From positions 496,001 to 560,000 of the forward strand of contig NZ_JAPONB010000001.1 in assembly GCF_026676115.1 (NCBI RefSeq): a stretch of 64,000 bases of DNA, read 5' to 3'. Position numbers and translations under genes: made by a program. The stretch comes from Salinimicrobium sp. TH3 (GTDB lineage: Bacteria; Bacteroidota; Bacteroidia; Flavobacteriales; Flavobacteriaceae). Below are positions 1 through 64,000 of the stretch, one piece after another; position 1 is the first letter of the stretch, and each line of letters begins with the position of its first letter. The notes below the pieces were generated by a model. The model made no database searches. It worked only from the letters and a program-made list of their open reading frames with translations, and was not told the origin of the DNA.

Positions 1-1
1 A

Positions 2-463
2 ATCTGGTATATATCGAATGGTAAAAGATTCTTTGCCCTGGGCCTGAAGAACCATTTAGGAGGCTGGGAGCTCCGCAACCTTTACTTCAAAACCTCCACA
101 CCACCTAAAAGTTATTCATATCTCAGTAAAGGGAAAGAACATCTTACAGTACTGGAAGGAATGTTTGATCTTCTGTCTTTAGCAATTATCAATCCCGAAG
201 AAGTTGAAAATGCTGATCTATTGATTCTGAATTCTCTGTCTTTTTTACCTGAAGTCCTTGTGATTTTTACCCACTACTCAACTGTGACATTATACCTGGA
301 CCGCGACTCCGCCGGAATTAAAGCAACAGAAAATATTCTAAGAATCATACCTAATTGTAAGGATGGGAGTTCGTTATGCGCAGGCCATAAAGACTTGAAT
401 GAAAAACTTGTTAATGGCACCCATGACAGGAAGTATAAACCATTAAAAACCAAATCAGGCTAA
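2..463 (+). CDS. Toprim-domain primase-like protein of a mobile element (5' end outside window)
   Basis: The frame is open from base 2 and gives the last 153 residues; the start lies upstream of the window. A Toprim fold is indicated by the glycine-rich stretch GLKNHLGGWELRN, the acidic motif LEGMFD (the single Toprim Glu) and the DxD motif LYLDRDSAGIKA. In Bacteroidota such proteins are CHC2 zinc-finger/Toprim primases carried by integrative and mobilizable elements. The N-terminal zinc finger cannot be checked. The next genes are mobilization genes, which fits that context. Function in element replication is inferred from the family. An internal ATG at 161 is not the start, because the homologous-looking reading continues upstream of it. 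Confidence 0.75.
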   Translation: MWYISNGKRFFALGLKNHLGGWELRNLYFKTSTPPKSYSYLSKGKEHLTVLEGMFDLLSLAIINPEEVENADLLILNSLSFLPEVLVIFTHYSTVTLYLDRDSAGIKATENILRIIPNCKDGSSLCAGHKDLNEKLVNGTHDRKYKPLKTKSG

Positions 464-488
464 TGACTTATTTCTACTTTTTTGAGTA

Positions 489-529
489 GCAAAGCAAGAT
501 GTGTCATTGTCATGACAATCTTGCTTTGC
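489..529. other. Inverted repeat, candidate origin of transfer (oriT) hairpin
   Basis: The 12-bp arms GCAAAGCAAGAT (489-500) and ATCTTGCTTTGC (518-529) are perfect complements. Inside them TGTCA (502-506) and TGACA (513-517) also pair around the loop TTGTCA, so 41 nt form almost one continuous hairpin with a single bulged G. It sits directly upstream of a MobC-like gene and a relaxase gene, where oriT is found in small mobilizable elements. The nic position is not identifiable. A transcriptional terminator of the Toprim gene is the main alternative, but there is no T-tract after the hairpin. Confidence 0.45.
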
Positions 530-562
530 GCCCGGAGGTTGCAAAGACTGAAAACTAAAAAA

Positions 563-859
563 ATGAAACGAGAATTCATCCAAATCCGCTGCTCGATTTA
601 CGAGAAAAAGCTACTCAAAAAAAGAGCGGCCAGGGCAGGAATTTCTCTTTCAGAGTATCTCCGTTCCACCGCTTTTGAAAGAAATATTGTTGAGAGAATT
701 ACTCCGGAACAACTGGAATTTTACCGGTTACTCGTGCAGTACAAAACTAACTTTTCCAGAATCAGCAGCATGTTTAAAAATCGAGATCCTCAGCTAGCTG
801 CGACTGTAAAAAGTCTGGCTGAAGATATAAGAACCCACTTAAAAAAATTTAGAAAATGA
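563..859 (+). CDS. MobC-like mobilization accessory protein
   Basis: The protein has 98 residues and is strongly basic. Its N-terminus (KREFIQIRCSIYEKKLL) and the segment AGISLSEYLRSTAFE have the pattern of ribbon-helix-helix accessory proteins of the MobC/BmgB type, which bind oriT and help the relaxase. I place the start at ATG 563: the longer reading from TTG 482 would run through the inverted repeat at 489-529 and gives an unlikely N-terminus. The stop overlaps the relaxase start by 4 bp (ATGA), so the two are translationally coupled. DNA binding is inferred from family resemblance. Confidence 0.65.
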   Translation: MKREFIQIRCSIYEKKLLKKRAARAGISLSEYLRSTAFERNIVERITPEQLEFYRLLVQYKTNFSRISSMFKNRDPQLAATVKSLAEDIRTHLKKFRK

Positions 860-1722
860 TTGGGAAGGGACACTCCATATCTCGTACAAGAGAATCTATA
901 GCATATGGCTGGAACCAGGAGAAAGATGCCGAAGTAGTTCTTAAAGAATTTTTGGCAGGTGATACACCGCAGGAGATTGCCGAAGAATTTAAGATCATAC
1001 AGTCACAAAATAACAGATGCATCAATAACACTTTAAGCTTTGTAGTGAGTCCCACCATAGAAGACGGAAAGAATATGACTCGGAAAGATCTTGGAGAAGT
1101 AGCCATGCGATTCTTGACGGAGATGAGCCTAAAAAACCACCAGGCAATTTCCTTTGTCCATAGAGATAAAGAACACACCCATATACATATCTATGTGAAT
1201 CGCATAAGTATGACAGGAGAGACATATAAAGATAATTTTATTGGAAAGCGAAGTCAAATTGCTGCGGATAACGTGGCCAGGGAGATGGGACTCACGAGGG
1301 TAAGGGAAGTGCAACAGGATAAGCTTCTGGAGCTAAAACAACATCGCATGGAAGTTCAGAATATTCATGAAAGGGTTTTGCAGGTCAGACCGAAGTCATT
1401 GGATGAATACATTAAAAGAATGCAGGAGCATCGGGTGACGGTGATCTCATCGTTCAACAAATCGAATCAGCTGCAGGGTTTCCGGTTCGAATTTAAAGGA
1501 ATAAACCTAAAGGGAAGCGAGATACACCGGTCTATGACTGGCAGTAAAATTGTCCTTGGAATAAGCCAGAATAATAGCTTCACTAAATTAAAAGATGCAC
1601 CAAAGTCTTTGCAGTTGGCCAGTAATACAATTCAACTTAGTACCGGCTTCATAAATAAAATGGTAAGGGATTTGGTGAAGCAAACTATAAAAAGGGCACT
1701 GGATACAGGCGTAGGATTTTAA
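856..1722 (+). CDS. Relaxase / mobilization nuclease (MobA/VirD2 type)
   Basis: This 288-residue protein shows the HUH-type metal site HTHIHIYVNRI (His107, His109, His111) after a region with NNTLSFVVSPT and VHRDKEHTH, typical of Relaxase/MobA/VirD2 domains (PF03432). The catalytic Tyr is expected near the N-terminus; Tyr17 in SIAYGW is a candidate. Relaxases nick oriT and lead the single strand into conjugation. The protein is short and has no helicase or primase domain, as usual for relaxases of mobilizable elements in Bacteroidota. It is coupled to the upstream MobC-like gene and followed 11 bp later by a small membrane protein gene. Confidence 0.85.
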   Translation: MIGKGHSISRTRESIAYGWNQEKDAEVVLKEFLAGDTPQEIAEEFKIIQSQNNRCINNTLSFVVSPTIEDGKNMTRKDLGEVAMRFLTEMSLKNHQAISFVHRDKEHTHIHIYVNRISMTGETYKDNFIGKRSQIAADNVAREMGLTRVREVQQDKLLELKQHRMEVQNIHERVLQVRPKSLDEYIKRMQEHRVTVISSFNKSNQLQGFRFEFKGINLKGSEIHRSMTGSKIVLGISQNNSFTKLKDAPKSLQLASNTIQLSTGFINKMVRDLVKQTIKRALDTGVGF

Positions 1723-1733
1723 AACAAAGAAAG

Positions 1734-2141
1734 ATGAAGAAACTAGATGAAATCATGGAGCTCATGGCTGATGAAATGCAAGACTTCCAAAAGGGTCTTT
1801 TGCAAATGAAAAAAATGAATGAAGATCTCAGCACCCGGAGCATTCCTATTACTACTGAGGTATTAGAAAAACAGTTAAAGTTTTTCTTTCAAAAGCAACA
1901 AGAAAAGGAAGCAATAGCCACGGAAAGACTAACTGTTATTGATGTTAAACTAAAAAATGCCTATATACTCCCTAAAAATTTAGGCATGATGTTAGGAAGT
2001 CTTCTGATCCTACTCGTCAGCTTGATTGGTTATCTCAGTTTTGAATTAATAACATTAAAAGACGCAGAAATAGAGGAGAGGCTAACGAGGTCGTATAGCA
2101 CCTATCTCCAAGAATATCCTAAACAGAAAAAAAGCTTATGA
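1734..2141 (+). CDS. Small membrane protein of the mobilization module
   Basis: The protein has 135 residues. The first 75 are charged and helical, probably coiled coil (repeated E/K/Q, FFQKQQEKEA). One transmembrane segment lies at about residues 84-107 (GMMLGSLLILLVSLIGYL), followed by a short charged tail. It starts 11 bp after the relaxase stop, so it is likely in the same transcript. I do not recognise a family; proteins of this layout often follow relaxase genes in Bacteroidota mobile elements. Its role is unknown; membrane linkage of the transfer complex is a guess. Confidence 0.6.
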   Translation: MKKLDEIMELMADEMQDFQKGLLQMKKMNEDLSTRSIPITTEVLEKQLKFFFQKQQEKEAIATERLTVIDVKLKNAYILPKNLGMMLGSLLILLVSLIGYLSFELITLKDAEIEERLTRSYSTYLQEYPKQKKSL

Positions 2142-2215
2142 GAACTGACGGTTGGACCAGAACATTTCATACCGCCAATGCTGTTCTTTAAGCTAAACCA
2201 ACATAGCTATAATCA

Positions 2216-2248
2216 GGTGGTCTCGGGTTCGATCCCAGGTGGGGTCAC
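2216..2248 (+). other. tRNA 3'-end remnant, probable attachment site of the mobile element
   Basis: The 33 bases read as the variable-loop end, T-arm and 3' acceptor strand of a tRNA: GGTTCGATCCC is the T-loop with its flanks, then AGG, the acceptor-like TGGGGTC and discriminator A. Bases upstream do not fold into the rest of a tRNA, so no anticodon or D-arm exists here. A 3'-end copy without the rest of the gene, next to mobilization genes, is the usual mark of an element integrated into a tRNA gene, whose intact copy would lie at the other end. The isotype cannot be decided from this piece. Confidence 0.55.
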
Positions 2249-2254
2249 AGGAAG

Positions 2255-2292
2255 AAACCGTAATGCTTGTGATAATTAGCAATTTACGGTTT
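2255..2292 (+). terminator. Terminator after the tRNA remnant
   Basis: AAACCGTA (2255-2262) and TACGGTTT (2285-2292) pair around a 22-nt loop, followed by an AT-rich tract (ATTTATTTTC). The position, 6 bp after the tRNA remnant, suggests it was the native terminator of that tRNA gene and marks chromosomal DNA beyond the element. Confidence 0.4.
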
Positions 2293-3092
2293 ATTTATTT
2301 TCAAGACTGTACGATTATTTTGCCCATTTGTTTGATTTTTTTATAAAAATAGTTTTTCCGATAGTTATTGTTTCCTCTCGCTGTAGCCATTGTGTCCGGA
2401 CTACAAAAGATTTTTGTTTTTACACGACTAAACTTTCCATTGAATAAAAACAATTAGAGAAATTACTGCTGGCCAAGAAAGGAGAAGTTCAAAAGTTGTT
2501 TCAGGAAAAGTGGGAGATTGGACTAAATAAGCAAAAGCAAAGAGGAAGAGGACAGGAGGGATTCCTGCTGAAAGGAACAATCCTCTCAGATCTCACGCTC
2601 TTTCCTGAATTCGTGCTGGAAACATTTTTTATTTCTTATAGGAGCAGTTGAAACCGCTTTTTCATGTTGCTGTTGCACTGCTGTTGTAATAAACGGTTGG
2701 AGCTCTTGTTGCTAAAATACGGGCTTTTTGCTAAAGAATAAAAATAAAATGTTTATGCTAAAATAGCCACTGCCAACGTTGATCAACTAATATTTGCTCA
2801 ATTTCTTAAAATAATACTCGTTATTTTTCAGGATTTTTTTCTATAAGTCCATAATATGCATGAGTTTCCCTATAACTTTTAACTACGTCTTCACAAAGGC
2901 TGAAGGTTGTTTAACAGCATTTAAACTTTTTGGTGCACTTTTTCATTTATATTCTTTTTGTAGAATTTGAGAGCTAAAAAAGAGGATGTTATAGCTGGTT
3001 AGACCTGTGGTCAGGAAGAATTTTTCCCATCGGCTTCATTACCTAACTTTCAGAGTTCCCTTCTACTGTAAACCTGCTATTTAAAAGAATTT
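2293..3092 (+). other. 800-bp AT-rich intergenic stretch with one open-frame remnant
   Basis: There is no credible gene. A frame without start codon is open at 2448-2651 (67 codons); it begins with KQLEKLLLAKKGEVQKLFQ and has coding-like composition, so it may be the scar of a deleted gene. I do not recognise a family. The last ~100 bases should hold the promoter of the gene at 3093, but no clear TTTG / TAnnTTTG pair was found. Confidence 0.3.
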
Positions 3093-6000
3093 ATGAAAAT
3101 TAAATTATTTCCTCTTCTCGTTTTTGTCTTGATTATTCTTCATTCCTGTGGATCACCCAAACCACAATACGTCAACTCTTACTTATCAAATAAAACTAAT
3201 TATCCCACAGGCCTGGAAAAGGTTAAATCATTCTATCTTATAGGGGATGCTGGATATAAGGTCGCTGATACTAACTCTTCAGGTTTAAAAGCACTTGAAC
3301 ATTACTTGGATTCAGTTTCCTCAGCCGAAGATTTTGTCGTTTTCTTAGGTGACAATACTCGCGCTGAGAATCTAATAGGTGAGAATCCTAAAGAACGACA
3401 AAGTGCAGAAAATTACCTGGATCAACAAATCAATGCAGTAAAAGGTTCTTCTGTTAGACCTGTCTTTATTCCCGGGGAGCTGGATTGGGACGAGAAAGGC
3501 ATGGAGGGACTGGAGAAACAAGAAGAGTACCTAGAGGGAAAACTAGATCAATCGGATGTTTTCATGCCACGCAATGGTTGTCCGCTTCAATTTGTAGACA
3601 TTTCCGATGAAGTTCACCTAATAATTCTGGATTCACAATGGTACATCAACAACTGGGATGATCACCCAACCATTAATGATGACTGTCCCGAAATCAAAAC
3701 GCGGGAAGCCATGCTCGTTGAAATTGAAACGGAGCTAAAAAAGAACCAGAATAAAACCACCGTTTTTGCAATGCATCACCCTCTTTTCTCCAACGGGGTA
3801 CATGGTGGAAATTTTTATTTATCTCCTTATTTAAAACCTTCTGAAAAGAAACTTCCCGTCCCTCTCATTGGATCTATGGCCATGTTGCTTCGTACAAGTG
3901 GAGGACTTTCTTCCCAGGATGTTCAGAATAGAAGGTATAGCGAGCTGTTGGACCGGCTGGAAACAATTTCTAAGAAATGGGGAAAAGTTGTTTTCGCATC
4001 CGGTCATGATCACTCCTTACAATATCTTGAAGAAGGTCATGTAAAACAAATAATCGCAGGGGCTGCTTCTACTTTTTCATATGCAGGATTAAGGAACAAT
4101 GGCTTGTTTGCATATCCTGGAGAGGGGTTTGCCGTCTTTGACGTATTTGAAGATGGTTCTTCCTGGGTCAGCTTTTATGCTTCAAAACAAAATCAGCCTG
4201 TTCTACTTTATCAAAAGAAGGTTTACGAGGCTAATAGAACTTTTCCTATTGATACCTTATCTGAAACTTTCCCCGCCCTGGTTGAAAAGTCGGTATATCC
4301 GGAAAGAAAAGATGAAATTAAGCTATATGACAACATGTGGTTGGGAGATGGATATCGGGATCTTTTCCTGGAACCTGTCACTGTTCGTACTGCCGACCTG
4401 GATACGCTTTACGGCGGCCTCGAGCCGATGCGGATGGGGGGAGGAACTCAGACAAATTCCTTAAGAGTAAAAGACAGCTTAAATAGAGAGTATAACTTCA
4501 GAAAGATCAAAAAAGATCCACTTCAATTTATTCAGGCTGCACTCTATAAGAATAAACCTGTTACCGGGCTTTTCAACGGAACTCTTCTGGAGTCTTTGAT
4601 CAGGGGTTTTTACACGGCTTCTCATCCTTATGGTTTCCTGGCCGTACCAACTTTGGCTGAAGCGGGGGAAGTTCTGCACACCAATCCAGAATTATATTAT
4701 TTACCAAAACAACCACTTTTAGGGAATTATAATTTTGAGCACGGGGATGATCTTTACATGATAGAAGAGCGTCCCGAAGAACATTGGCTGGGATATGAAA
4801 GCTTTGGAGCACCTAATCATGATATTCAAAGTACAGAGGGACTTTTTGACCGTCTTCGAAGAGACGAACAGTACAGTGTTAACGAACCCGCTTATATAAG
4901 GTCCAGAATATTCGATATGCTCCTGGGAGATTGGGACAGGCATAACGATCAGTGGCGCTGGGCGGAAATAGAACTGGAAAATGGAGATAGAGTTTTTGAA
5001 CCCATTCCCAGAGACCGGGACCAGGTCTTTTCTAATTATGATGGTATCCTGTTCAAATTCCTTCGTTCCCTGGGAGGACTGAGTGCTAAATTTTCTGCCT
5101 ACGGAGAGGATATTGAGAATTTAGAGGCTTTCACACGTTCGGCCTTAACCCTGGATAGAAATCTTATTCAGAATCTAGATAAGGAAACGTGGATTTCCCA
5201 AGCTTCCTTTCTTCAGGAGAGACTAACGGATGAAAAAATAGAAGAAGCCTTCACCCATTTACCTGAAGAAATACAGGGTGAGAAAACTGACGAGTTGATT
5301 AAAAAGGTAAAAGGACGTCGAGATAATTTGGTAGGCATTGCTGAAAGGTATTATGACCTTCTAATAGAAGTTGCTATCCTTAGAGGTACCGATAAGGACG
5401 ATTACATTGATGTTGAGAGACTGGAAGATGGAAGTACCAAAATTCGTATTTCGCGAAATAAGGATGGAGACAGGGACGAGGTGGTCGCAGAAAGAACATT
5501 TTACGAAGATCAGACCAAAGAAGTTATTGTCTATGGGCTGGACGATGATGATCAATTTTATGTGAAGGGAGTAGGGAAAAGTAATATCCTGGTGAGACTT
5601 GTTGGTGGGCAGGATAATGATTTTTATAAGATAGAAAATGGGAACTCACTCAAGATATATGACCATCGTTCCCAGGAAAATGCGGTAAAGGAAAAGAGCG
5701 GTGCCCGAACAGTTTTCACAGATGATTATTACGTTAATTTGTATAATCCAGATCGAAGGGATCCCACTGGGATGAGTATTGTACCCAGTTTTAGTTATAA
5801 TCCCGATGATGGTTTCGTGCCAACTCTCAGTGGAACTTACACCTTCGGAAACCTTGTAAAATTTCCATTTAGAAGTCGACATGATCTAGAGGTGCGTTAC
5901 TACTCCAGGACCAGGGGATTCGACTTGAGGTACGGGGGAGAATTTAAAAATTTCACCGGAAATTACAATTTTTACTTGGGTGTTTATTATTCCAGCCCAG

Positions 6001-6809
6001 GACATACAAGAAATTTCTTTGGCTTTGGAAATGACACGCAGAATTTCACAGAAGAACAAGGTTGGCCATATAACCGAATTAGGATTGAAGAAATAGCAGG
6101 AGAAGCAGGATGGACCCGTCAATCTCCAAATGGACACCATCTTAAATACTTGGCGACTTTTGAAAGTATAAGTGTTGAGGAAAAGCGGAATGACTTTCTT
6201 TTAGAAGAATTTACACCGGGTGAATCCATATTTGATCGGCAACTATTCGGAGGGTTAAAAGCCGTTTATAAATATGAAAATTATGATTCAAAATTGACCC
6301 CTACCAGCGGACTGAACCTTAGGCTTACAGGAGGTGGAAAAATGAATGTGGAGGCTACAGAAGAAATCTATGGCTATTTTCACCCTTATCTTGAGCTTTA
6401 TAATGCTATTTCTAAGAATCGAAAGCTGGTACTTAACACCAAAATTCAGGGAACTGTAAATTTTGGAAATGATTACCAATTCTACCAGGCAGCCTCCCTC
6501 GGAGGTAATAATGGATTACGTGGCTACAGGCAACAACGTTTTTCAGGTAAACAGGCAGCGGCTGCAGGAGGAAATTTGATTTATAATTTTAACACACTTA
6601 AAACACCTGTCCTACCACTTTGGTTATCAGTGTTTGGAGGTTATGACATAGGTAGGGTTTGGTATCCGGGACAGGAGAGCAATACTTGGCATGACAGCTA
6701 CGGCGGGGGGCTTAAAGTGAACGTTGCGGAGTTTCTTAAGGCTGAGTTTAGCACCTTCAAAAGTGACGAAGGATGGAGATTTACCTTCGGGCTAGGTATG
6801 AGGTTGTGA
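3093..6809 (+). CDS. Lipoprotein fusion: metallophosphoesterase, kinase-like middle region, Omp85-type barrel
   Basis: The protein has 1,238 residues. An N-terminal signal ends in a lipobox-like LHSC (Cys19). The calcineurin-type phosphoesterase domain covers about residues 45-360, with IGDAG, FLGDN, MHHP and GHDHSLQYL giving the dinuclear metal ligands. The middle part (about 430-760) has a Gly-rich GGLEPMRMGGGTQTNSL, then LGDWDRHNDQW (Asp613-Asp619) and IPRDRDQVFSNYD. The C-terminal part (about 860-1238) is rich in barrel strands and ends with NNGLRGYRQQRF, the RGY/RGF motif of Omp85 proteins. It is probably anchored in the outer membrane with its enzymatic part in the periplasm. Substrate unknown. 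A full-length paralogue lies at 16493-20149. The kinase-like reading of the middle region is an inference. Confidence 0.8.
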   Translation: MKIKLFPLLVFVLIILHSCGSPKPQYVNSYLSNKTNYPTGLEKVKSFYLIGDAGYKVADTNSSGLKALEHYLDSVSSAEDFVVFLGDNTRAENLIGENPKERQSAENYLDQQINAVKGSSVRPVFIPGELDWDEKGMEGLEKQEEYLEGKLDQSDVFMPRNGCPLQFVDISDEVHLIILDSQWYINNWDDHPTINDDCPEIKTREAMLVEIETELKKNQNKTTVFAMHHPLFSNGVHGGNFYLSPYLKPSEKKLPVPLIGSMAMLLRTSGGLSSQDVQNRRYSELLDRLETISKKWGKVVFASGHDHSLQYLEEGHVKQIIAGAASTFSYAGLRNNGLFAYPGEGFAVFDVFEDGSSWVSFYASKQNQPVLLYQKKVYEANRTFPIDTLSETFPALVEKSVYPERKDEIKLYDNMWLGDGYRDLFLEPVTVRTADLDTLYGGLEPMRMGGGTQTNSLRVKDSLNREYNFRKIKKDPLQFIQAALYKNKPVTGLFNGTLLESLIRGFYTASHPYGFLAVPTLAEAGEVLHTNPELYYLPKQPLLGNYNFEHGDDLYMIEERPEEHWLGYESFGAPNHDIQSTEGLFDRLRRDEQYSVNEPAYIRSRIFDMLLGDWDRHNDQWRWAEIELENGDRVFEPIPRDRDQVFSNYDGILFKFLRSLGGLSAKFSAYGEDIENLEAFTRSALTLDRNLIQNLDKETWISQASFLQERLTDEKIEEAFTHLPEEIQGEKTDELIKKVKGRRDNLVGIAERYYDLLIEVAILRGTDKDDYIDVERLEDGSTKIRISRNKDGDRDEVVAERTFYEDQTKEVIVYGLDDDDQFYVKGVGKSNILVRLVGGQDNDFYKIENGNSLKIYDHRSQENAVKEKSGARTVFTDDYYVNLYNPDRRDPTGMSIVPSFSYNPDDGFVPTLSGTYTFGNLVKFPFRSRHDLEVRYYSRTRGFDLRYGGEFKNFTGNYNFYLGVYYSSPGHTRNFFGFGNDTQNFTEEQGWPYNRIRIEEIAGEAGWTRQSPNGHHLKYLATFESISVEEKRNDFLLEEFTPGESIFDRQLFGGLKAVYKYENYDSKLTPTSGLNLRLTGGGKMNVEATEEIYGYFHPYLELYNAISKNRKLVLNTKIQGTVNFGNDYQFYQAASLGGNNGLRGYRQQRFSGKQAAAAGGNLIYNFNTLKTPVLPLWLSVFGGYDIGRVWYPGQESNTWHDSYGGGLKVNVAEFLKAEFSTFKSDEGWRFTFGLGMRL

Positions 6810-6833
6810 GCGGACTTGTAATTCTCTTCATAG

Positions 6834-7346
6834 TTAAGGGATCTTTTGTAAAGTCAGAGAACCTCTACCTTTTAAAGATATAGTTCTTATCCATGGGATG
6901 TTTTTCGAGGTGTCATAGCTATTTTTAATACTATGTTTAAGGGCCTCCCATCCTTTTTGATGTCTATGCTCTGCCACTTTTGCTAATAAAAGGTCAAGAG
7001 TTATTAGTTGTACCTTTAGTTCATTAATGTAAATTTTAGCCTCTGTGGTGTTTAGGTTGTAAATTTCTTTACACCCGGTACATCTATACTCGATTTTATG
7101 TTCATTGTCGTTCCAAAGCTGATAGTGCACTCCTTGACATATGGGACAAGCAGATAAATTCCTTTCTATCTTCTGGATTATGGCCTGTACTTTAGAATCC
7201 GCTTCCCATATTTCAGGATGATTTTCAACAAATTTCTCACACCTTATAGATTCGGCTATGAACTTTTTCTTCAGAAGAGTACCTACTAAATAAAGAAGAA
7301 AAAGAAATATTACAGAAAATGTTATCATGATTATAAAATATTTCAA
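6834..7346 (-). CDS. Membrane-anchored zinc-ribbon protein, function unknown
   Basis: The protein has 170 residues. Residues 4-24 form a transmembrane anchor (IIMITFSVIFLFLLYLVG). Two CxxC pairs, CPIC (Cys67, Cys70) and CTGC (Cys89, Cys92), sit 19 residues apart and look like a zinc ribbon. The tail is helical and basic. The gene is convergent with the large upstream fusion gene, 24 bp apart. I do not recognise the family. Confidence 0.55.
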   Translation of the reverse strand: MKYFIIMITFSVIFLFLLYLVGTLLKKKFIAESIRCEKFVENHPEIWEADSKVQAIIQKIERNLSACPICQGVHYQLWNDNEHKIEYRCTGCKEIYNLNTTEAKIYINELKVQLITLDLLLAKVAEHRHQKGWEALKHSIKNSYDTSKNIPWIRTISLKGRGSLTLQKIP

Positions 7347-7537
7347 ATTTGAAACAATCTTTCTTTCTAAATAAGTCTATCACTCAAGATAAGATGTCAC
7401 TCCTTAAAATAAATGACTTCAAGTTTGTCTAAGTAATTAAAATAGATTTAAATAGCTACTTATGTGATATTCGAAGTCTAATATTAACGATCAAATTTAC
7501 CTCATTTTATTTCATTTTCCATATATTATAAATAAAA

Positions 7538-8410
7538 ATGGAGATTCGAGAATTAGATTATGAGAAGGATATCGACGGATCCGTAAAGCTTTTTAATAGA
7601 AGTTTTGCCAATAAAATCACTAATGATTATTTCCAGTGGAAACATCAGGAAAATCCTTTTGGTCAATCTCTGGGTTTAGTGGCTATTGAAAAAAATAAGA
7701 TTGTAGGCCTAAGAATGTTCATGAAGTGGAAATTTTCTAGAGGTCAGAATTTTATTCGGGCAGTTCGCCCTGTTGACACTTGTACGGATCCATCTTATAG
7801 GAGGCAAGGGTTATTCACACGTTTAAATGCTTATGGTTTAAAAAGGACAAAGGATGAACGTGACCTGATTTTTAACACTCCTAATCAAAACAGCATTCAG
7901 GGGAATTTGAAGATGGGTTGGAAAAAACTCGAACGAGAAATTAGATACAGGATTGGATTAGTAATACCTTTTAGTAAGAGGAAAACATTTGCTGTACTGG
8001 AGACAGAAAATGCTCTAGGACAGCTTCCTTACGAAAGGTACAATGGAGGTATACAGACATTTTTTTCTGCAGGTTATTTAAAATGGAGATATAGATTTTC
8101 CGAGTATAAAGTTGCAAAATTCATAGATCAAACCCTAGTAGTCTTTAAGGTAGAGAAAAGAAAAAATATAAAATTTGTAATTATTGAAGAAATTCGAGGA
8201 GCTCAGAACGAGGCTTCAAAATACCTCAATTCCATAGCTTTAAAATTTAATGCACCCCTTATTTATTATTTAAATAACAGGAAACTAAGTGGGTCAAAAT
8301 TTTTAATTAGCTTAGATAGAGGTATACAGAATGTCGTTTACAAAGGAGACGAAAAAGGGAAGATTAAAGAAATCAATTTTTCGGCTGGAGATCTGGAGGG
8401 GGTCATCTAA
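7538..8410 (+). CDS. GNAT-family acyltransferase
   Basis: The protein has 290 residues. The N-terminal 150 residues read as a GNAT fold: the central strand IRAVRPVDTCTDPSYRRQGLF contains the acyl-CoA-binding motif A (RRQGLFTRL, residues 88-96), and NTPNQNSIQGNLKMGWKKL matches the following conserved segment of the Eis-like/Acetyltransf_9 subgroup. The C-terminal half has no clear domain. Substrate is unknown. It stands alone, 190 bp after a divergent gene; an AT-rich leader precedes it. Confidence 0.7.
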   Translation: MEIRELDYEKDIDGSVKLFNRSFANKITNDYFQWKHQENPFGQSLGLVAIEKNKIVGLRMFMKWKFSRGQNFIRAVRPVDTCTDPSYRRQGLFTRLNAYGLKRTKDERDLIFNTPNQNSIQGNLKMGWKKLEREIRYRIGLVIPFSKRKTFAVLETENALGQLPYERYNGGIQTFFSAGYLKWRYRFSEYKVAKFIDQTLVVFKVEKRKNIKFVIIEEIRGAQNEASKYLNSIALKFNAPLIYYLNNRKLSGSKFLISLDRGIQNVVYKGDEKGKIKEINFSAGDLEGVI

Positions 8411-8750
8411 ATTTTACCCAATAAAATTTAATAATGCCTATTAACCCACTAAAAATGATCAACATTAAACACCTTAAGTCTTCTCATTTCTTTAATTTTC
8501 TTTTCAAATCGGTCCCTGAGATTGAAATAATAACAATTAATTGTTATAGATAGTTCTTTGCTTAAAATGTAATTTTGGGAGCCCATGCATGATTTTAACT
8601 TAACTTTCTTTAGCATTATAATGTCAAAGTGCGTTAAGGCTCCTTGACTTATAAAGGCTTAATAAAGCGAATTAGATCACTAGGAATTTTAATATGCTAT
8701 TTTTTTGTAAATTGAGCTTAATCTTTCATATATAGAAGGTTTTAGTCAAG

Positions 8751-8783
8751 AAGAGGTGGAAATGGAAATTTTCACCTCTTTTG
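8751..8783 (+). terminator. Intrinsic terminator-like hairpin
   Basis: AAGAGGTG (8751-8758) pairs with CACCTCTT (8773-8780) around AAATGG-rich sequence, followed by TTGTCTTA. It is 340 bp after the GNAT gene, so it may belong to a lost gene or end a long 3' tail. Confidence 0.45.
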
Positions 8784-8833
8784 TCTTATAATGATCCTCC
8801 TGAGTTTTTATATTTTCTACTGGTGTCACCGCG

Positions 8834-8848
8834 GAACAATTTTTGTTC
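8834..8848. promoter_or_regulatory. Palindrome GAACAATTTTTGTTC, copy 1 (candidate operator)
   Basis: A 6-bp inverted repeat GAACAA/TTGTTC with a 3-bp spacer. It lies in the leader region of the CNNM-type gene at 9029 and is repeated exactly 117 bp downstream. GGTGTCA precedes both copies. A metal-dependent repressor site is a reasonable guess given the neighbouring genes, but no regulator is encoded nearby. Confidence 0.4.
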
Positions 8849-8950
8849 AATTTTTACACATAACATTATAGTTTATAATAGTATTATGGATCCAGACCCC
8901 GAACATTGCAGCAATAGTATATTTAGCGGAGGTGTCAACCCCGCTTTTCA

Positions 8951-8965
8951 GAACAATTTTTGTTC
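8951..8965. promoter_or_regulatory. Palindrome GAACAATTTTTGTTC, copy 2 (candidate operator)
   Basis: The second identical copy of the 15-bp palindrome, ending 63 bp before the CNNM gene start at 9029. See copy 1 at 8834. Confidence 0.4.
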
Positions 8966-9028
8966 AGACTACCCAAGGCTTCATAATCCAAAAGTGAGTG
9001 AATTAATTAAAATTATATTTTTTAATTA

Positions 9029-10111
9029 ATGACGCTTCTCTTCATATATTTATTTATAGCTCTTTTTACTTCTTTTTTATGTTCTATAGCAGAGGCTGTT
9101 TTATTATCCACACCAGTTTCTTACGTGAAAGCTAAAATGGAATTAGGTAGTAAAAGCGCAAAAAATTTCCTGATCTTAAAGGAAGATGTGGACAGACCTC
9201 TTTCTGCTATTCTTTCTTTGAATACAGTGGCTCATACAGTCGGTGCAGCCGGTGTGGGCGCACAAGCCACAATAGTTTTTGGGGAAGCCTACTTTGGAGT
9301 CGTTTCAGCAGTTCTAACCATACTGATACTTGTACTGACCGAAATCATACCGAAAACGCTTGGAGCCAATTTTAGTAGAGAATTAATGGGAATTACGACT
9401 AAAATAATAAGGGGGATGATTGCGATTACTTACCCTCTGGTGATCATGTCAATGTTCCTTACCCGATATTTATCAAGAAAAGAAAAGGAGCTAACAACCA
9501 GCCGAGAAGAAATCTCTGCTTTAGCATCCATAGGTACTGAAGAAGGAATTTTTGGTGATAAAGAGAACAAAATAATTCAAAACCTGATTAGGCTAAAAAC
9601 CATTCGCCTTTCTGAAATTATGACCCCTAGGATTGTGGTAATAGTAGCCAACGAGAATATGCCCTTACAGGAGTTCCTCATAAATAAGGAATTTTTGCAT
9701 TTTTCCCGTATCCCGGTATATCAGGGCAGCAGGGATAACATTACTGGATACGTCTTTCGAGAGCAGGTATTTGAAAAATTAGCTGAAGATCAATTCGATC
9801 TCAAATTAAAAGATCTTAAGAGGAATATCTCGACTTTTCCTGAAACAGACACTCTCTTTAGAATTTGGGAGGAGCTACTGCATAAGAAAGAACAAATTTC
9901 TTTAGTTGTAGACGAATACGGTGGTATGGACGGTATCGTAACCCTGGAAGATATTATCGAAACCTTATTAGGTTTTGAAATTGTTGATGAAAAAGATCGC
10001 GTTGAAGATATGCAACAGTATGCCATGGAAAAATGGAAAGCCAAACAGAAAAAATATCAGCTACTAATTGATAATTATGAGGAAAATGTTCAGGATTCTT
10101 CCCGGTATTAA
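9029..10111 (+). CDS. CNNM/CorC-type membrane transporter with CBS pair (DUF21), copy 1
   Basis: The protein has 360 residues. DUF21 membrane domain: about residues 1-155, with several hydrophobic helices and the signature NTVAHTVGAAGVGAQA followed by LTEIIPKTLGANF. Two CBS domains follow at about 190-330 (IMTPRIVVIVANENMP; VVDEYGGMDGIVTLEDIIETLLG). The C-terminal CorC_HlyC domain of longer relatives is absent. The family exports Mg2+, Co2+ or other divalent cations across the inner membrane. A close paralogue is at 10856-11941 with an MntP-like gene between, so a divalent-metal efflux role is likely. Confidence 0.85.
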   Translation: MTLLFIYLFIALFTSFLCSIAEAVLLSTPVSYVKAKMELGSKSAKNFLILKEDVDRPLSAILSLNTVAHTVGAAGVGAQATIVFGEAYFGVVSAVLTILILVLTEIIPKTLGANFSRELMGITTKIIRGMIAITYPLVIMSMFLTRYLSRKEKELTTSREEISALASIGTEEGIFGDKENKIIQNLIRLKTIRLSEIMTPRIVVIVANENMPLQEFLINKEFLHFSRIPVYQGSRDNITGYVFREQVFEKLAEDQFDLKLKDLKRNISTFPETDTLFRIWEELLHKKEQISLVVDEYGGMDGIVTLEDIIETLLGFEIVDEKDRVEDMQQYAMEKWKAKQKKYQLLIDNYEENVQDSSRY

Positions 10112-10124
10112 TAGTATTGCCCTT

Positions 10125-10676
10125 TCACGGTAGACCAAAGTAATTTATAGCACCCAGAATTATTAAGACAATACCGGCAAAGATTTGTACATATTTCCCT
10201 ACATTATTTTTGATGTATTTACCGCCTTTTAGCCCTGTAAAAGTAAATACCATAGAGCAAAAGGCTATAAATAAGGCTAACCTTAGGGGATTAATATCTC
10301 TTAATCCGAGACTAAATCCTACTAGCAAATTGTCAACACTTAGGCCCAACGCGATTAATATTAGTCCTTTTATGGAGGTTATATATTCTATAGAAGTATC
10401 TTTTTTGGTTTTATCCTTTAAAGATGAGTAAATGGTGTATAATCCCAGGCCGACCAATATTAAAGTGCCTACAATACTGGCGTAATCAGCGATTAAGGAA
10501 CTTATAAGGCGTCCAATTAGCAATCCAACAAGAGGTATGGTAAATTCCGTAAGAGTAAAAATCACTACTATCCTTAAATGATATTTGCTCGTGCCTAAAG
10601 CCCCTAAACCGAATGCAAATGCCAAGTTGTTTGAAGCAATGACTATTCCCAGGAGTATTAGGTCAATGGTGGTCAT
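10125..10676 (-). CDS. MntP-like manganese/divalent cation efflux protein
   Basis: The protein has 183 residues and six predicted membrane helices. The two halves carry related motifs: VIASNNLAFAFGLG in the first and LGLSVDNLLVGFSLG in the second, with Asn/Asp inside helices, as in the MntP and LysE-like exporter fold. The first motif lacks the usual Asp (NN instead of D-N), so the exact substrate may differ from MntP. It is transcribed towards the first CNNM gene (14 bp between stops) and divergently from the second. The company of two CNNM genes supports metal export. Confidence 0.7.
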   Translation of the reverse strand: MTTIDLILLGIVIASNNLAFAFGLGALGTSKYHLRIVVIFTLTEFTIPLVGLLIGRLISSLIADYASIVGTLILVGLGLYTIYSSLKDKTKKDTSIEYITSIKGLILIALGLSVDNLLVGFSLGLRDINPLRLALFIAFCSMVFTFTGLKGGKYIKNNVGKYVQIFAGIVLIILGAINYFGLP

Positions 10677-10855
10677 TAATTACCCTTTTTATTTTTTTTG
10701 TTTTGCTTCGAACAAATATAGATGAAACCTGGAAAAATGATGGAATGTTGGTTCTTAAGAGGTAAAAAACCCCACTCTCATTTCCAGTCCTTTAATTTTA
10801 TTGTAACCTTAACAGCGGTTTTGTTCTTAATCAGTAACTTTAAAATAAATTTTCC

Positions 10856-11941
10856 ATGGAGTTATTGATTCTATATGCAGTTTTATCAATTTTCTTTTCT
10901 TTTTTGTGTTCAATACTTGAGGCCGCTTTATTAAGTTTTACACCTTCTTATATAAAGATGAAAAAACAAGAGGGAAAGAAGTTCGCCGAAACCCTTGCCA
11001 GGTTTAAAAGAAATATTGATCGTCCTCTTATTGCCATTCTTACAGTTAATACTATAGCTCACACTGTCGGGGCTATAATGGTGGGGGTTCAGGCAGAAAA
11101 AGCGTTTGGTGACGGAACAAATGCAGTGGCAATAGTTTCAGCTTTAATGACATTAGCAATTCTGGTTCTTTCTGAAATAATACCTAAGACCATCGGAGCA
11201 ACTTACTGGCAAAGTCTGGGAAACTTTACAGCGAAAGCATTAAAAGCTCTCATTTTTCCATTGAAATATACGGGAATACTTTGGTTAATGATGCTGACCA
11301 CAAAAGCGATTGGTAAATCGGCTCATGTTAGTACAATGAGTAGGGAGGAATTTATTGCTATTGCGGATGTGGCGGAAGATGAAGGCGTGTTTGAGCAAAA
11401 TGAGTCTACTATTTTAAAAAATCTTTTAATTTTCCGCTCTATAGAAGCAAAAGATGTGATGACGCCCTTTTCGGTTGCGAAAATTGAAAATGAAGAAACT
11501 TCCATCGAAGATTTCTTTCATGAAAACAGAAATCTTAAATTTTCAAGAATCCCTATATATAAAGATTCACCTAATAACATTTCGGGGTTTGTTTTAAAAG
11601 ATGATCTCCTGGAAGAAATGATAGATAAAAAAGGACCTGAGCCATTAAGTATCCTGAGGAGAGATCTTCCTGCTATCACTAGAGAAATGCCCATTCCTAA
11701 TCTATTTGATAGATTTATTAAAACTAGAACACATATCGCAATGGTAGTAGATGAATATGGAAACACTATTGGTCTAGTGACTATGGAAGATATTATAGAG
11801 ACTTTATTAGGATTGGAAATAATGGATGAAAGTGATAGTATTGAAGATATGCAAAAACTTGCCAGAAAAAAATGGGAAGAACGTGCTAGAAAGATGGGTA
11901 TTCTTTCATTAGATGGGGACAATTCAAATTCATCAAAATAG
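10856..11941 (+). CDS. CNNM/CorC-type membrane transporter with CBS pair (DUF21), copy 2
   Basis: The protein has 361 residues and the same plan as the product of 9029-10111: a DUF21 membrane domain with NTIAHTVGAIMVGVQA and LSEIIPKTIGATY, then a CBS pair with VMTPFSVAKIENEE and MVVDEYGNTIGLVTMEDIIETLLG, and no CorC_HlyC domain. The two copies align throughout, so they are paralogues, but they differ enough that this is not a recent duplication. It is divergent from the MntP-like gene (179 bp between starts) and overlaps the convergent next gene by 9 bp. Confidence 0.85.
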   Translation: MELLILYAVLSIFFSFLCSILEAALLSFTPSYIKMKKQEGKKFAETLARFKRNIDRPLIAILTVNTIAHTVGAIMVGVQAEKAFGDGTNAVAIVSALMTLAILVLSEIIPKTIGATYWQSLGNFTAKALKALIFPLKYTGILWLMMLTTKAIGKSAHVSTMSREEFIAIADVAEDEGVFEQNESTILKNLLIFRSIEAKDVMTPFSVAKIENEETSIEDFFHENRNLKFSRIPIYKDSPNNISGFVLKDDLLEEMIDKKGPEPLSILRRDLPAITREMPIPNLFDRFIKTRTHIAMVVDEYGNTIGLVTMEDIIETLLGLEIMDESDSIEDMQKLARKKWEERARKMGILSLDGDNSNSSK

Positions 11942-12301
11942 AAGTTTTTCTAATATCATATACATCAAAGTACCTCCTAAAAGAAATCCAATCATTAAAC
12001 CAGAGAAAAAAATTCCTTTCTCACTGTAGAATGTTTTTTCGAAAAAGGAATGAAAACTTCTCTCTTTACTTGACCGCATATACTTTATTGTACCAACTTC
12101 TATGGCTTCTGTATAATTTTCACCAGGATACCAATATTTCGAATTTTCATTTTTACTCTGAATAAGAATTTTATGTTTTTTGAGAAGACTAAGAACATGA
12201 TTATAAATTGGGTTTCCTTTCCTGTTCTTAAACCTCCCAAAATTATTTATTTCCTGAAGAATTTCATTCAAAGCACGAACTTTTAGGGCTTTATTTTTCA
12301 T
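11933..12301 (-). CDS. Small C-tail-anchored protein, function unknown
   Basis: The protein has 122 residues. Residues 1-70 are basic and contain a possible winged-helix-like segment (NPIYNHVLSLLKKHKILIQSKNENSKYWYPG). One transmembrane helix is at about residues 96-116 (GIFFSGLMIGFLLGGTLMYMI). The 3' end overlaps the convergent CNNM gene by 9 bp. The family is not recognised. Confidence 0.5.
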   Translation of the reverse strand: MKNKALKVRALNEILQEINNFGRFKNRKGNPIYNHVLSLLKKHKILIQSKNENSKYWYPGENYTEAIEVGTIKYMRSSKERSFHSFFEKTFYSEKGIFFSGLMIGFLLGGTLMYMILEKLLF

Positions 12302-12390
12302 TTTTTCATTTCGATTTTAAGAAGAAAGGAATGGTTTAAAAGAATTTGAAGTAGTGTTTCGGAAATTTCCATTATACCATGTTTTTTTCT

Positions 12391-12510
12391 CTAATAAATT
12401 AAAAACCATATGATAACTGCGCAAATCCCGAAAATAATTATTACTATAAAAGTTGTTCTACAACTTTCATAAAAGCTTTTAAGTTTTTCTCTTCTCCGCC
12501 TCCTCTGCAT
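12391..12510 (-). CDS. Possible 39-residue single-span membrane protein
   Basis: An ATG-started frame of 39 codons lies in the 360-bp gap between larger genes. The N-terminus is very basic (MQRRRRREKLK) and is followed by a hydrophobic span of about 18 residues (FIVIIIFGICAVIIWFLI), a common pattern for tiny membrane proteins. No homologue is recognised. It could be chance in AT-rich DNA. Confidence 0.35.
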   Translation of the reverse strand: MQRRRRREKLKSFYESCRTTFIVIIIFGICAVIIWFLIY

Positions 12511-12661
12511 GTTAATAGAATTGTGTTTAATCGAAATTTTTAAATTAGATTAATTTACCAATTTTTTAAAAGAGAATTAAAAATATTTGTTTAGAGGAAT
12601 AGAATTAGGAATATGTAGGAACAGTATTTGTTTTATGTTATAAAATTAATTTGCTTTAAAT

Positions 12662-12865
12662 ATGAAACAGACGGAAACAAATCTGGACCCTTTAGAAGAT
12701 TCCAGAGAAATACGAGTATCAATAATGATTAAAACCTGCGTTATGGAGGAGATTAAAAGGATTGCCGAATTAGAAGATAGTTCTCCAAAAGATTTAATAA
12801 ATAAAGCTTTGCTTAGGAAAATTAGGGATTTTAGAAAAAACCATGATACAGGTACGATTACCTAA
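12662..12865 (+). CDS. Small ribbon-helix-helix-like protein
   Basis: The protein has 67 residues. The middle part (EIRVSIMIKTCVMEEIKRI, then AELEDSSPKDLINKAL) has the strand-helix-helix pattern of ribbon-helix-helix DNA-binding proteins or antitoxins. No toxin gene is adjacent. The promoter region is AT-rich; TATGTTATAAAATTAATTTG lies 8-27 bp upstream. Function is inferred only. Confidence 0.45.
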   Translation: MKQTETNLDPLEDSREIRVSIMIKTCVMEEIKRIAELEDSSPKDLINKALLRKIRDFRKNHDTGTIT

Positions 12866-13011
12866 TTCAGAAAGCGTGTAAAGGTATTATATATCTATTT
12901 TTTCTATATTTAAGCATCATAAGGAGGGTGGTTAGGGGGAAATGCGGTGGTAACCTGTGTTCGCTCTTTTCTGTTCTCTATTTAGAGAAATTTACAATGA
13001 TATTTATATCA

Positions 13012-13045
13012 CCCCGTCAGACTGGATCCCCCGTCAGATTGGACT
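13012..13045. repeat. 17-bp tandem repeat, two copies
   Basis: CCCCGTCAGACTGGATC (13012-13028) is followed at once by CCCCGTCAGATTGGACT (13029-13045), three differences in 17. It lies in the 265-bp gap after the ribbon-helix-helix-like gene. It may be an insertion-sequence end or a protein-binding repeat; nothing else in the gap supports either. Confidence 0.4.
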
Positions 13046-13130
13046 TTGCACACTTTTTTTAAATTTTGGATCCTCTGATGCCCCTTAAACTTAGTGAAGG
13101 ATTAGAAATGACAATATTAAAGGATTTTTG

Positions 13131-13298
13131 TTAACTAACTTTATCCTTGACCTTTTTAAAGAAATACACTAGAACTATTGCTGCTATTATAAAAAGAACT
13201 ACCCCAGCCAAAAAACCAATTACTTCCAATACTAGTGTTAAAACTGCAATTAGACCTAATATTAATATTGCAGCAATAATGATTCCTGTCGTTTTCAT
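13131..13298 (-). CDS. 55-residue membrane protein
   Basis: An ATG-started frame on the minus strand encodes two hydrophobic spans (about residues 5-24, GIIIAAILILGLIAVLTLVL, and 27-46, IGFLAGVVLFIIAAIVLVYF) and a basic tail KKVKDKVS. Composition and layout resemble small two-span stress proteins of flavobacteria. An overlapping plus-strand frame at 13147-13338 is its mirror. Function unknown. Confidence 0.6.
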   Translation of the reverse strand: MKTTGIIIAAILILGLIAVLTLVLEVIGFLAGVVLFIIAAIVLVYFFKKVKDKVS

Positions 13299-13403
13299 AG
13301 ATATGTATGTTTTGAAATTTTTAAAAAATCTAACATAACAAATCAGTGGCTGATTTATCTAAAAAGAAATATAAACTTCTTTAGCGCTGGATAATATTCT
13401 CAT

Positions 13404-13622
13404 TTATCTTAAGTCAAAAAGAACCAATCCCTGTCCTACTATTGCTGCTCGTTCCAAAATGCTACGTTCAATTTTAGCTACATTCCGCATGACAATTTGG
13501 GAGCCCGATTTTACACTTTGATAAGCAATATTTATTATTTCGGTTTCTGATCGACCATTAATATCAATAATCATAACTCCATCGGCTGAAGAAGTTTGAG
13601 CAAAAAACTGGTTATCTTCCAT
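13404..13622 (-). CDS. Small conserved-looking protein, function unknown
   Basis: The protein has 72 residues and reads as a soluble alpha/beta protein (GVMIIDINGRSETEIINIAYQ), starting at the ATG at 13622. It shows no signal peptide, membrane span or known motif. It is one of a run of small orphan genes on the minus strand between 13.1 and 14.4 kb. Confidence 0.45.
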   Translation of the reverse strand: MEDNQFFAQTSSADGVMIIDINGRSETEIINIAYQSVKSGSQIVMRNVAKIERSILERAAIVGQGLVLFDLR

Positions 13623-13756
13623 TTATTCAAATAGTTATAGTAAATACTAAATAAAAAATAATATGGTTATGTTTAATATGTAGATCAAAGCATTCACAAG
13701 TAATTAGAATAATCTAAGGAAATAGATGATACGTTGTGAGCTGAGCCAGGATAAAG

Positions 13757-14422
13757 TTATCGATGAAATATTGACTGGAACTCAATTTCTGCAAACTTCA
13801 TTTTCTTATTTGGTCCCATAACCAAATAACCTTCATCGTCGGTAGGAAATCCTTGGTCGACATGTTTATCTATCACCATGGAATCTTCAGTAGTTAATAC
13901 CCAAAATGTTTTAATTTCTCCTTGGGAAGTCTTTTTTGCAATAATACATTGATGCCATTGCTTTTTCCCAGATTTAAATTCCAAAATTATTTTAATACTC
14001 TTTTTGAACTCCTTAATTTCAAATGCTACAGGATTATGTGGAGTTAAATTTCCTATGTTAGTGGTGAGTTCTTTTCTTTCATTCACCTTATCATTTTCAC
14101 CATTTTCGTAAGTAATCATTTTTTCAATCTCCAAATCAGGAATTGTTTCTTTTCCATTCAGCGTTATCAATACGACTGACGAAGAATCATCTTCTTTAAC
14201 TATGTGAGCTTGGGGATAGCTGTAAATTCCTCTTGATGTTAATTCTTCAGATAATTGGCCAATCTTAATTTTTAAGGCTCTAATTGTATCTGATTTTTCT
14301 TTCACAATGCTTAGCACATCATCCTCCATTTCTATTCTTTCTGTTCTGGAACCTAAATAAAAAGCAAGTGTTGCTGACCCTATTAGCAATATAGCCCAAA
14401 TAATTTCACTTTTTACCTTCAT
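13757..14422 (-). CDS. Membrane-anchored protein with extracytoplasmic domain, function unknown
   Basis: The protein has 221 residues. The N-terminus is a membrane anchor (IIWAILLIGSATLAFYLGS, about residues 7-25), followed by a charged helix, probably coiled coil (VKEKSDTIRALKIKIGQLSEEL), and a beta-rich domain of about 150 residues. The layout suggests a protein anchored in the inner membrane with a periplasmic domain. I do not recognise a family. Confidence 0.5.
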   Translation of the reverse strand: MKVKSEIIWAILLIGSATLAFYLGSRTERIEMEDDVLSIVKEKSDTIRALKIKIGQLSEELTSRGIYSYPQAHIVKEDDSSSVVLITLNGKETIPDLEIEKMITYENGENDKVNERKELTTNIGNLTPHNPVAFEIKEFKKSIKIILEFKSGKKQWHQCIIAKKTSQGEIKTFWVLTTEDSMVIDKHVDQGFPTDDEGYLVMGPNKKMKFAEIEFQSIFHR

Positions 14423-14571
14423 AAGAAACTTAGAGAATTGACAGCCAAGATAAGTTTATTAACTGTTTTTATAGCAGCATCTTAAAGTAAATTAGACAAA
14501 AAAGAATTGAAAATACACAAAGATGCTATAGTTTTTATCTGTATTAGTTACATCACCAATAGGTAAAAACA

Positions 14572-15192
14572 ATGACTGAAACAGCAATTATAATCGGAAG
14601 ATGTTCAACAACAGAAAAGAAACAGGATGTTCAAATGCAATTACAGGAACTTCAGGAGAAATATAATAACCGCTTCGATATCGTTGAGGTTAAAGCTTAT
14701 TACATGAGCGGTACCATGAACCAGAAGATTAACCAAGATATTTTAAACCTTGTTAAAGAACTCAATATTCAGAACATTATGGTTAGCGAATTAGCAGGAT
14801 AAGCCGTAAAGTTGTTGATTTTCTTCAGTTTGTTGAGGTCACCAACGATATCGGAGTTAATATTGTTATCGATAATCACGGGCTGTCGACATTGAATTCC
14901 GACAAGTCGGTAAATTTATTGACCCAGACCATGTTAACCATTGGAGCCAGTTTTGCGAGTATGGAGTTAAAACAAACCATGGAAAGAATGAATAGTGGCG
15001 AAAAAAGTACATAAAGGACGGTGGCAAATTAGGCCCCACAGTGAGGGACCAACTGAGACACCTCACCAATTTCTGACCAAACACCGTGATGTGGTGAAAT
15101 ATATAAAGGCTGGGCAATCTATTAGAAATACCATGACCTTGATCTCAGAAAGTAGTGGAACTATTCAAAAAGTGAAGCGGTTTTTAGATTAG
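14572..15192 (+). pseudogene. Serine recombinase (resolvase) pseudogene
   Basis: The first 75 codons read as the N-terminal resolvase domain (AIIIGRCSTTEKKQDVQMQL has the Arg-Cys-Ser of the catalytic RxS-like motif; ELNIQNIMVSELA follows). The frame stops at 14802, but the same protein continues in another frame (VVDFLQFVEVTNDIGVNIVI, then TQTMLTIGASFASMELKQT), and the C-terminal DNA-binding part continues in a third frame to 15192 (FLTKHRDVVKYIKAGQSIR). At least two frameshifts separate the parts, so it is dead. It marks past mobile-element activity in this accessory stretch. Confidence 0.75.
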
Positions 15193-15263
15193 TTCTCTTA
15201 AATTACTGATTAATTATTAAAGAATCCTTAATTTTTTTATTTATTTTCATAGTGACTCCAAGC

Positions 15264-15648
15264 ATGTTGAGAATAATAAACACGAGGAAAAGAAAGGTAA
15301 GTCTGATACTTTTTGTAATCGCCCTTTTTACAATTTATCTTTTGTGGTTCTCAAAACTTCCAGCTCCCCACCAATACATCCATTTAAGACTATTCGGAGG
15401 AGGATGTTGTTAAAGATGTAAAAGTAATAAGAAACTCTACATGTATTGGGGAGTTTAAAATGAGAGGGACCAGAGAATGGAGAATAAATGAAAACGGTAA
15501 AACTCTTCATTTTACCAACCCTGATGGAACCCTAAGTAGCTCTGTAATTGAAAAGTTGGATGATAATACTCTAATCCTTCAATGGAATCAAGACGCCTAT
15601 GCGTTCGAGTCTTGGAAGTATAGGGTTGTATTCAAAAGAAAAAAGTAA
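15264..15648 (+). pseudogene. Disrupted gene for a membrane-anchored, lipocalin-like small protein
   Basis: A 49-codon frame from ATG 15264 encodes a basic N-terminus and a membrane span (VSLILFVIALFTIYLLWFS) and stops at 15411-15413. A second frame covers about 15376-15648 and reads STCIGEFKMRGTREW and TLHFTNPDGTLSSSVIEKL, with the strand pattern of lipocalin-like domains. The two frames overlap and together would make a plausible anchored protein, so one frameshift in the GGAGGAGGATGTTG stretch is likely. Alternatively the second frame is an independent gene starting at ATG 15460. Confidence 0.4.
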
Positions 15649-15884
15649 TCATTCTTTGGTGAAACTTCTTCAACTAAATCTTAGGTTTTGTCAATCAACT
15701 TCACTTATACTAATCGTTGTACGGTAAAACATATCGATTCCATTATTAAATCTCTTTTTATTTTTTTAAAAGTCAAATTATCAGGTATTGAAATTAATAA
15801 GATAGCCCCCTTGCTTTATGGGCGAAGGGGGCATCTAACTAACCAACCAAGTTTCGGAAGGAAAAGGGATGCTGTGTTCATAAT

Positions 15885-16256
15885 TCAAATTTTTAAAATT
15901 GAATCATCCAAGCCTAAAGCCTTAAAAATTTCTCGTTCTTCTTCTTTTTGAACTTCAACGGCTGGTTTAGTTTTTTCCATACTGCTTTCAACAACATAAA
16001 CTTCCTCATCCTTAGTATCAAAAAGTAAAAGCCGTACATTAAAACCCATTCCTTTTTTAAGGTCATAAGAGGTATAACTATCGGGAGAATATTTCCCCCG
16101 TAAATTTAGTAGTTCATCTAAATAAATTCGAGTAGCCACGATCCTGCTCATTGAAAGATCATTTTCCTTAATTTCATTAATAACAGTAATAACATCCTCT
16201 TCTGTAGGTCGGTGACTTATTTTTTCTATTCTGTAGAAAAATCTGGTGTGCTTCAA
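15885..16256 (-). CDS. Conserved-looking cytoplasmic protein, function unknown
   Basis: The protein has 123 residues and is soluble, with mixed alpha/beta pattern and an acidic C-terminal part (VQKEEEREIFKALGLDDSIL). There is no signal or membrane segment. It lies alone between the disrupted gene and the second phosphoesterase fusion. I do not recognise it. Confidence 0.5.
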   Translation of the reverse strand: MKHTRFFYRIEKISHRPTEEDVITVINEIKENDLSMSRIVATRIYLDELLNLRGKYSPDSYTSYDLKKGMGFNVRLLLFDTKDEEVYVVESSMEKTKPAVEVQKEEEREIFKALGLDDSILKI

Positions 16257-16492
16257 AATTTAGAAATATTAGTTAGTCCGTCTACTACAAATACTGTTCC
16301 GAGGACCGGGTTAAAAAATTTGAAACCATAATATTCTATCAAAAGAATGTTTTTAAGGTCATTAAGTAAATAGGACTTCTATGTGAATTTTCTTCCTGCA
16401 TATGGTTACACGCCTTATCTGCTTTAACATAGAATTTAAAAAAATAGAAAGCTTATTTTATATTTTGGGAAAATTAAAATAAAATCCCCTAA

Positions 16493-19400
16493 ATGAAATT
16501 CTTAAATATTCTTTTCCTGTTATTAGTTAGCCATGTCATTCATTCACAATCTACAGACAATTTACAATATCCCGATCATAAAGAATACCTTCAATCTTTT
16601 TATCTGGTGGGAGACAGTGGTTCACAAAGCAGTAATGACCCTAATTCCTCTGTAGCAGCTTTGAATTCTTTTTTAAATTCCGCAGCCAATGTCAGGGATG
16701 AAAAGAACAGTTTTTTAATTTTCTTAGGTGATAATTTCGACGAGAATCTGGTACTTCCCTGGGAAGATCAACTTTTGAAGATGAAAGATTTTTCGGGAAA
16801 ATTTGTATTTGTTCCCGGAGAAAATGAATGGGCTGAAGGGATCTACGGATTAAAAGATACTCAAGATTATTTAGAGGACAATATGGAAGAGAAAAAAGTA
16901 ATCTCCCCCACCCCCGGTTGTTCTTTTTCTTTTGTAGATATTTCTGATGATGTTCATCTGATCGTATTGGATTCTCAGTGGTTCCTGGAAGACTGGAATG
17001 ATCATCCTTTAATTAATGACGATTGTTCAGAGATAAAAACTCGTGAGGAGCTATTTGTAGAAATTGAAACAGAACTTAAGAAAAACCAGAATAAGACAAC
17101 TGTTTTTGCACTGCACCACCCTTTAATTTCAAATGGAATCCATGGTGGGAAGTTTGGATGGTCATCGTATATCGATCCCGAAAAGAAGTCTGTTCCTATT
17201 CCAGTGATTGGACAGTTAATCAACCTGATCAGAACTAGTGGAGGAATCTCTATTCAAGATGCAGGAAATCCTTATTATGCTTCATTCATTGATCGTTTAA
17301 GAACGATAGCCACGAAATGGGGGAAGGTAGTATTTGTTTCAGGGCATGATCATTCCCTCCAGTATTTGGAGGATGATTATATAAAACAGGTGGTTTCAGG
17401 TTCAGGTGCCACGACATCCTATGTTAAAGGTACAGAGAGTAGTTTTTTATCAGAAGCCAAAAAAGGTTTTGCGGTTTTAGACGTTTTTAAAGACGGATCC
17501 TCCTGGATCAGTTTTTACAGTAGTGAAAATAATGAAGCGGAACTTATATATCAGAGAGAGGTCTTTGAAAAAAATATTGAGTTTGCCCTGGATAGTCTCC
17601 CTTCAAGTTTTCCTATTGAATATAGAACTTCTGTTTATGGAAAAGATGAAACAGAAAAAACAAAATTTTACAAAGATCTTTGGGGTGAGCGTTACAGGAA
17701 ATTGTATGAACAACAGGTAGATATTCCTGTTGCTGATCTAGATACCTTATATGGTGGTTTAATTCCTATGAGAATGGGAGGAGGTAATCAAACGAATTCT
17801 CTAAGAGTAAAAGATTCTCTTAACAGGGAGTACAACTTTAGGATGCTTCGAAAGGATGCCGTACAATTTTTACAGGCAACAGCTTATAAGGATAAACCTG
17901 TGGAAGAAGCCTTTGAAAACACCTTTGCTGAGGAGATGATACAGGATTTTTACACCGCCTCCCATCCCTTTGCATTTCTTGCAATTCCAACTCTTGCAGA
18001 TGCTGCAGGAGTACTACACACCAATCCTGAAATATATTATTTGCCCAAACAGGAGGGCCTGGGCGAATATAATTCCGTACATGGTAATGAAATTTACATG
18101 ATTGAAGAAAGACCTGAGGAACACTGGTTGGGCCATGAAAGTTTTGGCTCTCCAAATCACGATATTCAAAGTACAGCCGGAATGTTTGACAGGTTAAGAA
18201 GGGATGAAAAATATAAACTCGATGAAAAAGCATATATTAGGGCGAGGATCTTTGATATGCTGATAGGGGATTGGGATAGGCATAATGATCAATGGAGATG
18301 GGCGGAGATAGAACAAGAAAACGGGGATCGAATCTTCAAGCCTATTCCCAGGGACAGGGATCAGGTTTTCTCGAACTTTGACGGTTCTGTGTTCAATAAC
18401 CTACGTGGAATAATTGGGTTTTTAAATCAATTTGGCAGGTACAGTGAAGACATTGGGGATGTGGAATGGTTCAATAGATCTGCTGCAAATCTTGATCGCG
18501 CTCTACTCCAGGATAGCGGCAAAGAAGAATGGTTGGAACAGGCTAAAATTTTACAACGAGAGATTACTGACGAGGTGATCAGGGAGGCCTTCACCAAACT
18601 TCCTCAGGAAACACAGGGAGAAACAACAGAAGAGATTATAGAAAAGTTCAAGGGAAGAAAAGCCAATCTGGTGGATATTGTAGCTCGTTACTATAGAGGT
18701 CTGGCCGAGGTTGCCATAATAACGGGAACAGATAAAGATGATTATATTGATGTTACCAGGCTTCCGGGAGGAAATACCAGTGTAAGAATTTCCAGAAACA
18801 AAGATGGGGAAAGAGATGAGATAGTAAACGAACGGATATTAAATAAAGAAGAAACTAAAGAAGTCTGGGTATATGGGCTTGACGACGACGATGAGTTTTT
18901 CGTGACAGGAGAGAAAAACGGAGATATTAAGGTAAAGTTGATCGGAGGTCAGAATAATGATATCTATAATCTTCAGCAGGGGGAGGGAATAAAAGTATAC
19001 GATTATAAAACCAAGCCCAATACTTTTCAAGAAAACAATGGAGCCAAGATTTATCGAACTGATAACTATGACATAAATGTGTACAACAAGAACCTTAAGA
19101 TATCGAATAAGAACAGTTTTCTACCTTACGTAGGATACAATCCTGATGACGGTGTAATTTTAGGTTTTCGAAATCAATATACTGTCAATAGTCTTGTGCG
19201 CAAACCTTTTACTTCGAGACACTCTTTGAGCGGCGGTTATTTTTTTGCTACTCAGGGCTTTGAAGTCTCTTACGAGGGCGAATTTGCTCACCCGGAAAGG
19301 AAATATAACCTAGCTGTTGGAGCATATTTTTCCAGTCCTCGGAATACCACAAACTTTTTTGGATTTGGCAATGAAACACCCAATATTACTGAAGAATATT

Positions 19401-20149
19401 CCCAAGATTTTAATCGGGTTCGGATAAGTAAATTAGGAGGGGAATTAGGTTTGGTCAAGAGAGGAAAGTATGGAAGTTTTATAAAATTCAGAGCTTTTCT
19501 TGAAGGTGTTAAAGTGGAGGATACTCCAAACAGATTCATTACAGAAGATTTTTCTGAAGAGTCAGAAATCTTTAAAAGGTCTTATTATAGTGGGTTGGAA
19601 GGAAGATATGAATACGAGAGTCTCAATAGTGCAATAAATCCTTCAAAAGGTTTAAGGTTTAAAATAACTGCGGGTGGAAAATCTGATATTGAAGAAGTTT
19701 CCAAAACTTTTCTATACCTAAATCCTTTCTTGGATTTATTTACTCCTTTATCCGATGATGATAAGTTAGTTTTAAATCCCAAAATAAGGGCAGAATTAAA
19801 CTTCTTTGATGAATTTGAATTTTACAACGCTGCAACTTTAGGCGGTAAAAACGGGTTGAGAGGTTTCAGGCATGAGAGGTTCACTGGGTCTAAAGCTTTT
19901 TCTGCCGGGTCCGATTTAAGATACACCTTTGATCCTATTAAAAACAACTTTTTGCCCCTCCAAATGGGTGTTCTGGGAGGTTATGAATTAGGAAGGGTCT
20001 GGGCTTCAAATGAAGATAGTGAAACCTGGCATCAAAGTTATGGAGGTGGATTGTGGTTAACTGTAGCCCAGGCTGCCGCAGCAGATTTTAATTTATTTCA
20101 CAGTAAAGAAGGTTTCAGATTCTCATTTGGATTAACATTCGGTCTTTAA
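16493..20149 (+). CDS. Secreted fusion: metallophosphoesterase, kinase-like middle region, Omp85-type barrel (paralogue)
   Basis: The protein has 1,218 residues and aligns along its whole length with the product of 3093-6809. Here the N-terminus is an ordinary cleavable signal (FLLLVSHVIHSQS) with no lipobox Cys. The phosphoesterase part has VGDSG, FLGDN, LHHP and GHDHSLQYL. The middle part has GGLIPMRMGGGNQTNSL, IGDWDRHNDQWRW (Asp593 on) and IPRDRDQVFSNFD. The barrel ends with KNGLRGFRHERF, the Omp85 RGF motif. The metal ligands and kinase-like motifs are kept in both copies. An endonuclease/exonuclease/phosphatase gene follows 8 bp later and is probably cotranscribed. Confidence 0.8.
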   Translation: MKFLNILFLLLVSHVIHSQSTDNLQYPDHKEYLQSFYLVGDSGSQSSNDPNSSVAALNSFLNSAANVRDEKNSFLIFLGDNFDENLVLPWEDQLLKMKDFSGKFVFVPGENEWAEGIYGLKDTQDYLEDNMEEKKVISPTPGCSFSFVDISDDVHLIVLDSQWFLEDWNDHPLINDDCSEIKTREELFVEIETELKKNQNKTTVFALHHPLISNGIHGGKFGWSSYIDPEKKSVPIPVIGQLINLIRTSGGISIQDAGNPYYASFIDRLRTIATKWGKVVFVSGHDHSLQYLEDDYIKQVVSGSGATTSYVKGTESSFLSEAKKGFAVLDVFKDGSSWISFYSSENNEAELIYQREVFEKNIEFALDSLPSSFPIEYRTSVYGKDETEKTKFYKDLWGERYRKLYEQQVDIPVADLDTLYGGLIPMRMGGGNQTNSLRVKDSLNREYNFRMLRKDAVQFLQATAYKDKPVEEAFENTFAEEMIQDFYTASHPFAFLAIPTLADAAGVLHTNPEIYYLPKQEGLGEYNSVHGNEIYMIEERPEEHWLGHESFGSPNHDIQSTAGMFDRLRRDEKYKLDEKAYIRARIFDMLIGDWDRHNDQWRWAEIEQENGDRIFKPIPRDRDQVFSNFDGSVFNNLRGIIGFLNQFGRYSEDIGDVEWFNRSAANLDRALLQDSGKEEWLEQAKILQREITDEVIREAFTKLPQETQGETTEEIIEKFKGRKANLVDIVARYYRGLAEVAIITGTDKDDYIDVTRLPGGNTSVRISRNKDGERDEIVNERILNKEETKEVWVYGLDDDDEFFVTGEKNGDIKVKLIGGQNNDIYNLQQGEGIKVYDYKTKPNTFQENNGAKIYRTDNYDINVYNKNLKISNKNSFLPYVGYNPDDGVILGFRNQYTVNSLVRKPFTSRHSLSGGYFFATQGFEVSYEGEFAHPERKYNLAVGAYFSSPRNTTNFFGFGNETPNITEEYSQDFNRVRISKLGGELGLVKRGKYGSFIKFRAFLEGVKVEDTPNRFITEDFSEESEIFKRSYYSGLEGRYEYESLNSAINPSKGLRFKITAGGKSDIEEVSKTFLYLNPFLDLFTPLSDDDKLVLNPKIRAELNFFDEFEFYNAATLGGKNGLRGFRHERFTGSKAFSAGSDLRYTFDPIKNNFLPLQMGVLGGYELGRVWASNEDSETWHQSYGGGLWLTVAQAAAADFNLFHSKEGFRFSFGLTFGL

Positions 20150-20157
20150 AATTTAAA

Positions 20158-21168
20158 ATGATGGTTAAACACCTGCGTTCATTTTTCCTTATTGTAATAG
20201 TGAGTCTGAGTATTTTAATGACCCTGTTAGGTGTTCTTTCACTTATTCATGATATCTCTTTTTGGTTTATTAAAATTTTGGATTTTCCCCGGGTTCAATA
20301 TTTAATAATATCTGTTCTCTGCCTCATCCTTTTATTTATTCTTAAAAGAAATTGGAATATAGGTTATGCACTTCTTGTCATAGGCCTTTTAACCGCGATC
20401 ATTATCCATTCAATTAAGGTGAGCCCTTATTTTTTTGGAGAAAAAGTGGTTCCTGATGCGGAAAATTTAGTCGGGGATGAGTCCTCTGTAAAAATAATTA
20501 TAGCGAATGTTCTAGTGACAAATCGAAGTTCGGATAAGTTGATAGCACTTATAGATGAAAATCATCCAGATATTGTTTTGGCTATGGAAACAGATGATTG
20601 GTGGGCAGAGCAGCTAGATGTTTTACAGAAAGCTTTCCCATATAAAATGGAGTACCCTCTTGAAAATGCTTATGGAATGGTTCTTTACTCTAAATTACCT
20701 TTAAAAAATTCGAACATCAAATTTCTGAAACATTCGGATGTTCCTTCTTTTCATACAACAATGACTTTGCCTTCCGGGCAGGAATTTTCCTTCCATGGAG
20801 TGCACCCTGTAGCTCCTGTTCCCAGTTCAAAATATCCGGATAATGTGGCCAAAGAGGAAGTAGCTTTATCAAAGGTAGGTAATATTGTAGCAGAAGAGAC
20901 TTTGCCATCGATTGTAGCAGGGGACTTTAATGATGTCTCATGGTCACAAACCACCCGATTTTTTGAAGAACAGGGTAAATTAAAAAATGTGCGGTTGGGA
21001 AGAGGATTATATAACTCCTATAATGCTAATTCCCGATTCCTAAGATGGCCTCTTGATCATTTTTTCGTCACCAAAGAATTTCGATTGGGAGAATTAGAGC
21101 GGCTTTCCCATGTGGGTTCAGATCACTTCCCGATGATTGCAGAGTTTATATTACCTTCTACTGATTGA
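20158..21168 (+). CDS. Membrane-anchored endonuclease/exonuclease/phosphatase-family protein
   Basis: The protein has 336 residues. Three hydrophobic helices fill about residues 8-85. The EEP domain follows: IIANVLV with the first Asn, LAMETDDWW with the metal-binding Glu, HGVHPVAP, AGDFNDVSW (catalytic Asp/Asn), and the terminal WPLDHFFV and GSDHFPM with the Asp-His pair. Family members hydrolyse phosphodiesters in nucleic acids, lipids or small molecules; the periplasmic site here argues against intracellular DNA repair. It follows the fusion gene by 8 bp, so the two enzymes may act on the same extracytoplasmic phosphate compound (inference). Confidence 0.8.
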   Translation: MMVKHLRSFFLIVIVSLSILMTLLGVLSLIHDISFWFIKILDFPRVQYLIISVLCLILLFILKRNWNIGYALLVIGLLTAIIIHSIKVSPYFFGEKVVPDAENLVGDESSVKIIIANVLVTNRSSDKLIALIDENHPDIVLAMETDDWWAEQLDVLQKAFPYKMEYPLENAYGMVLYSKLPLKNSNIKFLKHSDVPSFHTTMTLPSGQEFSFHGVHPVAPVPSSKYPDNVAKEEVALSKVGNIVAEETLPSIVAGDFNDVSWSQTTRFFEEQGKLKNVRLGRGLYNSYNANSRFLRWPLDHFFVTKEFRLGELERLSHVGSDHFPMIAEFILPSTD

Positions 21169-21251
21169 TAAAGGAATGTGAACATCTCGGACCGGTCAAC
21201 AATATCAGGTTTTATTCGGTATTAAATATTTTAAAGGACCCCTTGAATGAC

Positions 21252-21580
21252 TTAATCAAAATATTTAAAAGTATCAATGGCTTTTTCTTTATCTCCTTTT
21301 CCTAACAACGCCATAAGATTACCTTTTGTACATTGTTCTGTTATAGTTTCAGGGGAGATAAAGGAACCTCGCCGTAATAGTTTATTGTAAAGCTTCTTCT
21401 GCCAACGTGACTTGAAACCAGCTTCCATTTTTCGTAATATCCCGATTTATTTCTAAACTGTTTTTCTACCCAATATTCTTCCAAAAAAGGTCGAAAAATG
21501 GATTTTATATTGGACAGGACTGCTGAATCAGTAGTTATACATATTAGGGGGTATGGTCTAACTTGGGGTAAGCGAAGCAT
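21252..21580 (-). pseudogene. C-terminal fragment of a tyrosine recombinase
   Basis: The reading WKLVSSHVGRRSFTINYYG matches the HxxR catalytic block of the intact integrase next door (WQLMSSHVCRRSFATNTYG). The frame breaks at a run of four C (21352-21355 on the plus strand) and a remnant of the C-terminal part (GNLMALLGKGDKEKAIDTF) follows in the next frame to 21252. The active Tyr and the other Arg are missing. It is the debris of a second integrase. Confidence 0.65.
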
Positions 21581-21628
21581 ATCTTTTAAGAGAAAGTGTT
21601 ATCCCTTACAGGTACAATGGATAAAATA

Positions 21629-22996
21629 CTAAGCCTTACTTGTTTTAGGTAGTATGGAGGAAGAAATTTCTTTTTTAATTTCCTTAGCATAAAAATCTGC
21701 AATTTGTTGAGCATAGTCCATTGAAGATTTGCCGATGTACCCAAGGAACATTTTTTCCGTACTGTGGGCTGTTATTTGCATTATTAAGGGGGTTGGCAAT
21801 TTCCCATAAGTATTTGTGGCGAACGATCTCCTGCACACGTGGGAGCTCATTAATTGCCACTTAGGAAAAGATCCTCTGACTTTCCGTTTTTCCCCTTTTT
21901 GCTTCCTCTTTCCTTTTTCATCTTTTGGAATTACTTTTCCATCTTTATCCACCATTTCAATCTTTGTTCCAGGAATTACTTCATTAATTCCTGCCTCCTT
22001 ACAAAGGTCCTTTAGAAGACTATTGAATTTCTGAAGTGAGATGTTATAGGGTAGGCCTTCTTTTAATATTTCTTTAGTTACTGGGAGAACTGGAATCGTA
22101 ACCTGTTTTCCGGTTTTCTGTTGTTTTAACTCAATTACTTCCAACCCATGACGGGTGACGAAATTGTCATCCGTCAGGTTTAAAAGATCTTGGCCTCGTT
22201 GGCCCAAATTGCAGCCCAATAGGAGCCATTTTCTGACGTTCTTTAATGATTGACTAGCAATAGGTGTCTTTTCAATTTTGTTAAGTTCCTGAGGGGTGAG
22301 ATATAATATAAATTCGTTTTTAGACTTGCCTCCTTTTACTTTTTTGAGCTGCGGACTAACTGTGAGCCCCTGAATTTCCGCATCTGCACAAACGGTCTTT
22401 AAATCATCTATTTTCTTCTTCGCATAACTCTCTGAGTAATTTCTCTTTTTAAGCATCCACTCAAGAAAATCCTTACCAAATTTTATATTGACATCCTGCA
22501 CTTTAAGGTTTTTATTGCCCTCGTAACTTTTGATGATCTTCAGAAGATTATTGTAAGAGTCAACGCGGTTTTTGGATAGTCCTAATCCTCCTTTTGAGTT
22601 TTCACGCATTCCAGCTGTATCTATTACAGATTGAATAGCATCAACTAATAAATCACTTTTCGTTTCTTCGCCTGGACAAGATTTTCCATTGAAAGTGTCA
22701 ATCTGTTTTTGAAGCCATTCGCCGCTGATCATGTCTGGAGTGGCTTCATCATAACGATCTATGATTTGATTTTTAAGGTCTCTCAATCTTCTATTGAGGT
22801 TCTTCATCTCGGGGGAATTCCTTTTTACTCCTTCCAGTATTGGACTCTTTTTGCCACTACCAGATAAAATGCAGTTAGAAAGATTTACAATTTTGCCGGT
22901 GCTCTTTGTATAGTCATGTTTCCGTCCGTGAATAAAACGTAGATAAATGGTTACAGGGTCCTCCTTTCCTCTGATTATATATTTCACGGTAGCCAT
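21629..22996 (-). CDS. Tyrosine-type site-specific integrase
   Basis: The protein has 455 residues from the ATG at 22996; the longer reading to 23047 adds 17 residues of poor composition, and ATVKYIIRGKEDPVTIYLRF is the usual N-terminus of Bacteroidota integrases. An arm-binding/SAM-like region fills about 1-240. Catalytic motifs follow: NLGQRGQDLLNL (first Arg), SSHVCRRSFATN (HxxR), TAHSTEKMFLGYI (His and the active Tyr). All key residues are present, so the enzyme may be active. Its 5' end is 164 bp from the direct repeat at 23160, the position expected for an element's own attachment site. Confidence 0.9.
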   Translation of the reverse strand: MATVKYIIRGKEDPVTIYLRFIHGRKHDYTKSTGKIVNLSNCILSGSGKKSPILEGVKRNSPEMKNLNRRLRDLKNQIIDRYDEATPDMISGEWLQKQIDTFNGKSCPGEETKSDLLVDAIQSVIDTAGMRENSKGGLGLSKNRVDSYNNLLKIIKSYEGNKNLKVQDVNIKFGKDFLEWMLKKRNYSESYAKKKIDDLKTVCADAEIQGLTVSPQLKKVKGGKSKNEFILYLTPQELNKIEKTPIASQSLKNVRKWLLLGCNLGQRGQDLLNLTDDNFVTRHGLEVIELKQQKTGKQVTIPVLPVTKEILKEGLPYNISLQKFNSLLKDLCKEAGINEVIPGTKIEMVDKDGKVIPKDEKGKRKQKGEKRKVRGSFPKWQLMSSHVCRRSFATNTYGKLPTPLIMQITAHSTEKMFLGYIGKSSMDYAQQIADFYAKEIKKEISSSILPKTSKA

Positions 22997-23159
22997 AGCA
23001 AAAGCATTTATTATAAAAATAAGCCTTTCCCGACACTTTCCCGACATTTGTTGAAATTATATGTGATCTTTTGATGTTAATAATTATTGTAAACACCTTT
23101 AAATCATGTGTATAGCAGTGAATAGGAATAAATGGGTTTAAATAAAATGAAATTCAAGA

Positions 23160-23216
23160 TCCCGCTCCGAGTACAGAAACCCTCTTTATCTTATTGATTT
23201 AGAGGGTTTTTTGTTT
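23160..23216 (+). repeat. Direct repeat A (57 bp), candidate attachment site with terminator
   Basis: The bases begin TCCCGCTCCGAGTACAGAA, like a tRNA 3' end, and continue with an intrinsic terminator: ACCCTCT pairs with AGAGGGT, followed by TTTTTG. A 58-bp copy lies at 38760-38817. The two differ at two substitutions and one length change; the stem's outer pair is A-T here and C-G there, so pairing is kept. The tyrosine integrase gene starts 164 bp to the left. Confidence 0.75.
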
Positions 23217-23353
23217 AATAAAACTTAATTTTCTCCGTGGTCTCTCCATAAAATCTAAAAAGGGTCTTGCTTATAGTTTGGGTTAATATGAGATTAAAGG
23301 CCACTATTTTAGCTAATTAAAAATAGAACATAGGGACAGGAACTAAGACGGGA

Positions 23354-24046
23354 CTAAATAAAAATATTATTTTTTGGTATAAGAATTTTGCCAGATTCCA
23401 CTTTAAGATTTCTGACCTTTTTATTCTGGATAAAGCATACTTCTGCATCATGTTGCTCTGCAGGTCGCTGGGTGGGCGACCATCCCCTGGAATTTTGTGT
23501 TATGAGGAGCAAACCTTCATCATCTCCCATTGGAGTGAAATCGGGCAGTTGCGGTCCTTTTTTAAATAAGGGTATTTCATATACCTGTTTCATTTGATGA
23601 AGTACCGGTTCTACTTCCTTTACCACAATTCCAATTTCACTTATTGAAATAAATGAAGGAATAATTTTACGGACTGCAGGGGGAGGATTAGGAAGATCAA
23701 AACGCGCGATGCATTCGGCTATATTCCCTTCATGATCATAAAAATAAAAAGCTTTAGCACGCCATCCGGGATAATCGGCGATAGGAGAGCTGGCCGAAAA
23801 AGGTAATATCCGGGCTCTTTTCCTTATCCATTTAAAGGCATCGTCAAAAAGATGGGGTGCAATGTTAAAGGCGAAGTGATAAAAACATTTATGTGAAGCT
23901 TTGGAAAAACTGAGGATACTCGATCCAACCTGAAAGGAGATCTTACTTCGGGTACCGTTGATAACAGGTAGATTTAGAAGATCTCCATAAAATTTCCCTG
24001 CGCCTTTTATGTCCGAGGTCTTAAGGGATAACTGTTCTATTCTCAT
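23354..24046 (-). CDS. VOC-family (glyoxalase/bleomycin-resistance fold) protein
   Basis: The protein has 230 residues. Two VOC-type halves can be seen: EQLSLKTSDIKGAGKFYGDLL at the N-terminus with KAFYFYDHEGNIAECI as the end of the first module, and ISEIGIVVKEVEPVLHQMKQ opening the second. His/Glu metal ligands are plausible (HFAFN, GNIAECIAR). The substrate is unknown. It is the last gene of a minus-strand run; the degraded cupin region lies upstream. Confidence 0.75.
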   Translation of the reverse strand: MRIEQLSLKTSDIKGAGKFYGDLLNLPVINGTRSKISFQVGSSILSFSKASHKCFYHFAFNIAPHLFDDAFKWIRKRARILPFSASSPIADYPGWRAKAFYFYDHEGNIAECIARFDLPNPPPAVRKIIPSFISISEIGIVVKEVEPVLHQMKQVYEIPLFKKGPQLPDFTPMGDDEGLLLITQNSRGWSPTQRPAEQHDAEVCFIQNKKVRNLKVESGKILIPKNNIFI

Positions 24047-24091
24047 TTGAAAAGTTTTAAATAAGAGAGGAAGTTTGCTCAGGCTACAGAA

Positions 24092-24465
24092 CTAAAGGAG
24101 ATGCCTGGTGGATTGATAGAGATGCCGAACCCGTTCCCGGGAATCAAAATCTATGTCAGGAGGTGGAAATCTCCAGGACGGGAAATCCTTCAAATAGACT
24201 TCCTCAAAAGTCACAGAACCGTCAGGAGCCAGAACCTTTACAATAAGGCCCATTTTCTACTGGGAAATACCATCCAGACATGCATTCTCTATAACAAGAA
24301 ATCCAAGTTCTATCCGGCGAGTATAAATTTGATTGATCCAGGGCCACATACTTTTTGCAGTCCGTTAACTTTAAAACGAATTTTATCCTCCAGGACTTTT
24401 AATGATTCGTCTCCTTCATGAATGTGCAGGTTAACAAAAAATCCTTCTTTATGCCGTTCCCTGTC
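24092..24465 (-). pseudogene. Degraded cupin-domain gene
   Basis: On the minus strand, an open frame without start (24465-24310) reads VNLHIHEGDESLKVLEDKIRF and GPGSIKFILAG, the two motifs of a cupin barrel (metal-binding HxH...E). It stops at 24310. A further fragment at 24253-24092 reads VKVLAPDGSVTFEEVYLKDF in another frame, possibly its C-terminal part. No intact frame joins them. The plus-strand frames here are shadows. Confidence 0.55.
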
Positions 24466-24552
24466 TCAAAAGATTACTCCTGCACCATGTTCGGGACTAA
24501 ATATCCGATCTTTATTAATTTTTTTGAATTTATAAAATGCATATTGTCAATA

Positions 24553-25137
24553 CTACTGTGGCTGCATTACAAGTTGTGGTGCCGGTACTATATTTTCTAT
24601 CGGAGTAGTGGTTTTCAAATAATCATAGATGGCGCGCACATCCTTATCCTCGAGATCCTGATAGGTTTGCCAAGGCATAGGCGGTAGCAGAGACCTAGTA
24701 TTTTCCAGACCTTTATACCTCCCCTCTGTAATTGCTTTTTTAAACTGTTCATAGGACCAGGTTCCAATGCCCGTATCATCAGAAGAGATATTGGCGGCGA
24801 AGGTGGTTCCCCACGGGCCTATGGCTGAGGTCATTTGTGGATGGAAAAGAACCCACTTTTTAGCAGTGATTTTTTCTTCTTCACTTAACTCTTCCAGAGG
24901 CTGTGAGGCATCAAATCCGCTCAACAGACGGTTTGGATCCGGTACGGGACCTTGCGGCGTCATTATTTTTGGAGAATGACAGGCATGGCAGTCCATAATA
25001 GTTACGAGATATTCTCCTCTTCTAATTGACTCCTCCAGAGACAGGTTTACAGGTTGTTCAACAGGAGTGTAAGATTTACTTTCCTGAATGCAGGATGTAA
25101 GACTTAAAAAGCCAAGGGCAAGTAATAGGTTTTTCAT
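24553..25137 (-). CDS. Secreted monohaem cytochrome c, lipoprotein
   Basis: The protein has 194 residues from the ATG at 25137, chosen because it starts a good lipoprotein signal (NLLLALGFLSLTSC). One haem motif CHACH follows EYLVTIMD, and PPMPWQTYQ supplies a candidate Met axial ligand. The middle part (AANISSDDTGIGTWSYEQF) is typical of cytochromes that pair with dehydrogenases. It is 82 bp downstream of the TTHB210-like gene and probably in its operon, under the regulated promoter at 26045-26117. An electron-transfer role at the outer or inner membrane is inferred. Confidence 0.85.
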   Translation of the reverse strand: MKNLLLALGFLSLTSCIQESKSYTPVEQPVNLSLEESIRRGEYLVTIMDCHACHSPKIMTPQGPVPDPNRLLSGFDASQPLEELSEEEKITAKKWVLFHPQMTSAIGPWGTTFAANISSDDTGIGTWSYEQFKKAITEGRYKGLENTRSLLPPMPWQTYQDLEDKDVRAIYDYLKTTTPIENIVPAPQLVMQPQ

Positions 25138-25219
25138 AACATAAAATGCGTTTTTCAAATCTGGTTTAGATACATATAGTTGGGTGTGGCTTCGAAAAGC
25201 CACACCTGTATTTTTAATT

Positions 25220-25978
25220 TTATCTTATGGTCAATCCTGTTAAACTAACGGTATATTCCTTTTTCTTTTGGTCAAAAGAGATCTTATAAGCCGTAGGATA
25301 ATATCTCCCTTCCTGAAGATAATTTTGTGCTAATTCCAGGGGAATATTTTCGCTTTTCTTTTCTTTTAAATAATCTAGAGTAATCATGGGCTCATAGAAT
25401 ATCACCTCTTCGTTGTAAGACCCCATCATCATGACCTGCGTGAATTCCCCTCCATTAAGTTCGGGAGTAGAAGGGTCTACCCAATGTTTTCCCATTTGAG
25501 GAACAGATCCGGGTAAGGGGATATAACTGGCAGGCATAAATCCTGTAGGGGGAAGCTTTTCAGATAAAGGATCCTCCACCCCAATCTGAATGCGCTCAGC
25601 CGAAGATATCATATAAAAGTGCATATCAAAATGAGGAACGTTGTAAACTCCCTCAGGCTCATGTCCATGAGGATTCCAGTCAAATCCAATATGATCAAAA
25701 GGAGTTTTATAAGCTTGTTGTGGAAGCTGTATCTCCAAAAAGGTCATTGTATGAGGAAGATTATTTAAAGCGGATTCGGGAAAGATAAGACCTATTTCCT
25801 CGGGAGCACCGTCCTCATCTATTCTTACAAAGGATCTAATGGTCCCATCCCCTAATTGAGTTGCCGGCCCATGAAAAGTCATTGGAGGCAGGGGAGTTTC
25901 ATCCTGACAGCTGATTGCCGTTAAGCAAATTAGGCTTAGTAAAAAGAGCTTTAAAAAAGTTGAATTAAAGGTTTTCAT
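25220..25978 (-). CDS. TTHB210-like / DUF5602 lipoprotein
   Basis: The protein has 252 residues with a lipobox-like LTAISC near residue 24. The core is rich in His and aromatic residues (FDHIGFDWNPHGHEPEG, VPHFDMHFYMIS), which I recognise as the DUF5602/TTHB210-like pattern, a domain of unknown function that may bind metal through this His cluster. It is the first gene of an operon with the cytochrome c gene, preceded by the conserved 73-bp promoter element at 26045-26117. Confidence 0.65.
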   Translation of the reverse strand: MKTFNSTFLKLFLLSLICLTAISCQDETPLPPMTFHGPATQLGDGTIRSFVRIDEDGAPEEIGLIFPESALNNLPHTMTFLEIQLPQQAYKTPFDHIGFDWNPHGHEPEGVYNVPHFDMHFYMISSAERIQIGVEDPLSEKLPPTGFMPASYIPLPGSVPQMGKHWVDPSTPELNGGEFTQVMMMGSYNEEVIFYEPMITLDYLKEKKSENIPLELAQNYLQEGRYYPTAYKISFDQKKKEYTVSLTGLTIR

Positions 25979-26283
25979 GATTTAATAATTTTGATTAAAG
26001 TGATTAATTGATAATTATATTTGGTTTTGCAAAACTTCCAGAGACAAAGTTGTGTCGAAAAACTTGAGTTTTAAATACCTGATAGACATGTTTTTAATTG
26101 CCAGTGTTCAGGTATTTATTTTTATTCTTTTCTATCGTGAATCTGGTACTGATATTAACTTCTCTGAAATTCCAACAGATTTATTATGTATTTCTTCTCT
26201 GCAGCATCAAAGGAAAGGCTGTACTGGGTTGGATAAAATGCACCCGCCTTTTGTGATCCTTTTGGAAAAGGAATAGTAAAGAT
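25979..26283. other. 305-bp intergenic region with a regulated promoter
   Basis: It carries one copy of the shared promoter element (26045-26117, listed separately) for the operon to the left. A plus-strand frame at 26052-26276 overlaps that element and has no family likeness; it is not called. Nothing else is seen. Confidence 0.5.
26045..26117 (-). promoter_or_regulatory. Shared regulon promoter element, copy 1 (DUF5602-cytochrome c operon)
   Basis: Read towards the gene: AAATACC, 31 bp, GGTATTT, 21 bp, AACTTTG. The arms extend to 11 bp (TAAATACCTGA/TCAGGTATTTA) and are perfect. The last block resembles the TTTG end of a Bacteroidota -7 box; the proximal arm lies where the -33 box would be. 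Predicted 5' untranslated region is about 60 nt. Confidence 0.7.
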
Positions 26284-27168
26284 TCAGCTTTCAGCCACAG
26301 CAGGTACTCTCTGGAATAGTGATTTATTTTCTTTGAGGAAATCCACATAATTTTTGGGAGGCCTGCCCAATACATCAGTCAGCAGCGCTACTTCTTCATC
26401 TGTAGCGATTAAGCCTCTTTTCTGAAATTCGCCATACATGATCCTCCAGTCCTCTACCATCCATTCCGGTACAAACTGTTTGGTCTGTGCAGCCCAGCTT
26501 GCAAGATCATTACCGGCATATTGAACTCTGTAATCCAGCACTCCGGTAAGTATATTCGCAATATCGTTCCCTGTCAACGCATCGGGTCCTACGATAGGAA
26601 TAGAAAGGCCATCAAGATCTGAAGTAAATAAAGCTTTCACAGCTACTTCTGCGATGTCCCTTACATCATTACGACTTAGGCCAATATTCCCTATTGGTTG
26701 TGGATAAACACCATATTTCGTTACAGCTTCATGAAACATGAAATCATTCTGGTAAAAATTGTTGGGACAAACAAAAGTGTAATTAATACCTGAATCTTTG
26801 ATCGCATTTTCGATCAAAACCTTCGATTTTACATGTGGAATGGTTTGAAATTCATGTGCACGATGAATACTCTGGTAAACGATTTTTTTTACCCCGGCAT
26901 TTTTTGCTGCGGCAACGGCATTCATAGCCTGTTCCACTTCGGTTTGGGTGTGGGCATTGACCATAAAAAGCCTGTCAATGTCTAAAAATGCTTTTTGAAG
27001 ACTCTCAGGGTCTCCGGTATTACCCATAACGGCTTCTACTCCTGCAGGTTGAGATTTTGCCTTTTCTTTTGAAGTAGTTAATACTCTAAGTGCTTTTCCT
27101 TCTTTTAGAAGTTCCATTACAACTTCTTTTCCAACGGTACCTGTACCTCCAATTACCAGTGTTTTCAT
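26284..27168 (-). CDS. NmrA-like NAD(P)-binding protein
   Basis: The protein has 294 residues. A Rossmann motif GGTGTVGKEV sits at residues 7-16; the catalytic Tyr of short-chain dehydrogenases is replaced in the usual NmrA manner (KIVYQSIHRA), and NNFYQNDFMF matches the family's substrate region. Relatives are NAD(P)H sensors or quinone/flavin reductases. It has its own promoter of the shared regulon at 27254-27326. A redox-related role is likely, not shown. Confidence 0.8.
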   Translation of the reverse strand: MKTLVIGGTGTVGKEVVMELLKEGKALRVLTTSKEKAKSQPAGVEAVMGNTGDPESLQKAFLDIDRLFMVNAHTQTEVEQAMNAVAAAKNAGVKKIVYQSIHRAHEFQTIPHVKSKVLIENAIKDSGINYTFVCPNNFYQNDFMFHEAVTKYGVYPQPIGNIGLSRNDVRDIAEVAVKALFTSDLDGLSIPIVGPDALTGNDIANILTGVLDYRVQYAGNDLASWAAQTKQFVPEWMVEDWRIMYGEFQKRGLIATDEEVALLTDVLGRPPKNYVDFLKENKSLFQRVPAVAES

Positions 27169-27253
27169 TTTTTAAAAAATTAAATTTGATTGATTGATGA
27201 AGTAGCTCCTATATCCAAATTATTTCATTAGATATTTTAGAAATGCTACGGTA

Positions 27254-27326
27254 CAAAATTGGGTAAGAAAGGAGTATCCTGAAATACCTTATCTATAGGA
27301 TTTTATATACACCAAATCTGGTATTT
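27254..27326 (-). promoter_or_regulatory. Shared regulon promoter element, copy 2 (NmrA-like gene)
   Basis: Read towards the gene: AAATACC, 31 bp, GGTATTT, 21 bp, AATTTTG. The arms extend outwards to ATCCTGAAATACC and GGTATTTTCAGGAT with one extra T. Spacing is identical to the other three copies. Predicted 5' untranslated region about 80 nt. Confidence 0.7.
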
Positions 27327-27431
27327 TCAGGATTTAGATGTACCAGACATAAGGTACCGGCACTATTAGTCAGGAAAAGGAAATCTTGTGAAAAAGAGTT
27401 TCAGGAAATGCAGAAAACCCCCGAATTCAGT

Positions 27432-28088
27432 TTATTCTTCCACAAGTTTATGCTTTAAAGCAAATTTATAGACACCAAGAGAATTTTTCACCCCAATTTT
27501 ACGCATAAGATTTTTACGATGTGTTTCCACTGTTTTGGGACTTATAAAAAGAACATCTGCTATGTCGGTATTTGAGTTTTCATAAGCGATCAATTTGAGA
27601 ATTTCAAGCTCTCTTTCAGTAAGAACGTCCAGTTCATTCTCCTGCTCTTTTCTTTGCTGAAAATTCTGAAGAAGGTTTTGTGCCAGTTGGGTGCTTATAG
27701 ATTGGCTCAGGTAAGGATCTCCTTTCATAACCTGCATAATTGCCATTTCCAGTTCTGCTTTCCCGGTGTTCTTTAAAATATATCCCGAGGCACCGGCTTC
27801 AAGCATAGCGGTCACAGAATCCAGGTCATTTTCCATGGTTAACCCCAGGATCCTGATTTGCGGATATTTCGACTTTATGGCTTTTGTAGTTTCGATGCCA
27901 TTGAGCACAGGCATATTAAGATCTACAATGACAAGATCTGGAGAGAGTTCTTTTAATTTCTCCAGAACTTCGTTTCCGCTTTTCACCGCTGCCAATACCT
28001 GCACTTCTTTTAGTTGTGACAATAAAGAAGATAATCCATCCAGGAACATTTGGTGATCGTCTGCCAGTATTATTTTTATTTTTTCCAT
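27432..28088 (-). CDS. LuxR/NarL-type response regulator
   Basis: The protein has 218 residues. Receiver domain: acidic pair Asp10-Asp11, phospho-acceptor Asp56 in VIVDLNMP, and Lys in GYILKNTGK. A LuxR-type helix-turn-helix occupies about 150-200 (LTERELEILKLIAYENSNTD, then FISPKTVETHRKNL). The gene begins 2 bp after the stop of the histidine kinase, so the pair is one operon. It is the best candidate for the activator that reads the four shared promoter elements at 26.0, 27.3, 33.3 and 37.5 kb (inference from position only). Confidence 0.9.
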   Translation of the reverse strand: MEKIKIILADDHQMFLDGLSSLLSQLKEVQVLAAVKSGNEVLEKLKELSPDLVIVDLNMPVLNGIETTKAIKSKYPQIRILGLTMENDLDSVTAMLEAGASGYILKNTGKAELEMAIMQVMKGDPYLSQSISTQLAQNLLQNFQQRKEQENELDVLTERELEILKLIAYENSNTDIADVLFISPKTVETHRKNLMRKIGVKNSLGVYKFALKHKLVEE

Positions 28089-28090
28089 AC

Positions 28091-31000
28091 CTAAATTTTT
28101 AGGGGAATAGTTATGTTGAAAACTGTCCCACTATTAATTGAAGAATCAATATCCAGATATCCGTTAAGAAGTTTGATGCGGGAATAAATATTCTTTAATC
28201 CAAGGCCGAATCCTGTTACACTTGTGTCAAAGCCTTTACCATTATCCTCTACCAGGAGATGCAGCAAGTCCCCTGTCTCAGTGAGACTAACGTTGACTTT
28301 GGTCGCTGAAGCGTGTTTAATAATGTTTTGAATTATCTCCTGCAGTACACGATACAGTGTAAACTTACATGCTGCGGAAGGTTCACTTTCCAGTCTCTCT
28401 GCATAAAATTTATATTCAATTCCATTGACTACCCTGTTTTTAGCAATGAGTTTTTGTAGAATATCGGCAATACCGCGGTTATTTAGGTCGGGAGGCATGA
28501 GATTATGTGAAATACTTCTCACTTCTTCACAGCTCTCATCAATAAGATCTGAAATATTTTTTAGGAGCTCTTCATTTTCGGAAGCCGTATCTGTTGGCTG
28601 AATCCGGGAAAGATTAATCCTGGTGAGTGCGAGGATTTGACCTAAACTATCGTGCAATTCCTCTGCAATACGTTGCCTTTCTTTTTCCTGGGACTCAATC
28701 ACCGCTTCTATTCGATTCCTTTCCTGCAGTTTAAGCTGTTTGTTCAGGAGGTTAGTGTTTTCATAATAGACGGCATTTGTAAAAGTGGTGCAGGCGAGTT
28801 CTAACTTGACAGGAAAGAGGTCTTTTTCAGCTTCCGAATCAATCCTGCAGTCTTCCAGATAAAATATTGCTATGGTTTCTGCACTTTGTTTTACAGGGAT
28901 TATGGTAATATTCCCGGGTTGCTGTTCTCTGAGATATTCATCTTCGGCGAAAAGAGATTCCCGCAGTAACTCCTGAAGAAGCAATTTTTCGCCTTTTTTA
29001 ATGATGTAGTTTAAAACACTTACGGGAAGCTTCTCCCTAAGATCCTTTAAAGCTTCCTCAACCCGAACGCCCAGGGATTTTGACGCCAGAACCTGCCAGT
29101 TATTGTCTTTAAGTATAAAAATCCCCCCTTTCTTTGCTTTTAGGTCTTTAATCAACAGGTTTAAAAGATATTGTCCCAGCTCTTCTAAAATTATATTCCC
29201 TGAAGGAACATTACGGCGGAGTATCTTCTTAATGGTTTCATAGTGACCGCCAAGCTCAATCTTCTCCTGTGATCGCTTCTTCTTTGGAGTAAGATATCCA
29301 TACTTCGTTTGGAGTTGATCTACTTTCGCCATGGCACCCCAGCGTTTGTAGTTCTTTAGACATATTTCTAAATAATGTTTTGCCAGTCCGGTTCTGTTTT
29401 TGTAGTGATAATACTTAAAAGCTAGTTCTGCAGCAATAGCGGCATGATGAGTGAATTTCATCTTTTGGGCCTGCTCAATGGCACGGTCATACAGCAGGGT
29501 GGCTTCTTCAAAATCCCCTCTGCACTTTGCAATTTCCGCCTGCAGCAAATAAACCTTGTGAAGATAGTTACCCGAACCAAAGGCAGTGAGCCGCTGGAAT
29601 TCCTCAAGTTTCGGCTGAACACTGGAGAGAACTTCCGGAAAAGATTCGGGATTTGAATATGCTGCCTGTAACCTGCTTAAGGAATAAAAGAAAAAATGTT
29701 CCAGCTCGATCTGGAATCCCTTGTAGATATGTCCCAGACTCTCACAAATCTTTCCTGCTTTTAATGCTGCCTCATTATAACCGGCAATATAATTGAGCTT
29801 TTGTAAAGCAAGATTCAAGTGATACCGGCTATTCAGATTTTGTTCCGACTGTCTTAAAAGATCTTTTGAGAATCGGAATTTTCCCTTCTCCAAACCCTGT
29901 TTAGTTCCGACGAGATAATTAGTAAGATCGTCATCGCTGCTGCTGATGAAAAAAATGTGATAATTCTTTTCAAACCTCTTTGTAGCCTCCATATGTTTCA
30001 GAAGGTTCCTGCCTCTATAACAGTCCAGCAGGCGAATGTTGGTAGAGCAAAAGGCAGCATAATGAGGGTCTCCGGCTTCATAGGCTTTTACAACAGATTC
30101 TTTAAGTTTTTTACTGCATATCCTGTAGTGATTATTCCAGGCGAAAAAATTAAGAGTACCTACATAGTAAATGATATGGGAATATCTTTTAAAAGGATCG
30201 TTTTCGATCATCTTAAGAGAAAGTCTTCCCAGGAAATAAGCAAGATCCCGGTTCTCCCGGCTCAGGGAAGAGATGACAAAACTGGCAGAAAAGAGTACCG
30301 GGCTTACAGGGGTATGTCCTTTTTCCACTATGAGCAGGAGACTTCTAATCGTTAGATAAAGATGTTTCCTCACATCGAGGTAGTAAAGAAAGGTGAGGGA
30401 AGTGGTTATGAGCTTTAGCAGGTCCTGATATTCCTTATCAGGATTGAGTAGCCGGGTAAAATCTGTTTTTTCGGTGTAAGCAGCAGCTTTTTCCTGAAGC
30501 AGGCTACAATTCTCCATGTTTTCTTTCTCCATTTTTTCAACCGTGAATGGAAAATGAATGCCGAATTCTCCCAGTATCTGCGCAAAACTGCTAAGCCCGT
30601 GTTCGAGGAGGTGAGAAGTGTTTTTTTGATACATCAATGCAGAACAGATCCTGATTTTGATCAACATAGCTTTCACCCTTTGATGTCGGGTGCCATTGAG
30701 GTCAAGAACTTTTTGAGCATAAGACAGGGCAATCTCAAATCTTTGCAGGAGGAAATTGGTTTCAGCATATCCATAAAAGATGAGATAACCGATACTTTCA
30801 ATTTCAAGTTTCTTTGCTTCAAAGATCCTTTGTAGGGCCGGATCCTTGATCCTGATTGGTTTTTCACTTTCCCTGAAAAATTTATCGGCATTTTGAATAT
30901 AGCCTAATGCAGTTTCAAAAGCCGAGTTGTTGATCGCAAGGCGGGCAGCCTGTATGTTAAGAAGTACAATTTCCTTGGAATAGATCTTTCCTGAACCAGC

Positions 31001-32287
31001 CAGTTCTTTGGTCCGGTTAAGATGATTCACGGCATTAAATAAATCTGCATTCTGGTAATCTCCACAGACTTTGAGCATATAGACTGCAGCTTTCAAGTGC
31101 AGGTCGCATTTTTCTGAATTGGAAAGTAAGGAATTGGCAGCAGAGAAGACGTGGTCATGAGCAAATACGTAAGTTGTCCCCTTCTTTATGAGAAGACCCC
31201 GGGTGCTAAGTAGACCCAAAGATTTCCGGGATTCTTTGTCAAACGGGTCATAAATATTTTGGAGCGCTTCCGGAGTAAAATAGAAACCTAAGCAGGAAGC
31301 AGCTGCAATGAGTTTCTGCTGGTGAAATGGTAAAGCTCTTATTTGCTCTCTAATAAGAACTACAGAATCCTTTTCTCCTCCAAGCCTGGGCAAACGCTCC
31401 CAAAAAAGAGGATTTCCGGGCCCTAAGCTCAATAGGTCCCGGCTTTCGACCGCCTTGATGATCTCTTGTATTCCAAAAGGGTTTCCTTCTGTTTCCATCC
31501 AAAGGTAGTTCGAGAAAGAAGCCAGATTCTCTTTAGAAAAGTTCCATTCCGGTGGGATCATACGGGGAACAACAGAACGGGGAAAAGGTTCGAGTCGTAT
31601 TAGTTTCACCTTGCTACCAGTAAATATATTTCCCAATGGTTGGGAAAGGGCAGAAGAAGGATCCTCGTGCGGACGGTAGGCAGCTACAAGTCTTAATCCT
31701 CCAATCTGCTTCCCTGTCAATTCTTCAAGTAGGTCCAGGGAAGCTCTATCTGCCCACTGCAGGTCGTCAAGAAAAAGAACAACTTCGTATCCGAGTGCGG
31801 TAATACTTTTAAAGAACTTCTTCAGGAAGTAGTAGAACCTTGCTTTAATTTGATGTGAATCCACCTTGTTGGGATACTGAACCAGATGTTTCCTGTTAAA
31901 AAACACTTCCAGATCGGGAAACACAGAGGTGATTACCCTAATATGAGTTTGCAGGGCAGAGGTAGCATTTTCCCGAAGTTCATCAAATTCTTTATCGCTT
32001 AACAGGAGGATCTGTTGACTCCATAAGGTAAATGCCTGACGAAATGCCGAATAAGGGGTGTCTCCCCGGTTATTCTGAAATTTACCATAGAGCTTAAAGA
32101 AGTTTTTTTGCAGATTTTCTTCCAGCACATGTTTGATGAGGCTGGTCTTGCCAATCCCCGCCGGCCCCTCCACGATGAGTAGAGAAGTTTTTTGTGAGTC
32201 CCAAAGAATTTCAGAGATTTTTTTAAATTCTCTGTTTCGACCTAAAAGCCTGTTGGCTGGTTTGGAGATGGTTGGAAGACCAGGCAT
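28091..32287 (-). CDS. Giant sensor histidine kinase: AAA ATPase, TPR-like repeats, GAF, HisKA_3/HATPase
   Basis: The protein has 1,398 residues. The N-terminus carries an AAA_16/STAND-type ATPase: P-loop GPAGIGKTSL at residues 41-50 and Walker B VVLFLDDLQWAD near 180. About 400-1020 is helical and fits TPR-like repeats. A GAF-like domain covers about 1030-1180. The C-terminus is a NarX/DesK-type kinase: AEELHDSLGQ has the phospho-acceptor His (near 1205), and VEDNGKGFD and GFGLGLKNIYSR are the ATP-binding boxes. There are no membrane spans, so it is cytoplasmic. The front half resembles MalT/LAL regulators, but the output is a kinase feeding the LuxR-type partner downstream. The signal is unknown. 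Confidence 0.85.
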   Translation of the reverse strand: MPGLPTISKPANRLLGRNREFKKISEILWDSQKTSLLIVEGPAGIGKTSLIKHVLEENLQKNFFKLYGKFQNNRGDTPYSAFRQAFTLWSQQILLLSDKEFDELRENATSALQTHIRVITSVFPDLEVFFNRKHLVQYPNKVDSHQIKARFYYFLKKFFKSITALGYEVVLFLDDLQWADRASLDLLEELTGKQIGGLRLVAAYRPHEDPSSALSQPLGNIFTGSKVKLIRLEPFPRSVVPRMIPPEWNFSKENLASFSNYLWMETEGNPFGIQEIIKAVESRDLLSLGPGNPLFWERLPRLGGEKDSVVLIREQIRALPFHQQKLIAAASCLGFYFTPEALQNIYDPFDKESRKSLGLLSTRGLLIKKGTTYVFAHDHVFSAANSLLSNSEKCDLHLKAAVYMLKVCGDYQNADLFNAVNHLNRTKELAGSGKIYSKEIVLLNIQAARLAINNSAFETALGYIQNADKFFRESEKPIRIKDPALQRIFEAKKLEIESIGYLIFYGYAETNFLLQRFEIALSYAQKVLDLNGTRHQRVKAMLIKIRICSALMYQKNTSHLLEHGLSSFAQILGEFGIHFPFTVEKMEKENMENCSLLQEKAAAYTEKTDFTRLLNPDKEYQDLLKLITTSLTFLYYLDVRKHLYLTIRSLLLIVEKGHTPVSPVLFSASFVISSLSRENRDLAYFLGRLSLKMIENDPFKRYSHIIYYVGTLNFFAWNNHYRICSKKLKESVVKAYEAGDPHYAAFCSTNIRLLDCYRGRNLLKHMEATKRFEKNYHIFFISSSDDDLTNYLVGTKQGLEKGKFRFSKDLLRQSEQNLNSRYHLNLALQKLNYIAGYNEAALKAGKICESLGHIYKGFQIELEHFFFYSLSRLQAAYSNPESFPEVLSSVQPKLEEFQRLTAFGSGNYLHKVYLLQAEIAKCRGDFEEATLLYDRAIEQAQKMKFTHHAAIAAELAFKYYHYKNRTGLAKHYLEICLKNYKRWGAMAKVDQLQTKYGYLTPKKKRSQEKIELGGHYETIKKILRRNVPSGNIILEELGQYLLNLLIKDLKAKKGGIFILKDNNWQVLASKSLGVRVEEALKDLREKLPVSVLNYIIKKGEKLLLQELLRESLFAEDEYLREQQPGNITIIPVKQSAETIAIFYLEDCRIDSEAEKDLFPVKLELACTTFTNAVYYENTNLLNKQLKLQERNRIEAVIESQEKERQRIAEELHDSLGQILALTRINLSRIQPTDTASENEELLKNISDLIDESCEEVRSISHNLMPPDLNNRGIADILQKLIAKNRVVNGIEYKFYAERLESEPSAACKFTLYRVLQEIIQNIIKHASATKVNVSLTETGDLLHLLVEDNGKGFDTSVTGFGLGLKNIYSRIKLLNGYLDIDSSINSGTVFNITIPLKI

Positions 32288-32460
32288 ACCTTAGCTGTTA
32301 ATCTTTCGACGTTTCTGTAATAGGGGAGAATAAATTTAATTTAAATTCATAAATGAAATTATACTTATCTAAATTTTATGAAATAAATCGAATTTGTCTC
32401 ATTGGTCACTGTGTGTCTGTAAGTCAGAAGTTACCAGTGTAACAGGCCCCTGGTCTTAAG

Positions 32461-32913
32461 CTAAAGACCTTTTGAATATTTAGAATTATTCCCTTCCTGC
32501 AGATAACTTTCCAGCCATTTTACTGCATCTGGAGTTTTTCGGAAAATCCTGATGTGGAAGATCTTTCCAGGGGCTAGTTCCTTTTCCATTTCCAGGCTGT
32601 TAAAAATGTTTTGTGGCGAAACATAAGCCACTTTTGATATTCCGGCTTTATAGAGTCGCATGAGATTAAATCGTTCGACCCAGGACATGTCTTCGGGAGG
32701 TAAAATATTTCCATTGTTGATCTTTATGAGGTAAGCTTTAAAATTTCCGTTGGACATTGCATATAATATCTCTTTAAGTTCGGGTCGCTTTAGCAGGTGT
32801 GGTTTAAAGTGTTCCTGATAAAGAATTGTGCCCGCAGCATTAGATGATAACATGTAATTTGCGTTTTCAGCAAGAATCACTTCCTGGAGATGATGTGGGT
32901 TTAAAGTAGGCAA
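32461..32913 (-). CDS. STAS/SpoIIAA-like small protein
   Basis: The protein has 150 residues with no signal or membrane segment. The C-terminal half (ISKVAYVSPQNIF, then FHIRIFRKTPDAVKWLESYL) matches the SpoIIAA-like (PF11964) end pattern, where an IFR/AxxWL segment closes a STAS-like fold. It follows the 32927 gene by 13 bp and belongs to the operon driven by the regulated promoter at 33258-33330. Function unknown. Confidence 0.55.
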   Translation of the reverse strand: MPTLNPHHLQEVILAENANYMLSSNAAGTILYQEHFKPHLLKRPELKEILYAMSNGNFKAYLIKINNGNILPPEDMSWVERFNLMRLYKAGISKVAYVSPQNIFNSLEMEKELAPGKIFHIRIFRKTPDAVKWLESYLQEGNNSKYSKGL

Positions 32914-32926
32914 TTGAGTAGAGGTT

Positions 32927-33214
32927 TTAATTTACAGAGGTTTTTTCGAACTGTTCATTGGGACTGACCTGGGCCAGGCTTACTACGAGCCGGAAAAAAT
33001 TGGGATTGTCCAGATTTTCTTCCCGGTCCTTAACTGTGACTTCTTTAATAATTTCTGTGTTTTCGACAGGCAGTTGATCCTGAATGGGTAATCCGATCAG
33101 GAATAAAGAAAACATCACCTGTTTTATAAGCAGCAACAGGGTCCAGTAGCTTTTGAATACTCCTGCCAGGCGCTCACTACCGTAATTTCCAAATAACCTG
33201 TCTATCGTTTCCAT
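32927..33214 (-). CDS. Small protein with one hydrophobic segment, function unknown
   Basis: The protein has 95 residues. Residues about 23-45 (SYWTLLLLIKQVMFSLFLIG) are hydrophobic and may span or touch the membrane; the rest is charged. It is first in a two-gene operon with the SpoIIAA-like gene and has a copy of the shared promoter element 44 bp upstream of its start. Confidence 0.5.
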   Translation of the reverse strand: METIDRLFGNYGSERLAGVFKSYWTLLLLIKQVMFSLFLIGLPIQDQLPVENTEIIKEVTVKDREENLDNPNFFRLVVSLAQVSPNEQFEKTSVN

Positions 33215-33257
33215 GTGTTCTATCTTTAGTTCTTAGAAAAGAGTAATTCTTATGATA

Positions 33258-33330
33258 CAAAGGTGTGACCGAAATAAAGTATATGAAATACCGTTTAAGA
33301 GGGGTTTTGTCTACCGTCTATAGGGTATTT
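33258..33330 (-). promoter_or_regulatory. Shared regulon promoter element, copy 3 (32927-32461 operon)
   Basis: Read towards the gene: AAATACC, 31 bp, GGTATTT, 21 bp, ACCTTTG. The arms extend to TGAAATACC/GGTATTTCA. The same spacing as in the other three copies. Predicted 5' untranslated region about 37 nt. Confidence 0.7.
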
Positions 33331-33485
33331 CAAATCGGTGAGCAGTGGGAATTACAGAGAATTCGGAAACATAAAATATGCAAAACCATTCTTTTATCTT
33401 CAGGGTAGACCAAATAACAGAGGGGGAGAATGCACATGGTTTTTCTGTTTTTCTGTACCAAAGAAAGATTAATAGTACATATCTT

Positions 33486-34769
33486 TTATTTCACCAATAC
33501 AACCGAATTCTCAAACTCTCCTTTCTCAATTTCAGGATTTGCAGGGTCCAGTATCCATTTGCCATCTACAATAAAATTATAGGTATGTCTGCCGGGAGAA
33601 ACTTCTGTTGATAAAATCCATTCATCACCCTTACGTTCCATAAAAAGACTCTCCCGCTCCCAAGAATTAAAACTGCCGGTAACTATTACTTTTTTGGCCT
33701 CAGGAAAAGCCTTTAGTTTAAAAGTTAAATGTTTAAAAATGGGTTTATCGGCCTGCTGTTTTTCGATAATATCTGCCAATCTCTTACGTTCAACTCCTGA
33801 ATTTTTTTCCAGAAGATCATGGAGGGCAAGCAGGTGAGCTTCGTGTAAAGCCAATTTAGTGTCTACGAATATATCCGGATTTACTCCCACTCCTTCCCAG
33901 GAACTACCATCAACGGGATCTACGGAGGTTGAATAGGGAACGTTAACACCAAATTTATTGTTAAGCCTCATCAGTTGGAATGGGTGGGATCCTCCGCGGG
34001 TAATATTGCCTATGATTGTTGCCCGTTGCCGCTTTTGCATCAGGAAGGCCAGAGCTTCCCCTCCCGAAAAAGTGCGGCCGCTGGTAAGTACGTAAACCGG
34101 CTTGTTCAGATACTTTTTACCGGGAACCCAGGCGACACTCCAAAATTGTCTTATGAAGTTTGTTTCTCGAATATGAAAATCCATTAGATGCACCGGATCC
34201 TGGAAGAAATAACCTAAAAGGAAAGGGACTGTGTTTTGATCCATACTTCCTCTGCATTCCCGAAGATCTAATATTAAAGCATCTGTGTCGGCTACCTTGT
34301 GCATGGCATCTACGAGTGTGTCCGCTACTCGGTCCAATGGTCCGAAAAGAGGAATTTCCAGGTAACCAATATTACCGGGAAGGATTTCTTTTTTTCTAAA
34401 GCCAAAGCCGGATGAGCCTAAAACCATCTTTAAATATTCTTCCTTCTCTTTCTCGTCACTTTCAACAACATTTTCAGAATTTTCAACAGGATAATAAGTC
34501 AAACCCAGGTGAAGATCCTGTGTTATTTCCCTCAGATCTTCAGTAACACTAAAAGCGAAATCTTCTTCAGAAATGAGACTATCGTAACGACCATTTAGAT
34601 AATGTTTAGTCAATCGCTGTTCAATCTCTTCAGTTGCTTCCTCTTTAACATATTTTTTTGAAAGTATATCGAACATAGATTTCAAAGTGCTCTGTTTTTC
34701 TTCCGCTGTAAGCTGCGCCTGTGCCAGTTGTGATAGCATTAATATTGCTATAAAAGCCTTTAATTTCAT
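33486..34769 (-). CDS. Secreted S41-family peptidase with C-terminal CBM48-like domain
   Basis: The protein has 427 residues with a signal peptide (FIAILMLSQLAQAQ). The S41 core has LILDLRECRG and VYVLTSGRTFSGGEA, where Ser235 is the likely nucleophile, then GNITRGGSHP. No PDZ domain is seen. The last ~80 residues (KVIVTGSFNSWERESL, ILSTEVSPGRHTYNFIVDG) read as a glycogen-binding/CBM48-like Ig fold. This pairing of a C-terminal-processing-type peptidase with a carbohydrate-binding fold is unusual. Substrate unknown. Confidence 0.8.
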   Translation of the reverse strand: MKLKAFIAILMLSQLAQAQLTAEEKQSTLKSMFDILSKKYVKEEATEEIEQRLTKHYLNGRYDSLISEEDFAFSVTEDLREITQDLHLGLTYYPVENSENVVESDEKEKEEYLKMVLGSSGFGFRKKEILPGNIGYLEIPLFGPLDRVADTLVDAMHKVADTDALILDLRECRGSMDQNTVPFLLGYFFQDPVHLMDFHIRETNFIRQFWSVAWVPGKKYLNKPVYVLTSGRTFSGGEALAFLMQKRQRATIIGNITRGGSHPFQLMRLNNKFGVNVPYSTSVDPVDGSSWEGVGVNPDIFVDTKLALHEAHLLALHDLLEKNSGVERKRLADIIEKQQADKPIFKHLTFKLKAFPEAKKVIVTGSFNSWERESLFMERKGDEWILSTEVSPGRHTYNFIVDGKWILDPANPEIEKGEFENSVVLVK

Positions 34770-34838
34770 ATAATTTGAATTTTAATTAATAGATGTTTTT
34801 AGATAAATAAGCGGAAGAACCGGAACTACTGAAAGTTC

Positions 34839-35720
34839 TTACAGTACAGAAACTCTTTCGCTGTCTTTGTGAAGTTCATCTTTTGGTAAGATCGTTTGGG
34901 TATATTCATTTTTTATATAAACATACAAAGCGATGACTGCAGATACCAGCGGCACCATAATTCCGAATTCTCCAATGAAATAATCCGTATTTCCCGTATC
35001 TGCCGTAAGATTGGTATAGAAACTTTGTATGACCCCATTATGTACAGCATGAAATATGACTGCTGGCCAAAGACTGTTTGATTTGAGCCTTAACCATGTT
35101 AAAATAATCGCCCCCGCCAGAACAAGGATGAAAAAACAAGCTAGTTGAAACCAAAGTGGAGTAGCTGCATTTCCATAATTTCCGGATATGATCCCCGGTA
35201 AGTGCCAGAAAAACCAAATACTGCCGCTTATTAATGCTGTATTTCTAAATGTCGTTATTTTGATCATTTCTGGTACGAGAAAACCCCGCCAGCCCAGTTC
35301 TTCTCCCAGAACTAAAATCATATTGGGGAGCAAGTTTAAAATACTGATAAAAAAGAATGCTGAAATAATGATAACTATGTCATTAGGATTATCCATCCCC
35401 AAAGTTAAACGAGCCCTTTCTAAGAAAGTATCCTTGGGCATAGCCCCTAATCCTGATATCCAAATGATGCTGTAAGCAATTCCTCCATATAAAATGGGCA
35501 GCAACCAACCATAACCCATCCATTTTAGATTAAGTTTCCAGCCGAACTCTGAGAATTTTCTCTTTGTGGAAAATGTAGCAATTAAGGCTGCGATCCCCGG
35601 CACCCACATAACGCCAAACATGGACAGAGGTGAATCTGTTGGAAGAAACTGTGTGGCAATGGTTAATACAATCAGCAATACTCCAAAAATTAAAAGCCTG
35701 AAAGGAATCAAATTTTTCAT
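34839..35720 (-). CDS. CPBP-family intramembrane protease (CAAX-type)
   Basis: The protein has 293 residues and about eight membrane helices. The three CPBP motifs are present: LGEELGWRGFL (Glu-Glu and Arg), FFWHLPG (His) and IFHAVHNG (second His, Asn). These form the glutamic intramembrane protease site. The C-terminal tail is cytoplasmic and charged. It is in a minus-strand series with neighbours 70-80 bp apart. Substrate unknown. Confidence 0.85.
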   Translation of the reverse strand: MKNLIPFRLLIFGVLLIVLTIATQFLPTDSPLSMFGVMWVPGIAALIATFSTKRKFSEFGWKLNLKWMGYGWLLPILYGGIAYSIIWISGLGAMPKDTFLERARLTLGMDNPNDIVIIISAFFFISILNLLPNMILVLGEELGWRGFLVPEMIKITTFRNTALISGSIWFFWHLPGIISGNYGNAATPLWFQLACFFILVLAGAIILTWLRLKSNSLWPAVIFHAVHNGVIQSFYTNLTADTGNTDYFIGEFGIMVPLVSAVIALYVYIKNEYTQTILPKDELHKDSERVSVL

Positions 35721-35801
35721 AATAAATTATTTTGAATGTGACTTATAAAAATCACCCACGGTTATTCCCGTCGAAACCGTATCTGAGATTTTACCTGTTT
35801 T

Positions 35802-36521
35802 TTAGATTTCGGGAGTGTATTTAGGCTGAAAATTGGCCGAATGTTTAAGCACATTAATAACAAGTCTTCTTATGCTGACCAAATGGGCAAAAAGAGCAGC
35901 AGGGACTATTATCCCGGGCAACAGGACGAAAGGGAAATAAGTAACTCCAATATTAGGTTGTTCAAATCCATATAGCTGAAAAGGAGTTGGTGAAGACGCA
36001 ACTGCTATGAACATAATGGTTAAAACTAAGCCCAGTCCCAGGAAATTCCATGCAAGCAGCCCTCTATTTCCTAATAGTCCCGCCTTGAAGACTAAATAAA
36101 ATATCACAGGAGCAGTTAGTCCTGTGATTACATCAAAATTATAACCATTAAAGGTCATGATCTGCGGCACCATGCCCGCGGCATAAAGTTGAAAAAGAAC
36201 TATTTCTACAGGAAATCGCACAGTCTGTAAAAGGGTAAGGTCTGTGAGCTCTACAGAATCTATCAATCTTCTTCCTCTTTTTGTTAAAAGCGTTAGAAGG
36301 CAAAATGCCACTCCGGGACCTACCAGGAACAAAAATCGGGGTATAGCAACGTTTACCTCCCTATAGAAACCGGTAAAGCCGAAAAAACTGATAATACCCG
36401 CCCACACCAGGACTAGTATTAGAAAATTTTTTGGCTTTCCGGCCGCTTTGAAAAGCATATAGACAACAAATACTGAAGACAGTATCATAATCAAATGAGT
36501 GAAAAAAGATAGTTTTTCCAT
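35802..36521 (-). CDS. Integral membrane protein, function unknown
   Basis: The protein has 239 residues, about seven hydrophobic helices, and small charged loops (LTKRGRRLIDSVELTD). I do not recognise a family; similar proteins are annotated only as hypothetical. It is 78 bp upstream of nothing but the next gene at 36600 and has no visible regulatory element. Confidence 0.5.
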   Translation of the reverse strand: MEKLSFFTHLIMILSSVFVVYMLFKAAGKPKNFLILVLVWAGIISFFGFTGFYREVNVAIPRFLFLVGPGVAFCLLTLLTKRGRRLIDSVELTDLTLLQTVRFPVEIVLFQLYAAGMVPQIMTFNGYNFDVITGLTAPVIFYLVFKAGLLGNRGLLAWNFLGLGLVLTIMFIAVASSPTPFQLYGFEQPNIGVTYFPFVLLPGIIVPAALFAHLVSIRRLVINVLKHSANFQPKYTPEI

Positions 36522-36599
36522 AATGCCAGAATTTAATTACCGGTCTTTTTAAATATTTAGAGTAATAACAGGGATCTAAAAATTAGCTTTAATTTTGAT

Positions 36600-37472
36600 C
36601 TATTCCAGCTCTTTCAACCAGTCTTTGGCAAAGGATCGGGCTGCCATAACAGGGGCTTCCCCTGCGCGGAAATATAGTTTCCACTGCTTGTCTTTTGCTT
36701 CCAGCTGCGGATCGGCAAATTTGGACACTCCGTTTCTTCCGGGAATTAGTTTTGCGTTAAAGTCCATGCCTTCTGTGTCGGCCAGGAACTTTTCAAGTCG
36801 AATTTTCAGTTGTTTCCTGATTTCTTTTGCAGTTTTTTCCTCCTCTTCTTTCTGTAATCCCTTCAACAATTCCTGCTGTGCTTTTTGATCTTCCAGGTCC
36901 TGTTGTGCCTGCGCATAACTTTTCCTGTTGTTTTCTTTTGCTTCTTTTTCAATTTCCAGCTGTTGTTCTTTATGTTCCTGTTCAAATACGTTCAGCTCCT
37001 TTTCAGCTTCAGCTATTTGTTTTTTCATTTCAGCTTTTTCGGCTGCTCCCAAATAAGGATTGTCGAGAGCCTTTTTCATATATTCAATGCCCTGCCTCGA
37101 AAAGTCGATTTGCATTTGAAAGGATGAAGCTTCCGCAGAAGCAAACTGGGCAGCCAGATTCTCCTCAGCTCCTGAAATATCCTCATAAGTGGCTTCGCCG
37201 GTTCCCATGTAATCGTAGAGGAAATCTTTGGAATTGACATACTCCCTTGCAAATACTGCCAGGGCTGTTACGGCAGCCGCCCTTGCTTCGGGAGAAAGCG
37301 TTTTTGCCAGTTTGTTGACAGGAAATCTGTAGGTTTCCTGTTTAATTCCATTCAGGATCTGGGTTTTTACCTCTTGATGGGTGATGTTTAGGTCATTGAA
37401 AACATCTTTGGGTTTAAAGGCGAGAGTGCCGCCTAAAATAATGCAGCTAAAAAAAAGATAAATCGGTTTCAT
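36600..37472 (-). CDS. Secreted coiled-coil protein, function unknown
   Basis: The protein has 290 residues with an N-terminal hydrophobic signal (YLFFSCIILGGTLAF). Residues about 125-235 are strongly charged and helical (E/K/Q-rich, AEKELNVFEQEHKEQQLEIE), forming a long coiled coil. The conserved-looking end is LYFRAGEAPVMAARSFAKDW. It carries a copy of the shared promoter element 32 bp upstream of its start, so it belongs to the local regulon. Function unknown. Confidence 0.55.
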   Translation of the reverse strand: MKPIYLFFSCIILGGTLAFKPKDVFNDLNITHQEVKTQILNGIKQETYRFPVNKLAKTLSPEARAAAVTALAVFAREYVNSKDFLYDYMGTGEATYEDISGAEENLAAQFASAEASSFQMQIDFSRQGIEYMKKALDNPYLGAAEKAEMKKQIAEAEKELNVFEQEHKEQQLEIEKEAKENNRKSYAQAQQDLEDQKAQQELLKGLQKEEEEKTAKEIRKQLKIRLEKFLADTEGMDFNAKLIPGRNGVSKFADPQLEAKDKQWKLYFRAGEAPVMAARSFAKDWLKELE

Positions 37473-37882
37473 GTGTTTTCAGTTTAAGTTGTGATCTGAT
37501 ATACAAAGTTGTGGGTTAACCGGAATTTATGAAATCCCCTCATACATGTATTTAAGCTGCCTTGTTCAGGGTATATTTTTTTGTGTTTACCTACACTCTA
37601 ACAGGTAGATAAGAGGTTTTTCTATAGGAATGAAAAAAGGGAGGTAAGAAAATTTTAAGCTGGCATTTTGGAAGATTACTTAATTACATATAGTTATTCC
37701 TTTTCATGGTTCTATCAGGCATTGCAAGAGAAAACGGAGTTTCAATAATATTTTTGATTAAAGGCCATTCCAAATTTCCCACCTCAAAACCACACCGGAT
37801 CGTTACTAATATTTCAGGGATTCATATATAGCGATGTAACATGACTGATTCTTAGAAGTCTACATTAAAAAACACATGTTAT
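37473..37882. other. 410-bp divergent intergenic region
   Basis: It holds the fourth promoter element (37504-37576) for the minus-strand gene. The rest, upstream of the plus-strand DoxX-like gene at 37883, shows no clear promoter pair or structure. Confidence 0.5.
37504..37576 (-). promoter_or_regulatory. Shared regulon promoter element, copy 4 (36600 gene)
   Basis: Read towards the gene: ATATACC, 31 bp, GGGATTT, 21 bp, AACTTTG. The arms are the most divergent of the four, but spacing is exact, and the 31-bp core resembles that of copy 1 (TGAACA, TTAAA and ACATGT in the same order). Predicted 5' untranslated region about 25 nt. Confidence 0.6.
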
Positions 37883-38563
37883 ATGAACCGTATTGATTCT
37901 CTTTACCGCAATTTGAAGTCAAGATCAATTTTGCAGGTATTTACAATTTATCTCCGTTATTTAATTGGATGTTCCTTCATCATTGCAGCCATTGGTATGG
38001 GTAAATTCTCCGGAATTCCATGGAATGGGGACATTCAATTAGATCAGCTCCACGCGATACAGCAGTTTTTCCGGGTCATTTCGCAGTCGGTCCTTTACTG
38101 GCAGTTTATTGGCTGGACCCAGATAATTGCTGGGGTTCTCCTTGTAACTCAGCGTTTTTCCAAAGCGGGTGCTTTAATGTTTTTTGGAATAATTCTGAAC
38201 ATTTTTATGATCACCGTTTCCTACAACTTTAAGGGAACTCCTGTTGTAACAGGATTAATGCTACTCGCTGTATTGTATCTTGTGCTGTGGGATATGGATT
38301 CCCTGAAGTACATTTTTGTAAATCCTGAAGAAAATAATCTTCCGGGACCGGTGAATTCGGAAATTATTAAAAGCCCATTCTGGACCTATCTTGGGTTGTT
38401 CCTAATAATGTTGACCGTCACCGGGATGCTGCTTGAATACAAGATGTTCTTAGTAATGTTTGCTGCCTTGGTTGCAGGTGTGGCCGGTTTGATAATGTAC
38501 TTTTTAATTCGAACCGGAAAAAGCAAAATTGATATGCGAAATGTCAGAAATGATAGGGAGTGA
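37883..38563 (+). CDS. DoxX-like membrane protein
   Basis: The protein has 226 residues with about six hydrophobic helices. The N-terminal part (IYLRYLIGCSFIIAAIGM) and WQFIGWTQIIAGVLLVTQRF fit the four-helix DoxX/SURF4-like core, where a Trp-Gly/Gln pair follows the second helix. The tail is basic. It is the last gene before direct repeat B. The physiological role is unknown. Confidence 0.55.
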   Translation: MNRIDSLYRNLKSRSILQVFTIYLRYLIGCSFIIAAIGMGKFSGIPWNGDIQLDQLHAIQQFFRVISQSVLYWQFIGWTQIIAGVLLVTQRFSKAGALMFFGIILNIFMITVSYNFKGTPVVTGLMLLAVLYLVLWDMDSLKYIFVNPEENNLPGPVNSEIIKSPFWTYLGLFLIMLTVTGMLLEYKMFLVMFAALVAGVAGLIMYFLIRTGKSKIDMRNVRNDRE

Positions 38564-39073
38564 AGTTAACAGAGCGTTGCGCCTTTTGTTTCCGTCAGGA
38601 CTAAAGTTCCTTGGAGCTCCCATTAAAGGATTCAGAATCCAGAATTCAACATGAAAGGTTTGGACTGCCAAGCCGGGGATATTTTAGAGTTTTAGGAAAA
38701 CGAAGATCTGATCCTAAGCCGGAAAGCAAAGGCTAAAAACATTCTTGTATTCAATATTTTCCCGCTCCGAGTACAGAACCCCTCTTTATCTTATTGGTTT
38801 AGAGGGGTTTTTTGTTTTCAAGCCATAATATTTGGCCGCTTCTCCCCAGGATTTTTCATTAAATCTTCCAATTTCAATTGATCTCTTTTTATAAAGAGTA
38901 AGTTTATCATTTGTAAATGCTATTATTCTCAAAATTCGATATCAAACTCTTGCGTTTTAGAAAGATTTTGAAGTAATTCCCTCGTTTGAACCCCGCCTCA
39001 GTTGGTTCACAACTGTATTCTCCTTTTCAAGCCCTTTTACCGGTTTTTATAAAGAATCCTTACCTTTATCAAG
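38564..39073. other. 510-bp intergenic region containing direct repeat B
   Basis: No gene is supported. It contains the 58-bp repeat at 38760-38817 (listed separately). The part from 38820 to 39073 is AT-rich and precedes the hydrolase gene; no convincing promoter pair was picked. Confidence 0.5.
38760..38817 (+). repeat. Direct repeat B (58 bp), candidate attachment site with terminator
   Basis: The copy of the repeat at 23160-23216, in the same orientation and 15.6 kb away. It starts TCCCGCTCCGAGTACAGAA and contains a terminator with stem CCCCTCT/AGAGGGG and a TTTTTTG tract. Bases ATTCAA lie upstream of both copies. The DNA beyond it (from 39 kb) looks like ordinary chromosome. Confidence 0.75.
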
Positions 39074-40141
39074 ATGTCCCTATTCCCAATGAAGAAAAGA
39101 TACTGGATTCCTGCTGTTGTTCTCCTCATCCTCATAATCACCTATTTTTTAGGCCCTAAACCGCCTAATCCCGACTACGGGAAAGAACTGCCAGATCTTC
39201 CCAATGATCTGGAACAGCTGGGAACCTATATCCAAAAAAGGGAAAAACAGCTTCCTCTCAGGGAGGATAATCAGGCGCGGATACTTTGGCAGCAAAACGA
39301 GCCGCAGGTCACAGAATACAGTGTTATCTATTTGCATGGTTTTGGCGGGAGTTACCGGGATGGATATCCGGTTAATGTTAAGATAGCCGACACTTTAGGA
39401 GCCAACCTCTACCTTGCCCGTTGGGCAGGACACGGCATGGTTGCCGGGGAAGCTCTGGAGGAATTTTCTCCGGGAGCTGCCTGGGAATCCGCTAAGGAAG
39501 CCCTGGTAGTAGGTGAAAAAATTGGTAAAAAGGTGATCATCATGAGCACCTCCACGGGTGGTACGCTCGCCTTTAAGTTAGCTGCTACTTATCCGGAAAA
39601 AGTGCATGCGCTTATTAACTTGTCGCCGTATATAGAGGATGAGACAGATGGAGCTTTTTTATTGAACTCACCTTGGGGCTATGAAGTGGCACATCTTATA
39701 TCTTTTGGAGACCACATGAAAGTTGAGCATGAAAAAGAAATTGCCGCGCAATACTTCGATACTATCTATCCTTCCCAGGCCCTGGTGGACCTGCAGGTTT
39801 TACTGGGGACGCTTATTTCTGAAGACACTTTCCGGAAGGTGACTTCTCCCGTCCTTACCCTTTATTATTACGAGAATTTTCTTGAAGAGGATGATCATGT
39901 TGAGGTAGAGGTTTATCCCGAAATCCACGCATTACTTGCTACCCCCGATTCTCTAAAGAAGCTGGTGAGACTGGAGGAGCCGAAAAATCACTTTTTAGGG
40001 AGTGAAATAAAGTCTGAAAATACTCATGTGGTTACAAGGGAAATCGTAGAGTTCTTAAGGGAAACCCTGAAACTGAAAATTAATTCTGATTCCGCAGAAA
40101 TAAGAGATTTGGAGGTAGATGAACAGGCGAATGATAATTGA
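39074..40141 (+). CDS. Alpha/beta-hydrolase, membrane-anchored
   Basis: The protein has 355 residues with an N-terminal hydrophobic anchor (WIPAVVLLILIITYFLG). The hydrolase core shows VIYLHGFGGS (oxyanion region), IIMSTSTGGTLA (GxSxG-like elbow in the variant STSTGG, middle Ser as nucleophile), and candidate catalytic His in PKNHFLGS. A lipase/esterase of periplasmic location is likely; substrate unknown. Met6 is an alternative start. Confidence 0.75.
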   Translation: MSLFPMKKRYWIPAVVLLILIITYFLGPKPPNPDYGKELPDLPNDLEQLGTYIQKREKQLPLREDNQARILWQQNEPQVTEYSVIYLHGFGGSYRDGYPVNVKIADTLGANLYLARWAGHGMVAGEALEEFSPGAAWESAKEALVVGEKIGKKVIIMSTSTGGTLAFKLAATYPEKVHALINLSPYIEDETDGAFLLNSPWGYEVAHLISFGDHMKVEHEKEIAAQYFDTIYPSQALVDLQVLLGTLISEDTFRKVTSPVLTLYYYENFLEEDDHVEVEVYPEIHALLATPDSLKKLVRLEEPKNHFLGSEIKSENTHVVTREIVEFLRETLKLKINSDSAEIRDLEVDEQANDN

Positions 40142-40209
40142 TCATTCAATTAGAAGGTGTTCATTTCCCCGAAGCATTTTTTTCTTTGAAATTATCTCTG
40201 GTCTAAATT

Positions 40210-41238
40210 TTAATACCTCTTTTTGTTAGCGTAGTTCACCAGGGAGAGCATTACAGGGACTTCCACCAGAACGCCTACCACACAAACCAATGCTGCCGGA
40301 CTTTCCAGCCCAAAGAGCCCTATGGCTACGGCAACAGATAACTCGAAAAAGTTACTCGCGCCAATCATAGCAGCCGGGGCGCATACCGGATGGCTGAGGT
40401 TGAGTTTTCGACCCGCGAACCAGGTGGCAAAAAAGATAAAGTAGGTCTGAATGATCAATGGCACCGCGATCAAAACGATAATAAGTGGATTATTGAGGAT
40501 ATTCCCCCCCTGAAATGCAAAAAGCAGAACCAGGGTCAGTAAAAGTGCGATGACACTCAGTGGCTTGAACTTGGGTAGAAAGTCAGTCTGGAACCAATCT
40601 GCCCCGTGTTTTTTGATAAGCATACTACTTGTAAGGATACCTGCCAGTAATGGTACAACCACGTAGATAAGTATGCTCAAAATAAGGGTTTCATAAGGAA
40701 CAACAACATTGGTTATTCCAAGCAGGAGTCCTACAATTGGCACATAGGCAAACAGAATAATAAGATCATTTACCGAAACCTGCATGAGGGTGTAATTGGG
40801 ATCGCCGTCGGTAAGATAGGACCAAACAAAGACCATTGCCGTACATGGCGCAGCTCCAAGAATAATAGCTCCGGCGATATACTCTCCGGCGAGCGCGGGA
40901 TCAATAAAGGCGGCAAAAATCCTGGTAAAGAAGATCCAGGCAAAAAATGCCATTGTGAATGGTTTAACCAGCCAGTTCATTACCAACGTTAGTACAATAC
41001 CCTTTGGCCTTTTTCCTATCTTTTTAATACTGCTAAAATCTATCTGTAACATCATTGGATAGATCATCAACCAGATTAGAATGGCAATTGGAATATTTAC
41101 CTGGTAGATCTCCCAGGTGCTCATGACCTCCATAGCATCTCCTGCCACGTAGCCAATGAATATACCTCCGGCTATACAAAGGGTTACCCATAGACTTAGA
41201 TACTTTTCAAAAAAAGCGATCTTTTTTTTCTCAGACAT
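40210..41238 (-). CDS. acr3: ACR3-family arsenite efflux transporter
   Basis: The protein has 342 residues and about ten membrane helices. The conserved ACR3 motif GAAPCTAMVFVWS, with the Cys essential for arsenite transport in the family, is present, as are NDLIILFAYVPI and the terminal GASNFFELSVAVA. It exports arsenite by proton antiport across the inner membrane. It is the last gene of an operon arsR, phosphoesterase, acr3 on the minus strand (gaps 17 and 40 bp). Confidence 0.92.
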   Translation of the reverse strand: MSEKKKIAFFEKYLSLWVTLCIAGGIFIGYVAGDAMEVMSTWEIYQVNIPIAILIWLMIYPMMLQIDFSSIKKIGKRPKGIVLTLVMNWLVKPFTMAFFAWIFFTRIFAAFIDPALAGEYIAGAIILGAAPCTAMVFVWSYLTDGDPNYTLMQVSVNDLIILFAYVPIVGLLLGITNVVVPYETLILSILIYVVVPLLAGILTSSMLIKKHGADWFQTDFLPKFKPLSVIALLLTLVLLFAFQGGNILNNPLIIVLIAVPLIIQTYFIFFATWFAGRKLNLSHPVCAPAAMIGASNFFELSVAVAIGLFGLESPAALVCVVGVLVEVPVMLSLVNYANKKRY

Positions 41239-41278
41239 TTACTTAAATTTTGGTGGCGGTTCGTTCCTCCGAATGTTC

Positions 41279-42052
41279 TTAATATCCTCTTCTAAGATTT
41301 TCTGCGTAAGCATTGGGTAACCGACTATCCTCTACCGCTTTTGCAGCTTTTTCAACATCGTAACTAAACCTTATAAAGTCTGCTTTTATGCTTTCTGCCT
41401 TTTTAATGGAACTATTCTCATCTATTTCCAGAATTACATAACCGCCGCGGTTATCCTTGTCTTTAGGTTTTCCAACCGAGCCAAGATTAATCGCATGCCT
41501 GTAATGCGGATTTTCTTCTTCCCCGGAATTCAGGATCCTGTGATAAGGTTTGTGTGTATGGCCAAAGCACATAATATCTGCCCCGGCCTTTTCCAATATT
41601 CTCAAAAGACTTTTTTCTTCCCGGTCTTCAAAGAGATATTCATTGATCTTGCGCGGACTGCCATGAACCATCAACAAGTTTAAGTTTCCCCTGTTCATTT
41701 TAAATTCCACGCTCATATGCGCCGGAAGGCTCCGAAGGTAAGCCCTGTTCTTTTCTGAAATAAGTTCATTGGTAAGGGAAATGGAGACTGCTCCATTGGC
41801 TTTTTCTTCATCGGTGCTATAGGCGCAGCCACAGTCATCGCTGTTTCTCCCAATGCCATAATCATAGTTCCCGGCGATTACAGAAATATTTCTTTTCCTC
41901 AGTTCTTCAATGACTTCATTTGGCCAGATATTATATCCCACAAGATCTCCCAGGCAATAGATGAAGTCTATATCACGCTTTTCCACATCTATGAAAAATG
42001 CTTCGAGAGCCGGAAGATTTGCATGTATATCGCTAAATAAGGCAATTTTCAT
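41279..42052 (-). CDS. Metallophosphoesterase in the ars operon
   Basis: The protein has 257 residues with the YfcE/MJ0936-like calcineurin phosphoesterase pattern: LFSDIHANLPAL, YCLGDLVGYN, VIAGNYDYG, MVHGSPRKIN and CFGHTHKPYH supply all metal ligands. Cytoplasmic. It sits between arsR and acr3 with short gaps, so it is under the same control. A role in arsenic metabolism, for instance on an arseno- or phospho-ester, is inferred from position only. Confidence 0.85.
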   Translation of the reverse strand: MKIALFSDIHANLPALEAFFIDVEKRDIDFIYCLGDLVGYNIWPNEVIEELRKRNISVIAGNYDYGIGRNSDDCGCAYSTDEEKANGAVSISLTNELISEKNRAYLRSLPAHMSVEFKMNRGNLNLLMVHGSPRKINEYLFEDREEKSLLRILEKAGADIMCFGHTHKPYHRILNSGEEENPHYRHAINLGSVGKPKDKDNRGGYVILEIDENSSIKKAESIKADFIRFSYDVEKAAKAVEDSRLPNAYAENLRRGY

Positions 42053-42069
42053 TTTGGATCTATTTCAGG

Positions 42070-42405
42070 TTAACAGCAATCGTTTGAAGAAGGGCTATTA
42101 TATTCATTAAAGATATTATTGAATTTTTCCTTTATTTCTGCCCAACGGGATGGGTTGATACAATAATTCACCTTTGTACCTTCAATGGTCCCCTGTATGA
42201 TGCCAATATCTTTTAGTTCCCGAAGATGTTGACTAATAGTAGCCTGGGCCAGTCCCAATTCATTAACTAAATCTCCATTGATACAGCTGTTAGATTTCAG
42301 CAGGAATTCCAGTATGGCAATGCGGGCAGGGTGCGCAAAGGCTTTTGCTGCAAGAGCCATTTCGTTCTGAGATTTAGTAAAAAGATCATTTTTTGTTACT
42401 CCCAT
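42070..42405 (-). CDS. arsR: ArsR-family metalloregulator
   Basis: The protein has 111 residues from the ATG at 42405; the family usually starts MG.TK.DLF, and the in-frame ATG at 42435 adds 10 weak residues. The winged helix-turn-helix is clear (LGLAQATISQHLRELKDIGI). Cys residues are in NSCINGD and CINPSRW, with a terminal Cys-Cys. Metalloid binding by these Cys is inferred. It probably represses its own operon through the palindrome at 42472-42499. Confidence 0.88.
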   Translation of the reverse strand: MGVTKNDLFTKSQNEMALAAKAFAHPARIAILEFLLKSNSCINGDLVNELGLAQATISQHLRELKDIGIIQGTIEGTKVNYCINPSRWAEIKEKFNNIFNEYNSPSSNDCC

Positions 42406-42471
42406 TTCATTCTGAATTTTAATGTTGCAAACCATCCCTCACTGGATATTGGAACCCGGTCGAGGAAGAGT

Positions 42472-42499
42472 AAATATATCGCAATATTACGATATATTT
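42472..42499. promoter_or_regulatory. ArsR operator candidate
   Basis: A perfect 10-bp inverted repeat, AAATATATCG and CGATATATTT, with an 8-bp spacer (CAATATTA). It lies 67 bp upstream of the chosen arsR start, in the promoter region. Such ATCG-centred palindromes with AT-rich flanks are typical binding sites of ArsR/SmtB proteins. Confidence 0.75.
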
Positions 42500-42701
42500 T
42501 GTAGATTTTTTAAAGGATAATTTCTTTTGGTTTTACCCACTCGTTATAAGGAGAGATAAAAAGAATCCTGGAAGGCTCTTTCAGGTCGAGGTGTTAACCT
42601 TTTGCCAAAATTGTTTTTTCCGGGAATTTTGAGATATCTTTTATAGAATAGCAATTGGAAAAGGTTAATTTAGCTTTTTTCCTAAAAGAAGTACTACTTT
42701 A

Positions 42702-45341
42702 ATGAAGAGCAGCCAGGCACCCTTTATGGAAGATCCTGAACAGATAAAATTTGCCGAAAGTTTAATAATTTCTTTGCGCGAACCGGTTGTGGTTATAAGC
42801 GAGGAAGGGAAGATTCTTGCTGCAAACGATGCCATTTCCAGGATCTTTGAAACTCCCCCCGATAATTTTACGGGAGAATACCTGGTTCCCCTGCTGGAAG
42901 ACAGGGAAGAATCTTCACGTTTAAATGACCTTATACATACTCTCATAAAGTCAAAAGCAGCTGTAAAAGATTTTCCGGTAATTTTATCATCTGCAGGACT
43001 TAAAAAGCACCGTTTCAGGATCAATGCTAATTATATTCCCGCCAATGGTTCGGGTTCACCCGGTTTCCTGCTTTGCTTTCAGGATGTGAATTTACCTGAG
43101 GGGGACAAAATTGACTACCGTAAATTACTTAGTGAGGTCCTATCTGAAGTTCCTGCCCTAATATGCACTCTGCGAGGTCCCGATCACAAATTTGAACTTG
43201 CGAACGATAAGTATCTTGCCCTTGTAGAATACCGTGAAATAATAGGTAAACCTGTCAAAGAAATACTGCCCGAGGTTGAAAATCAGGGCTTTATTAAAAT
43301 GCTGGATAAGGTCTATGATACGGGAGAAGCTTTCATAGGAAAAGAAATAAAACTTGATTTAAAGAATAAAAGAGGAGGGAAAAGTTTAGTTCTTGATTTT
43401 GTGTATCAGCCTATAAAGGATGCTTCAGGAAAAGTTGAGGGAATTTTTGTTCATGCCGTAGATGTCACCGAAAAGGTTGTAAACAGGCAAAGCCTGGAGA
43501 ACAGTGAGAAAGAATTGAGAAATCTTATTGATACGGTGCCGGTAATTATTTGGATTTCGAATGCGCAGGGAGAAGGCTATTATCTTAACAAGAATTGGTA
43601 TTTATATACAGGACAGAGCAGAAATGAATCCTCAGGTTTTGGTTGGTTGAGCGCGGTACATCCCGAAGACAGGGATATGGTAGCGACACATTTCAAATTG
43701 GCTCATAAAGAGGAAAAGGAATACTACAGGAAATTTCGTCTCTATAATAAAAATGGATATTACAGGTGGGTGATCGACCGGGGTCGCCCTAAATGGAATT
43801 CAAAGGGAGAATTTGAAGGTTTAATAGGCACAGTCACAGATGTTCATGATGACCACCTTAAGGAGCAGGTGATTAGAGAAAATGAGCACCGCATTCGTTC
43901 CATAGTAGAACAGGCTACTGTGGCCATGGCTGTCTACATGGGTAAGGAAATGAAGATTGAGCTGGCTAATGATGCTATGCTGGACGTATGGGGGAAAGAC
44001 AGGTCTGTAATTGGAACCACTTTGCGCCAGGCTTTACCAGAGCTTGAGGGGCAGCCTTTTCATGACCTCCTGCTTAAAGTATTCACGACAGGGGAAATCT
44101 ACTGGGGGAAAGAGGACGGGGCAGCTTTAATGAAGGATGGCCAGATAGTAACGGGTTACTATAATTTTACTTACAAGCCGCTTCGCAATGAAGAAGGTGA
44201 GATCATTGGAATTCTAAATATGGCCGTGGACGTTACCGAAATGGTCGAATCAAAAAACCTTTTAAAAGAAAGGGAACGTCATTTTCGACTCATGGCAGAT
44301 CTTATGCCTGGAAAGGTTATTAATACAGATGCCGGCGGGGAAGCAATCTACTTCAACAAAAATTGGCTGGACTATACTGGTATGAGTTTTTCTGAGCTCA
44401 AGAAACGCAATTGGGAGAGCTTTATTCACCCGCAGGAGGAGAAAGAATTCAATGAGAAGTGGCAGTATTCCCTTGAGACCGGAAGCGATTTTGAAATGGA
44501 ATTGAGACTTCAGGATAGAAACGGTGAATTTTTGTGGCATCTAAGCAGGGCCGAAGCGGTAAGAGGAGAGGATGGGGAAGTAGCAATGTGGATTGGGACT
44601 AATACCCAAATTCAAAAGCTTAAAGAAGAAGAAAAAAGGAAGGAAGATTTTCTTAAAATGGTAAGCCACGAATTAAAAACACCTGTGACTTCCATTAAAG
44701 GTTATGTTCAGCTTCTACTGAATTTTTTCGAAAAAAATAAGGTAGAAATACCCGGAGGTTTTCCAATTAGACCTTCACTCGAGCGAATTGACAATCAGGT
44801 AGTACGTCTCACCAGGCTCATTGCCGAGATTCTGGATCTTTCGAGGCTGGAGGAGGATAAGCTGGATTTGAAAAAGGAAGTCTTTGATCTTAACGAACTT
44901 GTAGAAGAAACCGTTCAGGATATAAAGCTTACGAACACTCAGCATCAAATGGATATCTTTCATACCTATAATGCGAAAGTTTGTGCAGACAAAGACAGAA
45001 TTGGACAGGTGCTAATCAATTTTATTACTAATGCTATTAAATATTCACCCGAGAGTCAGTACATCGAAATCCACATTCTAAAGGTGGACGACAAAAAGGT
45101 AGGTGTTAGCGTTAGAGACAAGGGAATTGGGATTGATGAAAAATACCATAAGAATATTTTTAAAAGATTTTACAGGATAGGAGTGGAGAGTGATGATACT
45201 TATTCTGGATTTGGAATAGGATTGTATCTTGCTAATGAGATCATTGAGCGCCATAATGGCTATATAGAAGTAAAAAGTAAAAAAGGGGAAGGTTCAGACT
45301 TTAGTTTTGTGCTTCTGGAAAACAAAAAAGAAAATGAATAA
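42702..45341 (+). CDS. Multi-PAS sensor histidine kinase
   Basis: The protein has 879 residues and no membrane span. About five PAS-type repeats fill residues 15-640 (PAC-like ends such as GIFVHAVDVTEKV, GLIGTVTDVHDDH, GILNMAVDVTEMV and MWIGTNTQIQKL mark them). HisKA: MVSHELKTPVTSIKGY with His656. HATPase: INFITNAIKYSP, RDKGIGIDEKY and GFGIGLYLANEI. It is a cytoplasmic phosphorelay sensor, possibly for redox or small ligands. The receiver gene downstream overlaps it by 8 bp, so both are translated together. Confidence 0.92.
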   Translation: MKSSQAPFMEDPEQIKFAESLIISLREPVVVISEEGKILAANDAISRIFETPPDNFTGEYLVPLLEDREESSRLNDLIHTLIKSKAAVKDFPVILSSAGLKKHRFRINANYIPANGSGSPGFLLCFQDVNLPEGDKIDYRKLLSEVLSEVPALICTLRGPDHKFELANDKYLALVEYREIIGKPVKEILPEVENQGFIKMLDKVYDTGEAFIGKEIKLDLKNKRGGKSLVLDFVYQPIKDASGKVEGIFVHAVDVTEKVVNRQSLENSEKELRNLIDTVPVIIWISNAQGEGYYLNKNWYLYTGQSRNESSGFGWLSAVHPEDRDMVATHFKLAHKEEKEYYRKFRLYNKNGYYRWVIDRGRPKWNSKGEFEGLIGTVTDVHDDHLKEQVIRENEHRIRSIVEQATVAMAVYMGKEMKIELANDAMLDVWGKDRSVIGTTLRQALPELEGQPFHDLLLKVFTTGEIYWGKEDGAALMKDGQIVTGYYNFTYKPLRNEEGEIIGILNMAVDVTEMVESKNLLKERERHFRLMADLMPGKVINTDAGGEAIYFNKNWLDYTGMSFSELKKRNWESFIHPQEEKEFNEKWQYSLETGSDFEMELRLQDRNGEFLWHLSRAEAVRGEDGEVAMWIGTNTQIQKLKEEEKRKEDFLKMVSHELKTPVTSIKGYVQLLLNFFEKNKVEIPGGFPIRPSLERIDNQVVRLTRLIAEILDLSRLEEDKLDLKKEVFDLNELVEETVQDIKLTNTQHQMDIFHTYNAKVCADKDRIGQVLINFITNAIKYSPESQYIEIHILKVDDKKVGVSVRDKGIGIDEKYHKNIFKRFYRIGVESDDTYSGFGIGLYLANEIIERHNGYIEVKSKKGEGSDFSFVLLENKKENE

Positions 45342-45711
45342 AAATAAAATTCTGGTAGTTGATGACGATTCGGGAATTGGGGAAATGCTAAAAACCCTTC
45401 TCGAGTTCTACGAATATGATGTCACTGTAACCGCAAAACCCGAAGAAACCGAAAAACTTATCATTGCCGAAAAGGTTGATTTGGTGCTTCTCGACATGCT
45501 CATCTCTGGCGTTAATGGTACAGACGTCTGCGCCCGTCTTAGAAACAATCCTCAAATGGAAAATATTCCGGTTCTAATGATGTCTGCCCTTCATGATGCC
45601 GGTACCAAATGCAGGGAGGCCGGGGCCAATGATTTTATTGCCAAACCTTTTGAAATGGATGATCTGGTTAATAAAATAGGTGTTATCCTGGAATCCAAAG
45701 CGAAAAGTTAA
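45334..45711 (+). CDS. Single-domain response regulator (CheY-like)
   Basis: The protein has 125 residues from the ATG at 45334 (a longer frame starting at 45307 would overlap the kinase gene more). The receiver has the acidic pair in VVDDDSG, phospho-acceptor Asp54 in VLLDMLIS, Ser in MMSALHD and Lys in FIAKPFE. There is no output domain, so it probably passes phosphate or acts by protein binding. It overlaps the kinase stop and, convergently by 4 bp, the GDPD gene stop. Confidence 0.9.
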   Translation: MNKNKILVVDDDSGIGEMLKTLLEFYEYDVTVTAKPEETEKLIIAEKVDLVLLDMLISGVNGTDVCARLRNNPQMENIPVLMMSALHDAGTKCREAGANDFIAKPFEMDDLVNKIGVILESKAKS

Positions 45712-46622
45712 TTACCGGCTTTCTTTCTTAGGTTGACTATGTACTCGGGATAATCGGTTATAATACCGTCAACACCTAAATTGATCATTTTTTTAATTTT
45801 ATTTTTGCTGTTAATGGTCCAGGGGACAACTTTTATTCCTCTGGCCTGTATTTCCTTTACCTGTTCTTTTGTTCTCAATTGCTTGTAGTAGGGGCCAATG
45901 GCATCGGGAGTGAAGTCAAGGCGGTTTAGTCCTTCTCTCCAGGGAGTCTGGTAGATAAGATAGGAAGTTTTTATATCAGGATACTTTTGCTTCAGGAGGT
46001 TGAGGAAGTTTGCATCAAAAGATTTGATAATCACAACTTCCTCCATTTGATGCTTGCTTACAATTTCCATAATTAATTCTGCAAATTCTTCGGGATGCGG
46101 TTGAAAGATGCCATAATCGGGAGGTCTTGATTTTGCCTCCAAGTAATAGGTAATAGGTTCGAGCCCCTCTTTTTTTCTAAAATTTTCCACTGCCTCAAAT
46201 ATTTCACTGAGAAGAGGCTTGTGAGCATTAGAACTTTGCTGTTGATTGCGAAATTTTTTGTTTTTGAGAGTGCCTGTTGGAAATTGCCTGATGCTATCAT
46301 AGGTCATCCTGTACAGGTTATAGTCTTTTTGTTTTGAACGGCTAATCCTTTTTCCTTCTGGAGTAATAACCGTGGCAGCGGCCATATACGGTTCGTGAGA
46401 AACAACGACTTCTTTATCGGCAGAGATCACAAGGTCCATTTCTATTGCATCTACCCCAAGCGACACCGCACTTATAAAGCCTTCAAGGGTATTCTCCGGG
46501 TACAAAGAAACATTTCCTCTGTGGCCAACTATTTCAAAACCGGGATGAAAAATGACATTTTTGGAACTCACACAGGAAAAAATTAAAATTAAGCTACTAA
46601 ACACCAGAAAAAGGTTTCTCAT
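45708..46622 (-). CDS. Glycerophosphodiester phosphodiesterase, lipoprotein
   Basis: The protein has 304 residues with a lipobox-like IFSC near residue 17. GDPD motifs are complete: GHRGNVSLYPENTLEGF (catalytic His, Arg, Glu, Asn), AIEMDLVISADKEVVVSHEP, and VDGIITDYPEY at the end. It hydrolyses glycerophosphodiesters to glycerol 3-phosphate and an alcohol in the periplasm. Gene is convergent with the receiver gene (4-bp overlap). Confidence 0.92.
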   Translation of the reverse strand: MRNLFLVFSSLILIFSCVSSKNVIFHPGFEIVGHRGNVSLYPENTLEGFISAVSLGVDAIEMDLVISADKEVVVSHEPYMAAATVITPEGKRISRSKQKDYNLYRMTYDSIRQFPTGTLKNKKFRNQQQSSNAHKPLLSEIFEAVENFRKKEGLEPITYYLEAKSRPPDYGIFQPHPEEFAELIMEIVSKHQMEEVVIIKSFDANFLNLLKQKYPDIKTSYLIYQTPWREGLNRLDFTPDAIGPYYKQLRTKEQVKEIQARGIKVVPWTINSKNKIKKMINLGVDGIITDYPEYIVNLRKKAGN

Positions 46623-46733
46623 TTTCCAATTAGTTCTATCTAAAGATATAGAAATGCCGCTTCAAAAACCAGAAAGCCGCCCCTGATTAGGAACGGCTTT
46701 AAAATATTTTTGTGAAACTTTTAGAGAAATATA

Positions 46734-46970
46734 CTATTCTATCTTTTCCTGCTCCACCTGGTCATCGGTCTCATGGATCTCTTCCTCGATCTCCTGTTCT
46801 ACTTTCTCTGCACCCTTTTCTACTTCTCTGGCAGCACGTCGTGTACCGTCTTCAATGTCCTCACCTATTGCCTCTACAGCATCTTCTGTTTTTTCCTGGG
46901 TACTTTCCCTACAAGAGTAGGTTGTCAAGGTCACTCCTGTAATCAATAAACTCAAAAAAATTTTTTTCAT
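46734..46970 (-). CDS. Small acidic lipoprotein, paralogue 1
   Basis: The protein has 78 residues: signal with a lipobox (LTTYSC, Cys20), then a highly charged, Glu-rich helix (EAIGEDIEDGTRRAAREVEK) to the end. The N-terminal signal and the charged repeat resemble the neighbouring product of 47042-47281. Function unknown; such helical lipoproteins may coat or stabilise the envelope. Confidence 0.6.
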   Translation of the reverse strand: MKKIFLSLLITGVTLTTYSCRESTQEKTEDAVEAIGEDIEDGTRRAAREVEKGAEKVEQEIEEEIHETDDQVEQEKIE

Positions 46971-46990
46971 AACTGCTATTTTTTAAAGTA

Positions 46991-47020
46991 AAAAGCCATA
47001 AGAGTAAACTTATGGCTTTA
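46991..47020 (-). terminator. Intrinsic terminator between the two acidic lipoprotein genes
   Basis: AAAGCCATAAG (46992-47002) pairs with CTTATGGCTTT (47009-47019), loop AGTAAA. It lies 22 bp after the 47042 gene on the minus strand, so each paralogue has its own end. Confidence 0.6.
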
Positions 47021-47041
47021 AATTCTTTAAAAAAGAAGGAA

Positions 47042-47281
47042 CTACTGCATGTCGTCAGTTTCGTTCATTTCTTCTTCAATTTCCTGCTCAGTTTCCTCAC
47101 CAGCCTCTTCTATTTCATTTCCTGCTTCTTCAAGACCAGATTCGATGTCTTCTCCTGTTTCTTCAAGATCAGTTTCTACTTCTTCCATTTCAGTTTCTAC
47201 ATTTTCTTCAGTAGTCTCTCTACAAGAGTAAGTAGAAAGAGTAAATGCAGCTACAAGTAATCCTAAAAATAATTTTTTCAT
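47042..47281 (-). CDS. Small acidic lipoprotein, paralogue 2
   Basis: The protein has 79 residues from the ATG at 47281 (an upstream ATG at 47308 adds residues before the signal). Signal with lipobox (LSTYSC), then Glu/Thr-rich heptad-like repeats (VETEMEEVETDLEETGEDIE) with many Glu and very few Lys. It is a paralogue of the 46734 product, in tandem and the same direction. Function unknown. Confidence 0.6.
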   Translation of the reverse strand: MKKLFLGLLVAAFTLSTYSCRETTEENVETEMEEVETDLEETGEDIESGLEEAGNEIEEAGEETEQEIEEEMNETDDMQ

Positions 47282-47383
47282 GTGAGTATGTTTAATTAGT
47301 TGAAACAAATTTAAACTATTTTTTATATATGCAAAGAAGTGTTTAAATAAACTGCTGCAGCCTGAAGGTATAAGGTGAAGTTT

Positions 47384-48622
47384 TTATCGTTTTTTTAAGA
47401 AATATTCTGAAATCATTGTAGTTGCCCCTCTGTTTTTCCTGATATAAGCAGCTGAATTTGAGCCCATTCTTTCCCGGATACTCTTATCACCAACGAGTTG
47501 AGTGAGTGCGGCCCCGGCTTCTTCACTACTTTTAACCGAAAGCAATCCTCCAGATCTTTCGAGTGCTCCTGCTTCGGGAAATTTTGAGTGGTTTTTCCCA
47601 ATGATAACCGGTATTCCAAAAGCGGCAGGTTCTAAAACATTGTGCAGACCTGTTTCTCCGGCGGCACCTCCCACATACGCGATATTCGCATAACTATAAA
47701 TTTTGGTAAGGAGCCCCACGTTATCAATAATTAGCACCTTATAATCCTTTAGCTGCTTACTGTCTTTCTCTGAATATAGTACTGAACTTACCTCAAGCTT
47801 ATTTTGAAATGCTTCTATTTTTTCTTTCTTAATGGCATGTGGAGCAATAATGAACCTGACTCCTGTCTTTGCTTCGTTGATGAAGTTGATTAGCAAATCC
47901 TCATCTTCGGGCCATGTGCTGCCGGCAACGATACACAAATTATTGTCTACAAAATCCTCGACAAAACCTAAATGATTGTTCTGCTCCAGTTGTGCACTTA
48001 CCCTGTCAAATCTCGTATCGCCGCTTACTTCAGAGTTTTTAAAGCCTATTCTATCTAAAAGCTCTTTTGAGTTTTGATTCTGAAGAAAAAAGTACTCAAA
48101 CGCCTCAAGGTATTTTCTCATCCATTTTCCATAGGGCTTGAAAAACACCTGATCTTCCCTGAAAACTCCCGATATCAGTAAAGTTCTGGTCTTTCTTCTC
48201 CTAAGTTCTTCAAGGAAATTGGGCCAGAATTCATACTTTATGAAAAGAGCCCAATCGGGGTGAACAAGGTCAATGAACCTTGAGGCATTTTTTTTGGTGT
48301 CTAGAGGAAGGTAAGTTACCACATCTACCAGGGAAGTGTTTTTCCTTACTTCATAACCTGAAGGGGAGAAGAAGCTTAGCACGATTTTATGTTTGGGAAA
48401 TATTTCCTTTACCTGCCCAATCACCGGCACGGCCTGTTCGTATTCCCCAAGGGATGCTGCATGAAACCATATGGTCCTGTCTGTAGGTGCAATTTCAGTA
48501 GCAAGATGCTCAAAAAGGTCCTTTCTTCCGTGGTTAAAAAGGCGGAGCTTTTCATTATATCTTCCCGCCAGGGGGAGTAACTTTTCAGCAGATTTAATGG
48601 CGAAATTGTAGAGAAAATGCAA
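47384..48622 (-). CDS. waaA: 3-deoxy-D-manno-octulosonic acid transferase
   Basis: The protein has 412 residues from TTG 48622, read as Met-His-Phe-Leu-Tyr-Asn, which is the usual N-terminus in this family; the open frame reaches 48742 but would overlap the divergent gene at 48707. WaaA-type motifs: IWFHAASLGEYEQA, SFFSPSGYEVRK, WPNFLEELRRRKTR, GSTWPEDEDLL, YVGGAAGETGLHNVLEPAAF. The enzyme adds Kdo to lipid IVA at the inner membrane in LPS synthesis. It is divergent from a sugar aminotransferase gene, a related pathway. Confidence 0.9.
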   Translation of the reverse strand: MHFLYNFAIKSAEKLLPLAGRYNEKLRLFNHGRKDLFEHLATEIAPTDRTIWFHAASLGEYEQAVPVIGQVKEIFPKHKIVLSFFSPSGYEVRKNTSLVDVVTYLPLDTKKNASRFIDLVHPDWALFIKYEFWPNFLEELRRRKTRTLLISGVFREDQVFFKPYGKWMRKYLEAFEYFFLQNQNSKELLDRIGFKNSEVSGDTRFDRVSAQLEQNNHLGFVEDFVDNNLCIVAGSTWPEDEDLLINFINEAKTGVRFIIAPHAIKKEKIEAFQNKLEVSSVLYSEKDSKQLKDYKVLIIDNVGLLTKIYSYANIAYVGGAAGETGLHNVLEPAAFGIPVIIGKNHSKFPEAGALERSGGLLSVKSSEEAGAALTQLVGDKSIRERMGSNSAAYIRKNRGATTMISEYFLKKR

Positions 48623-48658
48623 GACTGGTGGTTTGGGTGCTAAAATAATAAAATACCA

Positions 48659-48688
48659 TTGGCAAAAGTGACATTCTTCGTATTTTTG
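48659..48688 (+). promoter_or_regulatory. Predicted Bacteroidota promoter for the aminotransferase gene
   Basis: A -33-like TTGG (48659-48662) and a -7-like TATTTTTG (48681-48688) are 18 bp apart, giving a start site about 48695, only ~12 bp before the ATG at 48707. Good match to TTTG-N19-TAnnTTTG. Confidence 0.55.
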
Positions 48689-48706
48689 TAGTCCTAACTT
48701 TATAAG

Positions 48707-49840
48707 ATGAAAAATATACAAATGGTTGACCTTAAGGGTCAATACGAAAAAATAAAAGATACTGTCAATAACTCTATTTTAGAAGTCCTCGATACCACTG
48801 CCTTTATTAATGGACCCGAAGTTCATGCTTTTCAAAAAGAACTGGAGACTTACCTGGATGTAAAACATGTGATCCCCTGCGCAAACGGTACAGATGCCTT
48901 ACAAATAGCTATGATGGGATTGGGATTAAAACCAGGTGATGAGGTGATCACTGCCGATTTTACTTTTGCGGCAACCGTGGAGGTAATTGCACTCCTTCAG
49001 TTAACCCCTGTCCTTGTAGATGTGGAACCCGATACTTTCAATATCGATCCCGAAGCCATTAAAAAGGCCATTACACCAAACACCAAAGCTATCGTTCCGG
49101 TGCACCTGTTCGGGCAGGCTGCAAACATGGATGCAATTATGGAAATTGCAAGGGAACACGATCTATATGTAATCGAGGATAATGCACAGGCCATTGGTTC
49201 TAATTACCATTTTAAGGACGGTACAACCCAAAAAACCGGAGCAATTGGACATGCTGCGTCCACGTCATTTTTTCCTTCTAAAAACCTGGGTTGTTATGGA
49301 GATGGAGGCGCAATTTTTACTAATGATGATGATTTGGCCCATACCATAAAGGGAATTGTGAATCACGGGATGTATGAGCGCTACCACCATGATGTAGTGG
49401 GCGTGAATTCAAGGCTTGACAGCTTACAGGCCGCAGTTCTTAGAGCGAAACTTCCACAGTTGGACGGGTATAATAAGGCCCGGCAGGAAGCTGCACAAAA
49501 ATATAGCCGTGCCCTAAAAGGTGTAGAGGGTATAACCGTGCCTTATACCGAAGGTGCAGATGATACTCATGTTTATCATCAATACACGATCAAAGTGGCT
49601 AATGGGAAAAGAGATGGACTGGCTAAACACCTGGCAGAAAAAGGTATTCCTCATGGTATTTATTATCCAATCCCGCTCCATAGCCAAAAGGCATATAAGG
49701 ATGAGCGTTATAATGAGGCCGATTTTCCTGTGACCAATCGCCTGGTAGAAGAGGTGATCTCCCTTCCAATGCACACCGAACTTGATGATGAACAAATTTC
49801 CTATATTACAAATACTATAACCGATTTTTTGACGAAATAA
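48707..49840 (+). CDS. DegT/DnrJ/EryC1/StrS-family sugar aminotransferase
   Basis: The protein has 377 residues. PLP-dependent fold: ANGTDALQIAMMGLG, EDNAQAIGSNY (Asp contacting the pyridine), and SFFPSKNLGCYGDGG with Lys192 as the Schiff-base Lys; NSRLDSLQAA and GIYYPIPLHSQKAY complete the family pattern. It transfers an amino group to a nucleotide-linked keto sugar, as in WbpE or related surface-polysaccharide enzymes. The exact sugar is not readable. An amidohydrolase gene follows 7 bp later. Confidence 0.9.
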   Translation: MKNIQMVDLKGQYEKIKDTVNNSILEVLDTTAFINGPEVHAFQKELETYLDVKHVIPCANGTDALQIAMMGLGLKPGDEVITADFTFAATVEVIALLQLTPVLVDVEPDTFNIDPEAIKKAITPNTKAIVPVHLFGQAANMDAIMEIAREHDLYVIEDNAQAIGSNYHFKDGTTQKTGAIGHAASTSFFPSKNLGCYGDGGAIFTNDDDLAHTIKGIVNHGMYERYHHDVVGVNSRLDSLQAAVLRAKLPQLDGYNKARQEAAQKYSRALKGVEGITVPYTEGADDTHVYHQYTIKVANGKRDGLAKHLAEKGIPHGIYYPIPLHSQKAYKDERYNEADFPVTNRLVEEVISLPMHTELDDEQISYITNTITDFLTK

Positions 49841-49847
49841 GTATTAT

Positions 49848-51128
49848 ATGAAGCATCTTCTTTGGGCCTGCACTCTGCTGTTTACTTTTGTAGCTGCTGC
49901 ACAGGACACTTACATTCACAGCGGAAAACTTTTGGATACCAAAACCGGAAAGGTCCTTAACGATCAGACAATTATTGTCTCTGGAAAAAAGATCAGGGAA
50001 ATCAGGGATGGTTTTGTGCAACCGGCAAGAACTTCAGACAGTTTAATTGATCTACGGAACATGTTCGTGCTTCCCGGGTTGACCGATATGCACGTGCACC
50101 TGGAAAGTGAAACCAATCCTTCGAAATACCTGCAGCGGTTTACTAATGATCCTGCAGATGATGCTTTTAATTCTGTTGCTTTTGCCGAAACCACTCTCCT
50201 GGCGGGATTTACTACAGTGCGGGATTTGGGAGGCAGTGGAGTAAATATCTCGTTACGGGACGCCATTAATAAAGGCAAAGTGAAAGGTCCCAGAATCTTT
50301 ACCTCGGGCAAGTCTCTTGCCACCACGGGAGGTCACGCCGATCCTTCAAACGGGATGAACAGGGAATTTGCCGGAGACCCGGGGCCTGCAGAAGGTGTGG
50401 TGAACTCTGTTGAAGATGCAGCCAAAGCAGTGAGGCAACGTTATAAAAATGGAGCCGATCTTATCAAGATCACCGCTACCGGCGGAGTATTAAGTGTCGC
50501 CAAAAGTAGTTCCAATCCGCAGTTCACCCTTGAAGAAATAAAAGCTATCGTAGATATTGCAAAAGATTATGGTTTTCATGTTGCAGCTCATGCTCATGGA
50601 GATGAAGGTATGCAGCGGGCAATAAAAGGAGGGGTTACTACTATTGAACACGGCACCTTGATGAGTGACGCAACAATGGAGCTTATGAAAAAGCACGGTA
50701 CTTATCTGGTCCCCACGATAACCGCAGGAAAAGAAGTGACAGAAAAAGCCGAAATTGAAAATTATTATCCGGAGTTAGTAGTGCCAAAAGCCCGGGAAAT
50801 AGGACCGCAACTTCAAAACACCTTCGGAAAAGCATATAAAAAGGGAGTAAAGATTGCCTTTGGAACAGATGCCGGAGTTTTTGAACATGGCAAAAATGGG
50901 AAAGAGTTTGGTTATATGGTGGAGGCAGGTATGCCGGCACTTGAAGCCATTCAGTCGGCCACCATTGTTCCCGCACAAATTTTGAAGATGGAAAAAGAAT
51001 TAGGACAACTCGCCCCCGGTTTCTTTGCCGATATTATTGCAGTAAAGGAAGATCCCACCAGCAATGTCAAAACTTTGGAAGACGTGCAGTTTGTAATGAA
51101 AGAAGGAAAAGTTTACAAGCATAAATAA
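49848..51128 (+). CDS. Secreted amidohydrolase (imidazolonepropionase/prolidase-like)
   Basis: The protein has 426 residues with a cleavable signal (LLWACTLLFTFVAAAQ). Metal ligands of the amidohydrolase fold are present: TDMHVHLE, DLIKITATGG (the Lys that is usually carboxylated), HVAAHAHGDEG, TIEHGT and AFGTDAG. Relatives in Bacteroidota are periplasmic Xaa-Pro dipeptidases or related hydrolases. It starts 7 bp after the aminotransferase and may be cotranscribed. It is followed by a strong terminator at 51151-51181. Confidence 0.88.
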   Translation: MKHLLWACTLLFTFVAAAQDTYIHSGKLLDTKTGKVLNDQTIIVSGKKIREIRDGFVQPARTSDSLIDLRNMFVLPGLTDMHVHLESETNPSKYLQRFTNDPADDAFNSVAFAETTLLAGFTTVRDLGGSGVNISLRDAINKGKVKGPRIFTSGKSLATTGGHADPSNGMNREFAGDPGPAEGVVNSVEDAAKAVRQRYKNGADLIKITATGGVLSVAKSSSNPQFTLEEIKAIVDIAKDYGFHVAAHAHGDEGMQRAIKGGVTTIEHGTLMSDATMELMKKHGTYLVPTITAGKEVTEKAEIENYYPELVVPKAREIGPQLQNTFGKAYKKGVKIAFGTDAGVFEHGKNGKEFGYMVEAGMPALEAIQSATIVPAQILKMEKELGQLAPGFFADIIAVKEDPTSNVKTLEDVQFVMKEGKVYKHK

Positions 51129-51150
51129 TAACTTGCTAAACATGAAACAC

Positions 51151-51181
51151 TAAAAAGCCGGAGATTTTCTCCGGCTTTTTA
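51151..51181 (+). terminator. Bidirectional intrinsic terminator
   Basis: AAAAAGCCGGAGA pairs with TCTCCGGCTTTTT around a 3-nt loop, giving a 13-bp perfect stem with T-tract in one direction and A-tract in the other. It lies between the amidohydrolase gene and the convergent fabD gene. Confidence 0.85.
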
Positions 51182-51203
51182 GATATTGCCACAAGTCCTT
51201 GTT

Positions 51204-51280
51204 TTGCCTCTTGCCTCTTGCCTCTTGCCTCTTGCCTCTTGCCTCTTGCCTCTTGCCTCTTGCCTCTTGGCTCTTGGCTT
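51204..51280. repeat. Heptanucleotide tandem repeat (TTGCCTC)n
   Basis: Nine perfect copies of TTGCCTC run from 51204 to 51266, followed by two variant copies (TTGGCTC, TTGGCTT). It lies between the terminator at 51151 and the fabD stop at 51294, in convergent, untranslated DNA. Copy number may vary between strains. It is not CRISPR: there are no spacers. A short related heptad run is at 63964-63991. Confidence 0.9.
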
Positions 51281-51293
51281 TTGATTCTAATAA

Positions 51294-52175
51294 TTAAAAT
51301 TCTGCAGAACGCACCTGCACACTTCTGTCTATCTTCTTGACCAATCCCTGAAGCACTTTTCCCGGGCCTACTTCAATAAATTCAGTAGCGCCGTCTTTGA
51401 TCATGTTTTGAACGCTTTGGGTCCATTTTACGGGCGCAGTCAATTGAAAGATCAGGTTTTTCTTTATTTCAGAAGGATCTGTAACGGCAAAAGTGGATAC
51501 GTTTTGATATATGGGGCAGGAAGGGGTTTTAAAATCGGTTTCTTTAATTGCGGCTGCCAGCTCTTCCCTTGCAGGTTCCATTAAGGGAGAGTGAAAAGCA
51601 CCTCCCACGGGAAGGATCATGGCTCTTCTTGCACCTCTTTCTTTTAATTCTTCGCAGGCTTTCTCCACAGCTAAAAGATCTCCGGAAATTACCAGTTGTC
51701 CCGGGCAATTATAGTTAGCAGCCACAACTGTACCTTTAATATCGGCACAAATAGCTTCTACCAGATGATCTTCAAGTCCTAAAACTGCAGCCATGGTAGA
51801 CTCTTCCAGTTCACAGGCTTTTTGCATGGCCAAAGCTCTTTTAGAGACTAATTTCAATGCATCTTCAAATTGCAAAGTTCCGTTGGCGACAAGGGCCGAA
51901 AATTCCCCTAAGGAATGGCCTGCAACCATATCGGGCTTAAAGGAATCTCCCAATACTTTGGATAAAATAACCGAATGGAGAAAAATTGCCGGTTGCGTTA
52001 CCTTTGTTTGCTTAAGGTCTTCGTCGGTTCCTTCAAACATGATATTCGTGATTGAGAACCCTAAAATATCATTGGCTTTTTCGAAAAGTTCTTTTGCAAG
52101 AGGGGATTTCTCATAGAGATCCTGTCCCATTCCTGTGAACTGTGCTCCCTGGCCTGGAAATATATATGCTTTCAT
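51294..52175 (-). CDS. fabD: Malonyl-CoA:ACP transacylase
   Basis: The protein has 293 residues, the normal family length. PGQGAQFTGMG opens the fold, Ser88 in AGHSLGEFSAL is the nucleophile, VGGAFHSPLM carries the catalytic His, and EVGPGKVLQGL closes the domain. It loads malonyl groups on ACP for fatty-acid synthesis in the cytoplasm. It is a single gene flanked by terminators. Confidence 0.95.
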   Translation of the reverse strand: MKAYIFPGQGAQFTGMGQDLYEKSPLAKELFEKANDILGFSITNIMFEGTDEDLKQTKVTQPAIFLHSVILSKVLGDSFKPDMVAGHSLGEFSALVANGTLQFEDALKLVSKRALAMQKACELEESTMAAVLGLEDHLVEAICADIKGTVVAANYNCPGQLVISGDLLAVEKACEELKERGARRAMILPVGGAFHSPLMEPAREELAAAIKETDFKTPSCPIYQNVSTFAVTDPSEIKKNLIFQLTAPVKWTQSVQNMIKDGATEFIEVGPGKVLQGLVKKIDRSVQVRSAEF

Positions 52176-52210
52176 ATCATTGGTGATTAGTCTGCAAAAT
52201 TAGTAAAATA

Positions 52211-52242
52211 AAAAAATCCCTACAGCGAGGCTGTAAGGATTT
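52211..52242 (-). terminator. Intrinsic terminator after the 52260 gene
   Basis: AAATCC-C-TACAGC (52214-52226) pairs with GCTGTA-A-GGATTT (52230-52242), loop GAG, one internal mismatch. On the minus strand it is followed by a T-tract, 18 bp beyond the stop of the FMN-binding-fold gene. Confidence 0.7.
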
Positions 52243-52259
52243 GTCTTATGAAGCTGGTT

Positions 52260-52760
52260 CTAAAGGTTTAATTTTCCTTTTTCGCCAATATCTTTATTGT
52301 CACCTGTAAGGGCACCAACTCCCATTTTAAAGAGGGTAACATACTTATTGGTCTTCGTGTCCCAGTAATATGCCTCTGCAGGAGTAATTTTTATTGCGGT
52401 TAAGTTAGGATCGTCGGGCCCGTCAAACCAGTTGTCGGTTCTGGGGTTGTATAGATCCTCGAGTACTGCCCTGTCTTTGGTGATCTCTGCCTTTCCATAA
52501 AGGCTCATAAATTCCATATCGTCGGGATTACTGTAGAGCAGGTGAACATCGGGATTGGTCTTTAAATTCTGGTTGTGTTCACTATTGCCCATGCTAATAA
52601 ACCAGATATTTCCTTTTTCGTCTACCTTTTTTGTACTCATGGGAATGGCATTTATCGGCTTCTTTTCAAGCCCGGTAACCATCATGGCTACTTTTATGTC
52701 GTCTACCATTTCTTTTAGCTTTTCCCACGATTTCTCTTTATTTAAATTCTCTGTGCTCAT
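52260..52760 (-). CDS. Pyridoxamine 5'-phosphate oxidase-like (general stress protein 26) protein
   Basis: The protein has 166 residues with the split-barrel flavin-binding fold: VAMMVTGLEKKPINAIPMST, NIWFISMGNSEHNQNL, and the closing ITPAEAYYWDTKTNKYV. It matches the general-stress-26 subgroup, which binds flavin and is linked to oxidative stress. Single gene with its own terminator. Confidence 0.82.
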   Translation of the reverse strand: MSTENLNKEKSWEKLKEMVDDIKVAMMVTGLEKKPINAIPMSTKKVDEKGNIWFISMGNSEHNQNLKTNPDVHLLYSNPDDMEFMSLYGKAEITKDRAVLEDLYNPRTDNWFDGPDDPNLTAIKITPAEAYYWDTKTNKYVTLFKMGVGALTGDNKDIGEKGKLNL

Positions 52761-52852
52761 ATCTTTTTTTATGTTTATCCATTTAAATATAAAGGAATTA
52801 GGGAGGGATGTCCTCTAAAGAACTGCTAAAAGAACAGCGAAGCCTGTTAAGA

Positions 52853-53713
52853 TTATGAAAAGCGGCGAATTATTCCTTTTACCTGCGGAAGATAACTGCT
52901 GCCAAATATATTGAGGTGGACCAGGAGGTAATACAGCTGCCACAAAGGAATTCGCTCTTCCCATCCCTGCTGAAGCTGAAAATATGCATGATAAACCTCG
53001 AATACTTCCGAAGGAAAACCCCCAAAAAGTTTCATCATCGCCAGGTCCATTTCTCGGGGGCCATAACATACAGCAGGATCAATGAGGCAAGGCAAACCTT
53101 CTTCATTTGTAATATAATTGCCGCTCCAGAGGTCTCCGTGCAGCAGGGCAGGGGCTTCTTCGGGAATTTCTTCTGAAATATTCTTATAAAATCCTGAAAG
53201 ATCGCCCAGCGAAAACCCTCTTTCTATAGCCATTTTCACCTGTGGCTCCAGCCGCTGACTTACATAGAAATCGGCTGTAGATTTACGTCTTTCATTATAC
53301 TGGGGAAGGCTGCCGATATAGTTGGGCACGTAAAAACCAAATTCTTCTGCCGATGATTTGTGAAGTTTGGAAAGTTGCTCCCCAAATACCTCCCAAAAAT
53401 GGCTTTTTTGAACCCCTTCTTTTTTGTGTTCCAGGAGCAGGTAAGCCATGTCCTCTATTTCTCCCAAACCCAAAACAGCCGGCACATCAAAAGCTTCAGC
53501 TTTTTTCAGGGCTTCAAGGCCCTGCTTTTCGGCAGCAAACATGTTAGGAAATTTTCTCGCAGAATTTATCTTAACGACTTTTTTTCCTTCAGAAGTTTCA
53601 AGAAGGTAAACCTCATTAATACTGCCTCCCGAAAAAAATGTTACTTTGTTTATTTCAAAGCCTTTCCTATTGGCCAGTTCCTTTATGACCTGTTGATCAC
53701 CTGGCACGTTCAT
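52853..53713 (-). CDS. Fructosamine-3-kinase-like protein
   Basis: The protein has 286 residues. Kinase-like motifs: FFSGGSINEVYLLET with the ATP-site Gly and KKVVKIN Lys, LLHGDLWSGNYI (catalytic HGDxxxxN) and CLIDPAVCYGPREMDL (metal Asp). These define the fructosamine kinase family, which phosphorylates sugar amines on glycated proteins so that they fall off. The start overlaps the end of folA by 17 bp, so they are coupled. Confidence 0.88.
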   Translation of the reverse strand: MNVPGDQQVIKELANRKGFEINKVTFFSGGSINEVYLLETSEGKKVVKINSARKFPNMFAAEKQGLEALKKAEAFDVPAVLGLGEIEDMAYLLLEHKKEGVQKSHFWEVFGEQLSKLHKSSAEEFGFYVPNYIGSLPQYNERRKSTADFYVSQRLEPQVKMAIERGFSLGDLSGFYKNISEEIPEEAPALLHGDLWSGNYITNEEGLPCLIDPAVCYGPREMDLAMMKLFGGFPSEVFEVYHAYFQLQQGWEERIPLWQLYYLLVHLNIFGSSYLPQVKGIIRRFS

Positions 53714-54188
53714 AAGTTAGGTAAGTGAATGCGTAATCGTGGCGTTCATCTTTGGGATGGGTTTCAGTAGCTACAAGCTTCCACTTTTTCCCGTCAATTT
53801 CCGGAAAAAAAGTATCGGCTTCAAAAGTTCCGTGAACACGGGTGAGTTCGATACAATCTGCCTTTTCCATTGATAATTTATAGATCTCGCCTCCACCAAT
53901 TACAAAAGGCTGAGGGTCTTCCTTGGCCATTTCAAGTGCTTTTTCCAAAGAATTCACCACGATAGTTCCTTCGGGATTGTAATCCTGCTTTCGGGTAATA
54001 ATAACGTGCTTGCGGTTGGGGAGTAATTGGGGAAAAGTTTCAAACGTCTTACGGCCCATAATGATCGTATGGCCCGTAGTTAATTTTTTGAACCTTTTGA
54101 AATCATCGGGTAAATGCCATACCAGGTCTTTGTCTTTGCCCAATTCATTGTTCTCACCTGCAGCTGCGATCAAAGTAACTTTTCCCAT
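53697..54188 (-). CDS. folA: Dihydrofolate reductase
   Basis: The protein has 163 residues, the usual length. LIAAAGENNELGKDKDLVWHLPDDF has the Trp and the acidic Asp28/Asp29 of the active site, and TIIMGRKTFET and FVIGGGEIYKL bind NADPH. It regenerates tetrahydrofolate for the thymidylate synthase coded at 62918. It sits in an operon with the 2TM gene upstream (3 bp) and the fructosamine kinase gene downstream (overlap 17 bp). Confidence 0.95.
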   Translation of the reverse strand: MGKVTLIAAAGENNELGKDKDLVWHLPDDFKRFKKLTTGHTIIMGRKTFETFPQLLPNRKHVIITRKQDYNPEGTIVVNSLEKALEMAKEDPQPFVIGGGEIYKLSMEKADCIELTRVHGTFEADTFFPEIDGKKWKLVATETHPKDERHDYAFTYLTYERAR

Positions 54189-54191
54189 TTA

Positions 54192-54641
54192 TTAAGAATT
54201 TATTGGAGCATCTGGATCAATAGGTTTGTGGGTAGTGGGAGGAATGTATGGTTGATCTTTTTTTGGCAAGGGATGCTCTCTTTCCACTTTTCTTTGAAGC
54301 TCCTCAATCTTTTCTCTCTGTTTGGCCACAAGTCTTTCCACCTGCTCATTTTCCCAGTCTTTCCCAAAGAATTTATTGGTGACATAAACATTAAAAGCAT
54401 GAATAAGCAGGAGCAAAGCCCAGAAAATGATAGCCCATACAAACCAGTCCAACCCAAAAGGATTGATATCACGACCTATTTCAAAGATCACGTTTAAAAG
54501 GATAAGAACCACCGAGCCCAGCAGGAAGACAATAAAATGTTGATACAACTTTCTCTTTTGTCTCGCCCGCATTTGCGCTCTTTCGATGAGCATTCGCTGC
54601 TCAGGATCAATTTTTGAAGAACTATTTTTTTCCAGCCCCAT
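54192..54641 (-). CDS. 2TM-domain membrane protein
   Basis: The protein has 149 residues. Two hydrophobic helices at about 37-57 (HFIVFLLGSVVLILLNVIFEI) and 67-87 (WFVWAIIFWALLLLIHAF) are preceded by basic RAQMRARQKRKLY, the pattern of the 2TM domain common in Bacteroidota, often on histidine kinases. The C-terminus is charged, Pro-rich. It is the first gene of the operon with folA. Function unknown. Confidence 0.75.
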   Translation of the reverse strand: MGLEKNSSSKIDPEQRMLIERAQMRARQKRKLYQHFIVFLLGSVVLILLNVIFEIGRDINPFGLDWFVWAIIFWALLLLIHAFNVYVTNKFFGKDWENEQVERLVAKQREKIEELQRKVEREHPLPKKDQPYIPPTTHKPIDPDAPINS

Positions 54642-54698
54642 ATTTATAGGTAATTTAGATATCTACCCAAATTTATTGATTTTACTGCGGAATATTCC

Positions 54699-55778
54699 AT
54701 GTCTATGAAGAATTTTAAGAAACAGTTTCCCCTTTTAGAGCAGTATACCTATCTCGACACTGCTGCTTCGGGTCTTTTGCCCGAGGCTGTACTGGAATTC
54801 CGGCAGGACCACGACCTTGATTTTTTTATTGGGGGAAGTTTATTTCGGGAGAACCGCGGGAAATTATTCCTCAAGGTAAGAAAGGCAGTTGGTGATCTTT
54901 TTCATTGCGCTCCCAACCTGGTGGCGCTAACACCCAATTTCTCTTATGGGTTTAATTTACTTATGGAAGGAATTGATCGCAGCAAAAAGGTTCTTTTACT
55001 GCGAAAGGATTATCCTTCGGTCAACTGGGCTGTGGAGTCAAGAGGTTTTAAAGTTTGCTATGCCGAAATAGACGAAAACCTGGAGCAAAATATTGCTGAA
55101 GCAGTAGAAAAGCACAAACCAGATATTTTCGCTTTTAGTCTGGTACAATACATCAACGGTATTAAAATAGATCCCGATTTCCTCCTGAAGCTGAAGGAAC
55201 AATACCCGGAACTGCTACTTTTTGCTGATGGTACCCAGTATTGTGGAACCGAAAAATTTAATTTTGAAGCTTCAGCTTTGGATGTACTTGGGGCCAGTGC
55301 ATATAAGTGGCTCAATGCCGGCTATGGAAATGCTTTCTTTCTCTTTAAAGAACATTTGCAGGAGAAAATTGCTCCAAAAGGGCTGGAGCTAAAAGACCTG
55401 CAGGGTAAGAACAAGCCGCACAAGGGCAGTTTTATCGGGAAGTTTGAGCCCGGTCACCTGGACACGCTCAACTTCGGAAGTTTAAAAGCAGCCATTGATC
55501 TTATTGAACAAATAGGAATAGACAAGATCGAATCCAGGGTGAGGGAACTCTCAGCGCCTGCCAAAGAGAAACTTGCAGAAAGAGGCCTTTTGGAATCTGC
55601 AGTGGTGAACCGGAAGCTGCATTCTTCTATTTTTAACATTAAAGGAGATGAAAAATTATTTCAAAAGCTGCGAAGCAACAAGATAATCTGCTCTATGCGG
55701 GGTGAGGGAATTCGGGTAAGCTTTACTTATTTTAATACCGAAGAGGATCTTGAAAAGCTTCTTAAAACCTTGATATAA
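54699..55778 (+). CDS. Class V aminotransferase-fold protein (cysteine desulfurase-like)
   Basis: The protein has 359 residues. YLDTAASGLLPEAVLE opens the fold, TPNFSYGFNLLM contacts PLP, LLFADGTQYCG carries the Asp, and LGASAYKWLNAGYG has the PLP Lys. The active Cys loop of true cysteine desulfurases is not seen, so the reaction may be another lyase or transaminase. Met3 could be the real start. Divergent from the 2TM gene. Confidence 0.8.
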   Translation: MSMKNFKKQFPLLEQYTYLDTAASGLLPEAVLEFRQDHDLDFFIGGSLFRENRGKLFLKVRKAVGDLFHCAPNLVALTPNFSYGFNLLMEGIDRSKKVLLLRKDYPSVNWAVESRGFKVCYAEIDENLEQNIAEAVEKHKPDIFAFSLVQYINGIKIDPDFLLKLKEQYPELLLFADGTQYCGTEKFNFEASALDVLGASAYKWLNAGYGNAFFLFKEHLQEKIAPKGLELKDLQGKNKPHKGSFIGKFEPGHLDTLNFGSLKAAIDLIEQIGIDKIESRVRELSAPAKEKLAERGLLESAVVNRKLHSSIFNIKGDEKLFQKLRSNKIICSMRGEGIRVSFTYFNTEEDLEKLLKTLI

Positions 55779-55807
55779 AACAATTGTGTGTTCGGGTTAA
55801 AGTTGCT

Positions 55808-56257
55808 TTACTCTGCCGTGCCATCTGTACTGTCCAGACTTCCCCATCCCCAATCATCTGTACCTTCTATAAAAGCGAAGACCAAAAGGCCTGTGAGAAA
55901 AACCGGAACTCCAATTTTCACCATGTTGGTCTGGAATTCATTTCTATAGTAAATGAATTGTAGGTTATCTTCATTAAGTTCAAATTTCCAGATTCGACCT
56001 TCTTTTACAATAGGTTCCTTTTTCAAAAGGTTAGCCGTTCTGGATCTTTTTTTTGTAGCCCCAAGGAGTTGATCATTGTTTTTTTCGAGATATTGAAACT
56101 CATACTCCTTTTTCTCAATTGTTGTTACTTTTACATGATTTTTAGTTTGGAGTGCGCTTTCCAAACTCACCGGTGTTTTTTGATAGACGTTACAGGAGAG
56201 CAGAATACCCGATAAACCTACAGCAAGAAACTTTCTTAATACAACCGTTGTTTTCAT
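55808..56257 (-). CDS. Lipoprotein, function unknown
   Basis: The protein has 149 residues. The N-terminus has a lipobox-like GILLSC (Cys22). A beta-rich middle part (VKVTTIEKKEYEFQYLEKN) follows and a hydrophobic segment near the C-terminus (VPVFLTGLLVFAFIEG). Small beta-rich lipoproteins of this kind are common in flavobacteria; no function is known. Convergent with the aminotransferase gene, 29 bp. Confidence 0.55.
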   Translation of the reverse strand: MKTTVVLRKFLAVGLSGILLSCNVYQKTPVSLESALQTKNHVKVTTIEKKEYEFQYLEKNNDQLLGATKKRSRTANLLKKEPIVKEGRIWKFELNEDNLQFIYYRNEFQTNMVKIGVPVFLTGLLVFAFIEGTDDWGWGSLDSTDGTAE

Positions 56258-56455
56258 AGCTTCTATTCTTTTCTTCTCTTGAAGCTACAACATTCTGGCT
56301 GACTGGAGGATGATGTAAAAAATGTACAATGACAACTTTTGTCATCTTTTTGATTGACTTAAATCACTATAAGTCAATGGTTTTGATTGCTATTTTATTC
56401 CATCTTAATTCTAACTTTAATAATTAGAGAGAAATTTCATTTAAATCTAATAGAT

Positions 56456-57061
56456 ATGAAAACTACGATTACAATGCTGTTTATGTTGCTGTTGACTGTA
56501 CAGCTACCAGCGCAGGAGTGGAATTTCGGAATTAAGGGAGGTGTCAATATTGCCAACTTTACAGGCAGTGATGCAGATGATCTTGATTTGAAGTCACGAA
56601 CAGGATTTCATTTAGGAGGCTTAGTAGAAGGTAAGTTCTCCGAAAGTTTTGGAGCACAACTGGAAGTGCTTTACAGTACTGCGGGTGCAAAGGTGGAGGG
56701 GATATTTATGGATGATATGGGCAACGAATTTGACGGAGATATCACCTTTAAACTGGATTATATTTCAGTTCCTGTCCTCTTCAAGTATTTCCCCATTCAG
56801 GAACTATCTATTGAAACAGGACCTCAAATTTCTTTCGAGACCAGTTCAGAAGTGGAAGCAGAAGCAATGGGAGAATCTGTCTCTTTAGATTTTGAAGATG
56901 AAACAAGTTCAGTCGAGTTTGGCTGGTTGTTTGGTTTAGGATACGATCTTCCTTATAATATTTTTGTACAGGCGAGGTACCTTTATGGACTCTCTGATGT
57001 TTATGATGAAAGTAATCTGAAGCACAGTGTGTTTCAAATTTCTTTAGGCTATAAATTCTAA
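56456..57061 (+). CDS. Porin-family outer-membrane beta-barrel protein
   Basis: The protein has 201 residues from the ATG at 56456; an upstream in-frame ATG at 56387 would put 23 residues before the signal peptide (MLFMLLLTVQLPAQ). FGIKGGVNIANFTG opens a PorT/OmpW-like barrel, LDYISVPVLFKYF and the ending HSVFQISLGYKF with terminal Phe are outer-membrane signatures. Function unknown. The next gene follows at 28 bp. Confidence 0.8.
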   Translation: MKTTITMLFMLLLTVQLPAQEWNFGIKGGVNIANFTGSDADDLDLKSRTGFHLGGLVEGKFSESFGAQLEVLYSTAGAKVEGIFMDDMGNEFDGDITFKLDYISVPVLFKYFPIQELSIETGPQISFETSSEVEAEAMGESVSLDFEDETSSVEFGWLFGLGYDLPYNIFVQARYLYGLSDVYDESNLKHSVFQISLGYKF

Positions 57062-57089
57062 TTATCAACATTAAGTTTTATTCTAAAAA

Positions 57090-57707
57090 ATGAAAACCTT
57101 TAATATATTCGGTGTAATCTTGTTTCTGTTGCTTATAAGCTCCTGTGCTAAAACTTTTTATAGTCCTGATGCACAGAATCTTGCAGAAAACCACAGATCA
57201 ATAGCTATTGCTCCTCCAGTGGTGACCATTCAAGCTACCAAAAAAATGACTCCACAGGATGTTGAATTGCAGCAGCGGGCAGAAACTCAAAGTTTCCAGG
57301 AAGAAATGTATTCCTGGATGTTGAAAAGAAAATCTCAGGGTAAGATAAAACCCGAGGTACAGGATCTGCAGACTACCAACGCAAAATTAAAAGAGGCCGG
57401 GTATCCGGAAAAAATGCTTACCACCGCTCAAATGTGTGAGGTCCTTGGAGTAGATGGAATAATTTCCTCAAATTACCACCTGTCAAAACCAATGTCTGAA
57501 GGTGCTGCTGTTGTTACTACTATTTTGATTGGAGTGGGATCTACTAATGAAGTTCATGCCGCTTTGAACATTAATGATTGTAGTCAACAAAAGTTAATAT
57601 GGAACTATGATCACAAATTTGCGGGAGGTATTGGCAGCACCCCCAGCAGGCTTGTCGATAATTTGATGAGAGAAGCGAGCAAAAAAATGCCTTACGTCAA
57701 AAAATAG
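57090..57707 (+). CDS. Lipoprotein with GNA1162-like features
   Basis: The protein has 205 residues with a lipobox-like LLISSC (about Cys19). SIAIAPPVVTIQAT resembles the first strand of TolB/GNA1162-type domains, and SNYHLSKPMSEGAAVVTTIL lies in the second half. I am not sure of the family. It follows the porin gene by 28 bp, probably the same transcript. Confidence 0.55.
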   Translation: MKTFNIFGVILFLLLISSCAKTFYSPDAQNLAENHRSIAIAPPVVTIQATKKMTPQDVELQQRAETQSFQEEMYSWMLKRKSQGKIKPEVQDLQTTNAKLKEAGYPEKMLTTAQMCEVLGVDGIISSNYHLSKPMSEGAAVVTTILIGVGSTNEVHAALNINDCSQQKLIWNYDHKFAGGIGSTPSRLVDNLMREASKKMPYVKK

Positions 57708-57826
57708 GAATTCTAACTTTCTTAAAAATACTCACAATTTTGAGATTATGACATTTATCATTTAACGATGGGAAAAAGATTTTTATCTTGGTTTGTGAAT
57801 CCTTCCCCTGATTTAATTTCACAGCC

Positions 57827-58483
57827 ATGGAAAAATCTTTTTCTACTTTGGAATTTTCAGGTCCCTTTGTGGAGCAGATCCGTGATAATTTTGATATCCT
57901 GAAAATTAAAAAGAATCAGGTTATTTATTCTGAAGGTAGTACTCCCTTGGGAGTTTTTTACTTGCAGAGTGGGGAAGTATTGATCTCAAAACTTGCAAGT
58001 CAGGGTAGAGATCATATCCTTAGGGTTATCTCAAAAGAAGGCATTTTTTGCTGTGCAGATTTACTGCTCAATAGAAAATACAGTTCCTCCTCCAGGGCTA
58101 TAAAAGATTCAACTGTTCTTTTTCTTCCTAAAAGTGAATTTCTAAGATTGGTTCATGAGGACGAATCCTTTAATAATAGAGTGATAACCCAATTGGCACA
58201 GGAAGTGGTCTCTTTGGAAAATAAATTGACAAGTCTCGCTTACAAGCCTCTCAGGGGACGACTGGCCGATAATCTATTGAGCCTTGATAATGACAACAAT
58301 GATTCCGGTATTGCCATTTGTTTGTCCCGAATAGAACTAGCAGGGTTCACCGGAACGGTCAAGGAAACAGTCAACAGGATCCTTTCTGAATTTCAAAAGG
58401 ACAAAATTATTTCAATGTCTCATAGGGAGATCCAGATTCTGGATCGTGATCGATTACTGAAGGTTAGCAAACAATATGATTGA
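57827..58483 (+). CDS. Crp/Fnr-family transcription regulator
   Basis: The protein has 218 residues. A cyclic-nucleotide-binding-type barrel fills 20-125 (VIYSEGSTPLGVFYLQSGEV is the classic segment), and a winged helix-turn-helix is at about 160-210 (LAGFTGTVKETVNRILSEFQ). No Fe-S cluster Cys set is evident. The ligand is unknown. It is followed by a strong terminator shared with asnA on the other strand. Confidence 0.9.
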   Translation: MEKSFSTLEFSGPFVEQIRDNFDILKIKKNQVIYSEGSTPLGVFYLQSGEVLISKLASQGRDHILRVISKEGIFCCADLLLNRKYSSSSRAIKDSTVLFLPKSEFLRLVHEDESFNNRVITQLAQEVVSLENKLTSLAYKPLRGRLADNLLSLDNDNNDSGIAICLSRIELAGFTGTVKETVNRILSEFQKDKIISMSHREIQILDRDRLLKVSKQYD

Positions 58484-58484
58484 T

Positions 58485-58526
58485 AAGATGCCCCAAGAAG
58501 ATTAAACTTTTTTGGGGCATCTTTAA
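58485..58526 (+). terminator. Bidirectional intrinsic terminator
   Basis: AAGATGCCCCAA (58485-58496) pairs with TTGGGGCATCTT (58512-58523), followed by T on the plus strand. It separates the Crp-type gene from the convergent asnA. Confidence 0.8.
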
Positions 58527-58561
58527 ATTAAAGGATTTTTATTGGAGGAGGGACTAAATAC

Positions 58562-59584
58562 TTATAGAAGGTAAATTCTTTTTCTTTGCATTTCCTTCCT
58601 CATTGCTTCCGGCCAGATGCTTACCTGTACTTCTCCAATATGTTCTTTTCTTAGCAGGAACATACACAACCTGGATTGCCCAATCCCGCCTCCTATAGTT
58701 TGCGGAAGCTTTCCCTCAAGTAACTGCTTGTGATAGAACAGTTGGCTTCTTGTTTCTGCCTGTCGCATTTTTAATTGCTGTTCCAGTATAGCTGCATCCA
58801 CTCTTATTCCCATGGAGGAGAGTTCAAAGGCCTTTTCAAGCACCGGGTTCCATACAAGAATATCGCCGTTTAGGCCTTTTGTGGTAGCAGAGGTTGGAGA
58901 GCTCCAGTCATCATAATCTGGGGCGCGGCCGTCATGGAATTCTCCCCCCTGCAATTCCCCTCCTATTCCTATAAGGAACACAGCGCCATATTCCTTAGCG
59001 GCCATGTTTTCTCTTTCCTTTGATGAAAGCCGGGGATATTTTTCCTGTAGATCTTCGGTATGCAAAAAAGTAATTTCTGCAGGAAGAATGGGAGTGAGTA
59101 GGGGATACCGGCTGGTTACTGCTGCCTCGGTGGCTAAAATGCCTTCATAGATCCTGGAGACCTGTTGTTTAAGGAATTCCAGGTGGCGATCTTCGGGAGC
59201 CATAACTTTCTCCCAGTCCCACTGGTCTACAGAGATCGAATGCATAGGCCCCAGCTCATCATCGGGGCGCAGCGCCTTCATATCGGTTACTATTCCCAAA
59301 CCTGGTTCCAGCTCATATTCCTTTAAGCGCAGCCTTTTCCATTTAGCCAGAGATTGCACCACCTCGGCCCTCTGTTCCTGCATTTCTTTAATAGGGAAGC
59401 CTACAGGACGTTCTATTCCGTTGAGGTCATCGTTGATGCCGGTGCCCTGCAGAACAACCGTGGGGGCAGAGACCCGCACTAAAGAAAGCTTCTCTTTTAA
59501 ATGTTTTTCAAATTCGGCTTTTACGAAGTGTACAGCTTCTTCGGTTTCAAGTTTTTGCGATTGTTGTTGTAGTGTAGTTTTCAT
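58562..59584 (-). CDS. asnA: Asparagine synthetase A (aspartate-ammonia ligase)
   Basis: The protein has 340 residues from the ATG at 59584, close to the 330 of the E. coli enzyme. The frame is open to 59716, but the 44 extra residues are the leader described separately. Motifs: VVLQGTGINDDLNGIERPVGF, SVDQWDWEK, EITFLHTEDLQEKYP, FLIGIGGELQGGEFHDGRAPD and IGGGIGQSRLCMFLL, as in AsnA of the class II synthetase fold. It makes asparagine from aspartate, ammonia and ATP. Expression is probably controlled by the tandem attenuators upstream. Confidence 0.95.
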   Translation of the reverse strand: MKTTLQQQSQKLETEEAVHFVKAEFEKHLKEKLSLVRVSAPTVVLQGTGINDDLNGIERPVGFPIKEMQEQRAEVVQSLAKWKRLRLKEYELEPGLGIVTDMKALRPDDELGPMHSISVDQWDWEKVMAPEDRHLEFLKQQVSRIYEGILATEAAVTSRYPLLTPILPAEITFLHTEDLQEKYPRLSSKERENMAAKEYGAVFLIGIGGELQGGEFHDGRAPDYDDWSSPTSATTKGLNGDILVWNPVLEKAFELSSMGIRVDAAILEQQLKMRQAETRSQLFYHKQLLEGKLPQTIGGGIGQSRLCMFLLRKEHIGEVQVSIWPEAMRKEMQRKRIYLL

Positions 59585-59716
59585 AATTCTTGTTTCAGAT
59601 TTTTTAGAAATAAAAAAAGCCTGCCCCGGGAAGGAGGCAGGCTTATAAGCACAGAGATCCTCTCCCCCGGGTGGCGGACTATTATTATTGATATTATTTG
59701 TTTGAAGTCGTTTCAT
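59585..59716 (-). promoter_or_regulatory. Attenuator leader 2 of asnA (Asn-rich leader reading)
   Basis: An ATG at 59716 opens a leader of 44 codons with Asn at positions 7, 8, 10, 11 and 12, followed by Ser and three Pro. A GC-rich block after it (59659-59670) could pair with the sequence inside the terminator (59626-59637), giving an antiterminator, although that would remove only two base pairs of the terminator stem. Unlike leader 1, the frame has no stop and continues in frame into asnA, so it might also give a longer protein. Confidence 0.5.
59612..59644 (-). terminator. Attenuator terminator 2 upstream of asnA
   Basis: On the minus strand AAGCCTGCC and GGCAGGCTT form a 9-bp stem (loop about 10 nt), followed by TTTTT. 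It lies 28 bp upstream of the asnA ATG, after the second Asn-rich leader. Confidence 0.75.
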
Positions 59717-59723
59717 AATTGAG

Positions 59724-59760
59724 CAAAAAAAAAAAGCCTTTCCTGGTGTGGGAAAGGCTT
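59724..59760 (-). terminator. Attenuator terminator 1 upstream of asnA
   Basis: On the minus strand AAGCCTTTCC and GGAAAGGCTT form a perfect 10-bp stem with loop CACACCA, followed by a T-tract of 11. It lies directly after the first Asn-rich leader. The upstream GGAAAGCT (59796-59803), inside the leader, can pair with the left arm and would prevent this hairpin. Confidence 0.85.
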
Positions 59761-59783
59761 TAAATATTGTTTAAGGGATCTTG

Positions 59784-59861
59784 TTATACAATAATAGCTT
59801 TCCGCAACCTGAGTCGATTCAGATTGTTATTGAAATTATTATTGTTGTTATTGAAAACCAC
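59784..59861 (-). CDS. Asn-rich leader peptide of the asnA attenuator
   Basis: The 25-codon frame starts with GTG at 59861 and ends TAA at 59784. Asn is at positions 4-9, 11-13 and 15: ten of 25 residues. No in-frame ATG lies nearby upstream, so GTG is the likeliest start. The stop is 24 bp before the terminator stem; a ribosome at the stop would cover the antiterminator segment at 59796-59803. This is the classic amino-acid attenuator plan, here sensing asparagine. No homologue was searched. Confidence 0.65.
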   Translation of the reverse strand: MVFNNNNNNFNNNLNRLRLRKAIIV

Positions 59862-59884
59862 CTGTTTGTGTCTTTTGATATTTG

Positions 59885-59915
59885 TAAACTTACTTCTTTT
59901 TTATTTATTGCCAAA
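59885..59915 (-). promoter_or_regulatory. Predicted promoter of the asnA leader transcript
   Basis: On the minus strand TTTG (59912-59915) and TAAGTTTA (59885-59892) are 19 bp apart, matching the Bacteroidota -33/-7 pattern. The start would be about 59880, some 20 nt before the leader GTG. It overlaps the region right after the DUF427 stop at 59917. Confidence 0.5.
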
Positions 59916-59916
59916 T

Positions 59917-60198
59917 TTATTTTTCAATCTTAACTCCTTTCCAAAAGGCTACATGATCTTTGATTTTTGCAGCTTCAGATTTTGGATGAGGATAAAACCA
60001 GGCTGCATCGGGGTTTTTCTCTTCTCCCACCTTTAGGTGAAAATAGGAAGCCCGGCCTTTCCAGGGGCAGGTAGTGTGTGTATCGCTTAGCTGAAAGAAT
60101 TCAGCTTTGATAGCTTCGGGAGGGAAATACTGGTTGTTCTCCACTTCCACTGTATTATCACTCTCTGCTATAATGGTGTTGTTCCAAATTGCTTTCAT
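59917..60198 (-). CDS. DUF427-domain protein
   Basis: The protein has 93 residues, the whole domain. FPPEAIKAEFFQLSDTHTTC, then WKGRASYFHLKVG and DAAWFYPHPKSEA, fit the DUF427 pattern (small beta-tent fold of unknown function). The start overlaps the stop of egtD by 4 bp (ATGA), so they are coupled. Confidence 0.9.
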   Translation of the reverse strand: MKAIWNNTIIAESDNTVEVENNQYFPPEAIKAEFFQLSDTHTTCPWKGRASYFHLKVGEEKNPDAAWFYPHPKSEAAKIKDHVAFWKGVKIEK

Positions 60199-61169
60199 AA
60201 TCCTGTTCTTTTAAAAAGGTAATTTTTATAGCAGTTATCCTTGTCTGCCCAACTTCCTGCCATTTCCAGCCCGGCTTCTTCTGCAAGCCACGCGATTGAG
60301 GTATCATCATATTTTTGAGACACTTCTGTATGTATTGTTTCCCATTTATGGAAATGTACTTCCAGATTGAGTGCGTTTATCTGCACCGTTTGTTCTTTTG
60401 TGCTAACAAGATAACTTTTTGCTACCCCGGTTTCAGGATTGTAGAGCGGCCAGTGTATAAAAGTTTCCGGATCAAAATCGGCTTCCAGCTCCCGGTTCAT
60501 CCGTGTCAACAGGTTCTTGTTAAAGGCTTCGGTAACTCCTGCACTATCATTGTAAGCGTCCAGAATCACCTGTGGCTCCTTTTTTTGATCCACCCCCATA
60601 AAAAACAGATCTTTTTCATGCATGGCAGAGGAGATCTTTTTAAGAAATGCAACGGCTTCTTCGGGAGTAAGATTCCCAATATTCGATCCCAGGAATAAAA
60701 TTACTTTTTTCCTGTCCCGGTAATCTGCAAGACGGGTAAGTACATTTGCATAGGTCCCTTGTTGTGGTTCTACATCTAATGCAGGGAACTCCTGTAGCAG
60801 GCTGTCACTTAGCTGTTCCAGCACATTCTTGCTTATATCGACCGGCAGGTATTTGTAGTCGTAACTTTTTTCCTCGAAATGTCTTAATAGCACCTTGGTT
60901 TTTTTCCCATCTCCAGCGCCAAGTTCGATAAGGTCAAAACCGTTAAAAGAGGAAAAAGCGTCCCCTATTTCCTCCCTGTGCTGTAACAGTATATCGTACT
61001 CCTTTCCCGTAAGATAATATTCCGGCAGCTCCATGATCTTTTGGAAGAGCTCATCCCCTTTTTCATCATAGAAAAATTTGGAGCTTATCTTTTTAGGATA
61101 GGAGGTAAGGCCTTTGAAAACATCTTCGGCAAATTGCGTCTTAAATTCGGGAGGTTTTGTCTCGTTCAT
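60195..61169 (-). CDS. egtD: L-histidine N-alpha-methyltransferase (EgtD family)
   Basis: The protein has 324 residues from the ATG at 61169; another ATG is 18 bp upstream. SSKFFYDEKGDELFQKI and ELPEYYLTGKEYDIL are the family's N-terminal hallmark, and LIELGAGDGKKTKVLL and LFLGSNIGNLTPEEA bind S-adenosylmethionine. EgtD makes hercynine, the first step of ergothioneine synthesis. No egtB is seen in the window, so the final product is open. A terminator at 61205-61234 separates it from the TonB-domain gene. Confidence 0.88.
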   Translation of the reverse strand: MNETKPPEFKTQFAEDVFKGLTSYPKKISSKFFYDEKGDELFQKIMELPEYYLTGKEYDILLQHREEIGDAFSSFNGFDLIELGAGDGKKTKVLLRHFEEKSYDYKYLPVDISKNVLEQLSDSLLQEFPALDVEPQQGTYANVLTRLADYRDRKKVILFLGSNIGNLTPEEAVAFLKKISSAMHEKDLFFMGVDQKKEPQVILDAYNDSAGVTEAFNKNLLTRMNRELEADFDPETFIHWPLYNPETGVAKSYLVSTKEQTVQINALNLEVHFHKWETIHTEVSQKYDDTSIAWLAEEAGLEMAGSWADKDNCYKNYLFKRTGL

Positions 61170-61204
61170 TGAAATAATTTTCCGCATAACTTTCCTAATT
61201 TCAA

Positions 61205-61234
61205 AATAAAAAAAGGAAACCCGCGGGTTTCCTT
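61205..61234 (-). terminator. Intrinsic terminator of the TonB-domain genes
   Basis: AAGGAAACCC (61213-61222) and GGGTTTCCTT (61225-61234) form a perfect 10-bp stem with a 2-nt loop, followed on the minus strand by a T-tract (plus-strand A-run at 61205-61214). It ends the run 62888-61288. Confidence 0.85.
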
Positions 61235-61287
61235 CAAATTTAATCTTTTAAAAATCCCTTTTAGTTAAAGGAATACTAACAATGCGC

Positions 61288-62070
61288 TTAAACCTTCTTG
61301 AGCGACATAGGTAGTAGAGAACTAACTGCTACGTCCTTTCCCGCTTTCTTACCGGGTTCAAATTGAGGTATACTTTTCAATTGTTTGATAACTTCTTTTG
61401 CAAATTCCTCTCCCCCGCCAAATACAACCACACGACCTACTTTTCCATCCACACTAACTACATAAGCAGCCGTAAGGGAATAGGTTCCCGGTTCTTTTAT
61501 GGCCGAAATATTAACGTGGCGGTTCATCCAGTCATTAACCGAGGAGGTGGTGCAGGTTTGAATGTCTTCAGCTTTGCGGCACTTTTTCCAAATAGGCTGT
61601 TGATCTGCTTCTTTAGAAGTAACAACTTCTATTGGGGAAGTACCGGGTTCTGAAATGTAGAGAAGTACTTTCAGATCTACTATAACATTCGCCTTTTTGT
61701 TATCATATTCCCCGGGGATAAAATGAGGCATATTCTTTAATCGTCTCTCCAATGCCTTTGCGGCTTCTTTAGGTATACCTTTTACGGAAGCCCAGCCTAC
61801 TTTTCCTGTAGTGTCAATAATGATTCGTACAGGTATTTCAATCTTGCCTTCTTCAACGGTTGTCAATGCTCCTACTCCTGTGATATGCTGCAACACATAT
61901 TTTTCAATCAATATGGCTGTACAGGCAGGAGTTTTTTCTACACATTCTGTGGAGGACGGAGACACATCAGCGTTAATTAAAGGAATAAAAGCTCCGGAAT
62001 TACTTTCCTTCTGAGCAAAAGCTGTCGAACTTGAAAGGGCCAGTAATAAGAAACACAGAAGGTTCTTCAA
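61288..62070 (-). CDS. Protein with two TonB C-terminal-like domains
   Basis: The protein has 260 residues with a signal peptide (LLCFLLLALSSSTAFAQ). Two TonB_C-like repeats are seen at about 70-140 (IPVRIIIDTTGKVGWASVKG) and 180-255 (AYVVSVDGKVGRVVVFGGGE). No Pro-rich linker or uncleaved anchor is seen, so it is not a canonical TonB. It follows two single-domain paralogues in the same direction. Confidence 0.75.
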   Translation of the reverse strand: MKNLLCFLLLALSSSTAFAQKESNSGAFIPLINADVSPSSTECVEKTPACTAILIEKYVLQHITGVGALTTVEEGKIEIPVRIIIDTTGKVGWASVKGIPKEAAKALERRLKNMPHFIPGEYDNKKANVIVDLKVLLYISEPGTSPIEVVTSKEADQQPIWKKCRKAEDIQTCTTSSVNDWMNRHVNISAIKEPGTYSLTAAYVVSVDGKVGRVVVFGGGEEFAKEVIKQLKSIPQFEPGKKAGKDVAVSSLLPMSLKKV

Positions 62071-62081
62071 AGGGAAAAATT

Positions 62082-62495
62082 TTAGAAGGTGAAAGGAACT
62101 TTATAGCTAATCTCCCTGGGTTTTCCTGCCAGTTCTCCCGGCTTCATTTGCGGGATAGCGAGAATTATTCGCTTTGCCTCCTCATTAAGCTCCTGTTTTG
62201 GTCCTTCTACTTTATTTACCACCGGCTTTCCTTCTTTGTCGATCACAAAAGAAACTACTGCTTTTCCTCTTATATAGTTGCCATTGGCATCCTTCGGGAA
62301 TTTATAATTTTCCTTGAGGTGCTGCGTAAGTTTCTTCCTAAAACACGCTTTTGTATCCCCGGCAGATGCTTCACATCCCGGCCAAATTGGAGGAATTTCT
62401 TTGGTGGTAACGGTACTATTGGAAACCTTCACTCCTTCCTGAGCAATGCTGGTGCCTGCGGTAAAGAGGAAAAGAATTAAAAATAGTTTTTTCAT
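62082..62495 (-). CDS. Secreted TonB C-terminal-domain protein, copy 1
   Basis: The protein has 137 residues with a signal peptide (LILFLFTAGTSIAQ). The domain starts WPGCEASAGDTKACFRKKL and contains VVSFVIDKEGKPVVNKVEG and IPQMKPGELAGKPREISYKV. Single TonB_C fold, no anchor. Two conserved Cys (GCE, ACF) may form a disulphide. Paralogue of its neighbour at 62514. Confidence 0.8.
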   Translation of the reverse strand: MKKLFLILFLFTAGTSIAQEGVKVSNSTVTTKEIPPIWPGCEASAGDTKACFRKKLTQHLKENYKFPKDANGNYIRGKAVVSFVIDKEGKPVVNKVEGPKQELNEEAKRIILAIPQMKPGELAGKPREISYKVPFTF

Positions 62496-62513
62496 GATCG
62501 GGAGATAAAAATA

Positions 62514-62888
62514 TTAAAAGCGATAGGTGCTGGTAAAGTTGCGTGTATCGGGTTCCCCGTTTAAAGTTCCCGGTTCCATTTCAGGAATTTTTTCCAGCAT
62601 ATTTCTTGCTGCTTCATTAACCAAAGGCTCGGAGCCTTCCACCGATTTTACTACAACTTCCCCTTGCTTATTAATGTCAAAGGAAACTTTCACCTGCCCA
62701 CGTACGTAAGCATTGTTCTTCATGGGATATTCATAGTGTTCCCTCACATGGGCATTTAGTTTTTCGTTAAAACATTCTGTTTTGTCTTCGGCATCTTCAC
62801 AACCGGGCCAAACCGGGGAGGTTTGTTGTGCCTGGGAAACTGCAATTCCCCCAAAGAAAAAACATGTGATAACTAAGAACTTCTTCAT
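62514..62888 (-). CDS. Secreted TonB C-terminal-domain protein, copy 2
   Basis: The protein has 124 residues, signal peptide (VITCFFFGGIAVSQAQ), then WPGCEDAEDKTECFNEKLNA and VKVSFDINKQGEVVVKSVEG, IPEMEPGTLNGEPDTRNF. Same plan and Cys pair as the product of 62082. It starts 18 bp before copy 1 in one run. Confidence 0.8.
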   Translation of the reverse strand: MKKFLVITCFFFGGIAVSQAQQTSPVWPGCEDAEDKTECFNEKLNAHVREHYEYPMKNNAYVRGQVKVSFDINKQGEVVVKSVEGSEPLVNEAARNMLEKIPEMEPGTLNGEPDTRNFTSTYRF

Positions 62889-62917
62889 ACTGTTGAAAAA
62901 TTTAAATTAAACAAAAA

Positions 62918-63742
62918 TTAAACCGCTACGCGGCCTTTTATAGCCGGATGCGGATCATAATTCTCCAATTTAAAATCTTCAAACTTAAAATCAAAAATAT
63001 TTTTCACCTCCGGGTTGAGCTTCATCACCGGTAACGGCCTTGGATCCCTTGACAGCTGCAGGTTCACCTGCTCCATATGATTGTTATAAATATGTGCGTC
63101 ACCAAAAGTGTGAATAAAATCCCCGGCCTCATAACCGCAAACCTGGGCGATCATCATGGTGAGCAGGGCGTAGGATGCAATATTGAATGGCACTCCCAGG
63201 AAAATATCGGCGCTGCGCTGATAAAGCTGACAGGAGAGTTTCCCATTGGCTACATAAAACTGAAAGAAGGCATGGCAGGGGGGAAGTGCCGCTTTCCCGT
63301 TAGCCACATTTTCTGAAAAACTTTTTGAATTATCTGGCAATACCGATGGATTCCAGGCGGTAACGAGCATGCGGCGGCTATTTGGATTCTTCTTTAGAGT
63401 GTCCACCACCTCTTTTATCTGGTCAATATCTTCACCGTTCCAGTTGCGCCATTGGTGTCCATATACCGGTCCCAGATCCCCATTTTCATCGGCCCACTCG
63501 TTCCAGATACGCACCCCGTTTTCCTGCAGGTATTTAATATTCGTATCCCCATTAAGGAACCAAAGCAGTTCATAAATGATAGACTTTAGATGAAGCTTTT
63601 TCGTGGTGACCATAGGAAAACCTTCGCTTAAGTCAAATCGCATTTGATAACCAAAAACACTTTTAGTGCCGGTGCCGGTGCGGTCCCCTTTTTCATTTCC
63701 GTTTTCCAGGACATGTTTTATCAAGTCGTGATACTGCTTCAT
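62918..63742 (-). CDS. thyA: Thymidylate synthase
   Basis: The protein has 274 residues. Catalytic Cys156 is in [13 protein letters not shown], the Arg pair in [12 protein letters not shown], and [19 protein letters not shown] and [10 protein letters not shown] complete the ThyA pattern. It methylates dUMP to dTMP with methylenetetrahydrofolate, which the folA product at 53697 regenerates. It is the first of the minus-strand run ending at 61288, with 30 bp to the next gene. Confidence 0.95.
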
Positions 63743-64000
63743 TATAAGTTAATTCTGAAGGGTTTATATTTTAAAGATAGTGCTGATGCTTACCTGTCAA
63801 AAATGACAAATTCCGGATCAATTTCAGCTAAAATAGAAAACTGTCCCGATTAAAAAAGTTAATTCTAAAAAGGAATTGTTACAGACTTATTAACTATCGT
63901 ATTTATGATAAAGTATACCTGTTTTAGAATAAATATGAATCCTGAGTAATTATAAGTCTTAAGTCCTGAATCCTGGCTCTTGGTTCCATCTTTAGGACAT
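63743..64000. other. Non-coding end of the window upstream of thyA
   Basis: No gene is supported in the last 258 bp. A frame at 63644-63853 is a shadow of thyA. The end holds a short heptad-periodic run at 63964-63991. Confidence 0.5.
63964..63991. repeat. Short degenerate heptanucleotide run
   Basis: Four successive 7-mers, TCCTGAA, TCCTGGC, TCTTGGT, TCCATCT, keep a period of seven and resemble the variant end of the repeat at 51204-51280 (TTGGCTC). Both are preceded by AAGTCCT a few bases upstream. Possibly one family of intergenic repeats. Confidence 0.4.

Follow-up and report, generated by a model that had tools for sequence, protein, structure and literature searches.

Why do four promoters in one stretch of the Salinimicrobium sp. 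TH3 genome share a 73-bp element with identical spacing, and what would act on it? In the window (the whole 64,000-nt stretch of DNA that was analysed), a large sensor kinase and its partner response regulator appear to activate, through this one precisely spaced element, both their own genes and a few others that form a private set.

A 73-bp element and its seven copies

As the initial annotation had claimed, four 73-bp elements with exact spacing occur on the minus strand of the window, which also carries all of the window genes described here. Each element reads AAATACC, 31 bp, GGTATTT, 21 bp and a 7-mer ending in TTTG, followed by T; the arms are perfect in three of the four, and those of the other have two mismatches. 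S1 (26045..26117) lies upstream of its target, a gene for a TTHB210-like (DUF5602) protein (25220..25978), and of a cytochrome c gene (24553..25203) that is probably the second gene of the same transcript; among the literature matches listed, there is no mention of TTHB210. S2 (27254..27326) precedes its target, which encodes an NmrA-like NAD(P)-binding protein (26284..27168). S3 (33258..33330) precedes a row of genes for a 95-aa protein (32927..33214, the first gene after S3), a 150-aa protein (32461..32913), a 1398-aa sensor kinase (28091..32287) and a response regulator (27432..28088). S4 (37504..37576; arms ATATACC/GGGATTT) precedes a gene (36600..37472) whose 290-aa product looks coiled-coil-like by eye. 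This gene and those that follow it (35802..36521; an Rce1-like gene, 34839..35720; an S41 peptidase gene, 33486..34769) together span 33486..37472 and are probably co-transcribed; the first two have no Pfam match. The neighbours gave no support for a role in defence: of nine proteins compared with padloc, the kinase alone matched, weakly and in its ATPase part.

Could such a set arise by chance? A search of both strands for arms with up to two mismatches and TTTG at the fixed place returns just these four, in keeping with the claim that the window holds no further copy, whereas 200 Markov-1 simulations of the window gave a mean of 0.015 and a maximum of 1 under the same rule. The arms alone, with up to three mismatches, match 11 times in the window against a shuffle mean of 6.2, a count that is above chance only weakly (11 was reached in 5 of 100 shuffles). 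With up to two mismatches, they match 51 times on one strand of the whole genome, against 38 for a reversed-pattern control. Because the arms alone stay near the control, it is the exact arms, together with their fixed distance to the TTTG box, that carry the signal. Indeed, exact arm pairs occur five times in the genome against 0.04 expected from the base composition of the window, and all five are within elements.

The arm pattern is independent of any profile, and two of its five exact places are beyond the window, where they flank the only other full-length kinase of its type in the genome. Arm pairs with one mismatch occur at three places, one of which has an element (C11:592198). The other two were excluded before the profile was built: C11:630320 is inside a gene, and neither it nor C21:46803 appears among the matches of the R1 profile. 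The A1 set used for the profile comprised seven of eight candidate sites. A search of the 3.69-Mb genome with a profile trained on these same seven elements, in which 150 of 1965 first-look candidates were scored, returned seven copies at E ≤ 1.9e-15, with the next match at 0.055, about 43 bits lower; the full element was not found at random in the genome. All seven stand upstream of open reading frames with the TTTG box at a fixed distance, which agrees with their being promoters. The idea of a local regulon holds in part: a single small regulon fits, and a purely local one does not, since the seven sites are on two contigs. The two-component system has no copy closer than ~60 kb to S7. The three copies beyond the window had been overlooked, as had the regulator gene between S2 and S3.

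Tandem dyads and the -7 box

What is the unit within the element? It is better read as tandem dyads, one TACC-N8-GGTA and a weaker one. For the 31-bp core, the inverted arms described earlier are real, but they do not form one wide dyad; rather, there are tandem 16-bp dyads. One palindrome of 45 bp was considered and dropped, since both the GGTA half-sites inside the core and the additional dyad upstream indicate a unit of 16 bp. Neither the inner half-sites, GGTA and (A)CC, by which the core becomes two tandem dyads, nor a third, upstream TACC-N8-GGTA dyad at three of the four window sites had been remarked on in the initial annotation.

The first dyad, D1, is present with at most one mismatch at all 11 promoters (seven own, four of the related genome G010). 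It is perfect at S3 (33312..33327) and has one mismatch at S1 (26099..26114, TACC-N8-GGCA), S2 (27308..27323) and S4 (37558..37573). The upstream dyad, D3, lies 33–34 bp upstream of D1 in five of the seven own promoters, these five being the promoters of genes outside the system; in 5000 Markov-1 resamples of the upstream sequence, D3 stood at the fixed offset in a mean of 0.10 and a maximum of two of the seven. D3 is perfect at S2 (27341..27356) and has one mismatch at S4 (37592..37607) and at S1 (26133..26148), where the S. xinjiangense orthologue is perfect. In the whole genome, three places have the D3–D1 tandem at 33-bp spacing with at most one mismatch, and each of them is in an element. 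With 34-bp spacing and two mismatches, the own genome yields 4 matches, hardly different from the control (3); the case for D3 at S1 and S4 therefore comes from its position and from the perfect counterpart at S1 in G010. The proximal dyad, D2, has a poor distal half-site and a spacing of 8 or 9 bp, which makes it less certain as a second dimer site than D1 and D3; at S1, for example, it probably extends over 26076..26091, with a strong proximal GGTATTT half and a weak distal half.

Over the 21 element pairs, identity is 0.92 in the half-sites and 0.85 in the -7 box (chance expectation, 0.26), and the outer arms are the best conserved portion. Could this likeness reflect recent descent, with the elements being a dispersed repeat or promoter copies made by duplication, and not selection for binding? 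The two-component system is itself duplicated, and S3/S5 and S6/S7 are also alike outside the half-sites (linkers, 0.63 and 0.56; spacers, 0.70 and 0.60), with linkers of S2/S6 and S4/S5 likewise reaching up to 0.63. Across all pairs, however, identity is lower elsewhere: 0.44 for the inner linkers (conserved AAAAnCC included), 0.41 for the spacer, 0.42 for the sequence directly downstream and 0.29 for that upstream. The downstream genes also differ, S3/S5 excepted. Descent is therefore very improbable as the explanation.

The -7 box reads CAnnTTTG at all seven own sites (CAACTTTG at S1, 26045..26052, and at S4, 37504..37511; CAATTTTG at S2, 27254..27261; CACCTTTG at S3, 33258..33265), with C as its first base where the flavobacterial sigma-A consensus, TAnnTTTG in excerpts of PMC9723704, has T; the S1 box was placed by comparison with these excerpts. 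The distance from dyad to -7 box is constant to the base in all seven. In Bacteroidota sigma-A promoters, the -33 box is TTG. Of the seven promoters, just one has TTG within the 32 nt that precede the -7 box, which supports the suggestion that the proximal arm takes the place of the -33 box. Together with the fixed spacing, the absence of TTG from six of seven fits the activator-dependent promoter that had been proposed, with activation itself a prediction. Could the regulator instead be a repressor that blocks the -33 region? D2 overlaps that region, and a protein bound there could exclude polymerase. The missing TTG and the constant spacing are nevertheless expected under activation and unneeded under repression, so a repressor is unlikely. 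We give almost no weight to a function in RNA, as a hairpin or terminator. The repeats are inverted, as this would need, yet transcription from the predicted -7 box would start downstream of the elements and leave them out of the RNA, arms of 4–7 bp around loops of 8 and 31 nt should by reasoning make poor hairpins, and the window has no Rfam match at gathering scores.

The two-component system and its distribution

Which protein would activate these promoters? The regulator of the elements is most likely the 218-aa product of 27432..28088, which by its domains is a NarL/FixJ-family response regulator. Its receiver (Response_reg PF00072, 5.1e-26) and GerE helix-turn-helix domain (PF00196, 6e-20) are above the Pfam cut-offs, and its best sequence matches among solved structures are VraR (5hev, 1.3e-39) and NarL (1a04, 2.5e-32). 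It was rejected as NarL itself, the nitrate regulator: PRK10651 gives 139.1 bits, under the cut-off of 250, and the NarL-family models are below their cut-offs. The adjacent kinase, presumably its partner given that adjacency, combines an AAA_16 ATPase, a long middle region without a Pfam match, and HisKA_3 and HATPase_c domains.

Two of the three copies outside the window flank a second, paralogous two-component system on contig 18, in which the full-length kinase is followed downstream by the paralogous regulator. The four genes and their order are shared by both system copies, each with an element in front. The 150-aa protein is kept in both (no Pfam or NCBIfam match; structure prediction without a confident fold, mean pLDDT 41.1), and the 95-aa protein has an 88-aa counterpart, resembling it by eye, at the equivalent place in the second copy (L016:8627-8893). 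The kinases are half-diverged sensors, 52% identical. The regulator is 98% identical to its orthologue and 78% identical to its paralogue, and the two regulators of the genome do not differ in the helix-turn-helix stretch SPKTVETHRKNLMRKI.

How widely do the element and the system occur? The suggested scan of further genomes covered 149, including the own genome (G000). R1 matches below 1e-10 were confined to G000 (seven) and G010 (four), and full-length kinase matches to the same two (two and one, respectively); 29 element candidates and four kinase candidates were scored per genome, with stricter filters. Within the genus (12 genomes), the regulator is found at ≥77% identity only in G000 and G010. 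A scan of genome contigs, by exact short peptide patterns that miss distant relatives, found one relative, in S. xinjiangense; plasmids have only relatives of <25% identity, and no relative was found in the viral contigs scanned. Since each element of G010 is the orthologue of one in the window, these four add little independence. Between the two species, 3 of 140 positions differ in the half-sites and -7 box, against 46 of 567 elsewhere (p = 0.006), or 36 of 557 elsewhere once gap columns are removed (p = 0.03).

The element, its spacing, its dyads and its co-occurrence with the two-component system were all computed here. Could the system nonetheless be merely a target of another transcription factor, for example, a dimer spanning the outer AAATACC/GGTATTT arms? 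These arms are the most conserved part, and the operon of the system carries an element, making it a target in any case. Against this, elements are present at two different system copies, strong elements and the full-length kinase coincide in the same two of 149 genomes, the inner GGTA half-sites and D3 point to a 16-bp and not a 45-bp unit, and no further regulator gene was noticed in both neighbourhoods (from ORF lists, with part of the neighbours scanned). Another factor is accordingly improbable, and the NarL/FixJ regulator is the preferred candidate.

Weak profile matches occur in G070 (8.3e-6), G106 (6.2e-5), G054 (1.6e-4) and G027 (1.9e-4). Three of these four have one dyad with at most one mismatch, the fourth has none, and none has the tandem arrangement. 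The G106 site, the second-best weak match outside both genomes, has a TACT-N8-GGTA dyad and GGTATTT-21 bp-AGCTTTG, and it adjoins, divergently, another NarL-type regulator (31%) and a HisKA_3 kinase. It was kept as a distant hint of a possible link between the element and NarL-type regulators; a second G106 match has neither the 21-bp distance to AGCTTTG nor an adjoining NarL-type system. Within ~1.5 kb on each side of 28 weak-match loci (L044–L071), no regulator relative was found, and seven of the 28 have a GGTATTT-like 7-mer (at most one mismatch) ~24 nt before TTTG, a feature for which the profile selects.

A candidate circuit and its parallels

How might the circuit work? The ~1400-aa AAA-ATPase/HisKA_3 kinase would sense a signal and phosphorylate its paired regulator, dimers of which would then occupy the tandem 16-bp TACC-N8-GGTA dyads. 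If the -7 box is taken as -12 to -5, the dyad centres would fall at about -43.5 (D2), -66.5 (D1) and, at output promoters, -100 (D3). Bound to D2, where a -33 box would otherwise be, a dimer would bring sigma-A polymerase to the CAnnTTTG -7 box. Positive autoregulation would act through S3 and, on contig 18, S5, both of which lack D3. The output promoters S1, S2, S4, S6 and S7 carry D3, and they probably differ from S3 and S5 in threshold or strength. The two regulators have identical recognition helices, from which one would expect each system to act on all seven promoters. We infer regulator binding, its dependence on phosphorylation, activation over repression, the start sites and shared control. 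As a whole, the circuit is highly probable on present sequence evidence: the elements would be operators of the regulator at 27432..28088 and of its contig 18 paralogue, with phosphorylation-dependent activation, autoregulation and shared promoters.

The arrangement has a parallel in E. coli ogt, for which excerpts of PMC7419079 describe activation by NarL bound at -44.5 and -77.5, and likewise at -67.5. As with the 7-2-7 operators of NarL there, in which 2 bp part two 7-mers to which a regulator dimer binds, the sites are 16-bp inverted repeats in tandem upstream of one promoter, and the proximal site abuts the -35/-33 region. The 33-bp centre-to-centre distance at ogt (-77.5/-44.5) is similar to that between D3 and D1 here, 33 or 34 bp. 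In contrast to what those excerpts describe, output promoters here have three sites and a further spacing, of ~23 bp; the -7 box is of Bacteroidota type without a -33 box, and the kinase is a different one with no known nitrate connection. Only the TACC core and the size of 16 bp agree with NarL sites. The heptamer consensus of NarL is TACYYMT, from which later half-site positions here often differ (few sites, judged by eye).

The regulator belongs to the same sequence family as the solved structures VraR and NarL, whereas its partner kinase has an AAA-ATPase front that is not known from the VraS and NarX kinases. The N-terminal ATPase and long middle region do align with AAA-ATPase multi-domain sensor kinases (22–29% identity over up to ~1170 residues), one of which, in a plasmid record, is annotated "ATP-binding sensor histidine kinase" (Nostoc sp. 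MS1). The open frames of these relatives are mostly 1690–1866 codons, as against 1398 aa here. Seven kinase-front loci of 14–19 kb each (L103 in G102, L104 in G095, and L116–L120 in G321, G251, G437, G035 and G406) have no HisKA_3-end match within the same gene, no match to a NarL-type regulator or the 150-aa protein (E ≤ 1e-3), and no tandem dyads.

What would the circuit mean? Among the open-licence papers listed, judged by titles and the beginnings of abstracts, none was seen to describe an operator for a NarL/FixJ regulator of flavobacteria. First, the system may be a horizontally shared, largely self-contained module, in which two AAA-fronted kinase/NarL-type paralogues use one operator code and output depends on how many tandem dyads a promoter has (two if it is autoregulated, three if it is an output promoter), a tentative reading that falls somewhat short of probable. 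Second, NarL-type activators in Bacteroidota may more widely follow the rule of a proximal dyad 21 bp from the -7 box, with one distant example in G106. Third, the contrast between two-dyad autoregulated and three-dyad output promoters, and the use of one code by two kinases, are open to direct experiment. If the proposed circuit is correct, it would assign a regulator to a TTHB210-like protein, a cytochrome c, an NmrA-like protein and several proteins without a family. It would also provide a small, complete and testable circuit of regulator, operator, seven promoters and spacing, and it would illustrate how an activator stands in for the -33 box in the sigma-A promoter of Bacteroidota, which is an unusual one.

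The element and the two-component system

Four 73-bp elements lie on the minus strand of the window, at 26045-26117 (S1), 27254-27326 (S2), 33258-33330 (S3) and 37504-37576 (S4). Re-reading the sequence bore out their positions and the exact spacing claimed in the initial annotation: an AAATACC arm, 31 bp, a GGTATTT arm, 21 bp, and a 7-mer ending in TTTG. A both-strand scan (arms with at most 2 mismatches in 14, TTTG at its fixed place) found these four and no other in the window, as that annotation had held; 200 Markov-1 simulations averaged 0.015 such elements, and none had more than one. With the arms alone at up to three mismatches, the 11 matches are only weakly above chance (mean 6.2; 5 of 100 shuffles reach 11).

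The exact arm pattern occurs at five places in the 3.69-Mb genome, three in the window, which belongs to contig 11, and two on contig 18, the contig of elements S5 and S6; base composition of the window predicts ~0.04. Three places have one mismatch, one of which, C11:592198, carries CATCTTTG at precisely the same distance. At up to two mismatches, arm matches are near the control level (51 versus 38). Scanning the genome with a motif built from the sites, a check that had been proposed, confined the full element to seven places, all at E ≤ 1.9e-15 and none other better than 0.055; as the profile was trained on those seven, this gap reflects the absence of intermediate sites and is not independent confirmation. 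In titles and abstract openings among the open-licence literature listed for flavobacterial or Bacteroidetes operators of NarL type and for Salinimicrobium regulation, the element is not described.

The stretch between S2 and S3 encodes a response regulator of the NarL/FixJ family (27432-28088) and, at 28091-32287, a kinase of 1398 aa that has AAA_16, HisKA_3 and HATPase_c domains. They are preceded by genes for 150-aa and 95-aa proteins, and S3 stands before the latter. This four-gene set is repeated in the same order on contig 18 (88, 144, 1403 and 218 aa). S5 precedes the first gene of this second copy, and S6 sits between its regulator and a gene whose product has a weak, below-cut-off beta-barrel match. 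The kinases of the two copies are 52% identical, the 150-aa proteins 64% and the regulators 78%. Alignment shows that the helix-turn-helix stretch, which in this family holds the recognition helix, is identical in the two regulators. The genome has no third full-length kinase of this type. The seventh element, S7, precedes a gene for a 484-aa protein without a Pfam match, ~60 kb from the window copy of the system. The 150-aa protein (32461-32913; counterpart L016:8924-9358) has no Pfam or NCBIfam match and is encoded directly before the kinase in both copies; it is a possible accessory of the kinase.

Dyads and promoter layout

All of the 11 promoters, seven from this genome and four from Salinimicrobium xinjiangense DSM 19287, have a distal dyad, D1 (TACC-N8-GGTA), with one mismatch or none; its centre is at 11.5, counting from the first base of AAATACC as position 1. 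A further dyad of this type, D3, is centred at -21.5 or -22.5 in S1, S2, S4, S6, S7 and the S. xinjiangense orthologues of S1, S2 and S4. D3 is absent from S3, S5 and the S3 orthologue; thus, the system's own promoters lack D3 and every other promoter has it. Upstream D3-type dyads at five of the seven own promoters compare with a mean of 0.10 of seven, and never more than two, in 5000 Markov-1 resamples of the upstream regions that counted any such dyad, leaving the fixed offset out of the count. Genome-wide, the D3-D1 tandem at 33-bp spacing occurs with at most one mismatch at three places, S2, S6 and S7; the other 16 places have three mismatches, and the total is 19 versus 22 for a reversed control. 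At 34-bp spacing with two mismatches, S1, S4 and two other places match (4 versus 3 in the control); the S. xinjiangense S1 is perfect at this spacing. The proximal dyad, D2, is less certain than the other two because its distal half, AAAAnCC, is weak and lies 8-9 bp from the strong GGTATTT half.

PMC9723704 gives the flavobacterial sigma-A -7 box as TAnnTTTG at -12 to -5. If the CAnnTTTG of the elements occupies these positions, the centres of D2 and D1 would fall at about -43.5 and -66.5, and that of D3 at -99.5 or -100.5. A TTG occurs in the 32 nt preceding the -7 box in one of the seven own elements. The first base of the box (position 66) is C in all seven, making it CAnnTTTG and not TAnnTTTG, and this C may mark weak, activator-dependent promoters. 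The seven elements agree most closely in the half-sites (mean pairwise identity 0.92) and the -7 box (0.85). Values are lower for the inner linkers (0.44), the spacer (0.41), the sequence immediately downstream (0.42) and the upstream flank (0.29); chance alone predicts 0.26. Between the two species, 3 of 140 positions have changed in half-sites and box and 46 of 567 elsewhere (p 0.006); leaving out gap columns, the latter count becomes 36 of 557 (p 0.03). The position classes were picked after the sites had been inspected.

Distribution and origin of the module

Among 149 genomes including our own, with the best 29 (profile) and best 4 (kinase) first-look candidates scored per genome, two gave profile matches below 1e-10: Salinimicrobium sp. 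TH3 (seven) and S. xinjiangense (four). Full-length kinase matches occur in the same two (two and one); the remaining kinase matches listed cover the kinase end (residue 1093 or later), or the front alone in G102, G095 and G113. Across 397 family genomes, a sample without S. xinjiangense, strong elements and the close kinase are each found in our genome alone, alongside one further element match (G070, 8.3e-6) and distant kinase fronts in five others. Among 395 phylum genomes, 15 besides our own have distant kinase-front relatives only, in open frames of 1709-1866 codons.

A weaker match comes from G106, of the same order (L126:9579-9660, E 6.2e-5): TACT-N8-GGTATTT, 21 bp and AGCTTTG, without D1. 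A 192-aa gene follows it, and the genes of a NarL-type regulator and HisKA_3-type kinase (6846-9474) diverge from it. The regulator is 31% identical to that of the window, and the 667-aa kinase 30% in the kinase end. Here a distant regulator may use the same promoter design. At 28 weak-match loci, no other regulator lies within ~1.5 kb. A single such case among weak matches can be luck, and it leaves confidence in our main reading, that the regulator would activate the element promoters, unchanged. A single site in G054 (L046:1505-1533, E 1.6e-4), AAATACCTAATATTGGGTATATAAAACAC, combines a perfect D1-like dyad with the AAAAC tract and precedes an ATG at ~1617.

The module was probably exchanged horizontally, judging from three observations. 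First, 23161-37650 (~14.5 kb) is 90-95% identical to S. xinjiangense (L101/L102) where aligned, whereas the flank at 43128-48177 aligns at only 68-70%. Second, a phage-integrase-family gene (21629-23047) adjoins the module just outside it. Third, strong elements and the full-length kinase are missing from 10 of 12 genus genomes, two of which are incomplete (~75%). A close regulator (at least 77%) is found in two of these 12, and another, G004, has two regulators at 36-39%. On the S. xinjiangense side, the apparent module boundary is ~300 bp from a contig end. S. xinjiangense lacks the Rce1-like gene (34839-35720) at this place and has two genes that are not in the window, L101:7984-8496 and L101:17876-18631, cupin-like and a second TTHB210-like gene, the latter borderline (26.5 bits; cut-off 26.6).

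Proposed activation by tandem dimers

How might these promoters be controlled? According to PMC7419079, NarL dimers bind 7-2-7 inverted repeats, and E. coli ogt is activated by NarL bound at -44.5 and -77.5; activation from -67.5 is described as well. The dyads described here resemble that arrangement in dyad size, in the 33-34-bp D3-D1 distance and in the positions of D2 and D1. We therefore propose activation by tandem regulator dimers. Specifically, the phosphorylated regulator would bind the dyads as tandem dimers and activate the element promoters. Through S3 and S5, the system may positively regulate its own expression. The cytochrome c and NmrA-like targets are at most a hint of a redox signal.
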